A stretch of 53,175 bases of DNA from Bacilli bacterium. Its GTDB lineage: Bacteria; Bacillota_I; Bacilli_A; RF39; UBA660. Below are positions 1 to 53,175 of the stretch, piece by piece. Both the position numbers and the translations under genes were made by a program. The first letter of the stretch is position 1. Each line of letters opens with the position of its first letter. The notes below the pieces were generated by a model. It ran no database searches. It was not told the origin of the DNA and saw nothing but the letters and a program-made list of their open reading frames with translations. Location: contig JAFXZI010000013.1 in NCBI GenBank assembly GCA_017541325.1, forward strand, positions 1 to 53,175, written 5' to 3'.

Positions 1-1
1 A

Positions 2-487
2 AATGAGTTTATTGATAAAGTTGATAAAGAAACTGCAAAAGATATCTTAAATCCTGTTAAAAAAGGTCTTATTAAGCAATATAAAGATGAAGATATAGAT
101 AATCTATCTACTTATTCAAAAGAACTTGCTGAAGATAATATAAGGAAGGATTTAGAGATTAAATCACTCACTGAAGAAGTTAATAGTTTTAGATCTGGTA
201 AAGCATATAAAGAACAAAATAAAATTATAGCTAATCAAAAAATTATCATTAATCAAAAAGATAATGAAATCAATACTTGGAAGAATAAATTTGAAGAATT
301 AGCAGAGGAATTTAAGATGTTTAAGAAAAGAATTCAAGATAAAATATTCTCACTAACAACCAAAATATTTGATATTCTTCATATACCTTATTCTTGGTAT
401 GAAGCAAATGATATTGATTATGCTATTGATACTACAAGAGATTATTTAAAGAAACATTCAAAATCTAAAGATGAATTAGAGAGATGA
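2..487 (+). CDS. Probable MobV/Pre-type relaxase, C-terminal part (5' truncated by window)
   Basis: An open frame enters from the left edge and stops at TGA 485-487, giving 161 residues. It is Lys/Glu/Asn-rich and strongly heptad-like (for example IKSLTEEVNSF and QKIIINQKDNEINTWKNK), then ends in a short globular tail containing IPYSWYEANDIDYAID. Plasmid mobilisation/recombination proteins of the MobV (Pre/Mob) family carry exactly such a coiled-coil tail behind their N-terminal relaxase domain. It lies 84 bases before a tyrosine integrase on the same strand, which suits a mobilisable integrated element. The catalytic domain is outside the window, so another coiled-coil protein of the element cannot be excluded. 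Confidence 0.5.
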   Translation, partial: NEFIDKVDKETAKDILNPVKKGLIKQYKDEDIDNLSTYSKELAEDNIRKDLEIKSLTEEVNSFRSGKAYKEQNKIIANQKIIINQKDNEINTWKNKFEELAEEFKMFKKRIQDKIFSLTTKIFDILHIPYSWYEANDIDYAIDTTRDYLKKHSKSKDELER

Positions 488-571
488 TTTATAATATTAT
501 CAGTTTATATGGTAAAATAATATTGTTACGAACTGGTATATTTATAAATTCCAACAAAGGAGGAACGATAT

Positions 572-1690
572 ATGGGAATATATAAATTACCTAAAAATCA
601 ATGGACTAAAGATGGTCGTAAATATAAATATTATTGGAATGAAAAAGATAAGAGCGGAAAATGGAAAAAGAAATTTTCACAAGCATATAAAACTAAACTA
701 GATGCAATGAATGCTGAAAGAGAGTTTTTAAATAATAAGGTTGAGTTTGGTGGAGATATGGATATGACATTTGGTACTCTTACCGACCAATATATTGAAT
801 CACAAAAAAATAAAGTTCGAAGAAGAACTATGGAAACATATTTAAAAAGAAGAAGATATTTTACTAGTTTTGAAAATGTTAAGTTAAAAGATATGGATGG
901 TAATCTATATCATAAGTTTCAGCAAGAGCTATGGGATAAGCCTATTAAATGTTCTAGTAGAAACGATATTCAAAAATTTCTTAAGATTATTCTTAACTGG
1001 GGTATGAAAATGTACGATATCAATTTAATGCGTTTTTATAAGAAAATAGAATTCTTCAAAGATCCAAATGAGATGAAAGAAGAAAAAGATGTTTATACCT
1101 TTGAAGAATTTCAAAAATATATTATGGGTGCTACTAATCTAAATGATAAAACAATGTTTGAAATGTTATATTATTGTGGATTGCGTCGTGGTGAATGTCG
1201 TGGACTACAATGGTCTGATATAGATTGGAATAATAAATTAGTATCTATTACTAAACAAGCTAATAGCGTTAAAGATAGTCAAAAATATTATGAACTAACA
1301 CCACCTAAAACTCAAAAGAGTATTAGAACATTACCTCTTACTGATGTCTTATACAATGACTTAGTAAATCTTTATTATGAGAAAAAGAAATACTACGGAT
1401 TTAACGAAAAATGGTTTATCTTTGGAGAATTAGATCCATTAACATTTGGTATGATGCATAGAATAAATAAAAGAATTGCTGAAAGTGCAGATATTAGAAG
1501 AATACCACTACACTCTTTTAGACATAGTTGTGCATCTCTATTAATAAATACAGGACAACCAGTAACAACTGTATCTAAGTATTTAGGACATGCTAGTACT
1601 AAAGAAACTTTAGATACCTATGCTCATATGTTTCCAAATAATCTTACTAACGTAAAAAATACCATAGATAATTTAAATCTAGGTATTTAG
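572..1690 (+). CDS. Tyrosine recombinase/integrase of an integrated mobile element
   Basis: This 372-aa protein is a phage/ICE-type tyrosine integrase that would cut and rejoin DNA at attachment sites. Residues 1-60 form an AP2-like arm-binding domain (GRKYKYYWNEKDKSGKWKKK). Residues 65-160 form the SAM-like core-binding domain. The catalytic domain follows, with R205 in CGLRRGE, a hairpin Lys near 246 (TPPKTQKS), H314 and R317 in HSFRH, H340 in YLGH and the nucleophile Y350 in DTYAH. All catalytic residues are present and the length is typical, so it looks active. GGAGG lies 8 bases before the ATG. As in many integrated elements, the gene sits at the element's end, followed by repeats and then chromosomal genes on the other strand. 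Confidence 0.95.
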   Translation: MGIYKLPKNQWTKDGRKYKYYWNEKDKSGKWKKKFSQAYKTKLDAMNAEREFLNNKVEFGGDMDMTFGTLTDQYIESQKNKVRRRTMETYLKRRRYFTSFENVKLKDMDGNLYHKFQQELWDKPIKCSSRNDIQKFLKIILNWGMKMYDINLMRFYKKIEFFKDPNEMKEEKDVYTFEEFQKYIMGATNLNDKTMFEMLYYCGLRRGECRGLQWSDIDWNNKLVSITKQANSVKDSQKYYELTPPKTQKSIRTLPLTDVLYNDLVNLYYEKKKYYGFNEKWFIFGELDPLTFGMMHRINKRIAESADIRRIPLHSFRHSCASLLINTGQPVTTVSKYLGHASTKETLDTYAHMFPNNLTNVKNTIDNLNLGI

Positions 1691-1713
1691 ATAAACTTAA
1701 ATAAAAAATAAAT

Positions 1714-1756
1714 TTGGTATCTGAAAATAGGTTTTTGGTATCTGGCTTGGTATCTA
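1714..1756 (+). repeat. Three TTGGTATCT repeats, candidate integrase arm-binding sites
   Basis: TTGGTATCTG occurs at 1714-1723 and 1735-1744, and TTGGTATCTA at 1747-1756, within 70 bases of the integrase stop. Short direct repeats placed between an integrase gene and the element's end are typical arm-type sites for the integrase N-terminal domain. That role is inferred from position and repetition. Confidence 0.55.
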
Positions 1757-1916
1757 GAAAAAATTAAAAACCTCAGAAAACCTTATAAAACAAAAAGTGT
1801 TCCCTCTTTCGAGGGAACTTCAGGGGGTTTTGGTTGAATTACACTATCACATTAAGACCGTAATAGTGTTTCATCTTACATAAAGATTATTGTCTATCTT
1901 TATGTAATTTAATAAT
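1757..1916. other. Element/chromosome junction region with three hairpins (attachment site candidate)
   Basis: No gene is seen here. A perfect 8-bp hairpin, GTTCCCTC/GAGGGAAC with loop TTTC, lies at 1799-1818. It is followed by a G-rich stretch at about 1823-1827 and two more inverted repeats: ACACTAT/ATAGTGT at about 1841-1870, and ACATAAAGAT/ATCTTTATGT at about 1877-1905. The element should end somewhere in this stretch, because recG on the other strand is an ordinary chromosomal gene. The exact core cannot be fixed without the other end of the element or an empty site. Confidence 0.4.
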
Positions 1917-1924
1917 AATATAGA

Positions 1925-1960
1925 ATATAAAAAAAATCAATTCTTTTTATTGAACTGATT
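1925..1960 (-). terminator. recG intrinsic terminator
   Basis: On the minus strand AATCAGTTC pairs with GAATTGATT (one G-U pair) and is followed by a run of T directly after the recG stop codon. Confidence 0.8.
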
Positions 1961-1963
1961 TTA

Positions 1964-3961
1964 TTATTTTACATCTATTTTTTCTATTAACCTTATTTTT
2001 AAAGGATTAGAATCTTCTTCTTTATTTTTTAAAAATTCTAGTGAGTCTTTTTTAGCTTGAGATAGAATCTTATAATCAGATTTTAGATTTGCTATTTTGA
2101 AGTTCATATCTCCAGATTGTTTAGTTCCAAAAATATCTCCTGCACCTCTTAGTTTAAAGTCTTCCTCAGCAATTTCAAATCCATCATTAGTATTTTCCAT
2201 TATTTCTAGTCTTTTAACATCTTCTATATCACTTATCAAAACACATTTAGACTCTAGTTCACTACGTCCTACTCTTCCTCTTAATTGGTGAAGTGTAGAA
2301 AGTCCAAATCTATTAGCATCAAATATAACCATCATAGTTGCATTTGGTACATCTACTCCTACTTCAATTACAGTAGTACTTATTAGAATATTTACTTTAT
2401 TTTGTTTAAATTCGTTCATGATTAGATCTTTTGCTTGAGATGCCATTTTACCATGAACAATATCAATATTATATTTAGATCCAAAAGCTAGATTCATTTT
2501 ATCTCTTAAATTATATACAGTAGTTAAATCAATATTATCAGATTCTTCTATTAATGGTGCGATTACATATACTTGATGTTTAGCTTTTAATTCTTCATAC
2601 ATCATAGAAAGTACATCTTTTACTTCACTTGTATTTTTAACAACTGTTTTAACCGGTTTTCTTCCCTTTGGCATTTCTTTTATTATAGATACATCCATAT
2701 CTCCATATATAGTTAGTGCATAAGTTCTTGGTATTGGAGTAGCACTCATATATAAAACATCTGGTTTTTTACCTTTATTTTTTAGATTTGCTCTTTGATT
2801 AACCCCAAAACGATGTTGTTCATCTGTTATTACTAAACCTAAGTTATTATATTCTACTTCATCTTGGATTAAAGCATGAGTTCCAATTACTATATTAATA
2901 GATCCATCTTTTAAACCATCATAAATAGGTTTCTTATCTTTCTTTGTAATAGATCCAGTAAGAAGTTCTACATTAACTTTTTTACCCTTAAATAGGCTTT
3001 TAAAGTTATTGTAGTGTTGAATAGCTAGTATCTCAGTTGGTGCCATTAAAGCAGATTGATATCCACATAGTGCATTATAATACATTGCAAGAAATGCTAC
3101 TATAGTTTTACCTGAACCAACATCTCCTTCAATGATACGATTCATCTTTTTACTACTATTCATATCATCTATTATTTCTTTTAATACATTTTTTTGATCT
3201 CCTGTAAGTTCAAAAGATAAACTTTTAATAATATCATCTAATAAAGATATATCTCCAGATCTTGCTATTCCTGCTTCTTTCTTTTCATTTTGAAGTCTTA
3301 GATAGTTTACTTTAAACATAAATTCAAATAATTCTTCATATTTAAGTCTTATACTAGCTTCCTTTATCTTATCGAAGTTAGGTGGATTATGGATTATATT
3401 AAGTGCAGTTTTTTTATTAGAAAAATCATATTTATCCATTAAATATTTTGGAATATTATCTTCTATATCATTTCCATATTTTAATAAACAAGTATTAATA
3501 TAATTACTTAAATTTTTTTGAGTAAGTCCACTTGTACTATGATATACTGGTTCTATTTTATCTTCTTTTGATAAAGTACCAAACTTTATATCAGATGCAC
3601 TAATAATATTTTTAGTTTTATCATATTTACCGATTACAATAACACTAGTACCAATAGTAAGTTGTGGTTTTAAAAATGCTCTATTAAAGATAGATACGCC
3701 TATAGGACCATTTGGACTAGCTAGTCTAAAGTTTAACTTATTAAGTCCTCCTTTAAATCTTACTATTAAAGGTATACTTTCTACTTTACCATCCATTATA
3801 ACTTTTTCGTCTTCTTCTATATTATCTAAGTTACTACGTTTTAAAACATCGTATCTAAATGGGTAATGTGTTACTAAATCATCTACTGTAAATATCCCAA
3901 TTTTATTAAATAAAAGTTCAGTTTTAGGTCCGATTCCTTTTACTTCTGACAGATTAACCAT
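1964..3961 (-). CDS. recG: ATP-dependent DNA helicase RecG
   Basis: RecG remodels stalled forks and Holliday junctions. The 665-aa protein has an N-terminal wedge/OB region (about 55-140, VIMDGKVESIP) and helicase motif I GDVGSGKT near 280. Motif II is DEQH near 378 (ITDEQHRFGV), motif III is SATPIPRT, and motif VI is HQLRGRVGRS. The C-terminal block RGAGDIFGTKQSG is characteristic of the family. A GTG at 3970 and an ATG at 3967 are also in frame. AGGAAG sits 8 bases before the ATG at 3961 but abuts the GTG, so 3961 is preferred. The gene stands alone between two terminators. Confidence 0.97.
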   Translation of the reverse strand: MVNLSEVKGIGPKTELLFNKIGIFTVDDLVTHYPFRYDVLKRSNLDNIEEDEKVIMDGKVESIPLIVRFKGGLNKLNFRLASPNGPIGVSIFNRAFLKPQLTIGTSVIVIGKYDKTKNIISASDIKFGTLSKEDKIEPVYHSTSGLTQKNLSNYINTCLLKYGNDIEDNIPKYLMDKYDFSNKKTALNIIHNPPNFDKIKEASIRLKYEELFEFMFKVNYLRLQNEKKEAGIARSGDISLLDDIIKSLSFELTGDQKNVLKEIIDDMNSSKKMNRIIEGDVGSGKTIVAFLAMYYNALCGYQSALMAPTEILAIQHYNNFKSLFKGKKVNVELLTGSITKKDKKPIYDGLKDGSINIVIGTHALIQDEVEYNNLGLVITDEQHRFGVNQRANLKNKGKKPDVLYMSATPIPRTYALTIYGDMDVSIIKEMPKGRKPVKTVVKNTSEVKDVLSMMYEELKAKHQVYVIAPLIEESDNIDLTTVYNLRDKMNLAFGSKYNIDIVHGKMASQAKDLIMNEFKQNKVNILISTTVIEVGVDVPNATMMVIFDANRFGLSTLHQLRGRVGRSELESKCVLISDIEDVKRLEIMENTNDGFEIAEEDFKLRGAGDIFGTKQSGDMNFKIANLKSDYKILSQAKKDSLEFLKNKEEDSNPLKIRLIEKIDVK

Positions 3962-4007
3962 TCCCATCACTTCCTGCCGTATATTATATCATAAAATCTT
4001 TATTTTA

Positions 4008-4042
4008 AAAAGAAAAAAGATTCTTTTTTTAAGAATCTTTTT
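4008..4042 (-). terminator. PFOR intrinsic terminator
   Basis: AAAGATTCTT and AAGAATCTTT form a stem with a T-rich tail on the minus strand. The stem overlaps the last codons of the oxidoreductase gene. Confidence 0.8.
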
Positions 4043-7000
4043 TATCTAAACTTTCATAGAATTCGTATCTCATCTTAGCATTTTCTTCATTTTGATTATA
4101 AAGTTCATCTGCTTTATCTGGATTAATCTTTTGTAGATTACGATATCTTGATTCACCTAGTAAGAAGTCTTTATATCCATTAAATTCTGCTTTAGAGTCT
4201 AACTTAAATTCTTTAGTTTCAGGATTATATCTAAATATTGGGAAGTATCCTACTTGAGTAGCAATGCGCTCCTCTTCAATAGAATTACTCATTCCTTTTA
4301 ATATTCCTTGTGCAATACATGGAGCATAAGCAATTACTATAGATGGTCCATTATAATTTTTAGCTTCATTTAATGTATTTATTGCTTGTTGCATATTAGC
4401 ACCAAGTGATATTGTACCTACATATACATGTGGATAAGTAAGAGCAATCTTTGCTAAGTCTTTCTTAGCATTTTCTTTACCAGCTGATGTAAACTTAGCA
4501 ATACTTCCTACTTTACTTGATTTAGAAGATTGTCCTCCAGTATTAGAATATACTTCTGTATCAAGTACTAAGATATTAATATTTTCTCTATTAGAAATTA
4601 CATGATCTAGTCCATTAAATCCTATATCATATGCCCAACCATCTCCTCCAATAATCCAGAAAGATTTGGTTTTGATAAAGTCTTTCATTTCTTTTAATTC
4701 TTTAATCTTTAAGTTATCTACTGCTTCATATAATAGACAACTGTTTTCATATGTAGGATTCTTATAGTAACTTGCACATATCTCTTGATAAGTTTTTGGA
4801 ATACTATTAATATTTTCTTCAATAATACTTCTAATCTTATCTTTACGAATTCGATCTGCAACTTCCATACCAAATCCAAATTCAGCATTATCTTCGAAAA
4901 GTGAATTTGCCCAAGGTACAGAGTAAGGTGTAGCTGGAATTCCTCCACCATAAATTGATGAACATCCAGTAGCATTACTAATTACTAATTCATTTCCAAA
5001 TAATTGACTTAATAATTTAATATATGGAGTTTCTCCACATCCTGCACAAGCACCACTATATTCGAACTTAGGTTTAATAAATTGACTTCCCTTAACAGTA
5101 TTTGGATTGAATATATTCTTTTTCTCCGCAATATTTGTAAATAAATACTCATTATTCTTAATATTTGCTTCTGTTCTAACTTCTTCAGCAGGTTTAAGAT
5201 TAAGAGCTTTATCTCCTCTTTTACCAGGACAAGTATTTACACATAGTCCACATCCAGTACAGTTTTCTATATTAATACCAATTATAAACTTAAAGTTTTG
5301 ATTTGGAATATTAGCAGGAATTGCTTTTTCTTTTAATTCATCTGGTAATTTCTCAAATTCCTCTTCATCAATTATAAATGGTCTAATTACACCATGAGGA
5401 CAAACGAATGAGCATTGGTTACAAGTAATACATTTAGAAGAATCATATGTTGGTAACATATCAGCAATATCCTTCTTAATATCTTTACTCTTTCCACCTT
5501 CAAAAGTACCATCTATATATTCTTCTACTTCAGATACTCTTAATTTATCTCCCATTTTAGCATCTATTAAATCAAATATAGTTTTCTTATAGTCAGCTTT
5601 CTTATTAAGTTCCATCTTAGATGTATCTACTTCTACAAGATTTTCTATAGCTTGATCTATAGCTTTTATATTTTTCTCTACTACATCTGGTCCTTTATTA
5701 CCAAATAAAGATTCTAGATTTTCTTTTAGTTTTTCTTCAGCAAACTTAAATGGAATAATCTTACTTAACTTAAATATAATAGTTTCCATTATAGTATTAA
5801 TTTTATTACCTAGACCTACATCAAATGATACTTTAGTAGCATTTACCATGTACATCTTAATATTCTTTTCTTTAATTATCTTTTTATCTCTATTAGTCAT
5901 AGAGTTAAATAATTCTTCTTGTGTTTTAGTAGTATTAATAACAAAAGTACCATTTTCTTCTATATTATCTAACATATAATATTTATTTAAATAATTATCT
6001 TTTGTACAAACTACTAGAGATGGATGATTTACATAATATGTACTTCTAATTGGTTTCTTAGAAAATCTTAAATGACATCTAGTAAGTCCTCCACTCTTTT
6101 TAGAGTCATATTCAAAATATCCTTGAGTATATGCTTCAGTATTAGTACCAGTTATCTTAATAATATCTTTAGATGCAGTAACCATTCCATCTGATCCAAA
6201 TCCATATATTAAGATTTCATGAGCTCCATTAGTATAGTCAAATTTCTTTTCTTTTAAACTCTTATTAGTTACATCATCAAATATACCAATAGTAAATCCA
6301 TTAAATTTCTTAGTACTATCTAGAAAATCATATACTGCTTTTATTTGATATGGAGTAGTATTCTTACTAGATAGTCCATATCTACCACCAACAATATCTA
6401 TATTTTTACCTTTTAAAGCATCTAGTACATCTAAATATAGAGGTTCTGCAGAACCATTTTCTTTTGTACGATCAAGTACTGCAATTTTCTCTACTGTTTT
6501 AGGAAGTACATTTAATAAATACTTACTACTGAATGGTCTATATAAATGAACTTCAATAAGTCCTAAATCTTCTCCATTTTTATTTAAATAATCAATTGTC
6601 TCTTTGATTGTTTCACATACTGAACCCATCGCTACTATAACTTTTCTAGCTTTTTTAGATCCATAATAATTAAATGGTTTATATTCTCTTCCTGTAATTA
6701 AACTAATCTCTTCCATATAATTATTAACAATATCTGGTAAATCATCATAGTATTTATTTCTTGCTTCACTTACTTGGAAGAAAATATCATCATTTTGATT
6801 TGTACCACGAGTAACTATATTGTTAGATAGTGCACGATTTTTAAAATCTTTTAGACTTTCTTCATTAATTAATTTCTTTACTTTATCCATATCAAGTAAT
6901 TCTACTTTTTGTAGTTCATGACTTGTTCTAAATCCATCAAAGAAATTTAAGAAAGGAATTTTTCCATCTAAAGATGCAAGATAAGCAATACTAGTTAAAT

Positions 7001-7445
7001 CCATTACTTGTTGAACAGATGAATTAGCAAGAATTGCAAAACCAGTTTGTCTTACTGCATAAATATCTTGATGATCTCCTAAAATAGATAATGAATGACT
7101 TGCTAGAGTTCTAGCCGCTACATTTATAACTCCTGGAAGCATTTCTCCTGCAATCTTATACATATTAGGAATCATTAATAACAATCCTTGTGATGCTGTA
7201 TAAGTAGATGCAATTGAACCATTTTGAAGAGCTCCATGAATCATTCCAGCAGCACCTGCTTCACTTTCCATTTCTACAACTTTTACTTGATCTCCATAAA
7301 AATTCTTTTTACCTTCACTACTCCATTTATCTATTAACTCTGCCATAGTAGAAGATGGAGTAATAGGATAAATTCCAGCTATTTCAGTAAAATTATAAGA
7401 AACATAACTACATGCTTCATTACCATCCATAATTTTATAACCCAT
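4029..7445 (-). CDS. nifJ: Pyruvate:ferredoxin (flavodoxin) oxidoreductase, single-chain
   Basis: This cytoplasmic enzyme converts pyruvate and CoA to acetyl-CoA, CO2 and reduced ferredoxin, the usual pyruvate-oxidising step of anaerobes. The 1138-aa chain has the full domain order. Domain I contains YPITPSSTMAE, and domain II follows near 255-400. Two [4Fe-4S] ferredoxin-type clusters come next, CITCNQCSFVCP at about 671-682 and CTGCGLCVNTCP at about 727-738. The thiamine diphosphate domain carries the ACAGCGETPY cysteines and GGDGWAYDIG near 933. Length matches single-chain PFOR. AGGAGG precedes the ATG. No ferredoxin gene is adjacent, and it is flanked by terminators, so it is monocistronic. 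Confidence 0.97.
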   Translation of the reverse strand: MGYKIMDGNEACSYVSYNFTEIAGIYPITPSSTMAELIDKWSSEGKKNFYGDQVKVVEMESEAGAAGMIHGALQNGSIASTYTASQGLLLMIPNMYKIAGEMLPGVINVAARTLASHSLSILGDHQDIYAVRQTGFAILANSSVQQVMDLTSIAYLASLDGKIPFLNFFDGFRTSHELQKVELLDMDKVKKLINEESLKDFKNRALSNNIVTRGTNQNDDIFFQVSEARNKYYDDLPDIVNNYMEEISLITGREYKPFNYYGSKKARKVIVAMGSVCETIKETIDYLNKNGEDLGLIEVHLYRPFSSKYLLNVLPKTVEKIAVLDRTKENGSAEPLYLDVLDALKGKNIDIVGGRYGLSSKNTTPYQIKAVYDFLDSTKKFNGFTIGIFDDVTNKSLKEKKFDYTNGAHEILIYGFGSDGMVTASKDIIKITGTNTEAYTQGYFEYDSKKSGGLTRCHLRFSKKPIRSTYYVNHPSLVVCTKDNYLNKYYMLDNIEENGTFVINTTKTQEELFNSMTNRDKKIIKEKNIKMYMVNATKVSFDVGLGNKINTIMETIIFKLSKIIPFKFAEEKLKENLESLFGNKGPDVVEKNIKAIDQAIENLVEVDTSKMELNKKADYKKTIFDLIDAKMGDKLRVSEVEEYIDGTFEGGKSKDIKKDIADMLPTYDSSKCITCNQCSFVCPHGVIRPFIIDEEEFEKLPDELKEKAIPANIPNQNFKFIIGINIENCTGCGLCVNTCPGKRGDKALNLKPAEEVRTEANIKNNEYLFTNIAEKKNIFNPNTVKGSQFIKPKFEYSGACAGCGETPYIKLLSQLFGNELVISNATGCSSIYGGGIPATPYSVPWANSLFEDNAEFGFGMEVADRIRKDKIRSIIEENINSIPKTYQEICASYYKNPTYENSCLLYEAVDNLKIKELKEMKDFIKTKSFWIIGGDGWAYDIGFNGLDHVISNRENINILVLDTEVYSNTGGQSSKSSKVGSIAKFTSAGKENAKKDLAKIALTYPHVYVGTISLGANMQQAINTLNEAKNYNGPSIVIAYAPCIAQGILKGMSNSIEEERIATQVGYFPIFRYNPETKEFKLDSKAEFNGYKDFLLGESRYRNLQKINPDKADELYNQNEENAKMRYEFYESLDKKDS

Positions 7446-7499
7446 AAAATATCCTCCTAACCTACTCTATAATTATATAATAAATATAAATAAATATAA

Positions 7500-7528
7500 A
7501 TAAAAAAAAGAGATTATTTAATCTCTTT
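7500..7528 (-). terminator. Terminator of the BIG2-repeat gene
   Basis: AAGAGATTA/TAATCTCTT hairpin followed by eight T on the minus strand, at the stop codon. Confidence 0.8.
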
Positions 7529-9866
7529 ATTTTACAGTTACTTTAAAGCCATAACTCTTTCCACCAATTTTAGCATATACAGTTGTACTTCCTTTTTTAA
7601 CACCTTTAAGATTAAACTTATTAGATGCAGTAGAAGTAGCAGTTACATAACCTTTATTTGCATATGTAAATGTTAAATCATTTTTTGTATAGAAAGTAGT
7701 CATTTGTGTTGCAGTTAAATTAGTAGTTATAGTAATTGCTTTTGTTTGACCAACTGTAAGCGTTTGTGCCGATATAGCATTTATTTTAGTTATACTTGGT
7801 TTTACTACCTTTATTGTACAAGTAGTACTTTTTCCACCAGCAGTTGCTGTGATAGTAGTTGTTCCAACTGCTTTAGTAGTTACTTTTCCACCTGCAACAG
7901 TTGCAACACTCTGATTTGATGAAGACCAAATAACAGTACTTCCTGATAGAGAATTTGCTGTTAAAGTTACGCTATTCCCTGCAGTAATGTTACCGGAGGG
8001 ACACCCCGATAATGAAAGTCCGTCTGTTACTTGGATAGTACAAGTAGTCTCTAACCCATTATCTGTTTCAGCAGTAATTACAACTGTACCAGTTCTTACA
8101 CCTTTAACAACTCCAGATGAAGAAACTGTTGCAATTGATGTATTATTTGATGACCATTTTATTCTAGCACTTGAATAATCTGATCTTGCTTTTAATGTAT
8201 ATGATTGATTTACTAAAATACTTGAAGGACAATTTGTAATATTTAATGAACTAGCACTAGTTCTTTCAACTGTTACAGCTGCAGTTGCTTTTTTACCTCC
8301 TGCAGATGCAGTTATTCTTGCATCTCCTGGTCCTACAGCAGTAACAACACCATTTTGGTCAACTCTTGCAACATTATTGTTACTTGAGCTCCATTTTACT
8401 GTATAGAAATCCTTCGCACTTGTTGGATTAAATGCTACGCTTAATGTTCTTGTAGAACCTTGTTTTAAAGTCAATTGAACTGTATTCATTTTTAAACTAT
8501 TTACTGCCATTGATCCTACAGAAATAGTACATGTTGCAGTCTTTCCATCATTAGTAGTTGCAGTAATAGTTGCAGTTCCTTTTCCTTTAGCAGTTACTGA
8601 TGTTCCACTAACAGAAAGAATATTACTATTTGAACTTGACCATTTAACTGATTGATTAGCAGTTGCTGGTGCAACAATTGCTGTTAGAGAAATACGATCT
8701 CCAACTTTTAATGATTTAACACATCCATTTATTTTTACACTAGATGCTGCTTTAGGATCTACTATAATAGTAGCTTTTGCACTTTTTCCATCATGTGTTG
8801 TTGCAGTAATAATTGCACGACCTTCAGATAAACCTGTTATTTTACCAGTATTATCAACAGATACAATTGATTCTTTATTACTCTTCCATGTTAATATTTT
8901 TAAAGCGTTAGCTGGACTAATCATTGGTTGTAATTGTCTAGTTTCACCAATACCAATAGTTTGATCAGTTAAAACAATTGTATCTACTAGGACTTCATCA
9001 CTTGTTACAGTTACAGTTGCACTAGATTTTCTACCGTCTGACTCAGTAACAACGATTTTAGTAGTTCCAGCATGTACCCCTGTAACTAATCCTGTTTCAT
9101 CTACTGTTGCAATTAATTCGTTATTAGATGACCAAGTAAATACATCATCTGATAAAACATTTTTAATTACTAATTGATGAGTACCATCTTTTTCTAAAGT
9201 AATACTTTCTTCTTTAAATATTAATTCAGTTTTATTAGTGTTTACTAATACACTTACTTTTTTAGATTTTTTACCATTAATACCTACCCAAATATTAGTA
9301 GTACCAACTCCAACACCAGTAACATTTCCACTATCATCAACAGATGCTACTTTAGCATTTTCAGAAGAATAAGTTAATTTATTTTTAACTTTTTCTTTAG
9401 CTGTTACTTTTATTGGCTCAGATTCTCCTATAATAACTGTAATATTTTTAGTGTTTACAGTATATTTATTAGCAGAACTAACTAATAATAGAATAATAAT
9501 TAATAAAATGAATACTATAATAATTGGAATTAAAAGTAACCATTTATTAAATTTCTTTTTACTACCTGTTCTATTATCATCAAATCCACCAAAACTTAAA
9601 TTATCATTATATGTTCCTTGATTATAATTTGGTTGTTCTTCATTATAAGAATTATAGTTGTTATAATTACCGTTTCCGTTATTATAATTTTGGTTGTTAT
9701 TGTTATTATAATCGTTATACATGTTATTATTTTGATTGTTTGGATTTCCGTTAGAAGTCATATTATTACTCATGTCTTGATTATAAGTTCCGTATGTATT
9801 GGTATTTGGATTTGGATTAGTATTATTATTATCATTATTTAACATACCACTGTCGTTTCCGTACAT
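7527..9866 (-). CDS. Membrane-anchored surface protein with eight BIG2-type Ig-like domains
   Basis: The 779-aa protein has three parts. Residues 1-100 are Asn/Tyr-rich low complexity without a signal peptide. A KKK-flanked hydrophobic helix lies at about 109-130 (LLLIPIIIVFILL). About eight repeats of 75-85 residues follow, each with the BIG2 pattern WSSxNxxIATVxxxGxVTGVxxGTxxIT. The topology is inferred as N-terminus inside and repeats outside, since no lipobox or LPXTG-like signal is present. BIG2 domains are common in bacterial adhesins and wall-exposed proteins. Cysteines near the start of repeats 4, 6 and 7 (NGC, TNC, SGC) recur with TCTI cysteines, which could form intradomain disulphides. 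Ligand unknown. It is monocistronic, with AGGTG upstream of the ATG. Confidence 0.85.
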   Translation of the reverse strand: MYGNDSGMLNNDNNNTNPNPNTNTYGTYNQDMSNNMTSNGNPNNQNNNMYNDYNNNNNQNYNNGNGNYNNYNSYNEEQPNYNQGTYNDNLSFGGFDDNRTGSKKKFNKWLLLIPIIIVFILLIIILLLVSSANKYTVNTKNITVIIGESEPIKVTAKEKVKNKLTYSSENAKVASVDDSGNVTGVGVGTTNIWVGINGKKSKKVSVLVNTNKTELIFKEESITLEKDGTHQLVIKNVLSDDVFTWSSNNELIATVDETGLVTGVHAGTTKIVVTESDGRKSSATVTVTSDEVLVDTIVLTDQTIGIGETRQLQPMISPANALKILTWKSNKESIVSVDNTGKITGLSEGRAIITATTHDGKSAKATIIVDPKAASSVKINGCVKSLKVGDRISLTAIVAPATANQSVKWSSSNSNILSVSGTSVTAKGKGTATITATTNDGKTATCTISVGSMAVNSLKMNTVQLTLKQGSTRTLSVAFNPTSAKDFYTVKWSSSNNNVARVDQNGVVTAVGPGDARITASAGGKKATAAVTVERTSASSLNITNCPSSILVNQSYTLKARSDYSSARIKWSSNNTSIATVSSSGVVKGVRTGTVVITAETDNGLETTCTIQVTDGLSLSGCPSGNITAGNSVTLTANSLSGSTVIWSSSNQSVATVAGGKVTTKAVGTTTITATAGGKSTTCTIKVVKPSITKINAISAQTLTVGQTKAITITTNLTATQMTTFYTKNDLTFTYANKGYVTATSTASNKFNLKGVKKGSTTVYAKIGGKSYGFKVTVK

Positions 9867-9901
9867 AATGACACCTCCACTAATAGTATTTTATCACATT
9901 T

Positions 9902-9933
9902 TACAAAAATAAAGAAGATATACTATCTTCTTT
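9902..9933 (-). terminator. Terminator of the OapA-associated operon
   Basis: Perfect 10-bp stem AAAGAAGATA/TATCTTCTTT with a 3-base loop and T-rich tail, right after the glycosidase stop codon on the minus strand. Confidence 0.75.
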
Positions 9934-9938
9934 ACACA

Positions 9939-11225
9939 CTATTTATGAACAACCCATGCATCTGGTACAATTCTTGTTTTAGGTTGGAAATTACCATTCA
10001 TAGGATGAGTTATAATACTTCCATTAACGCTCATAGCACTAGAAGTACCTCCATCTAAGTTAGCAGCATTATAAGCACCATATCTTAATAAAATATTAGA
10101 TAAGTCTTTCATATCAGCTCCTAAAGATGATTTTTGTCTTCCATCTATTACTAGGAATAATACTATTCCATCTTTTCTTTGAGCAATAGCACTACGAGGA
10201 GCAACTCCCCAACCACCATTACCTTTTACATATGATGATTTACCATTAACTATTAAGAATGGTCCATATTGAATAGCATCTCTAATTCCTGATTTCATAG
10301 CTTCATCACAAGTCATAGTTCTAGATAAAACTAATTTATTTTCATTATTAAATCCAATTAGTCCTCCAACACTAAACTTATATCCTGCGTTATTAATTAT
10401 TTTTTTACCATTAGAAATAACGCATCCACGTGGAACTCCACCTTTACTATTGTAATCTGGATCATAGAATCCTGATGCATTCATTGAAATAACTGAACCA
10501 GAATCTTTTTCCATAGTATAAATCATTTGTCCTTTAGCAGTTTCTACATCACTACCAATATATTTAGAAGGTGCAATATGAACCTTTGATGGATCATATA
10601 TAACTGCCATTTTTCCTTTAAAGTTCTTTTCTTTAATATCTATAATTTTATATAGATCGTTTCCTTTATCTTTTTTAAGAATCTCTTCTTCATATTGATT
10701 TGCATATACAGAAATAGTAACATCTCCACCAGTTATTTCAACTAAGTCTGGATTTGTATCTTCTTTAACCTCAATAACATCATTATCATATCTAATTGCT
10801 TCAATAGTATCATCATCATAAATCCATGTAGCTAGATATTGATGTGATAAAGTAGTCATAGCACTTGTTACATACCAATCTCTAAATCCGTTATATGGTC
10901 CATAGAATAAGATCATTAATGTAGATGAGCAACCAATATATCCAATAAAGAATATTGTTAAAACTATCTTTTTCCATAATCTCATTTTTTTATAGTTTTC
11001 ATCTTTTTTATTATTTATTACTAGAACAATCCCAGCAAGTAATATAAATAATGATGCAACATCTAACCAAACCATAAGAATTGATAAAGGTAAGTTTATT
11101 AAGTTATTACTATGAAGTGAAATAATATAAAGATATGAAAATAAAGGTATTAGTAAGAATGATAATAATATTAATCTTACTCCTGTTTTTCTTCTATTTT
11201 GTTTTTTTCTATTTTCTCTTTTCAT
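9939..11225 (-). CDS. Membrane-anchored phosphodiester glycosidase (NAGPA) domain protein
   Basis: Three hydrophobic helices at about 16-36, 50-70 and 85-107 precede a large extracytoplasmic domain of about 300 residues. Its C-terminal half has hallmarks of the NAGPA/phosphodiester glycosidase family: APRSAIAQRKDGIVLFLVIDGR, AANLDGGTSSAM and the closing VPDAWVVHK. Relatives cleave GlcNAc-1-phosphodiester links or act in exopolysaccharide metabolism. The substrate here is unknown; a wall teichoic-type or capsule phosphodiester is a guess. AGAGGT precedes the start. The gene begins 8 bases after the coiled-coil membrane gene and appears to be last in a transcript that starts with the OLE-like RNA and OapA. 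Confidence 0.85.
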   Translation of the reverse strand: MKRENRKKQNRRKTGVRLILLSFLLIPLFSYLYIISLHSNNLINLPLSILMVWLDVASLFILLAGIVLVINNKKDENYKKMRLWKKIVLTIFFIGYIGCSSTLMILFYGPYNGFRDWYVTSAMTTLSHQYLATWIYDDDTIEAIRYDNDVIEVKEDTNPDLVEITGGDVTISVYANQYEEEILKKDKGNDLYKIIDIKEKNFKGKMAVIYDPSKVHIAPSKYIGSDVETAKGQMIYTMEKDSGSVISMNASGFYDPDYNSKGGVPRGCVISNGKKIINNAGYKFSVGGLIGFNNENKLVLSRTMTCDEAMKSGIRDAIQYGPFLIVNGKSSYVKGNGGWGVAPRSAIAQRKDGIVLFLVIDGRQKSSLGADMKDLSNILLRYGAYNAANLDGGTSSAMSVNGSIITHPMNGNFQPKTRIVPDAWVVHK

Positions 11226-11233
11226 AACTACCT

Positions 11234-11812
11234 CTATTCTGGATCAATTCCACTATAAATACCATCTTTATTAACATCTATCAAATCTTTATATTTAGAT
11301 TCAAATAATTCTAATTTTTTAAAACTACCAGAAGTATCTGCTTCTACCATTTTATTATATAATTCAATTTGAGAATTAAATTTCTTAACATCACTAACAA
11401 AGTAATTATTAGTTTGTTCATAATTAGTAATATAAGCTTCTTTTTTATTAGCTAAATCTTTATTTTTAAAATCTTTTTCAAGTAAACTATCTTTTAATTT
11501 TTCTCCAGTAGATACAATTTTGTCTAACTTTCCTTCATATGATTTAAAAATTTTTATAATATTTTCATATAAATCAGGTATATTTTCTAGATAATTTATC
11601 TCTTCTAAAGCTTTATATACTTTTGTTCTTTCATTAGAAAAATCTTCTAATGCAGTTCTGAATTCATCATAATCTTTCTCAATAGTATTCTTTAATTCTT
11701 GTTCTTCTTTCCTTTCATTTTCAAGACTTATAGTGTAATAAGTACAAAATATACCTAAACCTACAAATAAAATTGATATTAAAATTATAACTACTCTTTT
11801 CATTCTATTCAC
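11234..11812 (-). CDS. Membrane-anchored coiled-coil protein, unknown function
   Basis: The 192-aa protein has one N-terminal hydrophobic helix (about 7-25, VVIILISILFVGLGIF). A highly charged, helical extracytoplasmic part rich in Glu/Lys/Asn follows (NERKEEQELKNTIEKDYDEF), and it ends DVNKDGIYSGIDPE. No catalytic motif is recognised. The topology resembles a spacer or partner subunit on the outer face of the membrane. AAGGTG lies upstream of the ATG. It is 38 bases downstream of the OapA-like gene and 8 bases upstream of the glycosidase gene, so all three are likely co-transcribed. Confidence 0.8.
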   Translation of the reverse strand: MNRMKRVVIILISILFVGLGIFCTYYTISLENERKEEQELKNTIEKDYDEFRTALEDFSNERTKVYKALEEINYLENIPDLYENIIKIFKSYEGKLDKIVSTGEKLKDSLLEKDFKNKDLANKKEAYITNYEQTNNYFVSDVKKFNSQIELYNKMVEADTSGSFKKLELFESKYKDLIDVNKDGIYSGIDPE

Positions 11813-11850
11813 CTTCTAAAATAATATCATTTAATAACTAGATGTTCAAG

Positions 11851-12396
11851 TTATCTACCCATAAAAGGATATAAAATTTTTGAAAATTTTTCTAATATTA
11901 CATTTGACTTATTAACAGCGTAACCTTTACCTAAAGCTTTTCCTCCTATAGTTAAAGCTGCGGTAAACGAAGTAATAACTACTGATATAAGTATTCCTTT
12001 TGCTTCTAATTTACTTATTAATTGAACTGATATAGCAGCAGCACAAGAACCACTTATTACTCCACAAATATCTCCAATTACATCACAACATAAACTAGAC
12101 ACTTTAGCTGAATTATTAATTAATTTTAAAGCTACTTTACTACTTTTAATTCCTCTTGCACTCATTGCATGAAAGACAGAACTATCGGCAGTAGTAGATG
12201 CAACACCAATCATATCAAATATTACTCCTAAAAGAATAAATACTATTATTAGAATAATACTTATAGATAAATGTGCATTAGGTATAATAGATTCTGAAAT
12301 ACTAGATAATAATACAGATATTAAAAAAGCTAGTACAGTTACTATAAATACCCATCTATAATCAAAAATTTTCTTTTTATTTTTCTTCTTTCTCAT
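11851..12396 (-). CDS. oapA: OapA-like OLE RNA-associated membrane protein
   Basis: The 181-aa protein starts with a strongly basic stretch (MRKKKNKKKIFDYR) and has four hydrophobic segments at about 15-32, 44-63, 100-125 and 135-152. The central block DMIGVASTTADSSVFHAM is followed by CCDVIGDICG with a DxxxD motif (D105, D109). OapA, the membrane partner of OLE RNA, is a protein of this size and topology with a conserved DxxxD motif, and is normally encoded immediately downstream of the RNA gene. The sequence also recalls the membrane part of CorB/CNNM-type magnesium proteins, consistent with the reported role of OLE in magnesium homeostasis. AAAGGAG lies before the ATG. Identification rests on family recall plus the structured RNA directly upstream. 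Confidence 0.75.
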   Translation of the reverse strand: MRKKKNKKKIFDYRWVFIVTVLAFLISVLLSSISESIIPNAHLSISIILIIVFILLGVIFDMIGVASTTADSSVFHAMSARGIKSSKVALKLINNSAKVSSLCCDVIGDICGVISGSCAAAISVQLISKLEAKGILISVVITSFTAALTIGGKALGKGYAVNKSNVILEKFSKILYPFMGR

Positions 12397-12419
12397 AAAA
12401 ATACTCCTTTTTTAAACAA

Positions 12420-12998
12420 TAAAAAAAATGGCTATTAACATGATTAACCTTATACCTTAGGTCAAGTTGGATTTCCCCCGTATCAACTATACCGTTACCA
12501 GTATAGCGATTCCTCTTTACTGATGCGAGTAGTAGGTCGCCCTATCTACGACTTGATTACCACTTAGAGCATACTATAAACTCATATTAAAAACACCCTA
12601 GGAGTTTTCCTCACCAATTCTATTATTATTAGACTTTTTTGCAATAATTGTTTCATGTAGCAATACAAAGTAATTACGTCGACTTAATTACTTGGCTGTC
12701 TCAATCCCCAATTATCACTCAAGTCAAGCTACACTATTCATCTTATAATCATAAATAGGTTAGTCCCAATTTGTAGACATTGCCATATAGGATCATCTAC
12801 ATCCACAAAGAAGGAGTCAGCGAGTAAATGGAACGGTTGCCGTATGCCTTTACGATCGTCCATAAACTCTTCAATCCAGCATTCACCCCAAGTTGGGCAC
12901 CCAAAGCAAACACCAGAAGCTTCAACTATGTGCTCTTTAACGAATTTTTAGGCTCGTCTTCATAATAATGTATTGACTAGGATAATGTGCCATTACAT
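12420..12998 (-). ncRNA. ole: OLE-type large structured RNA
   Basis: No gene-like open frame exists between 12397 and 13064. The minus strand has a promoter at 13005-13033, predicted to start at about 12998, and a T8 run with an imperfect hairpin near 12421-12448, giving about 580 nt. Clear helices on the + coordinates are: 12529-12549 (eight pairs, one bulge, capped on the RNA strand by a GCGA GNRA tetraloop), 12487-12506 (CTATAC/GTATAG), 12668-12676 with 12685-12693 (nine perfect pairs) enclosed by 12656-12661 with 12728-12733, and 12824-12853 (GTAAA/TTTAC around ACGG/CCGT). It is clearly less AT-rich than nearby spacers. Size, complexity and position just upstream of an OapA-like gene match OLE RNA (about 600 nt). 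RNase P, tmRNA and SRP RNA signatures are absent. ROOL RNA is similar in size but is not linked to OapA. Confidence 0.75.
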
Positions 12999-13004
12999 AA
13001 GGAG

Positions 13005-13033
13005 ATTATATCACAAACAACAAAAAAAATCAA
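13005..13033 (-). promoter_or_regulatory. Promoter of the OLE-like RNA
   Basis: On the minus strand TTGATT (13028-13033) and TATAAT (13005-13010) are separated by exactly 17 bases, predicting a start near 12998. The -35 box lies inside the stem of the ffh terminator. Confidence 0.8.
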
Positions 13034-13050
13034 GTTGAACACTTGATTTT
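13019..13050 (-). terminator. ffh intrinsic terminator
   Basis: AAATCAAGT/ACTTGATTT stem followed by eight T on the minus strand. It ends the ffh transcript just before the OLE-like RNA promoter and shares bases with its -35 box. Confidence 0.85.
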
Positions 13051-13064
13051 ATAATACATTTGTT

Positions 13065-14372
13065 TTAGAAAGGCATTTTGAAATTACCACTAGACATTTG
13101 TTTCATCATTTTCTTCATGTCTTCAAACTGATTTAACAAACGATTAACATCTTGAACACTTCTTCCACATCCTTTAGCTATTCTTTGTTTACGACTAGCT
13201 TTAATTATTTCAGGATGACGTCTTTCATAAGGAGTCATAGATAAAACTATTGCTTCAATTCGAGCCATATCTTTTGGATCAATATGAATTTGATCAAGTC
13301 CAGCTTTACGAGCTCCTGGAATAAGTTTCATTAAATTTTCAAGTGGTCCTAGTTTTCTAATTTGTTTCATTGAAGATAAAAAGTCTTCCAAATCAAATTT
13401 ACCATTTTGCATTCTTTTAGCAGTTTTCTCTGCTTCTTTTTCATCAATTGATTCTTGTGCTTTTTCAACAAGAGATATAATATCTCCCATACCAAGAATT
13501 CTACCAGCCATACGTTCTGGATCAAAGGAATCTAGTCCATCCATTTTTTCACTTATACCAATAAATTTAATTGGTACATTCGTTAAATGACGAACTGATA
13601 ATGCAACTCCTCCTCGAGTATCTCCATCTAACTTAGTTAAGATAACTCCAGTTAGAGGAAGAGAATTATTAAATCCTTCTATTACATTGATAGCATCTTG
13701 TCCCATCATAGAATCTATTACTAAAAGTATTTCTTGAGGAGATACTTCATCTTTAATCCTATTAAGTTCTTCCATAAGAACTTCATCTATATGTAGACGT
13801 CCTGCAGTATCTATAAGAACATAATCATAGTGATTTTCTTTAGCATAATTAATTGCATTACGAGCAATTTTAACTGGATCTGTTTTACCTTCATCATATA
13901 CTTCTATGTTAAGTTGCTTGCCAAGGTCTTTTAATTGATCTATTGCTGCTGGACGATATACATCACAAGCAACCAATAATGGTTTTTTAGCATGTTTTTT
14001 TCTTAAAAGCAAACCAAGTTTACCAATAGTAGTAGTTTTACCACTACCTTGAAGACCAACTAACATAAGTATTGCTGGATTTCCTTTAAGATTAAGATCT
14101 TCTTTTTCACCACCAAGAAGTTCAGTTAATTCATCTTTAACTATTTTTACAAATACTTCTCCTGGTTTTAAACTCTTTTGTACTTCTTCACCTAATGCTT
14201 TTTCTTTAACATCGTTAACAAATTCTTTAACAACTTTATAGTTAACATCAGCTTCTAGTAAAGCAAGTCTTATTTCTCTAGTCATTTCAGATATGTTCTC
14301 TTCAGTTATTTTTCCATATCCTTTAACTTTTTGTACTACATTTTGAAGTCTATCTCCTAAACTTTCAAACAT
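13065..14372 (-). CDS. ffh: Signal recognition particle protein Ffh
   Basis: Ffh is the SRP54 GTPase that binds signal peptides and SRP RNA and delivers ribosomes to FtsY. The 435-aa chain has the N-domain (1-90) and a G-domain with GLQGSGKT near 103, DTAGR near 190, TKLDGDTRGG and GISEKMDG. The Met-rich M-domain starts at about 325 and includes the RNA-binding SRKQRIAKGCGRS near 391, and the chain ends MKKMMKQMSSGNFKMPF. Length is normal. AGGAGAG precedes the ATG. Its SRP RNA is not within the window. It follows the HerA-like ATPase gene by about 26 bases, and its terminator abuts the OLE-like RNA promoter. Confidence 0.98.
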   Translation of the reverse strand: MFESLGDRLQNVVQKVKGYGKITEENISEMTREIRLALLEADVNYKVVKEFVNDVKEKALGEEVQKSLKPGEVFVKIVKDELTELLGGEKEDLNLKGNPAILMLVGLQGSGKTTTIGKLGLLLRKKHAKKPLLVACDVYRPAAIDQLKDLGKQLNIEVYDEGKTDPVKIARNAINYAKENHYDYVLIDTAGRLHIDEVLMEELNRIKDEVSPQEILLVIDSMMGQDAINVIEGFNNSLPLTGVILTKLDGDTRGGVALSVRHLTNVPIKFIGISEKMDGLDSFDPERMAGRILGMGDIISLVEKAQESIDEKEAEKTAKRMQNGKFDLEDFLSSMKQIRKLGPLENLMKLIPGARKAGLDQIHIDPKDMARIEAIVLSMTPYERRHPEIIKASRKQRIAKGCGRSVQDVNRLLNQFEDMKKMMKQMSSGNFKMPF

Positions 14373-14398
14373 ATAATATCACTCTCCTGTTGTTTATT

Positions 14399-16156
14399 TT
14401 ATTGTCCTCCACCCCAGAACTTAATAACATTACTGTTACTTGAAAGTGGAGATGGATTAGGCATCTCTAGTTTTACAATTACAGGAATCTTAAAAGCATT
14501 ACCAAATCCTAAACAAGTTCCTGATTGCAGTGTCTTTTGTTTTTCAATAACCTCTTCATTAATATTAGGTACCATTTGTCTAATGTACTCTGAATCAAGT
14601 GGGTTATTAATTTTAAATATTAAGAAATTTGAACATTGAGATATAACCGTATCAGAAAGTTCTACTGGACGTTGTGTAATTATTCCTAAAAGAACTCCAT
14701 ATTTACGTCCTTCTTTAGCAATACGTTCAAATATATTATATCCAATTAAGAATGTATCTTGGTCCTTCTTAACATAACGATGGGCCTCATCTATTAATAT
14801 ATGGAATGGAATAGATCCACGATTAGTTATTGTCTTTGAATAATCAAAAATAATACGTGAGAATATCTTTGTAATAACAGCCGCTACTGAGTCATCTATA
14901 TCATCCATATTTATATTAATAATTTGATATTTTTTACCTTGACTAATAAGTAGACTAGCTAGATATTGTTCAACTGTAATATATTGAGGATATTCAAATA
15001 ACTTTCCATAAGGACCAGTAATAAGTGAATGAAGTCTTACTTTAATTGTTACTGCATCAGCATAAGTTTGAACATTTTTATACCATCCTTCAGAAATAAG
15101 AGTAAATTTAAGTGCTCTTTCTAAGTCTTGTAATGTATAACGTACATTAGCTTGTGGTTCATAATCTTCAAACTCTGGTCTAATAAAACTTGATGCGTAT
15201 TCAGTAAATAAGATTCCTTCTGTAAATGTACCAGTCTTATCTATATTAAAACATTCTCTAAATTTTCTAGTATATCCAACTCCTTGGATAACTGCTTCCA
15301 TATTAAAATGTTCAGTTTGACATTCAGCAACTATTCCAAAGATATCATTTTTCTTTTCAGCTGGCGCTGCATCACTAAATAATACACTTATAATTGCACT
15401 TGCGATTAAGTGATCTTTAAATTGTGTTGCACGTTCTCCTGACTCTGCAAATACCCTAGCAAGTTTTAACATTCTCTCTATCATTGGTATTTGAGTATGA
15501 GAATTACATGCAAGAAGTAATGCTATATCATTACTATTTAATAACCAAATAGGTATTCTTAATTTTTCTGCTCCTGGTTCATGTTCATTACTACTAAAAA
15601 TACGATAATTATAATTAGGATTAATTTGATTAATATCTTTAAATGCTTGAGTATACTCACCAGAAATATCAAACAAAATAAAGTTTGCACGATATGGTTT
15701 AGCAGTATCATTTAAAAATACATTTTGTATAAGTCTTGCAACTCCACAAGATTTACCTGCACCAGAATTACCAAATATTGCAAAATGGTTACTAAAGAAT
15801 TCATTTACATTTAAATAAACTGGATGTCCATTATATGAAGGATTTTGTCCTAAATATAAAGATTCATTATCTTTCTTACCTAAAACAAGAGGTATCTCTT
15901 CTTTATTAATCTCTCTTATAGTTGCATCCATCAAAGGTTTTCTAATTAAACCAATACGTAATTTTTCTCCTTCAAATTCACCTAATAGTTTAATTTTAAT
16001 CTTACCATTATCTATTTGGGTAATTTCTCCTAATACCTTTTTTTCAGAGTCTTCAATTATTACATGCACACTAAGCAAATTTGTTTTAATTTCTACTCCT
16101 GGTTTTAAAGCTACATAGATATAAGCTTCATCCATATAAGTAATTTTCTCAAACAT
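14399..16156 (-). CDS. HerA-like ATPase (HAS-barrel/DUF87 family)
   Basis: The 585-aa protein starts with a beta-rich N-terminal barrel (about 1-100). A RecA-like ASCE ATPase follows, with Walker A FGNSGAGKS near 126-134 and Walker B HILIDEAHRY near 450. A late motif, IITQRPVELSDTVISQCSNF, fits sensor/arginine-finger segments of HerA/FtsK-type hexameric pumps. HerA proteins move DNA with the NurA nuclease in archaea, and bacterial relatives serve many roles, including phage defence. No nuclease gene or transmembrane helix is seen. It is inserted between ylxM and ffh with short gaps, so it is expressed with the SRP genes; its role there is unknown. GGGG precedes the ATG. Confidence 0.85.
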   Translation of the reverse strand: MFEKITYMDEAYIYVALKPGVEIKTNLLSVHVIIEDSEKKVLGEITQIDNGKIKIKLLGEFEGEKLRIGLIRKPLMDATIREINKEEIPLVLGKKDNESLYLGQNPSYNGHPVYLNVNEFFSNHFAIFGNSGAGKSCGVARLIQNVFLNDTAKPYRANFILFDISGEYTQAFKDINQINPNYNYRIFSSNEHEPGAEKLRIPIWLLNSNDIALLLACNSHTQIPMIERMLKLARVFAESGERATQFKDHLIASAIISVLFSDAAPAEKKNDIFGIVAECQTEHFNMEAVIQGVGYTRKFRECFNIDKTGTFTEGILFTEYASSFIRPEFEDYEPQANVRYTLQDLERALKFTLISEGWYKNVQTYADAVTIKVRLHSLITGPYGKLFEYPQYITVEQYLASLLISQGKKYQIININMDDIDDSVAAVITKIFSRIIFDYSKTITNRGSIPFHILIDEAHRYVKKDQDTFLIGYNIFERIAKEGRKYGVLLGIITQRPVELSDTVISQCSNFLIFKINNPLDSEYIRQMVPNINEEVIEKQKTLQSGTCLGFGNAFKIPVIVKLEMPNPSPLSSNSNVIKFWGGGQ

Positions 16157-16175
16157 ATTTATTCCCCTTTTCCTC

Positions 16176-16469
16176 TTATAATATATCTTCTATTTTTTCA
16201 TAAGTAGTTTGGTCTACTTTATTTTTTAATAGTTTTAGAACTTCTTCTCTTTTTCTTTTAAGACCTATTACTTTTTCATAAAAATCCAGTCTTTCTTCTA
16301 CTATTTTTATTTGATTAAATATTGCATTACGACTAACTCCATAGTTATCTGCAATCTCACCAAGAGATAAATCGTTTAAATAATAGTCATCGAAGTATTC
16401 TTGTTGTTTATCAGTAAATAAATCTCTATAGTAAACATATACTTCACTTAATAATACTTTCTTTTCCAT
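16176..16469 (-). CDS. ylxM: YlxM-family SRP-associated DNA-binding protein (UPF0122)
   Basis: The 97-aa protein carries a sigma-70 region 4-like helix-turn-helix, LSLGEIADNYGVSRNAIFNQI, after YFDDYYLNDL. This is typical of YlxM, a small protein encoded with ffh and ftsY and reported to influence SRP GTPase activity in Streptococcus. It starts one base after the ftsY stop codon, with AAGGAT upstream overlapping the ftsY end, which suggests translational coupling. The usual ylxM-ffh adjacency is interrupted here by the HerA-like gene. Confidence 0.92.
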   Translation of the reverse strand: MEKKVLLSEVYVYYRDLFTDKQQEYFDDYYLNDLSLGEIADNYGVSRNAIFNQIKIVEERLDFYEKVIGLKRKREEVLKLLKNKVDQTTYEKIEDIL

Positions 16470-16470
16470 A

Positions 16471-17619
16471 TTACATCATATCCTTAAATAATCCATATAT
16501 ATATTTTTCTATATCAAATACTTGTAAATCTTCTTTTCTTTCACCAAGTCCAATATATTTAACAGGAATTCCTACTTGTTCTTTTATTGCAAGAACTATT
16601 CCACCTTTAGCAGTACCATCTAATTTAGTAAGTACTATTCCTGTTATATTTGTAATCTCTTTAAAAGCGACTGCTTGACTAATCCCATTTTGTCCAGTAG
16701 TTGCATCTATTACCAAAAGAACTTCGTGTGGTGCATCAGGAATAAGTTTACCAATAACACGATTAATTTTTTCAAGTTCATTCATCAAGTTAACTTTGTT
16801 TTGTAGTCTTCCTGCAGTATCGATCATTACTACATCAGTATCATCTTCTAATGCTTCAGTTAGTCCGTCATAAATAACACTAGATGGATCAGCTCCTTCT
16901 TCTTTTCCAAAGAAGGATGCCCCAACTCGATTAGCCCATTCTTCAAGTTGTCGAGTTGCTCCTGCTCTAAAAGTATCTCCTGCAACTAATTTTACTTTTT
17001 TACCTTCATCTATCATCTTATTAGCAAGTTTCGCTATGGTAGTAGTTTTACCTACTCCATTAACTCCTACAAATAAGATAACAGTAGGTTTTTTCTCACT
17101 AAAATTAATCTTATTAACTATAACTGAATCATTAACATATATAATGAATAATTCATCTACGATAATCTCTTTTAAATATTCAGTAGACTCTATATTTTCA
17201 TGTTTAACTCTTTTACGAAGTCTATCCATAAAAGATATAACAGTATCTACTCCAATATCAGCCATAATTAGAATTTCTTCTAATTCATCAAAATACTCTT
17301 CAGTAATTTTATGATATTTATTTGTAAGATTTGCAAGTTTTGATACAAATCCTTCTCTACTTTTAGTTAATCCTTTTTCATAAACTTTAACTTCTTCTTG
17401 TAGTTTTTTCTCTTCTTCTAATTCTTTTTCTTCGTCTTTTTTAACTTTTTCTTTATGTTTCTTATATTCTTTTTTTAGACTAGGATCAATTTCTTTAGAT
17501 GTTTCTTCTACTATCTCTTCAAATCTTTCTTCTTCACCTTCATCCAAAACCGCAACCACATTTGATTCATCGGATTTGTCTTTTGCAAACATGTTTTTGA
17601 TTTTATTAAATAAACCCAT
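16471..17619 (-). CDS. ftsY: Signal recognition particle receptor FtsY
   Basis: FtsY is the membrane-associated GTPase receptor for SRP. Residues 1-90 are an acidic/basic A-region starting MGLFNKIKNMF, a likely amphipathic membrane-targeting helix. The N-domain follows, then the G-domain with GVNGVGKT near 184, DTFRAGATRQLEEW, DTAGRLQNK, TKLDGTAKGG and GLGERKEDL. The frame is open to an ATG at 17631, but GGTGAT sits 4 bases before the ATG at 17619 and a TATAAT lies at 17636-17641, so 17619 is the likely start (382 aa). It heads the ftsY-ylxM-HerA-ffh operon. Confidence 0.96.
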   Translation of the reverse strand: MGLFNKIKNMFAKDKSDESNVVAVLDEGEEERFEEIVEETSKEIDPSLKKEYKKHKEKVKKDEEKELEEEKKLQEEVKVYEKGLTKSREGFVSKLANLTNKYHKITEEYFDELEEILIMADIGVDTVISFMDRLRKRVKHENIESTEYLKEIIVDELFIIYVNDSVIVNKINFSEKKPTVILFVGVNGVGKTTTIAKLANKMIDEGKKVKLVAGDTFRAGATRQLEEWANRVGASFFGKEEGADPSSVIYDGLTEALEDDTDVVMIDTAGRLQNKVNLMNELEKINRVIGKLIPDAPHEVLLVIDATTGQNGISQAVAFKEITNITGIVLTKLDGTAKGGIVLAIKEQVGIPVKYIGLGERKEDLQVFDIEKYIYGLFKDMM

Positions 17620-17635
17620 ATTAATCACCATTTAA

Positions 17636-17641
17636 ATTATA
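17636..17641 (-). promoter_or_regulatory. Likely -10 box of the ftsY operon
   Basis: TATAAT on the minus strand, 16 bases before the ftsY ATG and just after the terminator of the preceding gene. The -35 match is weak, so this is a moderate call. Confidence 0.45.
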
Positions 17642-17663
17642 ACAAAACTAATTAAAATTATAA

Positions 17664-17687
17664 AGAAAAAAGACCTAAAAAGGTCAA
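17664..17687 (-). terminator. Terminator of the ezrA-prepilin transcript
   Basis: GACCT/AGGTC hairpin and TTTTTTCTTT tail on the minus strand right after the prepilin-like gene. Confidence 0.65.
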
Positions 17688-18317
17688 TTAATCTACTTCT
17701 GTTAAAGTTCTATAGAATGTTTTCTTCTCTAATTTATATTTAGCCTCATCTACTTGAGTTAAACTTAATATATTAGTTCCACTCTTTTTAGAATATTCTT
17801 CTAAAAATTCTTTTTCTATCATAAATCTATCTAATACCATATTTCCATTAATAGAATAATTATAGAAAGTCTCAGTTTGTACATCACTACCAGTTGCTTC
17901 TTTTTCACTCCATTTAGATACTTTATATATTTTATAATCTTCTACTTTATCATATCCATCTTCATTAAAGATTAGATAATTTCCACATTTAATAGTTATC
18001 TTTTTACGACTATTATCGTCAAATTTAATAACACTTTCATATTTATCACATTTCTCTTTTTTATTATATGGATTAGTTAATTCATCCATATAGTCAAGTT
18101 TAATAGCATCAGCTAAAAATACTCTAAAAGTAAATCTAACATCTTCATCATGTAAATGTGTTGCAGAAATAGAAAAATCTTTTGCAAGGTTTCTAAAATT
18201 CTTATTTGGTATAGAATCATTTCCTTTGAAAAATAAATTAAGTACTACTATTATTACTATTGCCATTATTAGTAATACTAGAACAAACTCTCTTAAACTA
18301 AAACCTTTATTATTCAT
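17688..18317 (-). CDS. Prepilin-like protein with type III/IV pilin N-terminus
   Basis: The 209-aa protein begins MNNKGFSLREFVLVLLIMAI, the classic prepilin peptidase site (G|FSLRE with Glu at +5) followed by a long hydrophobic helix. The rest is an extracytoplasmic domain with no recognised fold. An upstream in-frame ATG (18329) overlaps ezrA, but GGAG lies 7 bases before the ATG at 18317, so that start is chosen; ezrA stops one base upstream. No prepilin peptidase, assembly ATPase or other pilin is nearby, so it may be a minor pseudopilin or a regulator using the same anchor. A terminator follows. Confidence 0.75.
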   Translation of the reverse strand: MNNKGFSLREFVLVLLIMAIVIIVVLNLFFKGNDSIPNKNFRNLAKDFSISATHLHDEDVRFTFRVFLADAIKLDYMDELTNPYNKKEKCDKYESVIKFDDNSRKKITIKCGNYLIFNEDGYDKVEDYKIYKVSKWSEKEATGSDVQTETFYNYSINGNMVLDRFMIEKEFLEEYSKKSGTNILSLTQVDEAKYKLEKKTFYRTLTEVD

Positions 18318-18318
18318 T

Positions 18319-20031
18319 TTAAACTCCATATATTTTACCTACTTTTTCTTTTATACTAGGATCAACTGTCCCTATTCCATTTAAAATTGTTTCTATTGCT
18401 TTAGAATAATTACCTTTATAGAATAATTTTTCAGCATTAGATAACTCTCTATCTATTTTAGCATCTCCTGATCTATATTTGTTACAATATATAATCAAAT
18501 TTTCACATAAATTAGCATCCCTAATCATTTCATTAGTAGCATTATAAACTTTTAGTACTAGGTCCCTTGCAGTATCAACTCTAGTATTAAGTGTTGCAAT
18601 AGCGATAGGTTTATTTTCTAATTCTTTAATAATTTCTGCTATTGCTTCGTTAGCTTCATTTAATTGAACGAAGTATGTATCACTTACAATAGGTAGTTTA
18701 TAATCTCTCATATGAAGTTTACTCTTTGATAACATTTCTTGAATATCATTTAATTGTTCACGAGCACGCACTTCATCATTATACATATTACCAAGAGATT
18801 TTAATGATACATCTAAATCATCTTCTATATTCTTAAGATTTTCTGTATATTCAGTTAAATCATGATTAATTTTAGAATATGGAGTCTTACTACTAGATAG
18901 TTTTCGAATAGATTTATTATATTCTTTCTTTAAAGCTTGTAATCTAGAATTAACATCATCTATAACTTTAATATCATTATCTGTTAAATCATACATATTC
19001 TTAATATCATCTATTTGCTTATATATGTCTTTAACAACATTAACTGTCTTATTAAGTTTATTACTAAAGTTACCTATTTCATCTTCATATTCTTTACGAG
19101 CAATTTTTTCTTTTTCAAATTCACTAAATAAAGAATCTAAGTACTCAAGCATAGTTTTTAATTCAAACATACAATCTACTAAATTAAGTACTTTTATTCT
19201 ATCGTAGATTTCATTTACTTTCTTCAAAGATTCATCTACATTATATTCAATATTTAAATAATCTAATGGATACTCTTCTTTTTTCATACTTTCATATGTT
19301 TCTTTAATTTGTTCAATTCTTTTAGGTATTACTTTAGTAGCTAAAAGAATAAGATCCGGGCTCTCATCTATAACAATTGACATATGATCTACCATAGTAT
19401 CTACTGCTTTTACTATATGCATTACTTCAGAATAATCATTTACTTCCATCAAATCTTCAAAATCTTGAAAACGTTTCTCTATATTTTCAAATTGAAGTTC
19501 AATTATTCCTTCAATACCAGTATAATTTTCTTTATTAGTTTCAAATACTTGGTTAAGTTCACGATATTTTGCTTTAAGTTTAGTAATAATATCACGGTAC
19601 TTTTCTTCACTACCATTAATATCTTCTATTTCTTTTAAGATATGTCCTACTTTATTTTTGGTACGATATAAGAATAATTCTGCTTTAGAATATTCTGTCG
19701 CAAAACTTTTATAATCTTTTTTATCTATTAAAATATCTAAATCTACTATATTATCACTCATTTTAGATATATCTTCATTTTTAACACGATCAAAGACAAG
19801 GGACCATTCTTTATATTTTTCTTCCATTTTCTCGTTTTTTATAATTGGTTCTACTTTAGCAAGTTCTGCAACGATTGGTGCAGTTTCCAATGAATTTTTC
19901 TCTTTATCAAGATAAGAAACACAATCACGATATTTCTTTACTTTTCTTGTTTTTACAAATAAAAATAGAAGCACTAATACTACGATAGCCACTATTATAA
20001 ATGTAATAATTTTTAAAACCGCAATGTTCAT
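18319..20031 (-). CDS. ezrA: Septation ring formation regulator EzrA
   Basis: The 570-aa protein has one N-terminal transmembrane helix (about 7-25, IITFIIVAIVVLVLLFLFV). A long cytoplasmic alpha-helical region follows, with spectrin-like repeats rich in Glu/Lys/Asn. Length and architecture match EzrA, the FtsZ-ring regulator of Firmicutes that prevents extra Z-rings and links division to wall synthesis. The conserved family ending GNYSKAIETILNGIGTVDP is present. It is divergent from rpsD, as in Bacillus, which strengthens the call. AGAGGTG precedes the ATG. The prepilin-like gene follows with virtually no gap. Confidence 0.9.
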   Translation of the reverse strand: MNIAVLKIITFIIVAIVVLVLLFLFVKTRKVKKYRDCVSYLDKEKNSLETAPIVAELAKVEPIIKNEKMEEKYKEWSLVFDRVKNEDISKMSDNIVDLDILIDKKDYKSFATEYSKAELFLYRTKNKVGHILKEIEDINGSEEKYRDIITKLKAKYRELNQVFETNKENYTGIEGIIELQFENIEKRFQDFEDLMEVNDYSEVMHIVKAVDTMVDHMSIVIDESPDLILLATKVIPKRIEQIKETYESMKKEEYPLDYLNIEYNVDESLKKVNEIYDRIKVLNLVDCMFELKTMLEYLDSLFSEFEKEKIARKEYEDEIGNFSNKLNKTVNVVKDIYKQIDDIKNMYDLTDNDIKVIDDVNSRLQALKKEYNKSIRKLSSSKTPYSKINHDLTEYTENLKNIEDDLDVSLKSLGNMYNDEVRAREQLNDIQEMLSKSKLHMRDYKLPIVSDTYFVQLNEANEAIAEIIKELENKPIAIATLNTRVDTARDLVLKVYNATNEMIRDANLCENLIIYCNKYRSGDAKIDRELSNAEKLFYKGNYSKAIETILNGIGTVDPSIKEKVGKIYGV

Positions 20032-20088
20032 AGTAACACCTCTACTCTATAACAAATTATAACACTGGATGTCATCATTGTAAATAAT

Positions 20089-20117
20089 TTGACTTTTAGT
20101 AAATATTCAATTATAAT
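20089..20117 (+). promoter_or_regulatory. rpsD promoter
   Basis: TTGACT (20089-20094) and TATAAT (20112-20117) with a 17-base spacer. The predicted start is near 20124, leaving a leader of about 155 bases before rpsD. Confidence 0.8.
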
Positions 20118-20123
20118 TATAAA

Positions 20124-20278
20124 CGCATATTCAAATGAACAGCGTTATTTTCTATATATAATGTGTTTATTAAGTTTATTAGTAACCTAAGCTGTTCTGG
20201 TGAAAATATTAAAATAAACTCCCTATATATTAGAAATAATAGTCTTTTGTTTATGTAAATAAATAAAGGAGGAAAATT
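20124..20278 (+). promoter_or_regulatory. rpsD leader, candidate S4 autoregulatory RNA
   Basis: The untranslated leader is long for a single ribosomal gene. It starts with an AACGC/GCGTT hairpin at 20122-20146 and contains other short pairings. In Bacillus the rpsD leader folds so that free S4 represses its own synthesis; the position suggests the same here, but I cannot confirm the fold. No small open frame with a good ribosome site is seen. Confidence 0.5.
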
Positions 20279-20875
20279 ATGGCAAGATATACTGGACCTG
20301 CTTATAAGAAAGCAAGAAGAGTTGGTTTTTCAATTTCTGAAAATGGAAAAGATATAGCTAGACGTCCATACGGACCAGGACAACATGGTGCTGACCGTAA
20401 AGGAAAACAATCTGACTATGGTGTCCAATTAAAAGAAAAACAAAAATTAAGATTTCTTTATGGATTAAATGAAAAACAATTTAGAAAAACTTTCAATGAA
20501 GCTGGTAAATTAAAAGGTATTCACGGTGAAAACTTCATGAAATTACTTGAGTCAAGATTAGATAACTTAGTTTATCGTATTGGATTCGCATCAACTAGAA
20601 GAGCTGCTAGACAATTAGTTAACCATGGTCATATTCTTGTAAATGGTAAAAAAGTAGATATTCCATCTTACAGAGTTAAACCAGGAGATACTATTAGTTT
20701 AAAACATCCTGAATTAGTTGTTGTTAAAGAATCTCTTGAAAAAGTAGTTAATAGAGTTGAATATGTTACATTTGATGCTAACAAAATGGAAGCTGTATAT
20801 GTAAGATATCCAGAAAGAAGCGAATTAACTTCTGAAATTAATGAATCACTTATCGTTGAATTCTATAACAGATAA
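20279..20875 (+). CDS. rpsD: 30S ribosomal protein S4
   Basis: S4 is a primary 16S rRNA-binding protein that nucleates small-subunit assembly. The 198-aa protein has the S4 N-terminal domain ([33 protein letters not shown]) without zinc cysteines. The S4 RNA-binding domain is at about 90-150 ([40 protein letters not shown]). AAAGGAGG precedes the ATG. Its codon use is visibly less AT-extreme than nearby genes, as expected for high expression. It is monocistronic, with its own promoter and terminator. Confidence 0.99.
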
Positions 20876-20881
20876 AAATAA

Positions 20882-20907
20882 AAAGACCAATTATTGGTCT
20901 TTTTTTG
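20882..20907 (+). terminator. rpsD terminator
   Basis: Perfect AAAGACCAAT/ATTGGTCTTT stem with one loop base and a T run after the rpsD stop. Confidence 0.85.
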
Positions 20908-20911
20908 TGTA

Positions 20912-20940
20912 TAAAAAAAGAAATTAGTCAGCTAATTTCT
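20912..20940 (-). terminator. Terminator of the ytxH-type gene
   Basis: AGAAATTA/TAATTTCT stem and T7 tail on the minus strand overlapping the end of the YtxH-like gene. Confidence 0.75.
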
Positions 20941-21325
20941 TTTCAATACTTTTTACTACGTTTAAAGCTTTTTTCTTAACTTCAGTTGCAGCTTTTTCTA
21001 CAGCTGGAGTTCCTTTTTCTTTAGCAGTTGCTACAAGTTCAGAAGCTTTTTCTTTAATTTGCTCTGCTTTAGCTAATGCTTTTTCTTTAACTTTTTCTTT
21101 ATCTAAATCTTGAAGTTCTGCTTTTAAGTTTTCAATTTTTTCTTCTAGATCAGCTCTTACTTCTTCTTTATCAAGATTTCTAACTTTTTCAACTAACTCA
21201 TCTAGTTTTTCTTTAAGTTCAGCTCTTGTTTCTTTACCACTCTTTGGAGCAAGTAATACTCCTGCAGCTGCACCTATTCCTGCACCTAAAACAAATTTTC
21301 CAAGACCTCTTCTCTTCTTACTCAT
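20924..21325 (-). CDS. YtxH-like general stress envelope protein
   Basis: The 133-aa protein begins MSKKRRGLGKFVLGAGIGAA and contains the YtxH hallmark GVLLAPKSGKETRAELKEK. A long Lys/Glu/Ala-rich helical tail of about 90 residues follows. YtxH-family proteins are small, membrane-associated and stress-induced in Bacillus, with unknown molecular function. The frame is open to an ATG at 21343, but AGGAGG sits 9 bases before the ATG at 21325, so the shorter form is preferred. The start overlaps the stop of the DUF948-like gene (ATGAGTAA), which implies translational coupling, like ytxG-ytxH. Confidence 0.88.
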   Translation of the reverse strand: MSKKRRGLGKFVLGAGIGAAAGVLLAPKSGKETRAELKEKLDELVEKVRNLDKEEVRADLEEKIENLKAELQDLDKEKVKEKALAKAEQIKEKASELVATAKEKGTPAVEKAATEVKKKALNVVKSIEKKLAD

Positions 21326-21614
21326 CTTCAAAATCCTCCTCATATTTATTTTTCTTTCTATTAAACAACCTCTTGATTGTTCCTAGAGCACCTTCTACAA
21401 ATTTATCAGTAACTACTGATAGGCTATCTCCAACATTTTCTACTGTTTCAAATAGTCCATCTAATGATTTAGATTTCTTCTCTAAATCATCAAGTATGTT
21501 ATTTGTATTATCAATAGTTTCAATTAGTTTTAGTCCTATAATTATAAATATTACTAATAATACTGCTAATAAAACAAATATTATAACTGTTAATAATTGT
21601 AACAATACTTCCAT
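21318..21614 (-). CDS. DUF948/YtxG-like membrane protein
   Basis: The 98-aa protein has one N-terminal transmembrane helix (about 5-28), then a helical region LIETIDNTNNILDDLEKKS and a basic/acidic tail (RLFNRKKNKYEEDFEDE). Its size and layout match DUF948 proteins such as Bacillus YtxG, normally encoded directly before YtxH as here. AAGGAG precedes the ATG. Function is unknown; the family is linked to envelope and stress roles. Confidence 0.75.
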   Translation of the reverse strand: MEVLLQLLTVIIFVLLAVLLVIFIIIGLKLIETIDNTNNILDDLEKKSKSLDGLFETVENVGDSLSVVTDKFVEGALGTIKRLFNRKKNKYEEDFEDE

Positions 21615-21620
21615 ACCCTA

Positions 21621-22610
21621 TTACTCCTTATCTTCATACATAGAATCTACTAAATCAAATAGATTACTTTCTAATTCTTCTGTATCTTCATGTTTATCTT
21701 CTTTTGATTCACTATCAATTACTTCTACATTTTCTTCTACCGGTTCAGGACTGCTTCTTCTTTTAGTTGTTTTAGTACTGTTGTCCTTATAATCTACATT
21801 ATATTCAAGACCAAGTTCGTTGTAATATTCATCTGCATCTCCAATTGTTACTTTTTCTACTTCAGGAGATGTATTTGTATTTAAATCATATACTGTATCT
21901 TCGGTAACTTCAGTAGTAGGTTCTTCTTTTACTACTTCTTCCATTGAATTAGAAATATCTATACTTAAATCTCCATATGCTTTTTCTCTAATTGTATCTA
22001 AATCTAATTTCTTATTAGATGGAGTTGATAGTCTAATTTCTCTTTTACTAACTACATCTTCTTTTTTATAGTTCTTATCTAAGATACCATATACTGGTGA
22101 AATAACTGGTGTTGGAGTAAATTTTTTCTTTTCTTGTCTACCTTCATATAATCCGTGTGGTTCTTCTTTACTCTTTCCATATACTTCTTCGTATTTAGGT
22201 TGTTCTTCTTCAACTATAACTTCTTTCTCAACAACTACAGTATGTTCTTCTACAGGAACTTCTTTCTCCTCTTCTACTGCTTCATATTTTCTTTCTTTTT
22301 CACGACGAGAAACAGGTGCCATTTCAACATATTCACGAGTTTTTTCATCTACTTTAAAGTCATCTTCATCAAAATCCATAGATATTCTTTTTTCTCGTTC
22401 TTGTTCTTCTTCTAATTTCTTACTAACGTCTTCTTCTACTAAATCAAAGATATCATCTTCTACTTTTTTTTCAACAGATCTTGATTCAGCTTTAGGAAGT
22501 TCAATTTTTTTTGCTACTGGTTTTTCTTTCTTTTCTTTTGGTTCGCTTACTTCTTCTTCTACTTCAACTTCTTCAAAGAAAATATTTTTAACTTTGTTTA
22601 ATAATCCCAT
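21621..22610 (-). CDS. Acidic low-complexity cytoplasmic protein with FtsY-like N-terminus
   Basis: The 329-aa protein is dominated by Glu, Lys, Val, Asp and Ser (EEVEVEEEVSEPKEKKEKP, VEEEKEVPVEEHTVVVEKE), with no transmembrane helix or catalytic motif. It is probably largely disordered. Its first eleven residues, MGLLNKVKNIF, closely match the FtsY start in this window, MGLFNKIKNMF, which is a membrane-binding amphipathic helix in FtsY. It lies 6 bases upstream of the DUF948-like gene and 13 bases downstream of the lipoprotein gene, so an envelope-associated scaffold role is plausible. Not recognised further. AGAGGTG lies upstream of the ATG. Confidence 0.7.
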   Translation of the reverse strand: MGLLNKVKNIFFEEVEVEEEVSEPKEKKEKPVAKKIELPKAESRSVEKKVEDDIFDLVEEDVSKKLEEEQEREKRISMDFDEDDFKVDEKTREYVEMAPVSRREKERKYEAVEEEKEVPVEEHTVVVEKEVIVEEEQPKYEEVYGKSKEEPHGLYEGRQEKKKFTPTPVISPVYGILDKNYKKEDVVSKREIRLSTPSNKKLDLDTIREKAYGDLSIDISNSMEEVVKEEPTTEVTEDTVYDLNTNTSPEVEKVTIGDADEYYNELGLEYNVDYKDNSTKTTKRRSSPEPVEENVEVIDSESKEDKHEDTEELESNLFDLVDSMYEDKE

Positions 22611-22623
22611 AAATACACCTCTT

Positions 22624-23292
22624 TTATGAATTAAAATCTGATACTTCTATTTGAATATTCTCATCATCTATTAATTCCTTAGTTGTTTTAACTTCTTTTC
22701 CTGTAGCTGTTTCTAGATAATCTTCTGAATTTCCTTCAGATTTAAATAATTTAAATTCCTCTTCTTCATAAGAAATTTGGTTTTCTCCTATCATGCTTTC
22801 AATTACCTTGTCATTATATTTAAAACTATTTAAGATAACACACATTTTTCTAATTGTTCTACTTAAATCTTTCTCTTTTACATATGTTTCTATTTTAGCA
22901 TAATTATATTCCATTTCTACAAAGAATTGGTCATCTTCTTTAGTAATATTTATATATCCACTTTTATCATCTTTAACTAATAATCTTGAATAATATAATT
23001 TATCATTAATTTCATAATCACGTTTAACCTTATTATAATATGCAATTAAGTCAACATACATATACATCCTATTATTATGATAAGATAAAACATAATTTTG
23101 TTTGTTCTTTTTAATTAAACTAACTTCTCTAGGTAAATAAAACTTATATCCAGAGAAATTCTTATTACTAAGACTTGTTTCATATACTAAAACATCATTA
23201 ATCAAATCATCATAGTCTTTATCTTTAATTTGATTAATACTACATCCTGTTATAAGAAAAACTAAAGTAAGTAGAATTAATATTTTCTTCAT
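22624..23292 (-). CDS. Lipoprotein, unknown function
   Basis: The 222-aa protein has a short basic start, a hydrophobic signal and the lipobox LITGC (Cys17), so it should be a lipid-anchored protein outside the membrane. The mature part is rich in Lys/Asp/Tyr with no recognised domain. It contains YKFYLPREVSLIKKNKQNYVLSYHNN and an acidic end. Between trmB and the acidic protein gene, it appears to belong to the run trmB-lipoprotein-acidic protein-DUF948-YtxH. TAGGTG precedes the ATG. Confidence 0.8.
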   Translation of the reverse strand: MKKILILLTLVFLITGCSINQIKDKDYDDLINDVLVYETSLSNKNFSGYKFYLPREVSLIKKNKQNYVLSYHNNRMYMYVDLIAYYNKVKRDYEINDKLYYSRLLVKDDKSGYINITKEDDQFFVEMEYNYAKIETYVKEKDLSRTIRKMCVILNSFKYNDKVIESMIGENQISYEEEEFKLFKSEGNSEDYLETATGKEVKTTKELIDDENIQIEVSDFNS

Positions 23293-23326
23293 AAATTCAC
23301 CTACTCATTATAATTATAGCATAGTT

Positions 23327-23956
23327 TTATTTTTTTGTGGCAATTAGATAATAAATATTATTACCTTTGCTTGTAAATTTTTTCTCATATTCAGTCATAA
23401 TAATATTTTCTTTACCAGAATTGTGTAAATCAAAACTAATATCCTCAATAATATAGCCATATGTTGATAAAGATATTATTGAGTATTCAAATAAACTTTG
23501 ATTGTCTGTTTTTTGAATTATTTCTTTTTTATTTTTAAAAATACTATCATATTTATTTAAAAATATATGGCTAGTTAATCTTCTATCAGCATGTCTTTTC
23601 TTTGGCCACGGATCAGAAAAATTAAGATAGATTCTATCTATTTCCTTATTAAATGCCTTATCTATATCTAACGCATCCATTCTAACAAGAATAAGATTTT
23701 TTAAATCAGCTGGTACTTTTTCACAAGCACGGGCAATTACACTATCAAACTTTTCTATACCTATGAAATTTATATCAGGATTTTTTATAGCATTCTCTAT
23801 TATAAAATCTCCTTTTCCCATACCAATTTCTATATATATTGGATTAGAATTATTAAATAGTTCTTTCCATTTACCTAAATAATCACTACTATTTCTAATT
23901 AAAAAAGGACTATTATTTAATATTTCTTCTTTGTTTTTTACATTTCTAAGACGCAT
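23327..23956 (-). CDS. trmB: tRNA (guanine46-N7)-methyltransferase
   Basis: TrmB uses S-adenosylmethionine to methylate G46 in the tRNA variable loop. The protein starts MRLRNVKNKEEI, the usual family start, and has the SAM site YIEIGMGKGDF. Family motifs VRMDA, LNFSDPWPKKRHADRRLT and FTSKGNNIYYL are present. An in-frame GTG at 23965 is possible, but AGGTGA lies about 6 bases before the ATG at 23956, giving 209 aa, a normal length. Confidence 0.96.
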   Translation of the reverse strand: MRLRNVKNKEEILNNSPFLIRNSSDYLGKWKELFNNSNPIYIEIGMGKGDFIIENAIKNPDINFIGIEKFDSVIARACEKVPADLKNLILVRMDALDIDKAFNKEIDRIYLNFSDPWPKKRHADRRLTSHIFLNKYDSIFKNKKEIIQKTDNQSLFEYSIISLSTYGYIIEDISFDLHNSGKENIIMTEYEKKFTSKGNNIYYLIATKK

Positions 23957-24020
23957 CTTCTTCACCTATTATTATTCTATCAATTATCATAATAAAATCA
24001 AGGTTTTTACCCATTTCTAA

Positions 24021-24060
24021 GGTTTGCATTTATTATTTAGTTAAGGTATACTTTTAATAG
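24021..24060 (+). promoter_or_regulatory. Likely promoter of the femABX pair
   Basis: A TTTGCA and TATACT pair about 18 bases apart lies just upstream of the first FemABX gene, whose start is preceded by AGGAAG. Moderate match only. Confidence 0.45.
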
Positions 24061-24075
24061 TTAGGAAGTGTATTT

Positions 24076-25365
24076 ATGAAGTTTGTAACAGATATAGATA
24101 AGAAGAAATATGACACTTTTGTAAAAAAACATGAAAAAGCTCACTTTTTACAAAGTTATGCTTGGGGAGAGTTCTCATATAAAGCAAGAAATCTAATACC
24201 TCATTATGTAGGTATAGTTGATGATAAAGATAAATTATTATGTGTTACTTTACTATTACAAAAAAAATTACCACTAGGTTATTCATATTTTTATGCACCA
24301 AGAGGATATGTAATAGATTTTTGGGATAATAATCTATTAAAGAAATTTACTGAAGAAATAGTTAAATATACTAAAAAAAGAAAAGGTATATTTATTAAGA
24401 TAGATCCAGATATTATTTGGAAAGAATACAATTATAAAGACGAAGAAGTAGAATTAAAAAAGAATCCTAAAGAAGTATTTAATGCTTTAAAAGAATTAGG
24501 TTATAAGCATTTAGGTTTTACCAAAAACTTTGAAACTATGCAACCAAGATACAGTTTTAGAATAGATTTAAATCAATCTATGGAAGAAATAGAATCTAAA
24601 TTTAATAAAACCAATCAACAAAGAATTAGAAAAGGTAGAGAATTAGGTGCGATTATTCGTAAGGGAGATATTAATGATATAGATGAATTTAATCATTTAA
24701 TGGAACTTACTGAGTCAAGAAAAGATTTTCTATCTCATGATTTAGAATATTATCGTACTTTATATGATATATATACTAGAGATAATGATATTGCCCTATA
24801 TATGGGAAGTATAAATTGTGAAAAAGTAATTGATAATTATAAATCTGAAAAGGAAAATATCTTACCTGAAATAGAAAGACTAAAAAATACAGAAAATTTA
24901 AGTAAAAGTAATAAGACTAAATTAAAAGAATTAGAACAAAGAAATGAAAAATTAAATGAATATATAAATGAATATGAAAAAGCTAAAGATGAATTTGGAA
25001 GTACTATTACACTAGCCAGTCAATTTGTAATAATATACGCTGATAAAGCATGGGTTTTATATGCAGGAAATCATAATGTTCTTACTGATTCTTGTGTAAA
25101 TTACACTACTTATTATGAACAAATGAAATACTGTAAGGAAAACGGTGTTAAGATGTATGATCAATTTGGTACGATTGGGGATATAAATAGTAATAATCCT
25201 AGATATGGTCTTCATATATTTAAAAAGAAATTTGGTGGAGACTATGTTGAATTTATGGGAGAATTTGATTTAGTTACAAACAAGTTTATGTATTTTATAT
25301 TTACTAAACTAGTACCAATATATCGTAAGTTAGTAAGATCTATTACAAAATTAAAAAGGAGATAA
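24076..25365 (+). CDS. FemABX-family peptidoglycan bridge aminoacyltransferase (copy 1)
   Basis: FemABX enzymes transfer amino acids from aminoacyl-tRNA to the stem peptide of lipid II to build the interpeptide bridge. The 429-aa protein has two GNAT-like subdomains (FLQSYAWGEFSYKARN, YFYAPRGYVIDFW; KMYDQFGTIGDINSNNPRYG, FKKKFGGDYVEFMGEFD). An inserted antiparallel coiled coil lies at about 250-308, as in staphylococcal FemA and FemX. Length is typical. It is the first of two tandem copies on this strand, separated by one base from the next. The transferred amino acid cannot be read from sequence. Confidence 0.93.
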   Translation: MKFVTDIDKKKYDTFVKKHEKAHFLQSYAWGEFSYKARNLIPHYVGIVDDKDKLLCVTLLLQKKLPLGYSYFYAPRGYVIDFWDNNLLKKFTEEIVKYTKKRKGIFIKIDPDIIWKEYNYKDEEVELKKNPKEVFNALKELGYKHLGFTKNFETMQPRYSFRIDLNQSMEEIESKFNKTNQQRIRKGRELGAIIRKGDINDIDEFNHLMELTESRKDFLSHDLEYYRTLYDIYTRDNDIALYMGSINCEKVIDNYKSEKENILPEIERLKNTENLSKSNKTKLKELEQRNEKLNEYINEYEKAKDEFGSTITLASQFVIIYADKAWVLYAGNHNVLTDSCVNYTTYYEQMKYCKENGVKMYDQFGTIGDINSNNPRYGLHIFKKKFGGDYVEFMGEFDLVTNKFMYFIFTKLVPIYRKLVRSITKLKRR

Positions 25366-25366
25366 T

Positions 25367-26611
25367 ATGGAAATAACTACTTTAACTAGTAAAGAATTTG
25401 AATCATTTGCTAAAAAAAATAAATATGTAACTTTTTATCAAAAAGAATCTTGGGGAAAGTTGAAAGAAAAGAATGGATGGAAATACGAACTTCTTGGTAT
25501 GAAAGATAAAGACAAAGTAGTTGCCGCTACTCTTCTTTTAGAAAAAGATATGCCTCTAGGTTTAAAAATGTTTTATGCACCACGTGGATTCCTAATAGAT
25601 TTTCTAGACACTAAACTATTAGATAATTTTGTTAAAGCTATTAAGAAATATTTAAAAGATAAAGGTGCTGCTTTTTTGAAAATTGATCCATATGTTGTTC
25701 ATCTAGAAAGAGATGTAAATGGTGATGTTGTTGAAGGTGGTACTGATAATACTCCTTTAGTTGATCATCTAAAAGAACTTGGTTTTATTCATCATGGATT
25801 TAATATAGATTCAAGTAAAGAATTACAACCTCGTTGGATGTTTACTTTAGATTTAAAAGATAGATCTGTAGATGACTTAATGATGAATATGATTAAACCT
25901 ACTAGAAAAAATGTTAAACAAACTATAAAATTAGGTCTAACTATGGAGTTCATTGGTGAAGAAGGTCTTACTGAGTTTAAAAAGATTACTGATCATACTG
26001 GAGATAGACGTGGTTTTATTGATAGACCATTATCATATTATCAAGAAATGTTTAAATATTTAGGTGATGATATTAAAATACTTTTATGTTACTTAGAACC
26101 AGATAAATCAATAGGATTATTCCAAAAAGAAATAGATACTATTAATGGTTTTTCTGATATAACTGATAAAAGGAAAGAAGAAATTGCATCATACGAAAAG
26201 AAAATTAATGAATTAAAAGAAGTAAAAGAAAAACATGGAGATAAAATACCACTAGCTGGATCTATGTTTATATCATGTGAAAAAGAACTACTAAATTTAT
26301 TTGGTGGTGGATATGATGAGTTTATGAGATACGATGCCATGTATGGAATTCAATGGGAAGCAATTAAATATGCTAAAGAAAATGGATATGAATTATATAA
26401 CTTCTATGGTATAGAAGGTAATTTTAAAAAAGAGAATAATCCTATGTATGGAGTATATGAATTCAAAAAAGGATTCGGTGGTAAAGTAGTTGAACTAATT
26501 GGAGAATTTGATCTACCTATTAGTAAATCTAAATATAACTTATATAAAGCAGCTTTTGGTACTTATAAAAAAGCTAAAAATTTGAAAAGTAAAATTAGGA
26601 GTAAAAAATAA
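25367..26611 (+). CDS. FemABX-family peptidoglycan bridge aminoacyltransferase (copy 2)
   Basis: This 414-aa enzyme has the same layout as its neighbour: MFYAPRGFLIDFLD in the first subdomain, LVDHLKELGFIHHGF and KPTRKNVKQTIKLG. A charged coiled coil lies at about 245-292, and it ends FYGIEGNFKKENNPMYGVYEF then FKKGFGGKVVELIGEFDLP. The clear divergence from copy 1 suggests it adds a different bridge residue, as FemX, FemA and FemB do in Staphylococcus (inference). AAGGAG precedes the ATG, and its stop overlaps the next start by one base. Confidence 0.93.
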   Translation: MEITTLTSKEFESFAKKNKYVTFYQKESWGKLKEKNGWKYELLGMKDKDKVVAATLLLEKDMPLGLKMFYAPRGFLIDFLDTKLLDNFVKAIKKYLKDKGAAFLKIDPYVVHLERDVNGDVVEGGTDNTPLVDHLKELGFIHHGFNIDSSKELQPRWMFTLDLKDRSVDDLMMNMIKPTRKNVKQTIKLGLTMEFIGEEGLTEFKKITDHTGDRRGFIDRPLSYYQEMFKYLGDDIKILLCYLEPDKSIGLFQKEIDTINGFSDITDKRKEEIASYEKKINELKEVKEKHGDKIPLAGSMFISCEKELLNLFGGGYDEFMRYDAMYGIQWEAIKYAKENGYELYNFYGIEGNFKKENNPMYGVYEFKKGFGGKVVELIGEFDLPISKSKYNLYKAAFGTYKKAKNLKSKIRSKK

Positions 26612-26976
26612 TGGAAGTAAATTTAAAAACAATGCCTAAAGATGTTTTATTTCAATATCGTGAAGATGGATATGTTTGGAAAAGAGACCGTTTTGAAACA
26701 AGAGATGGAAACTATGCAAATGATACACCAACTACATATACAGAAATATTTAAAACTACAAATTCTGGAGATATAAAATGTGTTTGGAGTGGTAGTCTTA
26801 CTGATAATCCTGGATTATATGGAGAAAATGGATTAGATTCAGAGAATATGTTTCATATATTTAGTTTTGATCAAGACTGTGGTGCTAAATTTAATCAAAC
26901 AATGCCACTTACAGTAGCACCTCAAGAACTACAAGATCAAGCACTTGCTCTAGAACCAGAAGTTAGAAGAAAATAA
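26611..26976 (+). CDS. Small conserved-looking protein coupled to FemABX gene, unknown function
   Basis: The 121-aa protein has no signal peptide or transmembrane helix. It starts MEVNLKTMPKDVLFQYREDG and has many aromatic and Thr/Asn residues with two cysteines (IKCVWSG, DQDCGAKF), then ends in a short helix. Composition suggests a compact beta-rich cytoplasmic domain. It starts within the stop of FemABX copy 2 (TAATG), so its translation is coupled to that enzyme. No family is recognised. Confidence 0.75.
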   Translation: MEVNLKTMPKDVLFQYREDGYVWKRDRFETRDGNYANDTPTTYTEIFKTTNSGDIKCVWSGSLTDNPGLYGENGLDSENMFHIFSFDQDCGAKFNQTMPLTVAPQELQDQALALEPEVRRK

Positions 26977-27003
26977 AAAAGATACTTAATGTATCTTTTT
27001 ATT
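26976..27003. terminator. Bidirectional terminator between converging transcripts
   Basis: AAAAGATAC/GTATCTTTT stem with a 5-base loop and T runs in both directions. It ends the FemABX pair on the plus strand and the small membrane gene on the minus strand. Confidence 0.8.
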
Positions 27004-27322
27004 TTTTTCTTTTTTTAGTAGTTGTTGTTTTATGAACAACTTTTTTTGCTTCTGCTTTTCTTTCTTCTTCAGCCATTCCTATAGAGAAGAATGCAAATCC
27101 TAATCCTCCAAATGCTGCTACTAATACGTATATTGGAATTAAGATTGCCCATACTAAGAAGATATTAGCATCATGGTTAACTAGTCCTTGAACTGTACCA
27201 ATAAATTCTTCATTAGTAATCAATAATAAGAATAGACCACTAAAAATACATAAAGCAATGAAAATAAATATAGCATCCCATATAAAAGCAGTAAGTAATT
27301 TTTTTCTTAACCTCTTATTCAT
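26999..27322 (-). CDS. Small two-helix membrane protein, unknown function
   Basis: The 107-aa protein has two hydrophobic helices at about 12-34 and 51-82, the second with a Gly-rich AAFGGLGFAFFSIGMA, and a strongly basic Lys/Thr tail. A basic start (MNKRLRKK) suggests both ends are cytoplasmic. No family is recognised. GAGGAAG precedes the ATG. Confidence 0.7.
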   Translation of the reverse strand: MNKRLRKKLLTAFIWDAIFIFIALCIFSGLFLLLITNEEFIGTVQGLVNHDANIFLVWAILIPIYVLVAAFGGLGFAFFSIGMAEEERKAEAKKVVHKTTTTKKRKK

Positions 27323-27367
27323 TCTCTTCCTCCTATTATTATTTTATAATACTTTTTTATAAATAAG

Positions 27368-27402
27368 CAAATAAAAAATAATACTATTTACAAGTATTAT
27401 TT
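27368..27402 (-). terminator. Terminator of FemABX copy 3
   Basis: AATAATACT/AGTATTATT stem with a T-rich tail on the minus strand overlapping the end of the gene. Confidence 0.75.
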
Positions 27403-28659
27403 TCTTTTTATAATATTTTTTACTTTCTTACCAAGATTATAAATATTATAAACAAATCCAGTTTTAATTTCGAATTGTCCAATTAATTCTACTACATTTC
27501 CATTAAAACCTTTTTTAATTTCATACATCCCATAATATTTAGAATCTTTATTAAAGTCCCCTGTTATACCATAAAAGTCTACCCATTCAAATCCTTCTTT
27601 ATAAGCATCTTTTATATGAGCATCATACATAGCATATTTAGGAGTAAATCTTCCATATTCTTTTAACATACCACTACTAAGTGTTAAATACTCTTTTCCA
27701 GAACGAAGAGATAAAAGTGCTCCTATATCTTTTCCGTTAGGATTTTCTTTTTTAAACTTTTTAGCAACTTCTAATTCTTCTTTATATTTCTCTATTTGTT
27801 TAAGATTACTTTCTTTTTGATTAGTTAACTTAGAACCAACTATACTTGTCTTCATCTTTTCTTCAATTACTTCTTTTTCTTTTTCTGCTTCATGAAGTAA
27901 TTCTTCAGTATCTTTTAAATATACATCTGGATCTAGATAAGCTATATAAATAGTCATTAAATCTTTCATGTGTTTATACATTTTTTTATAATATTCTAAA
28001 CTACGAGACTGAAAATCTTTTCTTTTACTAGTTACATCAAATATTTCAGTCATAGAATCTAAATCTTCTATTTTACCAACTCTTACTTTAAGACCTTTTT
28101 TATAACTAGCATCTATATTCTTTCTTGTACTTTTAGAAAACTTTTGCTTTTTAGTTTCATAATCTTCATCTAATTTTAGACGATATTCCCATCTAACTTG
28201 ATAGGTTTCAGTATATAAATTAAATCCAAAATACTTATATCCTAATTTCTTAAGATTTTCCATCGTTAAATCATCTTTATCTTTATCTTCGTTTAAGATT
28301 TCTCCTTCACTAGAACGAAAACGATAGACTACATTAGGATCAATTGTAATTCTAAATCCTTTATGTTTTTTTACATATTTAATAAGTTCATCACTAAAAT
28401 ATTTTAATAAATCAAAATCATGATAATCAATTAAATATCCTCTTGGTGCATAAAAAGTTTTTTGTCCAAGAATTGATTTTTCTTCCAGTATTAAAGTAGC
28501 AGCGATTACTTTTTTATTTTTCTTAACTCCTACTAAATGAGGAATACTACCTAATTCGCGTTTTAAATTAGCTAATTCAATTGATTGCATGAAAGAGGTT
28601 TGTTCATAATCTTTTGTAAAATCTCTAAATTCTTTTTCAGTTAACGTTGTAAATTCCAT
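27397..28659 (-). CDS. FemABX-family peptidoglycan bridge aminoacyltransferase (copy 3)
   Basis: The third FemABX paralogue (420 aa) lies on the opposite strand. It shows TFYAPRGYLIDYHD, KKQKFSKSTRKNIDASYKKG and a long Glu/Lys coiled coil at about 235-305 (HEAEKEKEVIEEKMKTSIVG). The C-terminal block is VDFYGITGDFNKDSKYYG, then KKGFNGNVVELIGQFEI. It is co-transcribed with a lipid flippase-like gene whose stop overlaps its start by one base. This fits a membrane-linked wall precursor pathway. Confidence 0.93.
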   Translation of the reverse strand: MEFTTLTEKEFRDFTKDYEQTSFMQSIELANLKRELGSIPHLVGVKKNKKVIAATLILEEKSILGQKTFYAPRGYLIDYHDFDLLKYFSDELIKYVKKHKGFRITIDPNVVYRFRSSEGEILNEDKDKDDLTMENLKKLGYKYFGFNLYTETYQVRWEYRLKLDEDYETKKQKFSKSTRKNIDASYKKGLKVRVGKIEDLDSMTEIFDVTSKRKDFQSRSLEYYKKMYKHMKDLMTIYIAYLDPDVYLKDTEELLHEAEKEKEVIEEKMKTSIVGSKLTNQKESNLKQIEKYKEELEVAKKFKKENPNGKDIGALLSLRSGKEYLTLSSGMLKEYGRFTPKYAMYDAHIKDAYKEGFEWVDFYGITGDFNKDSKYYGMYEIKKGFNGNVVELIGQFEIKTGFVYNIYNLGKKVKNIIKRK

Positions 28660-30197
28660 TATTTACCTCCTATATTATCTAGTATCTTATATATAACACC
28701 ATTCTTAATACTTACAAAGAAGTATACTATCATACCTATAATAAATTCAACTATCAAAATAATTAAATTTATAAATCTATTCGTACTATTTATTGGTATT
28801 ATTATCTTTAATAAAACAAGCACAATTGCTAAAACAAGAATTGCCATAATTATATCAAGTATTACTTTAATAGTGTTTTCATAATTAATCTTATATTTTA
28901 AATTAAAGAAGATTAAACTAATTAAAACTGGAATGAAATATCCAAGAATTATTGATGTAATTGATCCATAATAAGCAGGAAGTCCCATTTTATTTAATCC
29001 TTCTAATAAAGGCATCTTTAAAGATATATTAATTAATAAACCTATAAACATTATTATATATAAGAACTTATATTCTTTTAATTCTATTAGATTTTTACTA
29101 CATATTAAGAATAATACATAGAAAAATACTAGGAATATATAATAACCAAAAGCAACTGATCCAAATTCACTTTTACCATAAAATACATTCCAAATATTAC
29201 CAGATAAAATACTTATAATTACTATTATTGGTAATCCTATAAATAATACTAATTGTAATGATTTATTTATCTTTTGTTCATTAGTTTTATATCTTTTATT
29301 AGTAATTACATAAGCAATTATTCCACTTATAAATACTAGTATTAATTCATTTAAATAACGAGCATAGAAGGATAATATTCCAAATACTTCATACGCATCA
29401 TATATATTATACTTAAAGTTATTAACCAAAACTTTTACTAAATACAAACTATCATATCCAGTAGAAATACTATTAAATAGATCAAGTAAGATAAATGGAA
29501 CAGAATAATTAATTATTAAATTAATTAGTTTTTTATCTACTTTTATTTTACTTTTTATTATTCTTTTCTTATTAAATTTAACTATTACAACTTTTAAATA
29601 AATACTAGATATTAAACTAGCTATAAAAGAAGATGTAAGTATTAATAATATTAAGTATTTTAATTCTAAATTAAATACTTTTAATCCTATTAAAGTAGAA
29701 AGAGTAATTAATACTGCTTTAATTATTCCTTCTAGAATATCTGCAAGACTAAGACTTTGATTTAATTCTTTATCTTCTACATATCCTTTATAGATACTAA
29801 TAGGTGTAGTAAATAGAATATAAAAAGCACTAGCTTTAATTACAAAATCCATATCTTCTACTTTAACTAAATATAAATCTCCAACTATATAATTAGCGAG
29901 ATTATTAGAGAATATTAATAGTATTAAAAATACTATTAAATTAATAACATACATAATATATTTAGATATATTTAATATTTTTAAATCATTATTATATTTA
30001 GTTATCAATTTAGATGATGCAAAAGAAATACCAGTAGTAGAAAAAACTGTAAGTACTAAAATAATACTATAAGCATATCCATATAAAGCACCACCAAGAC
30101 TACCTATAATTAAGCATAGTGGTATTACATATAAAATACTAAATATTTTTAATAATATTAAGATAAAAGATTTTTTGTTTAGATTTATGTTGTTCAT
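28659..30197 (-). CDS. MurJ/SpoVB-like polysaccharide or lipid II flippase (MOP superfamily)
   Basis: The 512-aa protein is almost entirely hydrophobic, with about 14 predicted transmembrane helices. Family-like features are GGALYGYAYSIILVLTVFST near the start, a cytoplasmic KGYVEDKELNQSLS loop and conserved spacing. It resembles the SpoVB/MurJ/Wzx branch, which flips lipid-linked sugars including lipid II. Coupling to a FemABX gene (stop/start overlap TAATG) supports a role in wall precursor export. The exact substrate is unknown. AAGGAG precedes the ATG. Confidence 0.85.
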   Translation of the reverse strand: MNNINLNKKSFILILLKIFSILYVIPLCLIIGSLGGALYGYAYSIILVLTVFSTTGISFASSKLITKYNNDLKILNISKYIMYVINLIVFLILLIFSNNLANYIVGDLYLVKVEDMDFVIKASAFYILFTTPISIYKGYVEDKELNQSLSLADILEGIIKAVLITLSTLIGLKVFNLELKYLILLILTSSFIASLISSIYLKVVIVKFNKKRIIKSKIKVDKKLINLIINYSVPFILLDLFNSISTGYDSLYLVKVLVNNFKYNIYDAYEVFGILSFYARYLNELILVFISGIIAYVITNKRYKTNEQKINKSLQLVLFIGLPIIVIISILSGNIWNVFYGKSEFGSVAFGYYIFLVFFYVLFLICSKNLIELKEYKFLYIIMFIGLLINISLKMPLLEGLNKMGLPAYYGSITSIILGYFIPVLISLIFFNLKYKINYENTIKVILDIIMAILVLAIVLVLLKIIIPINSTNRFINLIILIVEFIIGMIVYFFVSIKNGVIYKILDNIGGK

Positions 30198-30222
30198 ATT
30201 ATTATCTCCTTAAATGATAATA

Positions 30223-30588
30223 TTATCTATTATTATTGAATCTATCATATACTTCTTCACACATATTGTTATTATTATATTGGCAATATTCAGTTAATCT
30301 ACCATCAATAGCTGCAATTACAAATATTAAAATAAACAATGCTATTACTAAAACTACAACTTTTTTAAAGAAACTATCTTTACTTATTAGAACATATAAT
30401 ATACTAAAAACTAATGGAAGATATAAAGATAAAGTATTAGAGATCTGTGGATGAGTATCCAAAAATGAGATATACCATGAACCACCACCTACAAAACCTT
30501 TTATACTAACAAGTGTAATATGCTCTAAAAAAACTAATACAATTGCAATAATTACTAATAATATTTTTTCTTTTAAATTCTTTTTCAT
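30223..30588 (-). CDS. Small membrane protein, unknown function
   Basis: The 121-aa protein has three hydrophobic segments at about 9-30, 50-67 and 75-93. They are followed by a short Asn/Cys-containing tail (EYCQYNNNNMCEEVYDRFNNNR) with two cysteines that could be outside the membrane. No family is recognised. Its upstream sequence is the same AAGGAGATAATAAT as the flippase gene 25 bases downstream, so the three minus-strand genes here probably form one transcript. Confidence 0.7.
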   Translation of the reverse strand: MKKNLKEKILLVIIAIVLVFLEHITLVSIKGFVGGGSWYISFLDTHPQISNTLSLYLPLVFSILYVLISKDSFFKKVVVLVIALFILIFVIAAIDGRLTEYCQYNNNNMCEEVYDRFNNNR

Positions 30589-30619
30589 ATTATTATCTCC
30601 TTAATTAATTATAACATAA

Positions 30620-30648
30620 AATAAAAAAGAAGTGATTATTCACTTCTT
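30620..30648 (-). terminator. Terminator of the ABC transporter gene
   Basis: AAGAAGTG/CACTTCTT stem with a T6 tail on the minus strand, overlapping the last codons. Confidence 0.8.
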
Positions 30649-33176
30649 AATGCTTCTACAGGATCTTTTTTACTTGCAATTTTAGCAGGAATAAGTCCAG
30701 CGATTATAGTTAACAACATAGAAATTACTATGAGAATTATTGCACCAACTACAGGAAGCTTAGTTAAATGAGCAATTCCTGTAAGATGTTCAACTATTAT
30801 ATTAATTGGAATATTTAATAACAATGTAATAAGTATTCCAAGTACTCCAGAGAAAGTTCCTTCAATAAATGTCTCTGCTTTAAAGACGCGAGATACATCT
30901 TTTTTACTTGCACCCATTGCACGTAAGATACCAATTTCTTTTGTTCTTTCAAGTACACTTATATAAGTAATTATACCTATCATAATAGAAGATACAACAA
31001 GTGATATAGCAACAAATGCAATTAATACATAACTAATAGTATTAATAATATTTGTTACACTCTTCATAAGGGCACCAACTACATCAGTATATGTTAATTT
31101 ATCTTCATCTGTTTTTCCTTTGTTATAATCATTTATAAAACTAATTATTGCATCTTTAGATTCAAAATCTACTGGATAAATATTAATCATATCAGGATTA
31201 TTTAGATCAATTATTCCTAGTTTAGCTAAATTACTTTCATAAGTAGATGTTTCACTATAAGCAGTTATTAGAGCTGCTAATTCTTCTTTTGATAAAGAAG
31301 CTAAATACATTTTTTCTTCTTTTGTTAAATTGTCCATAGAAAACTTTTCATCGCTGAATTCAAGCCCAGTAAAGACATTCTTTTTAGGATTAGCTTTTTG
31401 TTCTTTTGCAATATCAGAATTATTAATTCTATTAATTGTATATTCAGTTAAACTATGTAAATATCCAATTGTACCAGTAGTTGCCATAGTAGAATCTTCA
31501 TTTACTTTAATAATACCTACTACTTCAATGTCTTCTGCTTTAGATAATTGTTTTCTCATGTAATCTTCATCATTTCTTTTATCTATCCAAACATTAGATT
31601 GTTTTTCATAATAGTCTGTATTTAATAATAACTTAAATTTAAGCCCTACTATTTCATCATATTCAAAGTCTCTTGTTTTTACTTTATATTCTTCACCTTT
31701 ATACATTGCAGACATAAACTTAGTCAAATCTTCTTGATTAAGTAATCCTAAAGAATATAGAGCATAGTCACTTACATTATTATTTTGATCCATTACTAAT
31801 ACTACTTCATTGTATTTTTTTGGCCATTTACCAGCTACTAAATCATATTGAGTTTTTAAAAAAGATTCATTTCCAGTAAGTTCAACCCAAGAATTCATTT
31901 CACTCATACCCATGGTAGAAAAAGCATTATTATTTACTCCTTCTGTACCAGGAATTCTTAAATTATTCATAACTGTACTTGGATTAACTTGAACTATTTC
32001 TTCTTTATAATCTGCTTTATATAAATTTAAATCAATATTATATAGATATTTTATATCAGTAACATAATCTTTTATTTTAGAATTGTTTTTCTCTAAATGT
32101 TTCTTAAAAGATACCATATCATTAGTAGTAACTCCTTTAGAAACACTCTCTAAAATATCTGTCATAATACTATTTGTATAAACTTTTTTTCCATCATTTT
32201 CTTTTACATTATCATCCATCATTCTAATAAACAAACTAGATGTATCAATACTCGCTTTTTCTATTACAAGAGGATAACTTGCTAATGTATCTTCTTCTAC
32301 ACCTTTAATATATTTATTAACTCCATTTGATAAAGAAAGAATTAATGCAATACCGATTATTCCAATTGATCCCGCAAAAGCTGTTAAAAAAGTTCTTCCT
32401 TTTTTAGTCATTAAATTATTAAGTGATAATGATAATGCAGTTGTAAATGACATATGTGTCTTTTTATCTTTACCTAATTCTTCTTCCTCTTCTTTGTCAT
32501 TAACAGGATTAGAGTCATCAGTTATTTTTCCGTCTTTAAGTTTAATAATTCTTGTTGAATATTCTTTTGCTAGTTCTGGATTATGAGTAACCATAATAAC
32601 TAATCTATCTGATGCTATTCCTTCAAGTAGTTCCATTATTTGTAGACTTGTTTCAGAATCTAATGCTCCAGTTGGTTCATCTGCAAGTAGAATATCAGGA
32701 TCATTTATTAAAGCACGAGCTATTGCTACTCTTTGCATTTGACCTCCGCTCATTTGATTTGGTCTTTTATACATATGATCTTCAAGTCCTACTTTTTTAA
32801 GAATTGCTTTTGCACGTCTTATTCTTTCTCTTTTAGAGACACCAGAAAGAGTAAGCGCAAGTTCTACATTACGAAGTGCACTTTGATGAGGAATAAGATT
32901 ATAAGTTTGAAATACAAATCCTACTTTATGATTACGATATGTATCCCAATCTCTATCTTTATACTTCTTAGTAGATTTTCCATTAATAATCAAGTCTCCT
33001 GTAGTATATTGATCAAGTCCTCCAATAATATTTAAAAGAGTTGTTTTACCTGATCCAGATGGACCTAATATACTTACAAATTCATTTCTTCTAAATTTAA
33101 TATTTACATTATCTAGAGCTTTTTGTTTAAAATCTCCAACTTCGTATGTTTTACTTACTTTTCTTACCTCTAACAT
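30636..33176 (-). CDS. MacB-type ABC transporter, ATPase fused to FtsX-like permease
   Basis: The 846-aa fusion has an N-terminal ATPase (1-230) with Walker A GPSGSGKTTLLN, the signature SGGQMQRVAIARAL, Walker B ILLADEPTGALDSE and the His switch VTHN. A helix at about 263-285 follows, then an extracytoplasmic region of about 400 residues. Three C-terminal helices carry the FtsX motif ERTKEIGILRAMGASKKDV and end SKKDPVEALRSE. This is the type VII ABC (mechanotransmission) fold used for peptide, antibiotic or lipoprotein export. In Firmicutes, BceB/MacB relatives often confer peptide resistance. No two-component system is nearby, so the substrate is open. It is monocistronic. Confidence 0.92.
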   Translation of the reverse strand: MLEVRKVSKTYEVGDFKQKALDNVNIKFRRNEFVSILGPSGSGKTTLLNIIGGLDQYTTGDLIINGKSTKKYKDRDWDTYRNHKVGFVFQTYNLIPHQSALRNVELALTLSGVSKRERIRRAKAILKKVGLEDHMYKRPNQMSGGQMQRVAIARALINDPDILLADEPTGALDSETSLQIMELLEGIASDRLVIMVTHNPELAKEYSTRIIKLKDGKITDDSNPVNDKEEEEELGKDKKTHMSFTTALSLSLNNLMTKKGRTFLTAFAGSIGIIGIALILSLSNGVNKYIKGVEEDTLASYPLVIEKASIDTSSLFIRMMDDNVKENDGKKVYTNSIMTDILESVSKGVTTNDMVSFKKHLEKNNSKIKDYVTDIKYLYNIDLNLYKADYKEEIVQVNPSTVMNNLRIPGTEGVNNNAFSTMGMSEMNSWVELTGNESFLKTQYDLVAGKWPKKYNEVVLVMDQNNNVSDYALYSLGLLNQEDLTKFMSAMYKGEEYKVKTRDFEYDEIVGLKFKLLLNTDYYEKQSNVWIDKRNDEDYMRKQLSKAEDIEVVGIIKVNEDSTMATTGTIGYLHSLTEYTINRINNSDIAKEQKANPKKNVFTGLEFSDEKFSMDNLTKEEKMYLASLSKEELAALITAYSETSTYESNLAKLGIIDLNNPDMINIYPVDFESKDAIISFINDYNKGKTDEDKLTYTDVVGALMKSVTNIINTISYVLIAFVAISLVVSSIMIGIITYISVLERTKEIGILRAMGASKKDVSRVFKAETFIEGTFSGVLGILITLLLNIPINIIVEHLTGIAHLTKLPVVGAIILIVISMLLTIIAGLIPAKIASKKDPVEALRSE

Positions 33177-33207
33177 ATAGAATCACCTATGGTAATTTTA
33201 TAAAAAA

Positions 33208-33244
33208 ACATAATAAAAATCAATAAGATTAACTTATTGATTTT
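33208..33244 (-). terminator. leuS terminator
   Basis: AAATCAATAAG/CTTATTGATTTT stem and T-rich tail on the minus strand downstream of leuS. Confidence 0.8.
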
Positions 33245-33248
33245 ATAT

Positions 33249-35666
33249 TTATTTAACTACTATATTAACTATTCTTCCTTTGATAACTATTACCTTAACT
33301 ATTTCTTTTCCATCGATGTGCTTTTGAACATTTTCTTCATCCATTGCTTTAGTTTTTATATCTTCTTCAGAATCATTTACATTAACCTTTATAGTAGCAC
33401 GTACTTTACCATTAACTTGTACCGCTATTTCTTTTTCTTCTTCTACTATTTTAGATTCATCATATACTGGCCAAGTACTTTCACAGAACTTATCACCTAA
33501 TTTATAATATTCATTTAATTCTTCAGTAATATGAGGAATAATAGGATTTAATAAATGTAATAATACTCTATAATCATCTTTAGTAATAGATTCATATTTA
33601 TCATATTCATTTAACATAATCATGAGAGTTGATACAGCAGTATTAAATTTTAAATTAGTTAAATCTGATTCTATCTTTTTAATTGTTTTATTAACAAGAA
33701 CTTCATCAGTAAATCCTGATTTATCATTTAACTTATCTCCAATTTTACATACTCTTTCGATATATCTTCTACATCCTTTAAGAGAATCTACACTCCATGC
33801 AGCATCTTGAGTATAGTCTCCAATAAACATTTCATAAAGTCTTAATGTATCTGCACCATACTCATTTACTATATCATCTGGATTTATTACATTTCCTTTA
33901 GATTTAGACATTTTTTCTCCATTTGATCCTAAAATCATACCATGACTTACTCTAGTCCAAATCATTTCTTTATTTGGAACAAGGCCAAAATTATATAACA
34001 TTTGTACCCAGAATCTTGCATATAATAAGTGTCTTGCAGTATGTTCCATTCCACCATTATACCAATCTACTTTGTTCCAATATTTCATAGCGTCCATACT
34101 ACAAAATTCTTTATCATTATGAGCATCCATAAATCTTAAGAAGTACCAGCTTGATCCAGCCCATTGAGGCATTGTATCAGTTTCACGTTTAGCATATGCA
34201 CCACATTTTGGACATTTACAATTTACCCATTCAGTTATTTTTGCTAAAGGACTTTCTCCATCATCAGTAGGTTCATATTCTGCTACATCAGGTAAAACTA
34301 ATGGTAAGTCTTCTTCATTCATTGGTACCCATCCACATTTAGGACAATTTATCATTGGAATTGGTTCTCCCCAGAATCTTTGTCTTGAGAAAATCCAATC
34401 TCTCATCTTATAATTATTAACTCTTCTTGCTATTCCTTGTTTTTCTAACTTTTCTGTAATTGCTTCTTTTGCTTCTTCAACAGTAAGACCAGTAAATTCT
34501 TCAGAGTTAATTAACTTACATCCTTTACCTAAATAATCTTGTTTTTCAAAAGCACAAGTTTCAGTTTCTCTTCCATCGATTACTTGAATCATATCCAAGT
34601 TATGTGCAACAGCATATTCAAAGTCTCTTTGGTCATGTGATGGTACTGCCATAACCGCACCAGTTCCATAACTTCCCAATACGAAATCTCCTAAATATAC
34701 TGGAACTTCTTTACCATTAACTGGATTAATTGCCTTAATACCTTTAATTTCACATCCAGTTTTTCCTTTATTTAACTCTGTACGATCCATATCAGATTTC
34801 TTTTGAGTTTCTTTAATATATTCTTCTACTTCATCTTTATTCTCTACTCTAGGCATTAATTCTTTTATCAATTTACCATCTGGTGCGATAACAAAGAAAG
34901 TAATACCATAAACTGTTTCTATACATGTAGTAAATACAGAGAATTTTCCTCCTCCTATAATTTCTACATCAAGTTCTACTCCACTAGATTTACCAATCCA
35001 GTTAATTTGACCTAATTTAACTCTTTCAGCAAAATTTGTATCATCAAGTCCCTTAAGTAAATCTTCAGCATAGTCACTCATTCTTAACATCCATTGTGAT
35101 TTTTCTTTTTGAATTACTTCTGTACCACATCTTTCACATACTCCACCAGCTGAATCCTCGTTAGATAACACCATCTTACAAGTAGGACACCAGTTTACTG
35201 GTATTGTATCTTTATAAGCCATTCCATGTTTATAAAATTGTAGGAATTGCCATTGAGTCCATTTATAATAATCAGGATCTGTTGTAGAAAATTCTCTACT
35301 CCAATCAAATGAAAAACCTAATTTTTTCATTTGTCCTTTAAAAGTTGCTATATTTTCTTTAACAGCATCTCTTGGATGAATATGATTCTTTATAGCATAT
35401 TGTTCTGCAGGTGCTCCAAATGCATCAAATCCCATAGGAAATAATACATTTTTACCTTTCATTCTTAACATTCTAGACATTGCATCATGAGCAGTATAAC
35501 TTCTTACATGACCTACATGTAATCCAGATCCACTTGGATATGGAAATTCTACTAATACATAATATGGATCTTTTTCTTTATCTCCATTTATAGCTTTAAA
35601 TGTTTCATGTTCATCCCAATAGTTTTGCCATTTATTTTCTATTTTTGCTACGTTTTCTAATTTCAT
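33249..35666 (-). CDS. leuS: Leucyl-tRNA synthetase
   Basis: LeuRS charges tRNA-Leu. The 805-aa class I enzyme has the HIGH motif as HVGH (50-53), the zinc-type CPTCKMVLSNE...CERCG, and the CP1 editing segment YGTGAVMAVPSHDQRDFEYA. The KMSKS loop GEKMSKSKGN is near 585, and it ends in the usual C-terminal domain (VQVNGKVRATIKV). The start overlaps the upstream 180-aa gene by 35 bases, and no strong ribosome site precedes it, so translation is probably coupled. Expression is under the leucine-type T-box upstream. Confidence 0.98.
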   Translation of the reverse strand: MKLENVAKIENKWQNYWDEHETFKAINGDKEKDPYYVLVEFPYPSGSGLHVGHVRSYTAHDAMSRMLRMKGKNVLFPMGFDAFGAPAEQYAIKNHIHPRDAVKENIATFKGQMKKLGFSFDWSREFSTTDPDYYKWTQWQFLQFYKHGMAYKDTIPVNWCPTCKMVLSNEDSAGGVCERCGTEVIQKEKSQWMLRMSDYAEDLLKGLDDTNFAERVKLGQINWIGKSSGVELDVEIIGGGKFSVFTTCIETVYGITFFVIAPDGKLIKELMPRVENKDEVEEYIKETQKKSDMDRTELNKGKTGCEIKGIKAINPVNGKEVPVYLGDFVLGSYGTGAVMAVPSHDQRDFEYAVAHNLDMIQVIDGRETETCAFEKQDYLGKGCKLINSEEFTGLTVEEAKEAITEKLEKQGIARRVNNYKMRDWIFSRQRFWGEPIPMINCPKCGWVPMNEEDLPLVLPDVAEYEPTDDGESPLAKITEWVNCKCPKCGAYAKRETDTMPQWAGSSWYFLRFMDAHNDKEFCSMDAMKYWNKVDWYNGGMEHTARHLLYARFWVQMLYNFGLVPNKEMIWTRVSHGMILGSNGEKMSKSKGNVINPDDIVNEYGADTLRLYEMFIGDYTQDAAWSVDSLKGCRRYIERVCKIGDKLNDKSGFTDEVLVNKTIKKIESDLTNLKFNTAVSTLMIMLNEYDKYESITKDDYRVLLHLLNPIIPHITEELNEYYKLGDKFCESTWPVYDESKIVEEEKEIAVQVNGKVRATIKVNVNDSEEDIKTKAMDEENVQKHIDGKEIVKVIVIKGRIVNIVVK

Positions 35667-36174
35667 CTTTTGTCATTCCCTTCTTCTTTAAATAGTTTCC
35701 TAGAATACTATAACTTATAAGTATTACTGGAATAATTAGAACACCACCTACTATTAATTCTATATAAATATTATTAACAGGTATTGAAAAAATAATTGTT
35801 AATATTAAAGCTATATCAAAAGCACAAACACTACCTACCATTTTAAGCAAATGTTTATAATTCATTTTTGATACATCTAAATTATATTTATAGAGCAATA
35901 ACTCTACTTCAGTAGGTATCTTTTCTTCTTCATCTTTATCTTTTTTCTTTTTCTTAGTATCTCTACCTCTAAGTAATATTTCATCTTTTTCATTAGAAAA
36001 TTTACTTTTTATACTCTTCAGGAATTTAGATTCCTTTTTTTCTTTTTTCTTAGTTTTCTTTTTCTTCCTTTTACCATCTTTATCATATTTATTAATCATA
36101 AATATATAGTAAAATCCATATACTAATATATATATTATTAAAAACATAATAATTATAGAAATTATTTTTTCCAT
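35632..36174 (-). CDS. Membrane protein of unknown function in T-box/leuS operon
   Basis: The 180-aa protein has an N-terminal hydrophobic helix (about 4-27) and a very basic cytoplasmic stretch (KKKKTKKKEKKESKF, then TKKKKKDKDEEEK). Two helices follow at about 113-131 and 136-158, with a basic tail. The middle IPTEVELLLYKYNLDVSKMNYKHLLK is the best-ordered part. No family is recognised. AGGAGG precedes the ATG and the 3' end overlaps leuS by 35 bases, so the two are translated from one T-box-controlled message. Being first in that message suggests expression in step with leucyl-tRNA charging. Confidence 0.8.
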   Translation of the reverse strand: MEKIISIIIMFLIIYILVYGFYYIFMINKYDKDGKRKKKKTKKKEKKESKFLKSIKSKFSNEKDEILLRGRDTKKKKKDKDEEEKIPTEVELLLYKYNLDVSKMNYKHLLKMVGSVCAFDIALILTIIFSIPVNNIYIELIVGGVLIIPVILISYSILGNYLKKKGMTKDEIRKRSKNRK

Positions 36175-36188
36175 AATACCCTCCTAAA

Positions 36189-36382
36189 ATAAAAAAGATG
36201 ATACCTATAAGGACGATTTCTCGCGGTACCACCTTAATTCATAGAATAAATCTATCTCAAATACTTAACGCGTATAACGATTTACTTAATAATTAGACAA
36301 GTTCATAGTTTTTAACTACTAGTTTTCACCAAACACTAGTTCTCTACAAGTATATTACTATTACTACTTCTAATCAGCAATT
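36189..36382 (-). ncRNA. T-box leader RNA controlling the leuS operon
   Basis: T-box leaders sense uncharged tRNA and allow readthrough into synthetase genes. On the minus strand the T-box core GGTGGTACCGC lies at 36223-36233. It is followed by a terminator whose stem, GGTGGTACC pairing with GGTATCATC, ends in six T (36189-36233). Stem I begins near 36375 with a GAAGTAGTAA-type element and closes with ATTAG/CTAAT pairing. Leucine codons (CTA, CTT) lie on its 3' side near 36296-36310 as specifier candidates. Leucine specificity is inferred mainly from leuS downstream. Confidence 0.92.
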
Positions 36383-36388
36383 ACATGT

Positions 36389-36417
36389 ATTATATTAGAT
36401 TCTATCCATATAATCAA
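36389..36417 (-). promoter_or_regulatory. Promoter of the T-box/leuS operon
   Basis: TTGATT (36412-36417) and TATAAT (36389-36394) on the minus strand with exactly 17 bases between. The -35 box lies inside the 3' end of the upstream glucosidase gene. Confidence 0.8.
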
Positions 36418-38881
36418 GAAGTTTCTTAAATAGATCGACAAATGATTTATCTAATCCTTTCTTTTTCAACTTCATAAGAGCAATTCTCTTCTTTTTAGTT
36501 TCACCTTCACCAAAGATGATTTTAGCTATCTCTTCTTTTAACTTAGTTTCAATTTGTAAGTTATTTAAGATATCATCAATATCATTTGCCATAACGTGCG
36601 ATGCAGATAATTCAATATCATCCCCCCTAACGTTAACAGTAAATTGACCAACAGTAGGAACATTTTTAACTTCTACAATGAAATCTTGTCCTTCAGAATA
36701 GTGCTCTTCTTTTAAAGGTTGATCTTTAAAATATGCAGATACTTTATCAGTTTCTTTTGTATTTCTAAATCTAATCTTATAATTACGTCTTTCAGGAACA
36801 ATACCACTCTTTCCTTCAGATGCTCTTACCATTACTGAATAGTTATTAGGTAAATAGTTATAAGATATTTCTGTTTTTAAGAAATAACCTTCTTTATATA
36901 ATGAACTAATACCATCATCTTCATACATATTATAAACATTACTTGCACCAGCAAATACTTGAATCTCTAAATCAGTTGGTGCTGATGTATTATTTATATT
37001 ACCTTTTAATGATAAAGGTATTATTGCACCTTCTCTTACGAATACTGGATAATCTTCTTCTTTATAGAAAGCTATGAATTTATGCTTACCAAGATACTTT
37101 TGACCAGTAAAGAAATCATACCAAGTTCCTTCTGGAAGATAAAAATGGTGAATAGTACGATTCATTACTAAATCTTTCTTATTAAGAATTGGACAAACGA
37201 ACATTTGGCTTCCAAAGAAGTATTCATTACGATAAATATCATCATCATAGAACTTTGGATACAAGTAATATAATGGTTGGAATATCATTACTCCTTCTGT
37301 ATAGTACTTATATGCTTCTGTATATAGATAAGATATTAATTGATGACGAAGTCTTAAATAATCATCTGTAATCTCTGCAGTTTTCTTATCCCATTTCCAT
37401 GGTTCTCTCTTATAATATTTTCCTTTATCAGAATGAAATCTTAAGATAGGAGAGAAACATCCTAATTCTACTGAACGAATATATAACTCAGAGTCTTCAA
37501 TTCCTCCATGATATCCACCTATATCATGACTCCACCAACATACACCTATATTAGATGCTGATAAGTTAAAGAATGGAATTGATTTAAAATTATCCCAGTT
37601 TACTTCTGTTTTTCCAGAATAAAGAACTGGATATCTATGAGCAGCAACCATACCACTTCTACCAAAAACCATTCCTCTTTTTGCAGGAAGTCTAGATAAG
37701 TCTTTATATAAATAATGATTTAATAACCATGTTACTTTCATATCAGGATTATCTGCATCATAATCATTCCAAATAAAGTCTACTCCAAGTCCTTCTAATG
37801 GATGTATTAATAGTTTTAAATATACATCTATAAATTTAGGATCATATGGAGCAAAAGGAATAACTCCATCTTCATTTGGTTGTAAATATTTAATTAATTC
37901 ATTATAAAAATGTTCATATGTTCTAATACCATTTTTAGGATTTGTACTTAATCCTAATCTAATACCTTTTTGATGCAAATTATCAATTAATTTTTTAGGA
38001 TTAGGTATTAAATCAGTATTAAATGTATAACCAGTATCATATACTTGTTCATCACTATTTGTAACAAGTCCTTGTTCCTTAACTACAATTTCATTAGGAG
38101 CATGTTCTTCTTTAACTGGTGTTTGTCTTAAATGCCAATCTTTATCTAATAAAAATACTGATAATGGCATATTGTTTTCATTAAACTTTTTAGCAATGTG
38201 TTCTATTTCATCTGCTGTATAAGGTAAATTACGACACCACCAGTTACCTAAAACATATCTAGGTATAAATGCTGGCATTCCAGTCAATTTAAAATAGTCT
38301 TGCATACAGAAACCAAAATCTTTTCCATAAACAAAAACATATATATCAATATTTCCTTCTTCATCTGGATTTTTAGGTTTAATAGTACCATCTAATTCAA
38401 ATCTTAATGAATTAGAATCATCTAAACTAACGAATCCTTCTATTGAATATAATCCTTTATTTAAAGGAGTCTTTACTTTAAAATTCTCTAAAGTAGAGTT
38501 GTTTCCATAATAATTTCTTACTTCAGGGCATCCATAATACCAGTAGGATTCAGTACCATTTACTTTAATATTTAAATTTTTCATAGAATTTCCAGATGTA
38601 CCTTTAAAAGGTTTATTTTTAGCATAACTTAAAGAAAAGTACTTAGTTTTCATTTCAATAAATAAACTATCTTCCTTAACTTCGTATTGAGGCTTATCAA
38701 AAAGCCTATTTAAAACCAATTGAGTTGCATCATCATGGAATAATCCCTTTGGACTATATTGAAGTCTTACCAATCTATCAGTAAGAAGAGTTATTCTATA
38801 ATTTGTCCCTTGATATACAACATCAGCTTTAGCTTTAAGTTTAGTCGGATCGATAGTAAATTGTTCGCCTAAGTTATACAT
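36395..38881 (-). CDS. Glycoside hydrolase family 31 alpha-glucosidase-like enzyme
   Basis: The 828-aa protein has an N-terminal beta-sandwich, then a GH31 barrel containing LPYTADEIEHIAKKF, VFLLDKDWH and VDFIWNDYDAD with the candidate nucleophile Asp near 372-376. The family sequence FGRSGMVAAHRYPVLYSGKT follows, then WWSHDIGGYHGG and distal beta domains (YEDDGIS). There is no signal peptide, so it acts inside the cell on alpha-linked oligosaccharides. A helical tail of about 60 residues (LKEEIAKIIFGEGETKKKR) extends past the usual end. GGTGAT precedes the ATG. It is divergent from the patatin gene. Confidence 0.93.
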   Translation of the reverse strand: MYNLGEQFTIDPTKLKAKADVVYQGTNYRITLLTDRLVRLQYSPKGLFHDDATQLVLNRLFDKPQYEVKEDSLFIEMKTKYFSLSYAKNKPFKGTSGNSMKNLNIKVNGTESYWYYGCPEVRNYYGNNSTLENFKVKTPLNKGLYSIEGFVSLDDSNSLRFELDGTIKPKNPDEEGNIDIYVFVYGKDFGFCMQDYFKLTGMPAFIPRYVLGNWWCRNLPYTADEIEHIAKKFNENNMPLSVFLLDKDWHLRQTPVKEEHAPNEIVVKEQGLVTNSDEQVYDTGYTFNTDLIPNPKKLIDNLHQKGIRLGLSTNPKNGIRTYEHFYNELIKYLQPNEDGVIPFAPYDPKFIDVYLKLLIHPLEGLGVDFIWNDYDADNPDMKVTWLLNHYLYKDLSRLPAKRGMVFGRSGMVAAHRYPVLYSGKTEVNWDNFKSIPFFNLSASNIGVCWWSHDIGGYHGGIEDSELYIRSVELGCFSPILRFHSDKGKYYKREPWKWDKKTAEITDDYLRLRHQLISYLYTEAYKYYTEGVMIFQPLYYLYPKFYDDDIYRNEYFFGSQMFVCPILNKKDLVMNRTIHHFYLPEGTWYDFFTGQKYLGKHKFIAFYKEEDYPVFVREGAIIPLSLKGNINNTSAPTDLEIQVFAGASNVYNMYEDDGISSLYKEGYFLKTEISYNYLPNNYSVMVRASEGKSGIVPERRNYKIRFRNTKETDKVSAYFKDQPLKEEHYSEGQDFIVEVKNVPTVGQFTVNVRGDDIELSASHVMANDIDDILNNLQIETKLKEEIAKIIFGEGETKKKRIALMKLKKKGLDKSFVDLFKKLLDYMDRI

Positions 38882-38979
38882 ATAATCACCCCGATTACTC
38901 TACTATTACAATTATATCATAAGTAATCAAGTATCTATAATATTTTTTATTTTTTTGTTATAATATTTTTGGTGATTTT

Positions 38980-40212
38980 ATGAAAGCATTAGTTTTATCT
39001 GGTGGAGGAGCTAAAGGAGCTTATCAATTAGGAGCTTGGAAAGCATTAAAAAAATTAAAGATTGATTTTGATATTGTAACTGGTACATCTATTGGTGCTG
39101 TTAATGGTCTTTTTATAGTTGAAAATAAATATCATACTTTAAAGAAATTATGGTTAAAAAAAGATATGTATAAATACTTTGGAGAAGACCTACAAAAATT
39201 AAATGATAAAAAGAAAGCTTTTAAAATATATAAAAATAATTTATTAACAGGAACCGGAATAGATACAGATAAATTTGAACAAATTATAAAAAAGAATATT
39301 GATATAGATAAAATATATGAATCAAATATAAAATATGGATTAGTAACTTATAATTTATCTAGTAAAAAACCAGAAATTATTACGAAAGAAATTAAACACA
39401 AAAAAGATATAGTAGACTATGCTATCGCATCTGCATCAGCATTTCCTATTTTAGAACCAAAAGAAATAAAAAATAAGAAATATATAGATGGTGGATATTA
39501 TGATAATCTACCTATTAATCTAGCAATTGATTTAGGAGCGGACGAAGTAATCGCAGTTGATTTAGAAGCAATTGGAATAAAAAGAAATACTAAAGATAAA
39601 AAGACACATGTAACTCTTATAAAACCACAAATAGATTTAGGAGATATCGCAGTATTTGATAAAACTATTAATAGAAGAAATTATAAATTAGGTTATAACG
39701 ATACTATGAAAGTATTTAAAAAACTTGATGGAGACTATTATACTTTTAAAAAGAATGATTTAAAAAAGAATTATGAAAGATATAAAGATAATTTCTCTTA
39801 TGTTTTAAAAAGAAGACTTGGAATAAATAATAAAAGAGTAATTAGCGAATTAAATAATATTCCTATTTATAAAAGATTATTTGATAATTCTTTTGATGAT
39901 TTTCTAACTATGAATAACTCTTTAGAATACTTAGGACAAGTATTTGAACTACCTATAGAAATAATATACGATATAAAACTATTTAATCATGTAATAAGAA
40001 TTAAATATGCTAATAATAATGATAAAGATCTAATTAAATTAAATAGTATAAAAAAATTAGATTTAAAAAATGTAGTTAATAAAAAACAAGTAGTAAAAAC
40101 TATCTATACTTATCTTTTAAGTCCAGTAGAATTTCATAAAGAATTATATGAATTAAGTATTTTGTTTCCAAAAGAATATATGGCTGCAATCTACTTATAT
40201 ACAATTATTTAA
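38980..40212 (+). CDS. Patatin-like phospholipase
   Basis: The 410-aa protein is a patatin-fold lipid acyl hydrolase. It has the oxyanion loop SGGGAKGAYQLG (7-18), the nucleophile elbow GTSIG with Ser37, and the catalytic Asp in YIDGGYYDNLP near 170. The extra C-terminal half (about 220-410) is Lys/Asn-rich with no recognised domain; many bacterial patatins are near 250-300 aa, so this copy carries an added region. There is no signal peptide. TATAAT lies about 20 bases before the ATG, with GGTGAT as ribosome site. The next gene starts one base after its stop. Confidence 0.92.
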   Translation: MKALVLSGGGAKGAYQLGAWKALKKLKIDFDIVTGTSIGAVNGLFIVENKYHTLKKLWLKKDMYKYFGEDLQKLNDKKKAFKIYKNNLLTGTGIDTDKFEQIIKKNIDIDKIYESNIKYGLVTYNLSSKKPEIITKEIKHKKDIVDYAIASASAFPILEPKEIKNKKYIDGGYYDNLPINLAIDLGADEVIAVDLEAIGIKRNTKDKKTHVTLIKPQIDLGDIAVFDKTINRRNYKLGYNDTMKVFKKLDGDYYTFKKNDLKKNYERYKDNFSYVLKRRLGINNKRVISELNNIPIYKRLFDNSFDDFLTMNNSLEYLGQVFELPIEIIYDIKLFNHVIRIKYANNNDKDLIKLNSIKKLDLKNVVNKKQVVKTIYTYLLSPVEFHKELYELSILFPKEYMAAIYLYTII

Positions 40213-40213
40213 G

Positions 40214-41155
40214 ATGGTAAATAAATTTAAATATAGTGATTCTAATAAAAGATATTATACTTTAGATTATTTTTATAAACATAAATTTAATTCTAAAGTA
40301 TTTAAAGCAAGTATAAATGGTGGATTTACTTGTCCAAACAAAGATGGAACAGTAGGATTTGGAGGATGTATCTACTGTTCTAAATTAGGTAGCGGAGATT
40401 TTGGTGGAAATAAAGAAGAAGAATTAGAGGTACAATTTGAAAAAGTTAAAAATCTAATTAGTAAAAAATGGCCTAACAGTAAATATATTGGTTATTTTCA
40501 AGCTAATACAAATACTTATGCACCACTTAATGAATTAAAAGATAAGTATGAAAGAATATTAAAATTAGATAATGTAGTTGGATTAAATATCGCAACTAGA
40601 TCTGATAGTATTACAGAAGAGTGTTATAACTACTTAGAAGAATTAAGTAAAAAAACTTATCTAACTGTAGAATTAGGATTACAAACAATACATGATAGAA
40701 CATCTATGTTAATAAATAGATGTCATACTTTAACTAATTTTGAAGAAGCTGTAAAAAAGCTTAGAAAAAGAAATATCAATGTAGTAGTTCATATTATAAA
40801 TGGACTTCCTTATGAAACTAAAGAAATGATGATAGATACAGTTAAATATTTGTCTAAACTTGATATTCAAGGAATTAAAATACATATGCTACATGTAATA
40901 AAAGATACAAAACTTGCTGAAATGTATGAAAAAGAAAAGTTTCATATCTTAACAAGAGATGAATATGTAGATATAGTATGTGATCAATTAGAGTATTTAA
41001 GAGAAGATATAGTAGTTAATCGTATAACAGGAGATCCCGATCCCAAAGAATTAATCGAGCCAACTTGGACATTAAAGAAATTCGTAGTTATGAATGAAAT
41101 AGATAAACTTATGGTAAAAAGAGATATTTACCAAGGAGATAAATATACAAAATAA
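40214..41155 (+). CDS. TIGR01212-family radical SAM protein (YtqA-like)
   Basis: The 313-aa protein carries the cluster-binding pattern C40, C52, C55 (GGFTCPNKDG then CIYCSKLGSGDFGG), spaced as in the TIGR01212 group rather than CX3CX2C. It ends in the conserved ITGDPDPKELIEPTWTLKK block. Relatives such as Bacillus YtqA have been implicated in tRNA modification, though the reaction is uncertain. It is translationally close to the patatin gene (one-base gap) and ends at a bidirectional terminator. Confidence 0.92.
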   Translation: MVNKFKYSDSNKRYYTLDYFYKHKFNSKVFKASINGGFTCPNKDGTVGFGGCIYCSKLGSGDFGGNKEEELEVQFEKVKNLISKKWPNSKYIGYFQANTNTYAPLNELKDKYERILKLDNVVGLNIATRSDSITEECYNYLEELSKKTYLTVELGLQTIHDRTSMLINRCHTLTNFEEAVKKLRKRNINVVVHIINGLPYETKEMMIDTVKYLSKLDIQGIKIHMLHVIKDTKLAEMYEKEKFHILTRDEYVDIVCDQLEYLREDIVVNRITGDPDPKELIEPTWTLKKFVVMNEIDKLMVKRDIYQGDKYTK

Positions 41156-41185
41156 AAATATCCACAATTCTGTGGATATTTTTTT
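41154..41185. terminator. Bidirectional terminator
   Basis: AAAAATATCCACA/TGTGGATATTTTT stem with T runs on both sides between converging genes. Confidence 0.85.
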
Positions 41186-42392
41186 ATTCTTCTGCTTCAC
41201 GATAATCTACAACATCTAATTTTTTAAATACATTTTTAGAATAATTATAAGTATAATATTCAAATTTTTCTTTTGTTAGACCATGACATTCTCCACCAGT
41301 ACAATCTGTTTTAGATCCTTGGTCAACTCTCTTAGTTATTACTAGATTATTATTATAGATATGTGTTTCAAATTCTATTCCTTGTTTTTCATCAGTTTTA
41401 ACATTTACTATTTTTTTATCAACAACATATAATTGTTTATCTTCTTTATTTATCAAATCATATTCTTTAATCACATTATTATAAATATATATTAATTTAT
41501 TATCTTTATAACCAGAATTATAGAAATCATAATCTATATGAAATTTATCTACTCCTTTAGTACTAATGTCATATCTATAGAAGTTTTCACTATCAGTATA
41601 AACAATTATATTATCTTTAAATGCGACTATATTAAAACTTGGATAAGACTTATTAATATCAATAGTTTCTACTTTGTTATCTTTAGTATCATATATTAAT
41701 ACTCCTTCTTCTCCTCGATAATTAATAAGTACTCTATCTTCATCAATTAATAAATTATCTAAAAATAACACTTCTTTATCAAATATAACTGTATTCTTAC
41801 TATCTTTAATATTATAGACCCCAATTTTTTCATCACAAGTTCTATATATTAAATCTTCTCCAATAAGTTTTCCTTGATATTGATAGCAAATATCTATTTT
41901 TATTTCTTTTAGAGTTTCTCTATCATATAGTTTTATCTCATTTTTTGTTTCTTCATAGTCTAATAAAATCAAATACTTACTATTAACTTGTATTGAAAAA
42001 TTATTTGTTCCATATTTTATATCTATCTTTTTATCACTGCCAGTACTTGCATCATAAACATGAATATAACCATCTTTGTGGAAATAATATACTAGATTAT
42101 TATATGTTGCCATTCCAGCACCAGCACTTTGATCAGTTATTGTAACTCTATCTCCATTATCATTATAGAAAAACAACTTACATGACTCATCATTATTTAA
42201 TCCACAAATAAAGTCCGTATCTAAGAAAATCGTTTGTTTCTCTACTTCTTTTTCTACTACTTTATTTTCTGTTTTCTTATTATCAGTATTCTTAGAATTA
42301 TCTTCTTTTTTATTATTTATAAATAGTACTATACCTACAGCAATTATAACTATACCAACTACAATAATACCTATCATTCTTTTTTTATTCAT
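41184..42392 (-). CDS. Membrane-anchored extracytoplasmic protein, probable beta-propeller
   Basis: The 402-aa protein has one N-terminal helix (about 5-25, MIGIIVVGIVIIAVGIVLFI) and a Lys/Asn linker. A large outer domain follows with repeated short beta-strand units (YLILLDYEETKNEIKLYDRE, NLLIDEDRVLINYRGEEGVL), which suggests a WD40/DUF5050-like propeller. Cysteine pairs (DFICGLNNDESC, TDCTGGEC) may form disulphides. Function unknown. It starts one base after the rhodanese gene stop, in a ligA-rhodanese-propeller transcript. Confidence 0.75.
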   Translation of the reverse strand: MNKKRMIGIIVVGIVIIAVGIVLFINNKKEDNSKNTDNKKTENKVVEKEVEKQTIFLDTDFICGLNNDESCKLFFYNDNGDRVTITDQSAGAGMATYNNLVYYFHKDGYIHVYDASTGSDKKIDIKYGTNNFSIQVNSKYLILLDYEETKNEIKLYDRETLKEIKIDICYQYQGKLIGEDLIYRTCDEKIGVYNIKDSKNTVIFDKEVLFLDNLLIDEDRVLINYRGEEGVLIYDTKDNKVETIDINKSYPSFNIVAFKDNIIVYTDSENFYRYDISTKGVDKFHIDYDFYNSGYKDNKLIYIYNNVIKEYDLINKEDKQLYVVDKKIVNVKTDEKQGIEFETHIYNNNLVITKRVDQGSKTDCTGGECHGLTKEKFEYYTYNYSKNVFKKLDVVDYREAEE

Positions 42393-42393
42393 A

Positions 42394-42774
42394 TTAGTCT
42401 CCTTTACTACAATTACTCATCGCACCTAAATCATATATATGAGTATATCCTGCTTGTTTAAGTGATTCAAATGCTTTTCCGCTTCTACCACCACTTATAC
42501 AATATACAATTATAGGTGTATCTTTTGATATATAATTCTCTTCTAATTTTTCTACTATATCTTGATATTCAATATTAATAGCGTTATCCAAATGACCTTC
42601 AGCATATTCATCAGGAGTACGTACATCAATAATCATATAATCATCATATGTTTTTATAATATCTATATCACTACAAGATATTTTTCCCATTTTTAAAAGA
42701 TTGTCTGTTGCATCTTTATTATTACATGCAGTAAATAGAAGTAAGATTGCACTAATTAGTAATAACTTTTTCAT
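42394..42774 (-). CDS. Rhodanese-domain lipoprotein
   Basis: The 126-aa protein has a signal with lipobox LFTAC (Cys17) and a single rhodanese domain (about 30-122). The domain is recognised from IIDVRTPDEYAEGHLDNAINI and the active-site loop VYCISGGRSGKA with Cys92. It should sit outside the membrane and could handle persulphide or other thiol chemistry. Two extra cysteines, C34 and C122, are present. It is one base after ligA and one base before the propeller-like gene. Confidence 0.9.
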   Translation of the reverse strand: MKKLLLISAILLLFTACNNKDATDNLLKMGKISCSDIDIIKTYDDYMIIDVRTPDEYAEGHLDNAINIEYQDIVEKLEENYISKDTPIIVYCISGGRSGKAFESLKQAGYTHIYDLGAMSNCSKGD

Positions 42775-42775
42775 A

Positions 42776-44770
<1,995 letters not shown>

Positions 44771-44774
44771 CTAT

Positions 44775-45731
44775 TTAATTATACCATTTTTTAATTCTTT
44801 TAACATTAGATAGATTACCATTTCTTACAATATCACTCTTCCAAGTATAATCATATGGACGAGCATAAAACAAACTATGTGGATAATTCTTACAACGAGA
44901 TTGATAGTCATAAGCAACATCTATACTACTCTTATCTTTTGTATATCCCATTCCTAAAAAACTATCATGACTTTCACTCATCATTACTGTTAAATCAGGA
45001 TTATGTGTAAAAGAATCTGTTAATACCATTAAATGTTGTTGATAACTTTCTATTACTGATTGATCTCTTTCAAATATTATTTCTCCATAAATTATCAAAT
45101 CATCTTTTGACATTTTTAATCCATTTAATACTCGAGGGAAGAAATGACATGAATGTTCATTCCATCCATATTTACTTGCTTCTTCAGGAAGAGCAATACT
45201 TTTAGCAGCATCAAATCTAAATCCTCTAACCCCACAATCTATTAATTCATCTAAAAAACCAATTAATCTATCTTGTAATTCATAATTACTTAAATTTAAT
45301 CCAGGAAGTCCATCTAAACATAAATGAGTTACTTCCCATCTATTTTCCCAATTAGTTACATTTCTATATGGTTTCCAATAATTAGGATTATTTCTTAAAG
45401 AAGGATCAACTTTATCTGAAATACCTATTCCATTATCTCCAGGAGCCATATGATTACATACTACATCTGCAACAATATCTATTTCTCTACTTGATGCTTC
45501 TCTACATAAATTAATTAAATCTTCTTTACTACCATATATATTTCCTATAGAAAATCCTAATGGTTGATAAGGTTCATACCATTTTAGACTATCTCCGTTT
45601 TTAAAGGGCTGTACTGGAGTAATTTGAATAAAATCAAATCCTTGATTTTTTATATCATCTAAATTACTACTTATATCTCTTAAATTCCAATTTAATAAAT
45701 GTAATCCTCTCATATCCACCTCTATTATCAA
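44775..45731 (-). CDS. Short GH13 alpha-amylase-family enzyme
   Basis: The 318-aa protein contains the GH13 barrel motifs: region I DVVCNH near 89-94, region II GFRFDAAKS with nucleophile Asp174, the acid/base YGEIIFE Glu217, and region IV SESHDS with Asp256. It lacks a C-terminal beta domain and any signal peptide, so it is shorter than most amylases (about 450-600 aa) but keeps all catalytic residues. The substrate is unknown; intracellular alpha-glucan is likely. It lies between ligA and the nucleotidyltransferase, and AGGTGG precedes the ATG. Confidence 0.9.
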   Translation of the reverse strand: MIIEVDMRGLHLLNWNLRDISSNLDDIKNQGFDFIQITPVQPFKNGDSLKWYEPYQPLGFSIGNIYGSKEDLINLCREASSREIDIVADVVCNHMAPGDNGIGISDKVDPSLRNNPNYWKPYRNVTNWENRWEVTHLCLDGLPGLNLSNYELQDRLIGFLDELIDCGVRGFRFDAAKSIALPEEASKYGWNEHSCHFFPRVLNGLKMSKDDLIIYGEIIFERDQSVIESYQQHLMVLTDSFTHNPDLTVMMSESHDSFLGMGYTKDKSSIDVAYDYQSRCKNYPHSLFYARPYDYTWKSDIVRNGNLSNVKRIKKWYN

Positions 45732-45741
45732 TTAAATTATA

Positions 45742-45773
45742 TCATTAAAAAAATACTATATTAAATAGTATTT
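45742..45773 (-). terminator. Terminator of the nucleotidyltransferase gene
   Basis: AAATACTAT/ATAGTATTT stem with a T7 tail on the minus strand. Confidence 0.8.
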
Positions 45774-45784
45774 CTTTTATTTTT

Positions 45785-46684
45785 TTAATTCCATAATTTA
45801 TCTGGATATATTCCTTTATCAACCATATCTTTAAAGGCATTTCTAACTACTTCTGCATCTTCTTTATATGTTACTCCATACCATTTAGCAGTAGTAGGTA
45901 TTACCTTCATATTTATTCCTTTAGCACTTGCATATTTATCAAGCACATCAGGAAGTAAATATTCTTGTGTTAATGGATCTTTCATATTTTTAAAGAAATC
46001 ATTTATATCTTCCACTAAATAATCTACTAATTCTTTTCTAAGTCCATACATTAACATTGATACAGGATGATCTGCTTCCATAGTATATTCTTCTTTAGTT
46101 TCATCTAATGGTTTACCATGAATAACTCCATCTATTTTTTCTACTTTACTTTCAACTAAAGAAACTAAGTTATCTCCTTCTACAAAACAAACTCCTCTTT
46201 TAACACTACCATTATCTGTAATAGTATTACCTATTTGATATCCAATAATAGAGAATTCATCTGTATTTTTTAATGAATCAGCAAGTAAACTAAATGGTTC
46301 TCTTCCATAATAGTCATCAGCAGAAATAACTGCGAATGGTCCGTTTATATATTTTCTTGCACAATATAAGGCATGTCCTGTACCAAGAGGTTTAGTTCTT
46401 TCTTTATCTACTGTAACTCCTTCAGGTACATCTTTATATTCTTGAAATGCATATTCTACTTTTACATGTTTTTCTAACTTATTACCTATTTTTTCTTTAA
46501 ATAATTCATAATTCTCTTCTCTTATAATAAATACAACTTTATTAAATCCTGCTTGTACAGCATCATAGATAGAATAATCAATAATAAATTCTCCATTTGG
46601 TCCCATTGGTTCAACTTGTTTTAGTCCACCAAATCTACTACCCATACCAGCAGCCATAATAACTAATGTTAATTCTTTATCCAT
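45785..46684 (-). CDS. Sugar-phosphate nucleotidyltransferase
   Basis: The 299-aa protein begins with the nucleotidyltransferase signature MAAGMGSRFGGLKQVEPMGPNGE and has DDYYGREPF as a metal-binding Asp segment. It ends with WYGVTYKEDAEVVRNAF. This GT-A fold family makes NDP-sugars from NTP and sugar-1-phosphate. It differs from classical GalU/RmlA in the GGLKQ and EPMGPNGE segments, so I do not assign the sugar. AGGAGG precedes the ATG. It is 8 bases downstream of pcrA, so the two are co-transcribed. Confidence 0.9.
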   Translation of the reverse strand: MDKELTLVIMAAGMGSRFGGLKQVEPMGPNGEFIIDYSIYDAVQAGFNKVVFIIREENYELFKEKIGNKLEKHVKVEYAFQEYKDVPEGVTVDKERTKPLGTGHALYCARKYINGPFAVISADDYYGREPFSLLADSLKNTDEFSIIGYQIGNTITDNGSVKRGVCFVEGDNLVSLVESKVEKIDGVIHGKPLDETKEEYTMEADHPVSMLMYGLRKELVDYLVEDINDFFKNMKDPLTQEYLLPDVLDKYASAKGINMKVIPTTAKWYGVTYKEDAEVVRNAFKDMVDKGIYPDKLWN

Positions 46685-46692
46685 AATTCCTC

Positions 46693-48810
46693 CTATAATT
46701 TATTTATACTTTTATGATTTTTCATAAGTTTCTTAATTCCATAAGGATGTTTAAAAGCTATTGATAATGTACTCTTACCTACCTCCAATACTTTACCAGT
46801 TCCAAACACTTCATGATAAACATTATCACCTATATTATACTCCACATCTTCTTTTATTTCATCACTATGATCAAAATGTGGTCTTTCATCTAGATCAAAG
46901 AACACTTTTTTAGTTGGTTCTTCATCTTTAAATTCTTTATCTATTAATTCTTCTCTAATTTCTTTAATAAATCTACTCTCTTGATTAGATTGACTACTTC
47001 CAAACATATTTCTCATACGAGCATTAACAAAGAATAACTTTTCTTTAGCCCTTGTAATCGCAACATAACATAGTCTTCTTTCTTCTTCAAGTTCAGATAA
47101 AGTTCCATTATAAATAGAATTAATATGAGGAAATAATCCATCTTCCATTCCAACTACAAATACATAAGGAAATTCTAATCCTTTAACAGAATGCACTGTC
47201 ATTAAATTAACAGTATTAGGATCATACTTATATTCAATATCTGTAACTAAACTTATATCTTGTAAAAAGTCATTTAAAGATATAACTCCTTCTCTATCTT
47301 CAAAAGCTCTAGTAATAGATTTAAATTCTTCTAAGTTTTCTAATCTTATATCTGCTTCTAAACTTTTTTCGCTAATATATTCTTCTTTAATACCAGATTT
47401 TTCTAATACATCATCAACCAAATCAGTAAGAGTCATATCATGACTATCATTTATTAATTCTTCTATTATATTTTTAAAAGCCATTTCTTTACCAGAATCA
47501 ATTACTTCATACATACTCTTTTCTTCTTTTAAAGCTTTTTCTTCTAGATTAAGAACACTTTTAGTACCAATTCCTCTTTTTGGAACATTTATAACTCTAC
47601 TTAAACTAATATCATCTTGAGTATTATTTATTAATCTTAAATAAGCAAGTAAATCTTTAATTTCTTTTCTATTATAGAATCCTGTACCACCTACAATATG
47701 ATAAGGAATATTTTCATTTAAGAATGCTTCTTCAAGTACACGAGATTGAGCATTAGTTCTATATATAACTGCGATATCTTGATAATCACAATTTTTAATT
47801 AATTCTTTTATTTTTCTAACAACATAAAAAGCTTCATCTTTTTCATTATATGCTTTATAGTAAGAAATCTTTTCTCCTTTTCCTTTATTAGACCAAAGAT
47901 TCTTATCTTTTCTTTCTTTATTATGACTTATTACATCGTTAGCAGCATCTAATATATTAGTTGTTGATCTATAGTTTTGTTCTAATTTTATTACAGTTGC
48001 ATTTTTATAATCTTTTTCAAAATTTAATATATTTCTATAATTAGCACCTCTAAAACCATATATAGATTGATCATTATCTCCAACACAACATATATTTTTA
48101 TATTTTGAACTAATCATTTTAGTTAAAATATATTGAGCTTCGTTTGTATCTTGATACTCATCTATTAAAATATATCTATATTTTTCTTGATATCTATTTA
48201 AAACATCTGGATACTTTTTAAATAGTTTTATTGGAAGAAGTAATAAATCATCAAAATCTACTGAATTACTTTTACTAAGTATTATTTCATATTTTTTATA
48301 TACTGTTTGCACTATTTCTTCTATATCACTATTTGCATATTTTTCATATTCATCTGGAGATATCATTTCATTTTTAGCACTACTTATTTTATTTCTAATA
48401 TTTGTAGGATTAAATTGTTTTGAATCTAAATTCATCTCTTTTAAGATTTTTTTAACTACGGTTAATGAATCATCACTATCAATTATATTAAAATTATTTG
48501 TATATCCTAAAAGTGGTGCATTTTCTCTAATTATTCTTACTCCAAAAGAATGGAAAGTAGATATTTGTGCAGAATTAATTTTATCTCCAACTAGTTTTAC
48601 TAATCTATCTTTCATCTCTCCTGCTGCTTTATTAGTAAATGTAATCGCAAGAATATTATATGGTGGTACTCCACATTCTTCTATTAAATAAGCTATTTTA
48701 GTAGTTAATACTTTTGTTTTTCCACTTCCAGCTCCAGCAAGGACTAAAATAGGTCCTTCAGTTGTTAATACTGCTTTTCTTTGTTCTTCATTTAATTCAT
48801 TTAGATCCAT
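46693..48810 (-). CDS. pcrA: ATP-dependent DNA helicase PcrA/UvrD
   Basis: PcrA is the superfamily 1 repair and rolling-circle helicase. The 705-aa protein has Walker A GAGSGKT (26-32), motif Ia TFTNKAAGEMKDR, the DEYQDTN box, CVGDNDQSIYGFRGA, LEQNYRST and VMTVHSVKGLEFPYVFVVG. The C-terminal part YNIGDNVYHEVFGTGKVLEV is the Tudor-like domain of PcrA that contacts RNA polymerase. GGAGG precedes the ATG. Its operon continues into the nucleotidyltransferase gene. Confidence 0.97.
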   Translation of the reverse strand: MDLNELNEEQRKAVLTTEGPILVLAGAGSGKTKVLTTKIAYLIEECGVPPYNILAITFTNKAAGEMKDRLVKLVGDKINSAQISTFHSFGVRIIRENAPLLGYTNNFNIIDSDDSLTVVKKILKEMNLDSKQFNPTNIRNKISSAKNEMISPDEYEKYANSDIEEIVQTVYKKYEIILSKSNSVDFDDLLLLPIKLFKKYPDVLNRYQEKYRYILIDEYQDTNEAQYILTKMISSKYKNICCVGDNDQSIYGFRGANYRNILNFEKDYKNATVIKLEQNYRSTTNILDAANDVISHNKERKDKNLWSNKGKGEKISYYKAYNEKDEAFYVVRKIKELIKNCDYQDIAVIYRTNAQSRVLEEAFLNENIPYHIVGGTGFYNRKEIKDLLAYLRLINNTQDDISLSRVINVPKRGIGTKSVLNLEEKALKEEKSMYEVIDSGKEMAFKNIIEELINDSHDMTLTDLVDDVLEKSGIKEEYISEKSLEADIRLENLEEFKSITRAFEDREGVISLNDFLQDISLVTDIEYKYDPNTVNLMTVHSVKGLEFPYVFVVGMEDGLFPHINSIYNGTLSELEEERRLCYVAITRAKEKLFFVNARMRNMFGSSQSNQESRFIKEIREELIDKEFKDEEPTKKVFFDLDERPHFDHSDEIKEDVEYNIGDNVYHEVFGTGKVLEVGKSTLSIAFKHPYGIKKLMKNHKSINKL

Positions 48811-48847
48811 ATAATCCTCCCGTTTATAATTTATTATAACTTATCTT

Positions 48848-48880
48848 GAAAATAAAAAGAAGAGCATTAACGCTCTTCAT
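48848..48880 (-). terminator. Terminator of the DUF5305-like gene
   Basis: GAAGAGC/GCTCTTC hairpin with a TTTTTATTTT tail on the minus strand. Confidence 0.8.
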
Positions 48881-49934
48881 CTACACTTAATTTGAACTCC
48901 CAAGCATCATTACCATTTACTATAACAAAATATCCTTTTTTGTTTTCTATTTCTTCATAATACGCTATTGGAATTCTAAGTTCATTTTGGACATCTAGTA
49001 GTTTTTCAATACTATCTACTTCCATTACATTATGTCCTTTTAAATTAATTCTATTCTTAACTTTAACTATTACATCACTATTATTATTTATTATTTTATT
49101 TAATTGTTTTATATATTTAGATTGTTCTCTATCACTTCTAATAACACTAGAGAATTCTTGAATAAATAATGCAATTGATACAATAAACATAATTACAGAG
49201 AAAATCATAAAGAATGTATTTCCTGTTATTTCTATATTATCTTCTGTAATCTTATCTTTTATATCTTTAGGATTATTAATATTAATATTTATAGAATTAT
49301 TAATTAAAGGAACATCTACTTCCATTGCTTTCATATTATGAATAGTATGATCTCCATATTTAGCAGTTACTTCAACATTCATAACCACTTCTACTTTAGC
49401 ATCTACTATAAGTCCTAAAGAAGCTCTATATTGATTTACAAAATCATTATACATAGAATAATCTATTATATAATGTCTATCTAAATGAATATTATTACCT
49501 CTCATTACTTTAGTATCAACATTTTCAAGTTGATATGATTTTTTTAATAATAAGTTACTTCCATTATTATTGTTCTTATCATTTATTACTATAGTTGCAG
49601 TAGTAAAATATGTATATTCATAATCTAATTCTTTGCTAAAATTAAAATCATATGAATAATCTATATTAATATTATTTATTAATTGAGCTGGATATGTTTG
49701 TCCCATATCTAATTTCTTTGTTGGATAATAACCATTATCTTTTAAATTAACTGAATACTTAACATCACTTTTTTCATTATAATCAACTATATTTTTAGAT
49801 TCGTTGTATTCTATATCATTTGAAAAAATAAATAAAAAGATAGATCCAAAAAACAATATAGATATAAGGATTATATCTATAATCATTCTAAATCTAACTT
49901 TTAGTTTAACTTTTTTATTAACCTTACTAGTCAT
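48867..49934 (-). CDS. DUF5305-like membrane protein
   Basis: The 355-aa protein has transmembrane helices at about 17-38 and 243-264, enclosing an extracytoplasmic beta-rich domain (INNINIDYSYDFNFSKELDY, NYGDHTIHN-like strands). A cytoplasmic C-terminal region follows (NLKGHNVMEVDSIEKLLDVQ, IPIAYYEEIENKKGYFVIV). This layout matches my recollection of DUF5305 proteins, found near signal peptidase and surface-protein genes in Firmicutes; function unknown. It sits in the surface-protein group upstream of the sortase but has its own terminator. The family call is from memory. Confidence 0.65.
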   Translation of the reverse strand: MTSKVNKKVKLKVRFRMIIDIILISILFFGSIFLFIFSNDIEYNESKNIVDYNEKSDVKYSVNLKDNGYYPTKKLDMGQTYPAQLINNINIDYSYDFNFSKELDYEYTYFTTATIVINDKNNNNGSNLLLKKSYQLENVDTKVMRGNNIHLDRHYIIDYSMYNDFVNQYRASLGLIVDAKVEVVMNVEVTAKYGDHTIHNMKAMEVDVPLINNSINININNPKDIKDKITEDNIEITGNTFFMIFSVIMFIVSIALFIQEFSSVIRSDREQSKYIKQLNKIINNNSDVIVKVKNRINLKGHNVMEVDSIEKLLDVQNELRIPIAYYEEIENKKGYFVIVNGNDAWEFKLSVDEER

Positions 49935-49978
49935 ATTATCACAACCCTAATCTATTCTCTTTAATTATATAATTATAA

Positions 49979-50010
49979 TCAAAAAAAATCTACACAGTTT
50001 GTGTAGACTT
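49979..50010 (-). terminator. Terminator of the Asn-rich membrane-anchored gene
   Basis: TCTACAC/GTGTAGA stem with a T8 tail on the minus strand. Confidence 0.8.
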
Positions 50011-50016
50011 TTACAT

Positions 50017-50784
50017 TTATACTTTTTTAAATATTAATTCATTATATTTTAAATAATTTCCAACTACTTCTACTTTTAAAACACCTTTATAATTTGGAGA
50101 AGCTGGTCTTTTTATTTCTTCAGAACTTTCTTTAGGATATGTTGCATTAATTATTGCTTCATAATGATTATCTACTTTAGAAATTGTTTCAAGTTGGTAT
50201 TCAATATTACTTGTACCAAATCCATCTCCTACTTCATATCCATAGTAATAACCTTTTTCTATATATGGTTTAGGATCAAAACCGCTCGCTTCATCTTTTT
50301 CTGTTCCTATTTCTTGCTCAACTGTTTTTAATTCTTTATTAAAATATTTTTTATAATCAGTATATTGTTCTTTACTTAATAATGTATCTCCGCCGAATGG
50401 ACTACTATTAACAATCTCCAATTTAACATTATGCAAGCATTCATACATTTCAACACTTATAGCTGGAATCATATCAGTTCCATTTTCAAATTCTTCAGTT
50501 CCATATCCTTCAGCAGCAAGGTGCATAGAGCACGCTTCAGATCCTCCTTCTCCTTCTCCATTCAAGAATTTAATAAAGTTTGTTACTTCATTCTTAACTA
50601 ATTCTTCTTCATTTGGGTTAGTAGTACCATTATTATTGTTGTTATTTGTCTCTACAACTCCATTTTGATTTGTCTTATTATTAGAATTATTATTGTTAGA
50701 TGCTTCTTTATCTTTTGGATAAAAAGTATATCCTACAATACATATTAAACCTAATATAATTAATAATACTCCTATTTTTTTCAT
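50017..50784 (-). CDS. Membrane-anchored extracytoplasmic protein with Asn-rich linker, unknown function
   Basis: The 255-aa protein has an N-terminal hydrophobic segment (about 5-21, VLLIILGLICIVGYTF) with no proper lipobox, an Asn/Thr-rich linker (about 29-60) and an outer domain of about 190 residues. That domain has two cysteines (SEACSMHL, YECLHNV) that may pair. The tail YKGVLKVEVVGNYLKYNELIF reads like a beta-rich fold. No family is recognised. AAAGGAGATG precedes the ATG. It lies between terminators, so it is probably monocistronic. Confidence 0.75.
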   Translation of the reverse strand: MKKIGVLLIILGLICIVGYTFYPKDKEASNNNNSNNKTNQNGVVETNNNNNNGTTNPNEEELVKNEVTNFIKFLNGEGEGGSEACSMHLAAEGYGTEEFENGTDMIPAISVEMYECLHNVKLEIVNSSPFGGDTLLSKEQYTDYKKYFNKELKTVEQEIGTEKDEASGFDPKPYIEKGYYYGYEVGDGFGTSNIEYQLETISKVDNHYEAIINATYPKESSEEIKRPASPNYKGVLKVEVVGNYLKYNELIFKKV

Positions 50785-50889
50785 TAATTGTTCATCTCCT
50801 TTTAATTCTTCTATTTCCTTTTTTTTGATAATTTGTAGTAGTTCCTATAAATCAGTAACACGCTTCATATTCTTAATTATACTAAACTT

Positions 50890-50895
50890 ATTATA
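50890..50895 (-). promoter_or_regulatory. Likely -10 box upstream of the Asn-rich membrane-anchored gene
   Basis: TATAAT on the minus strand about 105 bases before the start codon. No convincing -35 is 17 bases away. The 205-base spacer (50785-50989) otherwise holds only the terminator of the upstream gene. Confidence 0.4.
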
Positions 50896-50959
50896 CACGT
50901 TTTTATCTTCAAAATAAATATTATAGTTTTGATTAATAATACTTATTCTCTTTAAATTG

Positions 50960-50991
50960 CATAAAAAAAAGTATCTTTTATAGATACTTTT
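50960..50991 (-). terminator. Terminator of the surface-protein/sortase group
   Basis: AAAGTATCT/AGATACTTT stem with a T8 tail on the minus strand at the end of the VPV-repeat membrane gene. Confidence 0.8.
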
Positions 50992-51832
50992 ATTTTTCAT
51001 CTTTTTGTATTCTTTTAAGTATTTCACTCATAATAATATATTCTTCTTTAGTAAATGGTTCATCATGTTTTTCTTTATATACTATTTTTTCAACTTCAAC
51101 TGGTACTTCAACTTTTACTTCTTTAATTATTTCTTTTTCTACCGGTACAGGTATTTCTCTTATGATTTCCCTATCAACAGGAATTTGTACTGGTACCTTT
51201 TGAATTACAGGTTTTTCAACAACTTTTGTTATTATTCTCTTTTTACTTCTATTAGTTACAATTATTCCACCATTTTCAAGTAAATAAACTATTCTATCTG
51301 TTAGTAATGCAATTATCCATAAAACAAATACTATATTAGATAATTCTACTAAAGAGATCATCGTATTACTTGAATAAACTGATGTTATTTCATATACGTC
51401 TAATCCTTCAGTTCCAACTGTATGAATTATAAGCATCATTAAGTACATAATAATTGTATATGCACATAAACTAATAATTCTAATTGGTTCTTTTTTATCT
51501 AAGAATAAGTTTTTATACATTAAGACATTACTTATAATAATCATAACTACATAGATAGCTAAATTTGGAAAATAGAATATTATAAATAAGTTATTAAAGA
51601 AATAATCAATAGTTTGTAAAACTGAAGAGTGATATTTAATAAATAATACTAATATTAATACTAAATATATTCCACCAATTGTAAGTTTTGTAACATTTTT
51701 ATTTTTATCTTTTAAATCTAATAATATAAGTAAAGTTAAAATAGAAAAGATAAATAAGAAAATGAATAAAGGAGAGCCGAACATTAAATCAAACAATATT
51801 TTTAATTTATCAAATAAAGTTAGTTTTAACAT
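50990..51832 (-). CDS. Polytopic membrane protein with Val-Pro-Glu repeat tail, unknown function
   Basis: Five or six hydrophobic helices occupy about residues 15-190. A cytoplasmic tail follows with repeated IPV/VPV/VEK units (KVPVQIPVDREIIREIPV, EKEIIKEVKVEVPVEVEK) and a final helix (EYIIMSEILKRIQKDEK). The frame opens at a TTG (51847), but GGGGGGA lies 7 bases before the ATG at 51832, giving 280 aa. It directly follows the sortase gene in the same orientation with a 20-base gap, so it belongs to the surface-protein/sortase transcript. No family is recognised. Confidence 0.75.
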   Translation of the reverse strand: MLKLTLFDKLKILFDLMFGSPLFIFLFIFSILTLLILLDLKDKNKNVTKLTIGGIYLVLILVLFIKYHSSVLQTIDYFFNNLFIIFYFPNLAIYVVMIIISNVLMYKNLFLDKKEPIRIISLCAYTIIMYLMMLIIHTVGTEGLDVYEITSVYSSNTMISLVELSNIVFVLWIIALLTDRIVYLLENGGIIVTNRSKKRIITKVVEKPVIQKVPVQIPVDREIIREIPVPVEKEIIKEVKVEVPVEVEKIVYKEKHDEPFTKEEYIIMSEILKRIQKDEK

Positions 51833-51852
51833 CAGACATCCCCCCAATCATT

Positions 51853-52566
51853 CTAATATTTATCTTTAGATTCTAATTCAGCTATATAAACAGTTTGTGA
51901 TTTTTTATCATTCTTAGTACAAGTAACAAGTGTCAAAGTAGTTTTATTATAATTTCTGTAAATTGATACTGAACCGTTTTTTGGTTGTTTATATATCTTA
52001 ACTATTTTATATGTGTATTTAACGTTTTTGTAATAAACATATGCTTTATCTCCGGTACTTAGTTTATATAAGTTCTTAAAGTAAGAATGGATTCCCGTAC
52101 CAGAGTGTCCAGCTATGATAAAGTTTCCTTTATCTACATTTGGATACTTAGATCCAGATATAATTGTTATGTTTTTACCTACATTGTTGTCTTTTGAGTT
52201 AATGTCGACAAAACCCCTTTTAAAATTAACTTTTGGTATTTCTAAATAACCTATATAGTAATTATCCTTTTTTGTCGTTGTTTCTTTTGGTTTTTCAACC
52301 TTAGTTTTAGCTTCTTTTACTGTTTTTGTTACATTGTCTTTTATTGTGTTTATATTATCAATATAACCAGTAGTATCAGTGTTAATAACTAATACTTCAG
52401 ATTTATCTTCTATATATTCAGGCATTTCATTTTTTGTAAGATAAATCTTATCATTCATATAATCAAAAGCATAATCTTTCTTTTCTAAGAAGTAATTATT
52501 TGATATTAACGATATTCCTAAAATTAATATTAATATTCCTCTTACAATAGATTTTCTTTTAGTCAT
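51853..52566 (-). CDS. Sortase-family transpeptidase
   Basis: The 237-aa protein has an N-terminal anchor helix (about 9-24), an Asp/Lys linker and a sortase domain (about 102-233). Catalytic His154 is in IAGHSGTG and Cys216 in TLVTC. The expected catalytic Arg after the Cys is not seen: the strand reads TKNDKKSQTVYIAEL. Sortases join the sorting signal of surface proteins to the wall or to other pilins. A protein with a VPDTA signal ends 3 bases upstream and is the likely substrate. Subclass (D- or C-like) is not certain. Confidence 0.9.
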   Translation of the reverse strand: MTKRKSIVRGILILILGISLISNNYFLEKKDYAFDYMNDKIYLTKNEMPEYIEDKSEVLVINTDTTGYIDNINTIKDNVTKTVKEAKTKVEKPKETTTKKDNYYIGYLEIPKVNFKRGFVDINSKDNNVGKNITIISGSKYPNVDKGNFIIAGHSGTGIHSYFKNLYKLSTGDKAYVYYKNVKYTYKIVKIYKQPKNGSVSIYRNYNKTTLTLVTCTKNDKKSQTVYIAELESKDKY

Positions 52567-52569
52567 TTA

Positions 52570-53175
52570 TTAAGCTTCTTTTTTTGTATTGATATATAAT
52601 ACTGATCCACCAATAGCAACTAATATTACACCAGCAATAACAGTTATTATATTATTTCCAGATGCTGTATCAGGAACTTTAACTTTAGGAATATTTCTAA
52701 ATACAACTTCATTTGTATTTCCATCATTTTTTACTTCGATAGTAATTACTTCATCAGATATAGTATATCCATTAGGTGCTTTAGTTTCTGATAAATAATA
52801 AGTACCAACTTCTAAGTAATTAAATATTTTAGCTCCAGTTGTTGAAGTCCAAGATTCAATTATGTTTCCATTTTGATCTTTTAATACTAAGTCAGCACCA
52901 GCAAGTGGGCTTCCTGTTTCACCATTTATTTTAACTATTTTAATAATAGTATTTTTTTCTACTACTTTGCTGTTATAGAATGTAACAACTACATCTTTTC
53001 CAGCTTCTAGATTAACTGTTTTAACTTCGTCTGTTTTAACATATCCAGCAGGAGCTTCAACTTCTTCAATTGTATATGTTCCTTCTGCTAAACCTTTTAC
53101 ATAGTGTCCATTTGTTGTTGATGTCCATGATGTTACTACTTCTCCTTTAGCATTTTTAAGAACAAATTTTGCTCC
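52570..53175 (-). CDS. SpaA/Cna_B-type surface protein or pilin, C-terminal part (5' truncated by window)
   Basis: The frame runs in from the right edge and stops at 52570-52572, giving 201 residues. Two SpaA-like prealbumin-fold domains are visible, each with GAxFVLK or AGADLVLKD, an E-box (YTIEEVEAPAGY, YYLSETKAPNGY) and Lys residues suited to isopeptide bonds. The C-terminus is a cell wall sorting signal: KVPDTASG, a hydrophobic helix (IITVIAGVILVAIGGSVLY) and the tail INTKKEA. It is therefore exported and sortase-anchored. The N-terminal part lies outside the window. Confidence 0.93.
   Translation of the reverse strand, partial: GAKFVLKNAKGEVVTSWTSTTNGHYVKGLAEGTYTIEEVEAPAGYVKTDEVKTVNLEAGKDVVVTFYNSKVVEKNTIIKIVKINGETGSPLAGADLVLKDQNGNIIESWTSTTGAKIFNYLEVGTYYLSETKAPNGYTISDEVITIEVKNDGNTNEVVFRNIPKVKVPDTASGNNIITVIAGVILVAIGGSVLYINTKKEA

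Follow-up and report, generated by a model that had tools for sequence, protein, structure and literature searches.

To our knowledge, what OLE RNA does biochemically has been an open question for almost 20 years. The RNA is described as part of a ribonucleoprotein (RNP) at the membrane, with stress phenotypes and dimer contacts (PMC12265935, PMC9723947, PMC12054373). Described contacts include an A-A contact of the A-rich P4 loop and kissing contacts of the P5.1 and P6.1 loops (PMC12265935); the L9.3 loop alternates among GGCC, GAUC, and AGCU (Kretsch et al. 2025, PMC12286853), and P3 is modelled as a transmembrane helix (PMC12265935, PMC9723947, PMC12054373). OLE is present in RF39 and TANB77 gut bacteria, in which OapB and OapC are missing (Fernando and Breaker 2024, PMC11332333). 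The ole-oapA pairing in RF39 gut Bacilli has therefore been known since 2024, and the first-pass annotation of this DNA is outdated in remarking that OLE has seldom been treated in host-associated lineages. The same study found variant 2 OLE, which lacks P7 and P8, to be common in RF39, sorted OLE RNAs by bit score (full-length, ≥390; variant 1, 310 to 390; variant 2, 235 to 310), and reported a Bacillota-wide anticorrelation between OLE and MpfA (PMC11332333).

The window analysed here, a stretch of 53,175 nucleotides (nt), belongs to a genome of 1.25 Mb in 15 contigs. A scan of the window with 4,227 Rfam families at gathering thresholds returned only OLE and an unrelated T-box leader, and the ROOL model had no match at its gathering threshold anywhere in the window. 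OLE (RF01071) matched from model position 1 to 616 of 616 with 347.4 bits (E 1.7e-98; gathering threshold, 50), and this is the sole OLE copy in the genome. The first-pass annotation had read a gene-free gap of 668 bases as an OLE-type locus, with ROOL as the competing class; the gap was confirmed at 12397-13064, between ffh and a 181-amino-acid (aa) open reading frame (ORF), and the OLE reading stands. Only the proposed RNA end at 12998 has to be moved, since the OLE match reaches 13009, 11 bases further. The main features of the locus are as follows.

12412-13009, minus strand: ole, the OLE RNA gene, ~580 to 598 nt, with full-length-type architecture (Rfam RF01071)
13005-13033, minus strand: candidate sigma-A promoter of ole, TTGATT-17-TATAAT, with 10 of 12 consensus matches and a TG before the -10 element
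12421-12428, minus strand: T8 run at the ole 3' end (sequence reading)
11851-12396, minus strand: oapA, a 181-aa membrane protein with the DxxxD motif D105-VIG-D109 (PF01595 CNNM, 31 bits)
13065-14372, minus strand: ffh, the SRP GTPase, directly upstream of ole (PF00448, PF02978, PF02881)

The TTGATT-17-TATAAT site was the best promoter candidate of the ole region, and the 17-base spacing noted in the first pass is present, but promoter-like sites of that quality were no commoner than in shuffled sequence (11 found against 14.2 expected), and its -35 element overlaps a hairpin-plus-T stretch after ffh. Similarly, the T run proposed as the RNA end lies at 12428-12421, but terminator calling found no canonical terminator there. 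As read from the sequence, the promoter and terminator signals of ole are weak.

The structural elements of the RNA were located by the Rfam alignment, except for P3/P3.1, which lies outside the Rfam structure and was drawn by duplex folding of the window and its relatives.

12614-12976, minus strand: P3/P3.1 long-range helix, 12976-12962 with 12629-12614, ~12 to 13 pairs (duplex folding)
12939-12958, minus strand: P4, whose A-rich loop, CCUAAAAA, is known as the A-A dimer contact
12845-12898, minus strand: P5.1 loop GCCCA (12898-12894) and P6.1 loop GGCA (12848-12845), known kissing partners
12765-12815, minus strand: P7 (helix 5, 85% paired in relatives)
12734-12758, minus strand: P8, shortened to ~7 pairs (also sequence reading)
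12632-12725, minus strand: P9 arm including P9.3, with the self-complementary loop GUCGAC at 12683-12678 (also loop survey)
12487-12506, minus strand: P13 hairpin capped by a GUAA tetraloop; in Halalkalibacterium halodurans (H. halodurans), it belongs to the OapB site

Two stems singled out in the first pass fall on known elements: P13 accounts for the GNRA-capped stem (12506-12499 with 12494-12487, GUAA cap), and P9.3 for the perfect nine-pair stem (12693-12685 with 12676-12668). Of the 147 consensus pairs, the window RNA forms 133 as standard pairs. When the Rfam structure was carried over from the window to a set of 36 OLE sequences (window and relatives), 103 of the 147 pairs were changed on both sides, against 76.5 after shuffling and no more than 61 once the partners were slid, and the covariation score was 0.413 (shuffled, 0.177; slid, at most 0.151). 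Across these pairs and sequences, 84.1% of cells were paired, with controls far lower; the P4 helix was paired in 90.7%, and the P5.1 and P6.1 loops were near-invariant. A P3/P3.1-like helix is kept in most relatives despite differing sequence, with an unbroken 15-pair duplex in locus L002. The GGUAAC loop of P13 is conserved in almost all of the 36 sequences even though the family lacks OapB, suggesting that this loop probably has another role. In five loci (L008, L014, L095, L117, and L133), the P9 arm is only ~54 nt long and lacks the P9.3 kissing hairpin; L008 combines the short P9 arm with retained P7 and P8.

By score, the window RNA (347 bits) would fall in the variant 1 band of PMC11332333, whose model is not that of Rfam, so that the scores are only roughly comparable; by architecture, it is not variant 2, since P7 and P8 are both present. 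In a survey of the order, OLE was found in 94 of 146 genomes: 59 of these RNAs exceed 565 nt, 5 measure 521 to 565 nt, 28 have the variant 2 length (480 to 519 nt), and the remaining two are 378 and 381 nt long.

The P9 centre was folded in 82 long P9 arms, and the central tetranucleotide of L9.3 was palindromic in 75 of them, although a few assignments, ACGU in L073 among them, are probably misfolds. The centre is UCGA in the window and in genome G006, GCGC in other members of the window's genus, and GGCC, AGCU, or GUAC in other relatives, giving at least four alternative palindromes in all. Of the 30 loops that differ from GGCC, 23 carry another palindrome (P of ~7e-14 if the loops are independent, which related sequences are not fully). 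A loop that stays mostly self-complementary while its sequence varies supports RNA dimers in this lineage and extends the published evidence for OLE acting as a dimer.

The 181-aa protein encoded downstream on the same strand, which the first pass had described as a DxxxD membrane protein resembling OapA, is OapA as judged by its motif, its fold, and its strict co-occurrence with OLE. D105 and D109 do not vary in either of two alignments (of 20 sequences, and of 37 including Oscillospiraceae); the DxxxD motif is absent from ordinary CNNM domains. An AlphaFold2 model (pLDDT 91.6) matched the CNNM protein MtCorB (PDB 7M1T) with a Z score of 14.6 and an rmsd of 2.2 over 129 residues, against 8.2 for the best unrelated chain; residues 42 to 178 superpose on the CNNM membrane domain, and the N-terminal helix (residues 13 to 37) lies outside the match. 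A profile search of PDB sequences with OapA gave no match, so that Pfam and fold are the basis of the CNNM link. Named OapA relatives came from metagenome-assembled genomes (MAGs), many of gut origin, under titles of uncultured Bacilli, Mollicutes, Tenericutes, or Erysipelotrichaceae. Taken with the small genome and the published account of OLE in gut Bacilli (PMC11332333), these titles suggest that the window organism belongs to GTDB order RF39. No OapA relative was found among viral contigs, and carriage of OLE and OapA by viruses was rejected. Taken together, the RNA at 12412-13009 and its neighbour are almost certainly a genuine ole-oapA pair.

OLE and OapA are found together in 24 of the 36 genomes of the window's family and are both missing from the other 12; none has one alone. 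OLE lies on the same locus in 77 of 80 named OapA loci. In genome G011, OLE is on contig C3 and OapA on C12, and the two are ~1.2 kb apart in G013 and ~4 kb apart in L114. L018 is also among the loci in which OLE and oapA are unlinked or 1 to 4 kb apart.

The nearly universal ole-oapA order, together with an oapA start only 16 bases beyond the OLE match in the window, would be expected if OLE were mainly a cis-acting leader that controls oapA expression and not the RNA of a separate RNP. We consider this unlikely, because the RNA is still conserved where the two genes are unlinked or distant, which argues against a pure cis-leader role, because the covarying L9.3 palindromes point to RNA-RNA dimers, and because the OLE family is known as an RNP (PMC12265935).

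The partner set of this RNP was surveyed in the same 36 family genomes, and the OapB and OapC of the four-part particle of H. halodurans were found in none of them. For OapC, no protein matched PF01248 (L7Ae family) in any of the 36, in comparison to 21 of 23 other Bacilli with such a protein. For OapB, Pfam KOW misses the protein, and we therefore used as a query an OapB from a clostridial genome, confirmed against PDB 7K9B (E 1.8e-11); it had no match in any of the 36 genomes and, as a positive control, recovered OapB in 6 of 8 OLE-bearing Clostridia. The two KOW proteins of the window genome are L24 (105-aa frame) and probably NusG (179-aa frame). In the clostridial genome (L159), a gene is present between map and infA; in the window genome (L158), only 4 bases separate map, which ends at 6512, from infA, which starts at 6517, leaving no room for that gene. 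The search for OapB and OapC elsewhere in the genome that the first pass had proposed was thus clearly negative. We also considered whether a Lys-rich N-terminal tail of OapA replaces OapB and OapC; this was rejected, since clostridial OapAs have similar tails once GTG and TTG starts are allowed, and the OapAs of variant 2 and mini-OLE loci have only short Lys-rich tails.

No CorC_HlyC domain was found in the window genome or the family, and no MpfA-type transporter was found in the window genome. Proteins with a strong CNNM match (335 to 431 aa) are present in 4 of the 24 OLE genomes and in 2 of the 12 OLE-less genomes (the latter include G009, G014, G015, G022, and G028), so that the Bacillota-wide anticorrelation is not seen at family scale. 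Since 10 of the 12 OLE-less genomes are without any strong CNNM transporter, the loss of OLE is not compensated by MpfA there, and substitution by MpfA is unsupported within the family. With OapB and OapC absent, no MpfA type found, and bS21 present in the window genome, the particle appears, from gene content, to be cut down to OLE and OapA, and bS21 would be at its disposal. OapA would then be the only known dedicated partner of OLE left in the window organism.

Two relatives in the window's family, from different genera, carry a much shorter RNA, termed mini-OLE here: 378 nt in G087 (L172:1169-1546) and 381 nt in G093 (L173:1163-1543). Both span the RF01071 model from position 1 to 616 except for P5 to P8, which are missing, and score 134 to 139 bits with it; the cut-off in PMC11332333 is 235 bits on its own model. 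The loss of P5 to P8 takes with it the k-turn for OapC, the site for bS21, and the kissing loops of P5.1 and P6.1; P3, the A-rich P4 loop, a short P9, and the whole 3' domain are retained. The P9 loop is ACUGAUCAG or ACUGAUCAU, palindromic (GAUC), and both RNAs can form a P3-like duplex. Within 5 bases after each mini-OLE lies an oapA of 172 aa with DxxxD intact, and upstream lies a promoter-like TTGACA-17-TAAAAT or TAATAT, as read by eye from the sequence. From P10 to the 3' end, G087 and G093 agree at 191 of 202 aligned bases, with the differences mostly at the tail end, whereas 32 of 58 fourfold-degenerate sites in oapA differ. Although the evidence comes from two MAGs only, the shared deletion, the different neighbouring genes, and the strong constraint argue against an assembly error. 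OLE variation from J6/7 to P8 has been described (PMC12265935); loss of P5 and P6 is not known to have been, and a mini-OLE of ~380 nt is apparently undescribed in the literature.

The mini-OLEs are likely functional despite the loss of P5, P6, P7, and P8. If so, they would be a natural deletion analysis: OLE could do without most of the domain 1 resolved by cryo-EM, and its conserved work would lie in domain 2 and P3/P4 with OapA. Mini-OLE is the most interesting lead of this work and may show the essential part of the RNA. The relatives form a graded natural series of ~600 nt, ~490 nt (variant 2-like), and ~380 nt (mini-OLE), which points to a minimal OLE RNA for H. halodurans genetics.

A further short OLE sequence, L025 (G033:C3:70010-70394), is a second copy in G033 with a degenerate 5' end; it runs off the contig end and was rejected as a mini-OLE. 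It may be a decaying paralogue or contamination (G033 is listed with 4% contamination).

The missing partners bear on a further explanation, namely, that the window RNA is a decaying remnant in a reduced genome, which has inherited its shape but no longer works without OapB and OapC. Each of these proteins is required in H. halodurans, the window RNA scores below most full-length relatives, and the pair has been lost in 12 of 36 family genomes. We nevertheless find decay very unlikely: the standard pairing of the window RNA and the strong covariation in relatives are not those of a remnant, OapA is intact, RNA and OapA are lost together and never singly, and even the 3' domain of the mini-OLEs is nearly invariant while their oapA fourfold sites have changed. 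That the RNA belongs to a different large class (ROOL, GOLLD, or raiA type) of similar size and high structure, of which ROOL also occurs in gut-associated organisms, has a negligible chance given the Rfam result for the window and a neighbour that is OapA and not a phage or raiA gene.

The genes around the pair are as follows.

9939-11225, minus strand: membrane-anchored phosphodiester glycosidase with a NAGPA domain (PF09992, E 6.8e-41)
11234-11812, minus strand: 192-aa protein with an N-terminal membrane helix and a coiled-coil-like body, after oapA (tblastn)
14399-16156, minus strand: HerA-like ATPase (sequence reading)
16176-16469, minus strand: ylxM
16471-17631, minus strand: ftsY
36206-36386, minus strand: T-box leader (Rfam)

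The 192-aa protein has no significant match to a Pfam family. It follows oapA in the window's genus and some other genera, in 13 of 105 ole/oapA loci compared by tblastn (some of which are the same genome in two collections), and the glycosidase follows it in 11 of these loci; a cell-envelope link of this segment (9939-11812) is possible. A functional link to SRP was rejected, since ffh abuts ole only in the window genome and G006 and lies within ~7 kb in three named loci. Elsewhere in the window, the T-box leader is followed by a 180-aa ORF with no Pfam match and then leuS (33249-35666). Three FemX/FemAB-type peptidoglycan cross-bridge genes lie close together at 24076-28659, and ezrA is at 18319-20031, which points to a walled cell despite the reduced genome.

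The best overall explanation, and in our judgment a probable one, is a working ole-oapA particle, in which a dimeric RNA would be held by OapA and may tune ion transport. The ole RNA would be made as a discrete transcript of ~580 nt, and two copies would dimerise through contacts at three places: the A-rich loops of P4, the loops of P5.1 and P6.1, and the P9.3 palindrome. OapA, probably a divalent-cation (Mg2+) transporter related to CNNM and MpfA, may anchor this dimer to the membrane, where P3 would lie within or alongside the bilayer, and the particle may tune OapA in a membrane or Mg2+ stress response. For this last step, the tuning of divalent-ion flow through OapA, we hold the chances to be about even. 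In a reduced genome the particle would work without OapB and OapC, which would make OLE and OapA, possibly with bS21, its functional core.

Compared with known systems, the window OapA shares the CNNM membrane domain fold with the MtCorB/CNNM/CorC/MpfA Mg2+ transporters but consists of the CNNM-like part only, with the extra N-terminal helix and without CBS or CorC_HlyC domains. By description it resembles the H. halodurans OapA (~180 aa, DxxxD, weak CNNM homology, and membrane helices), and the gene directly follows ole in both. Variant 2 OLE of RF39 is alike in its setting, a reduced genome of gut Bacilli without OapB and OapC, but lacks P7 and P8, both of which the window RNA has, P8 in shortened form. 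In comparison to the OLE of H. halodurans and Clostridium, the window differs in its shorter P8, an L9.3 loop with the palindrome GUCGAC, the ffh gene immediately upstream, and a genome without OapB and OapC; it shares with them the whole consensus from the 5' end to the 3' tail, including the A-rich P4 loop, the P3 helix, the P5.1/P6.1 and P9.3 dimer loops, the P13 GNRA hairpin, and the adjacent oapA. The value of the window pair lies in this reduced partner set and in the series of relatives that leads from it to mini-OLE.
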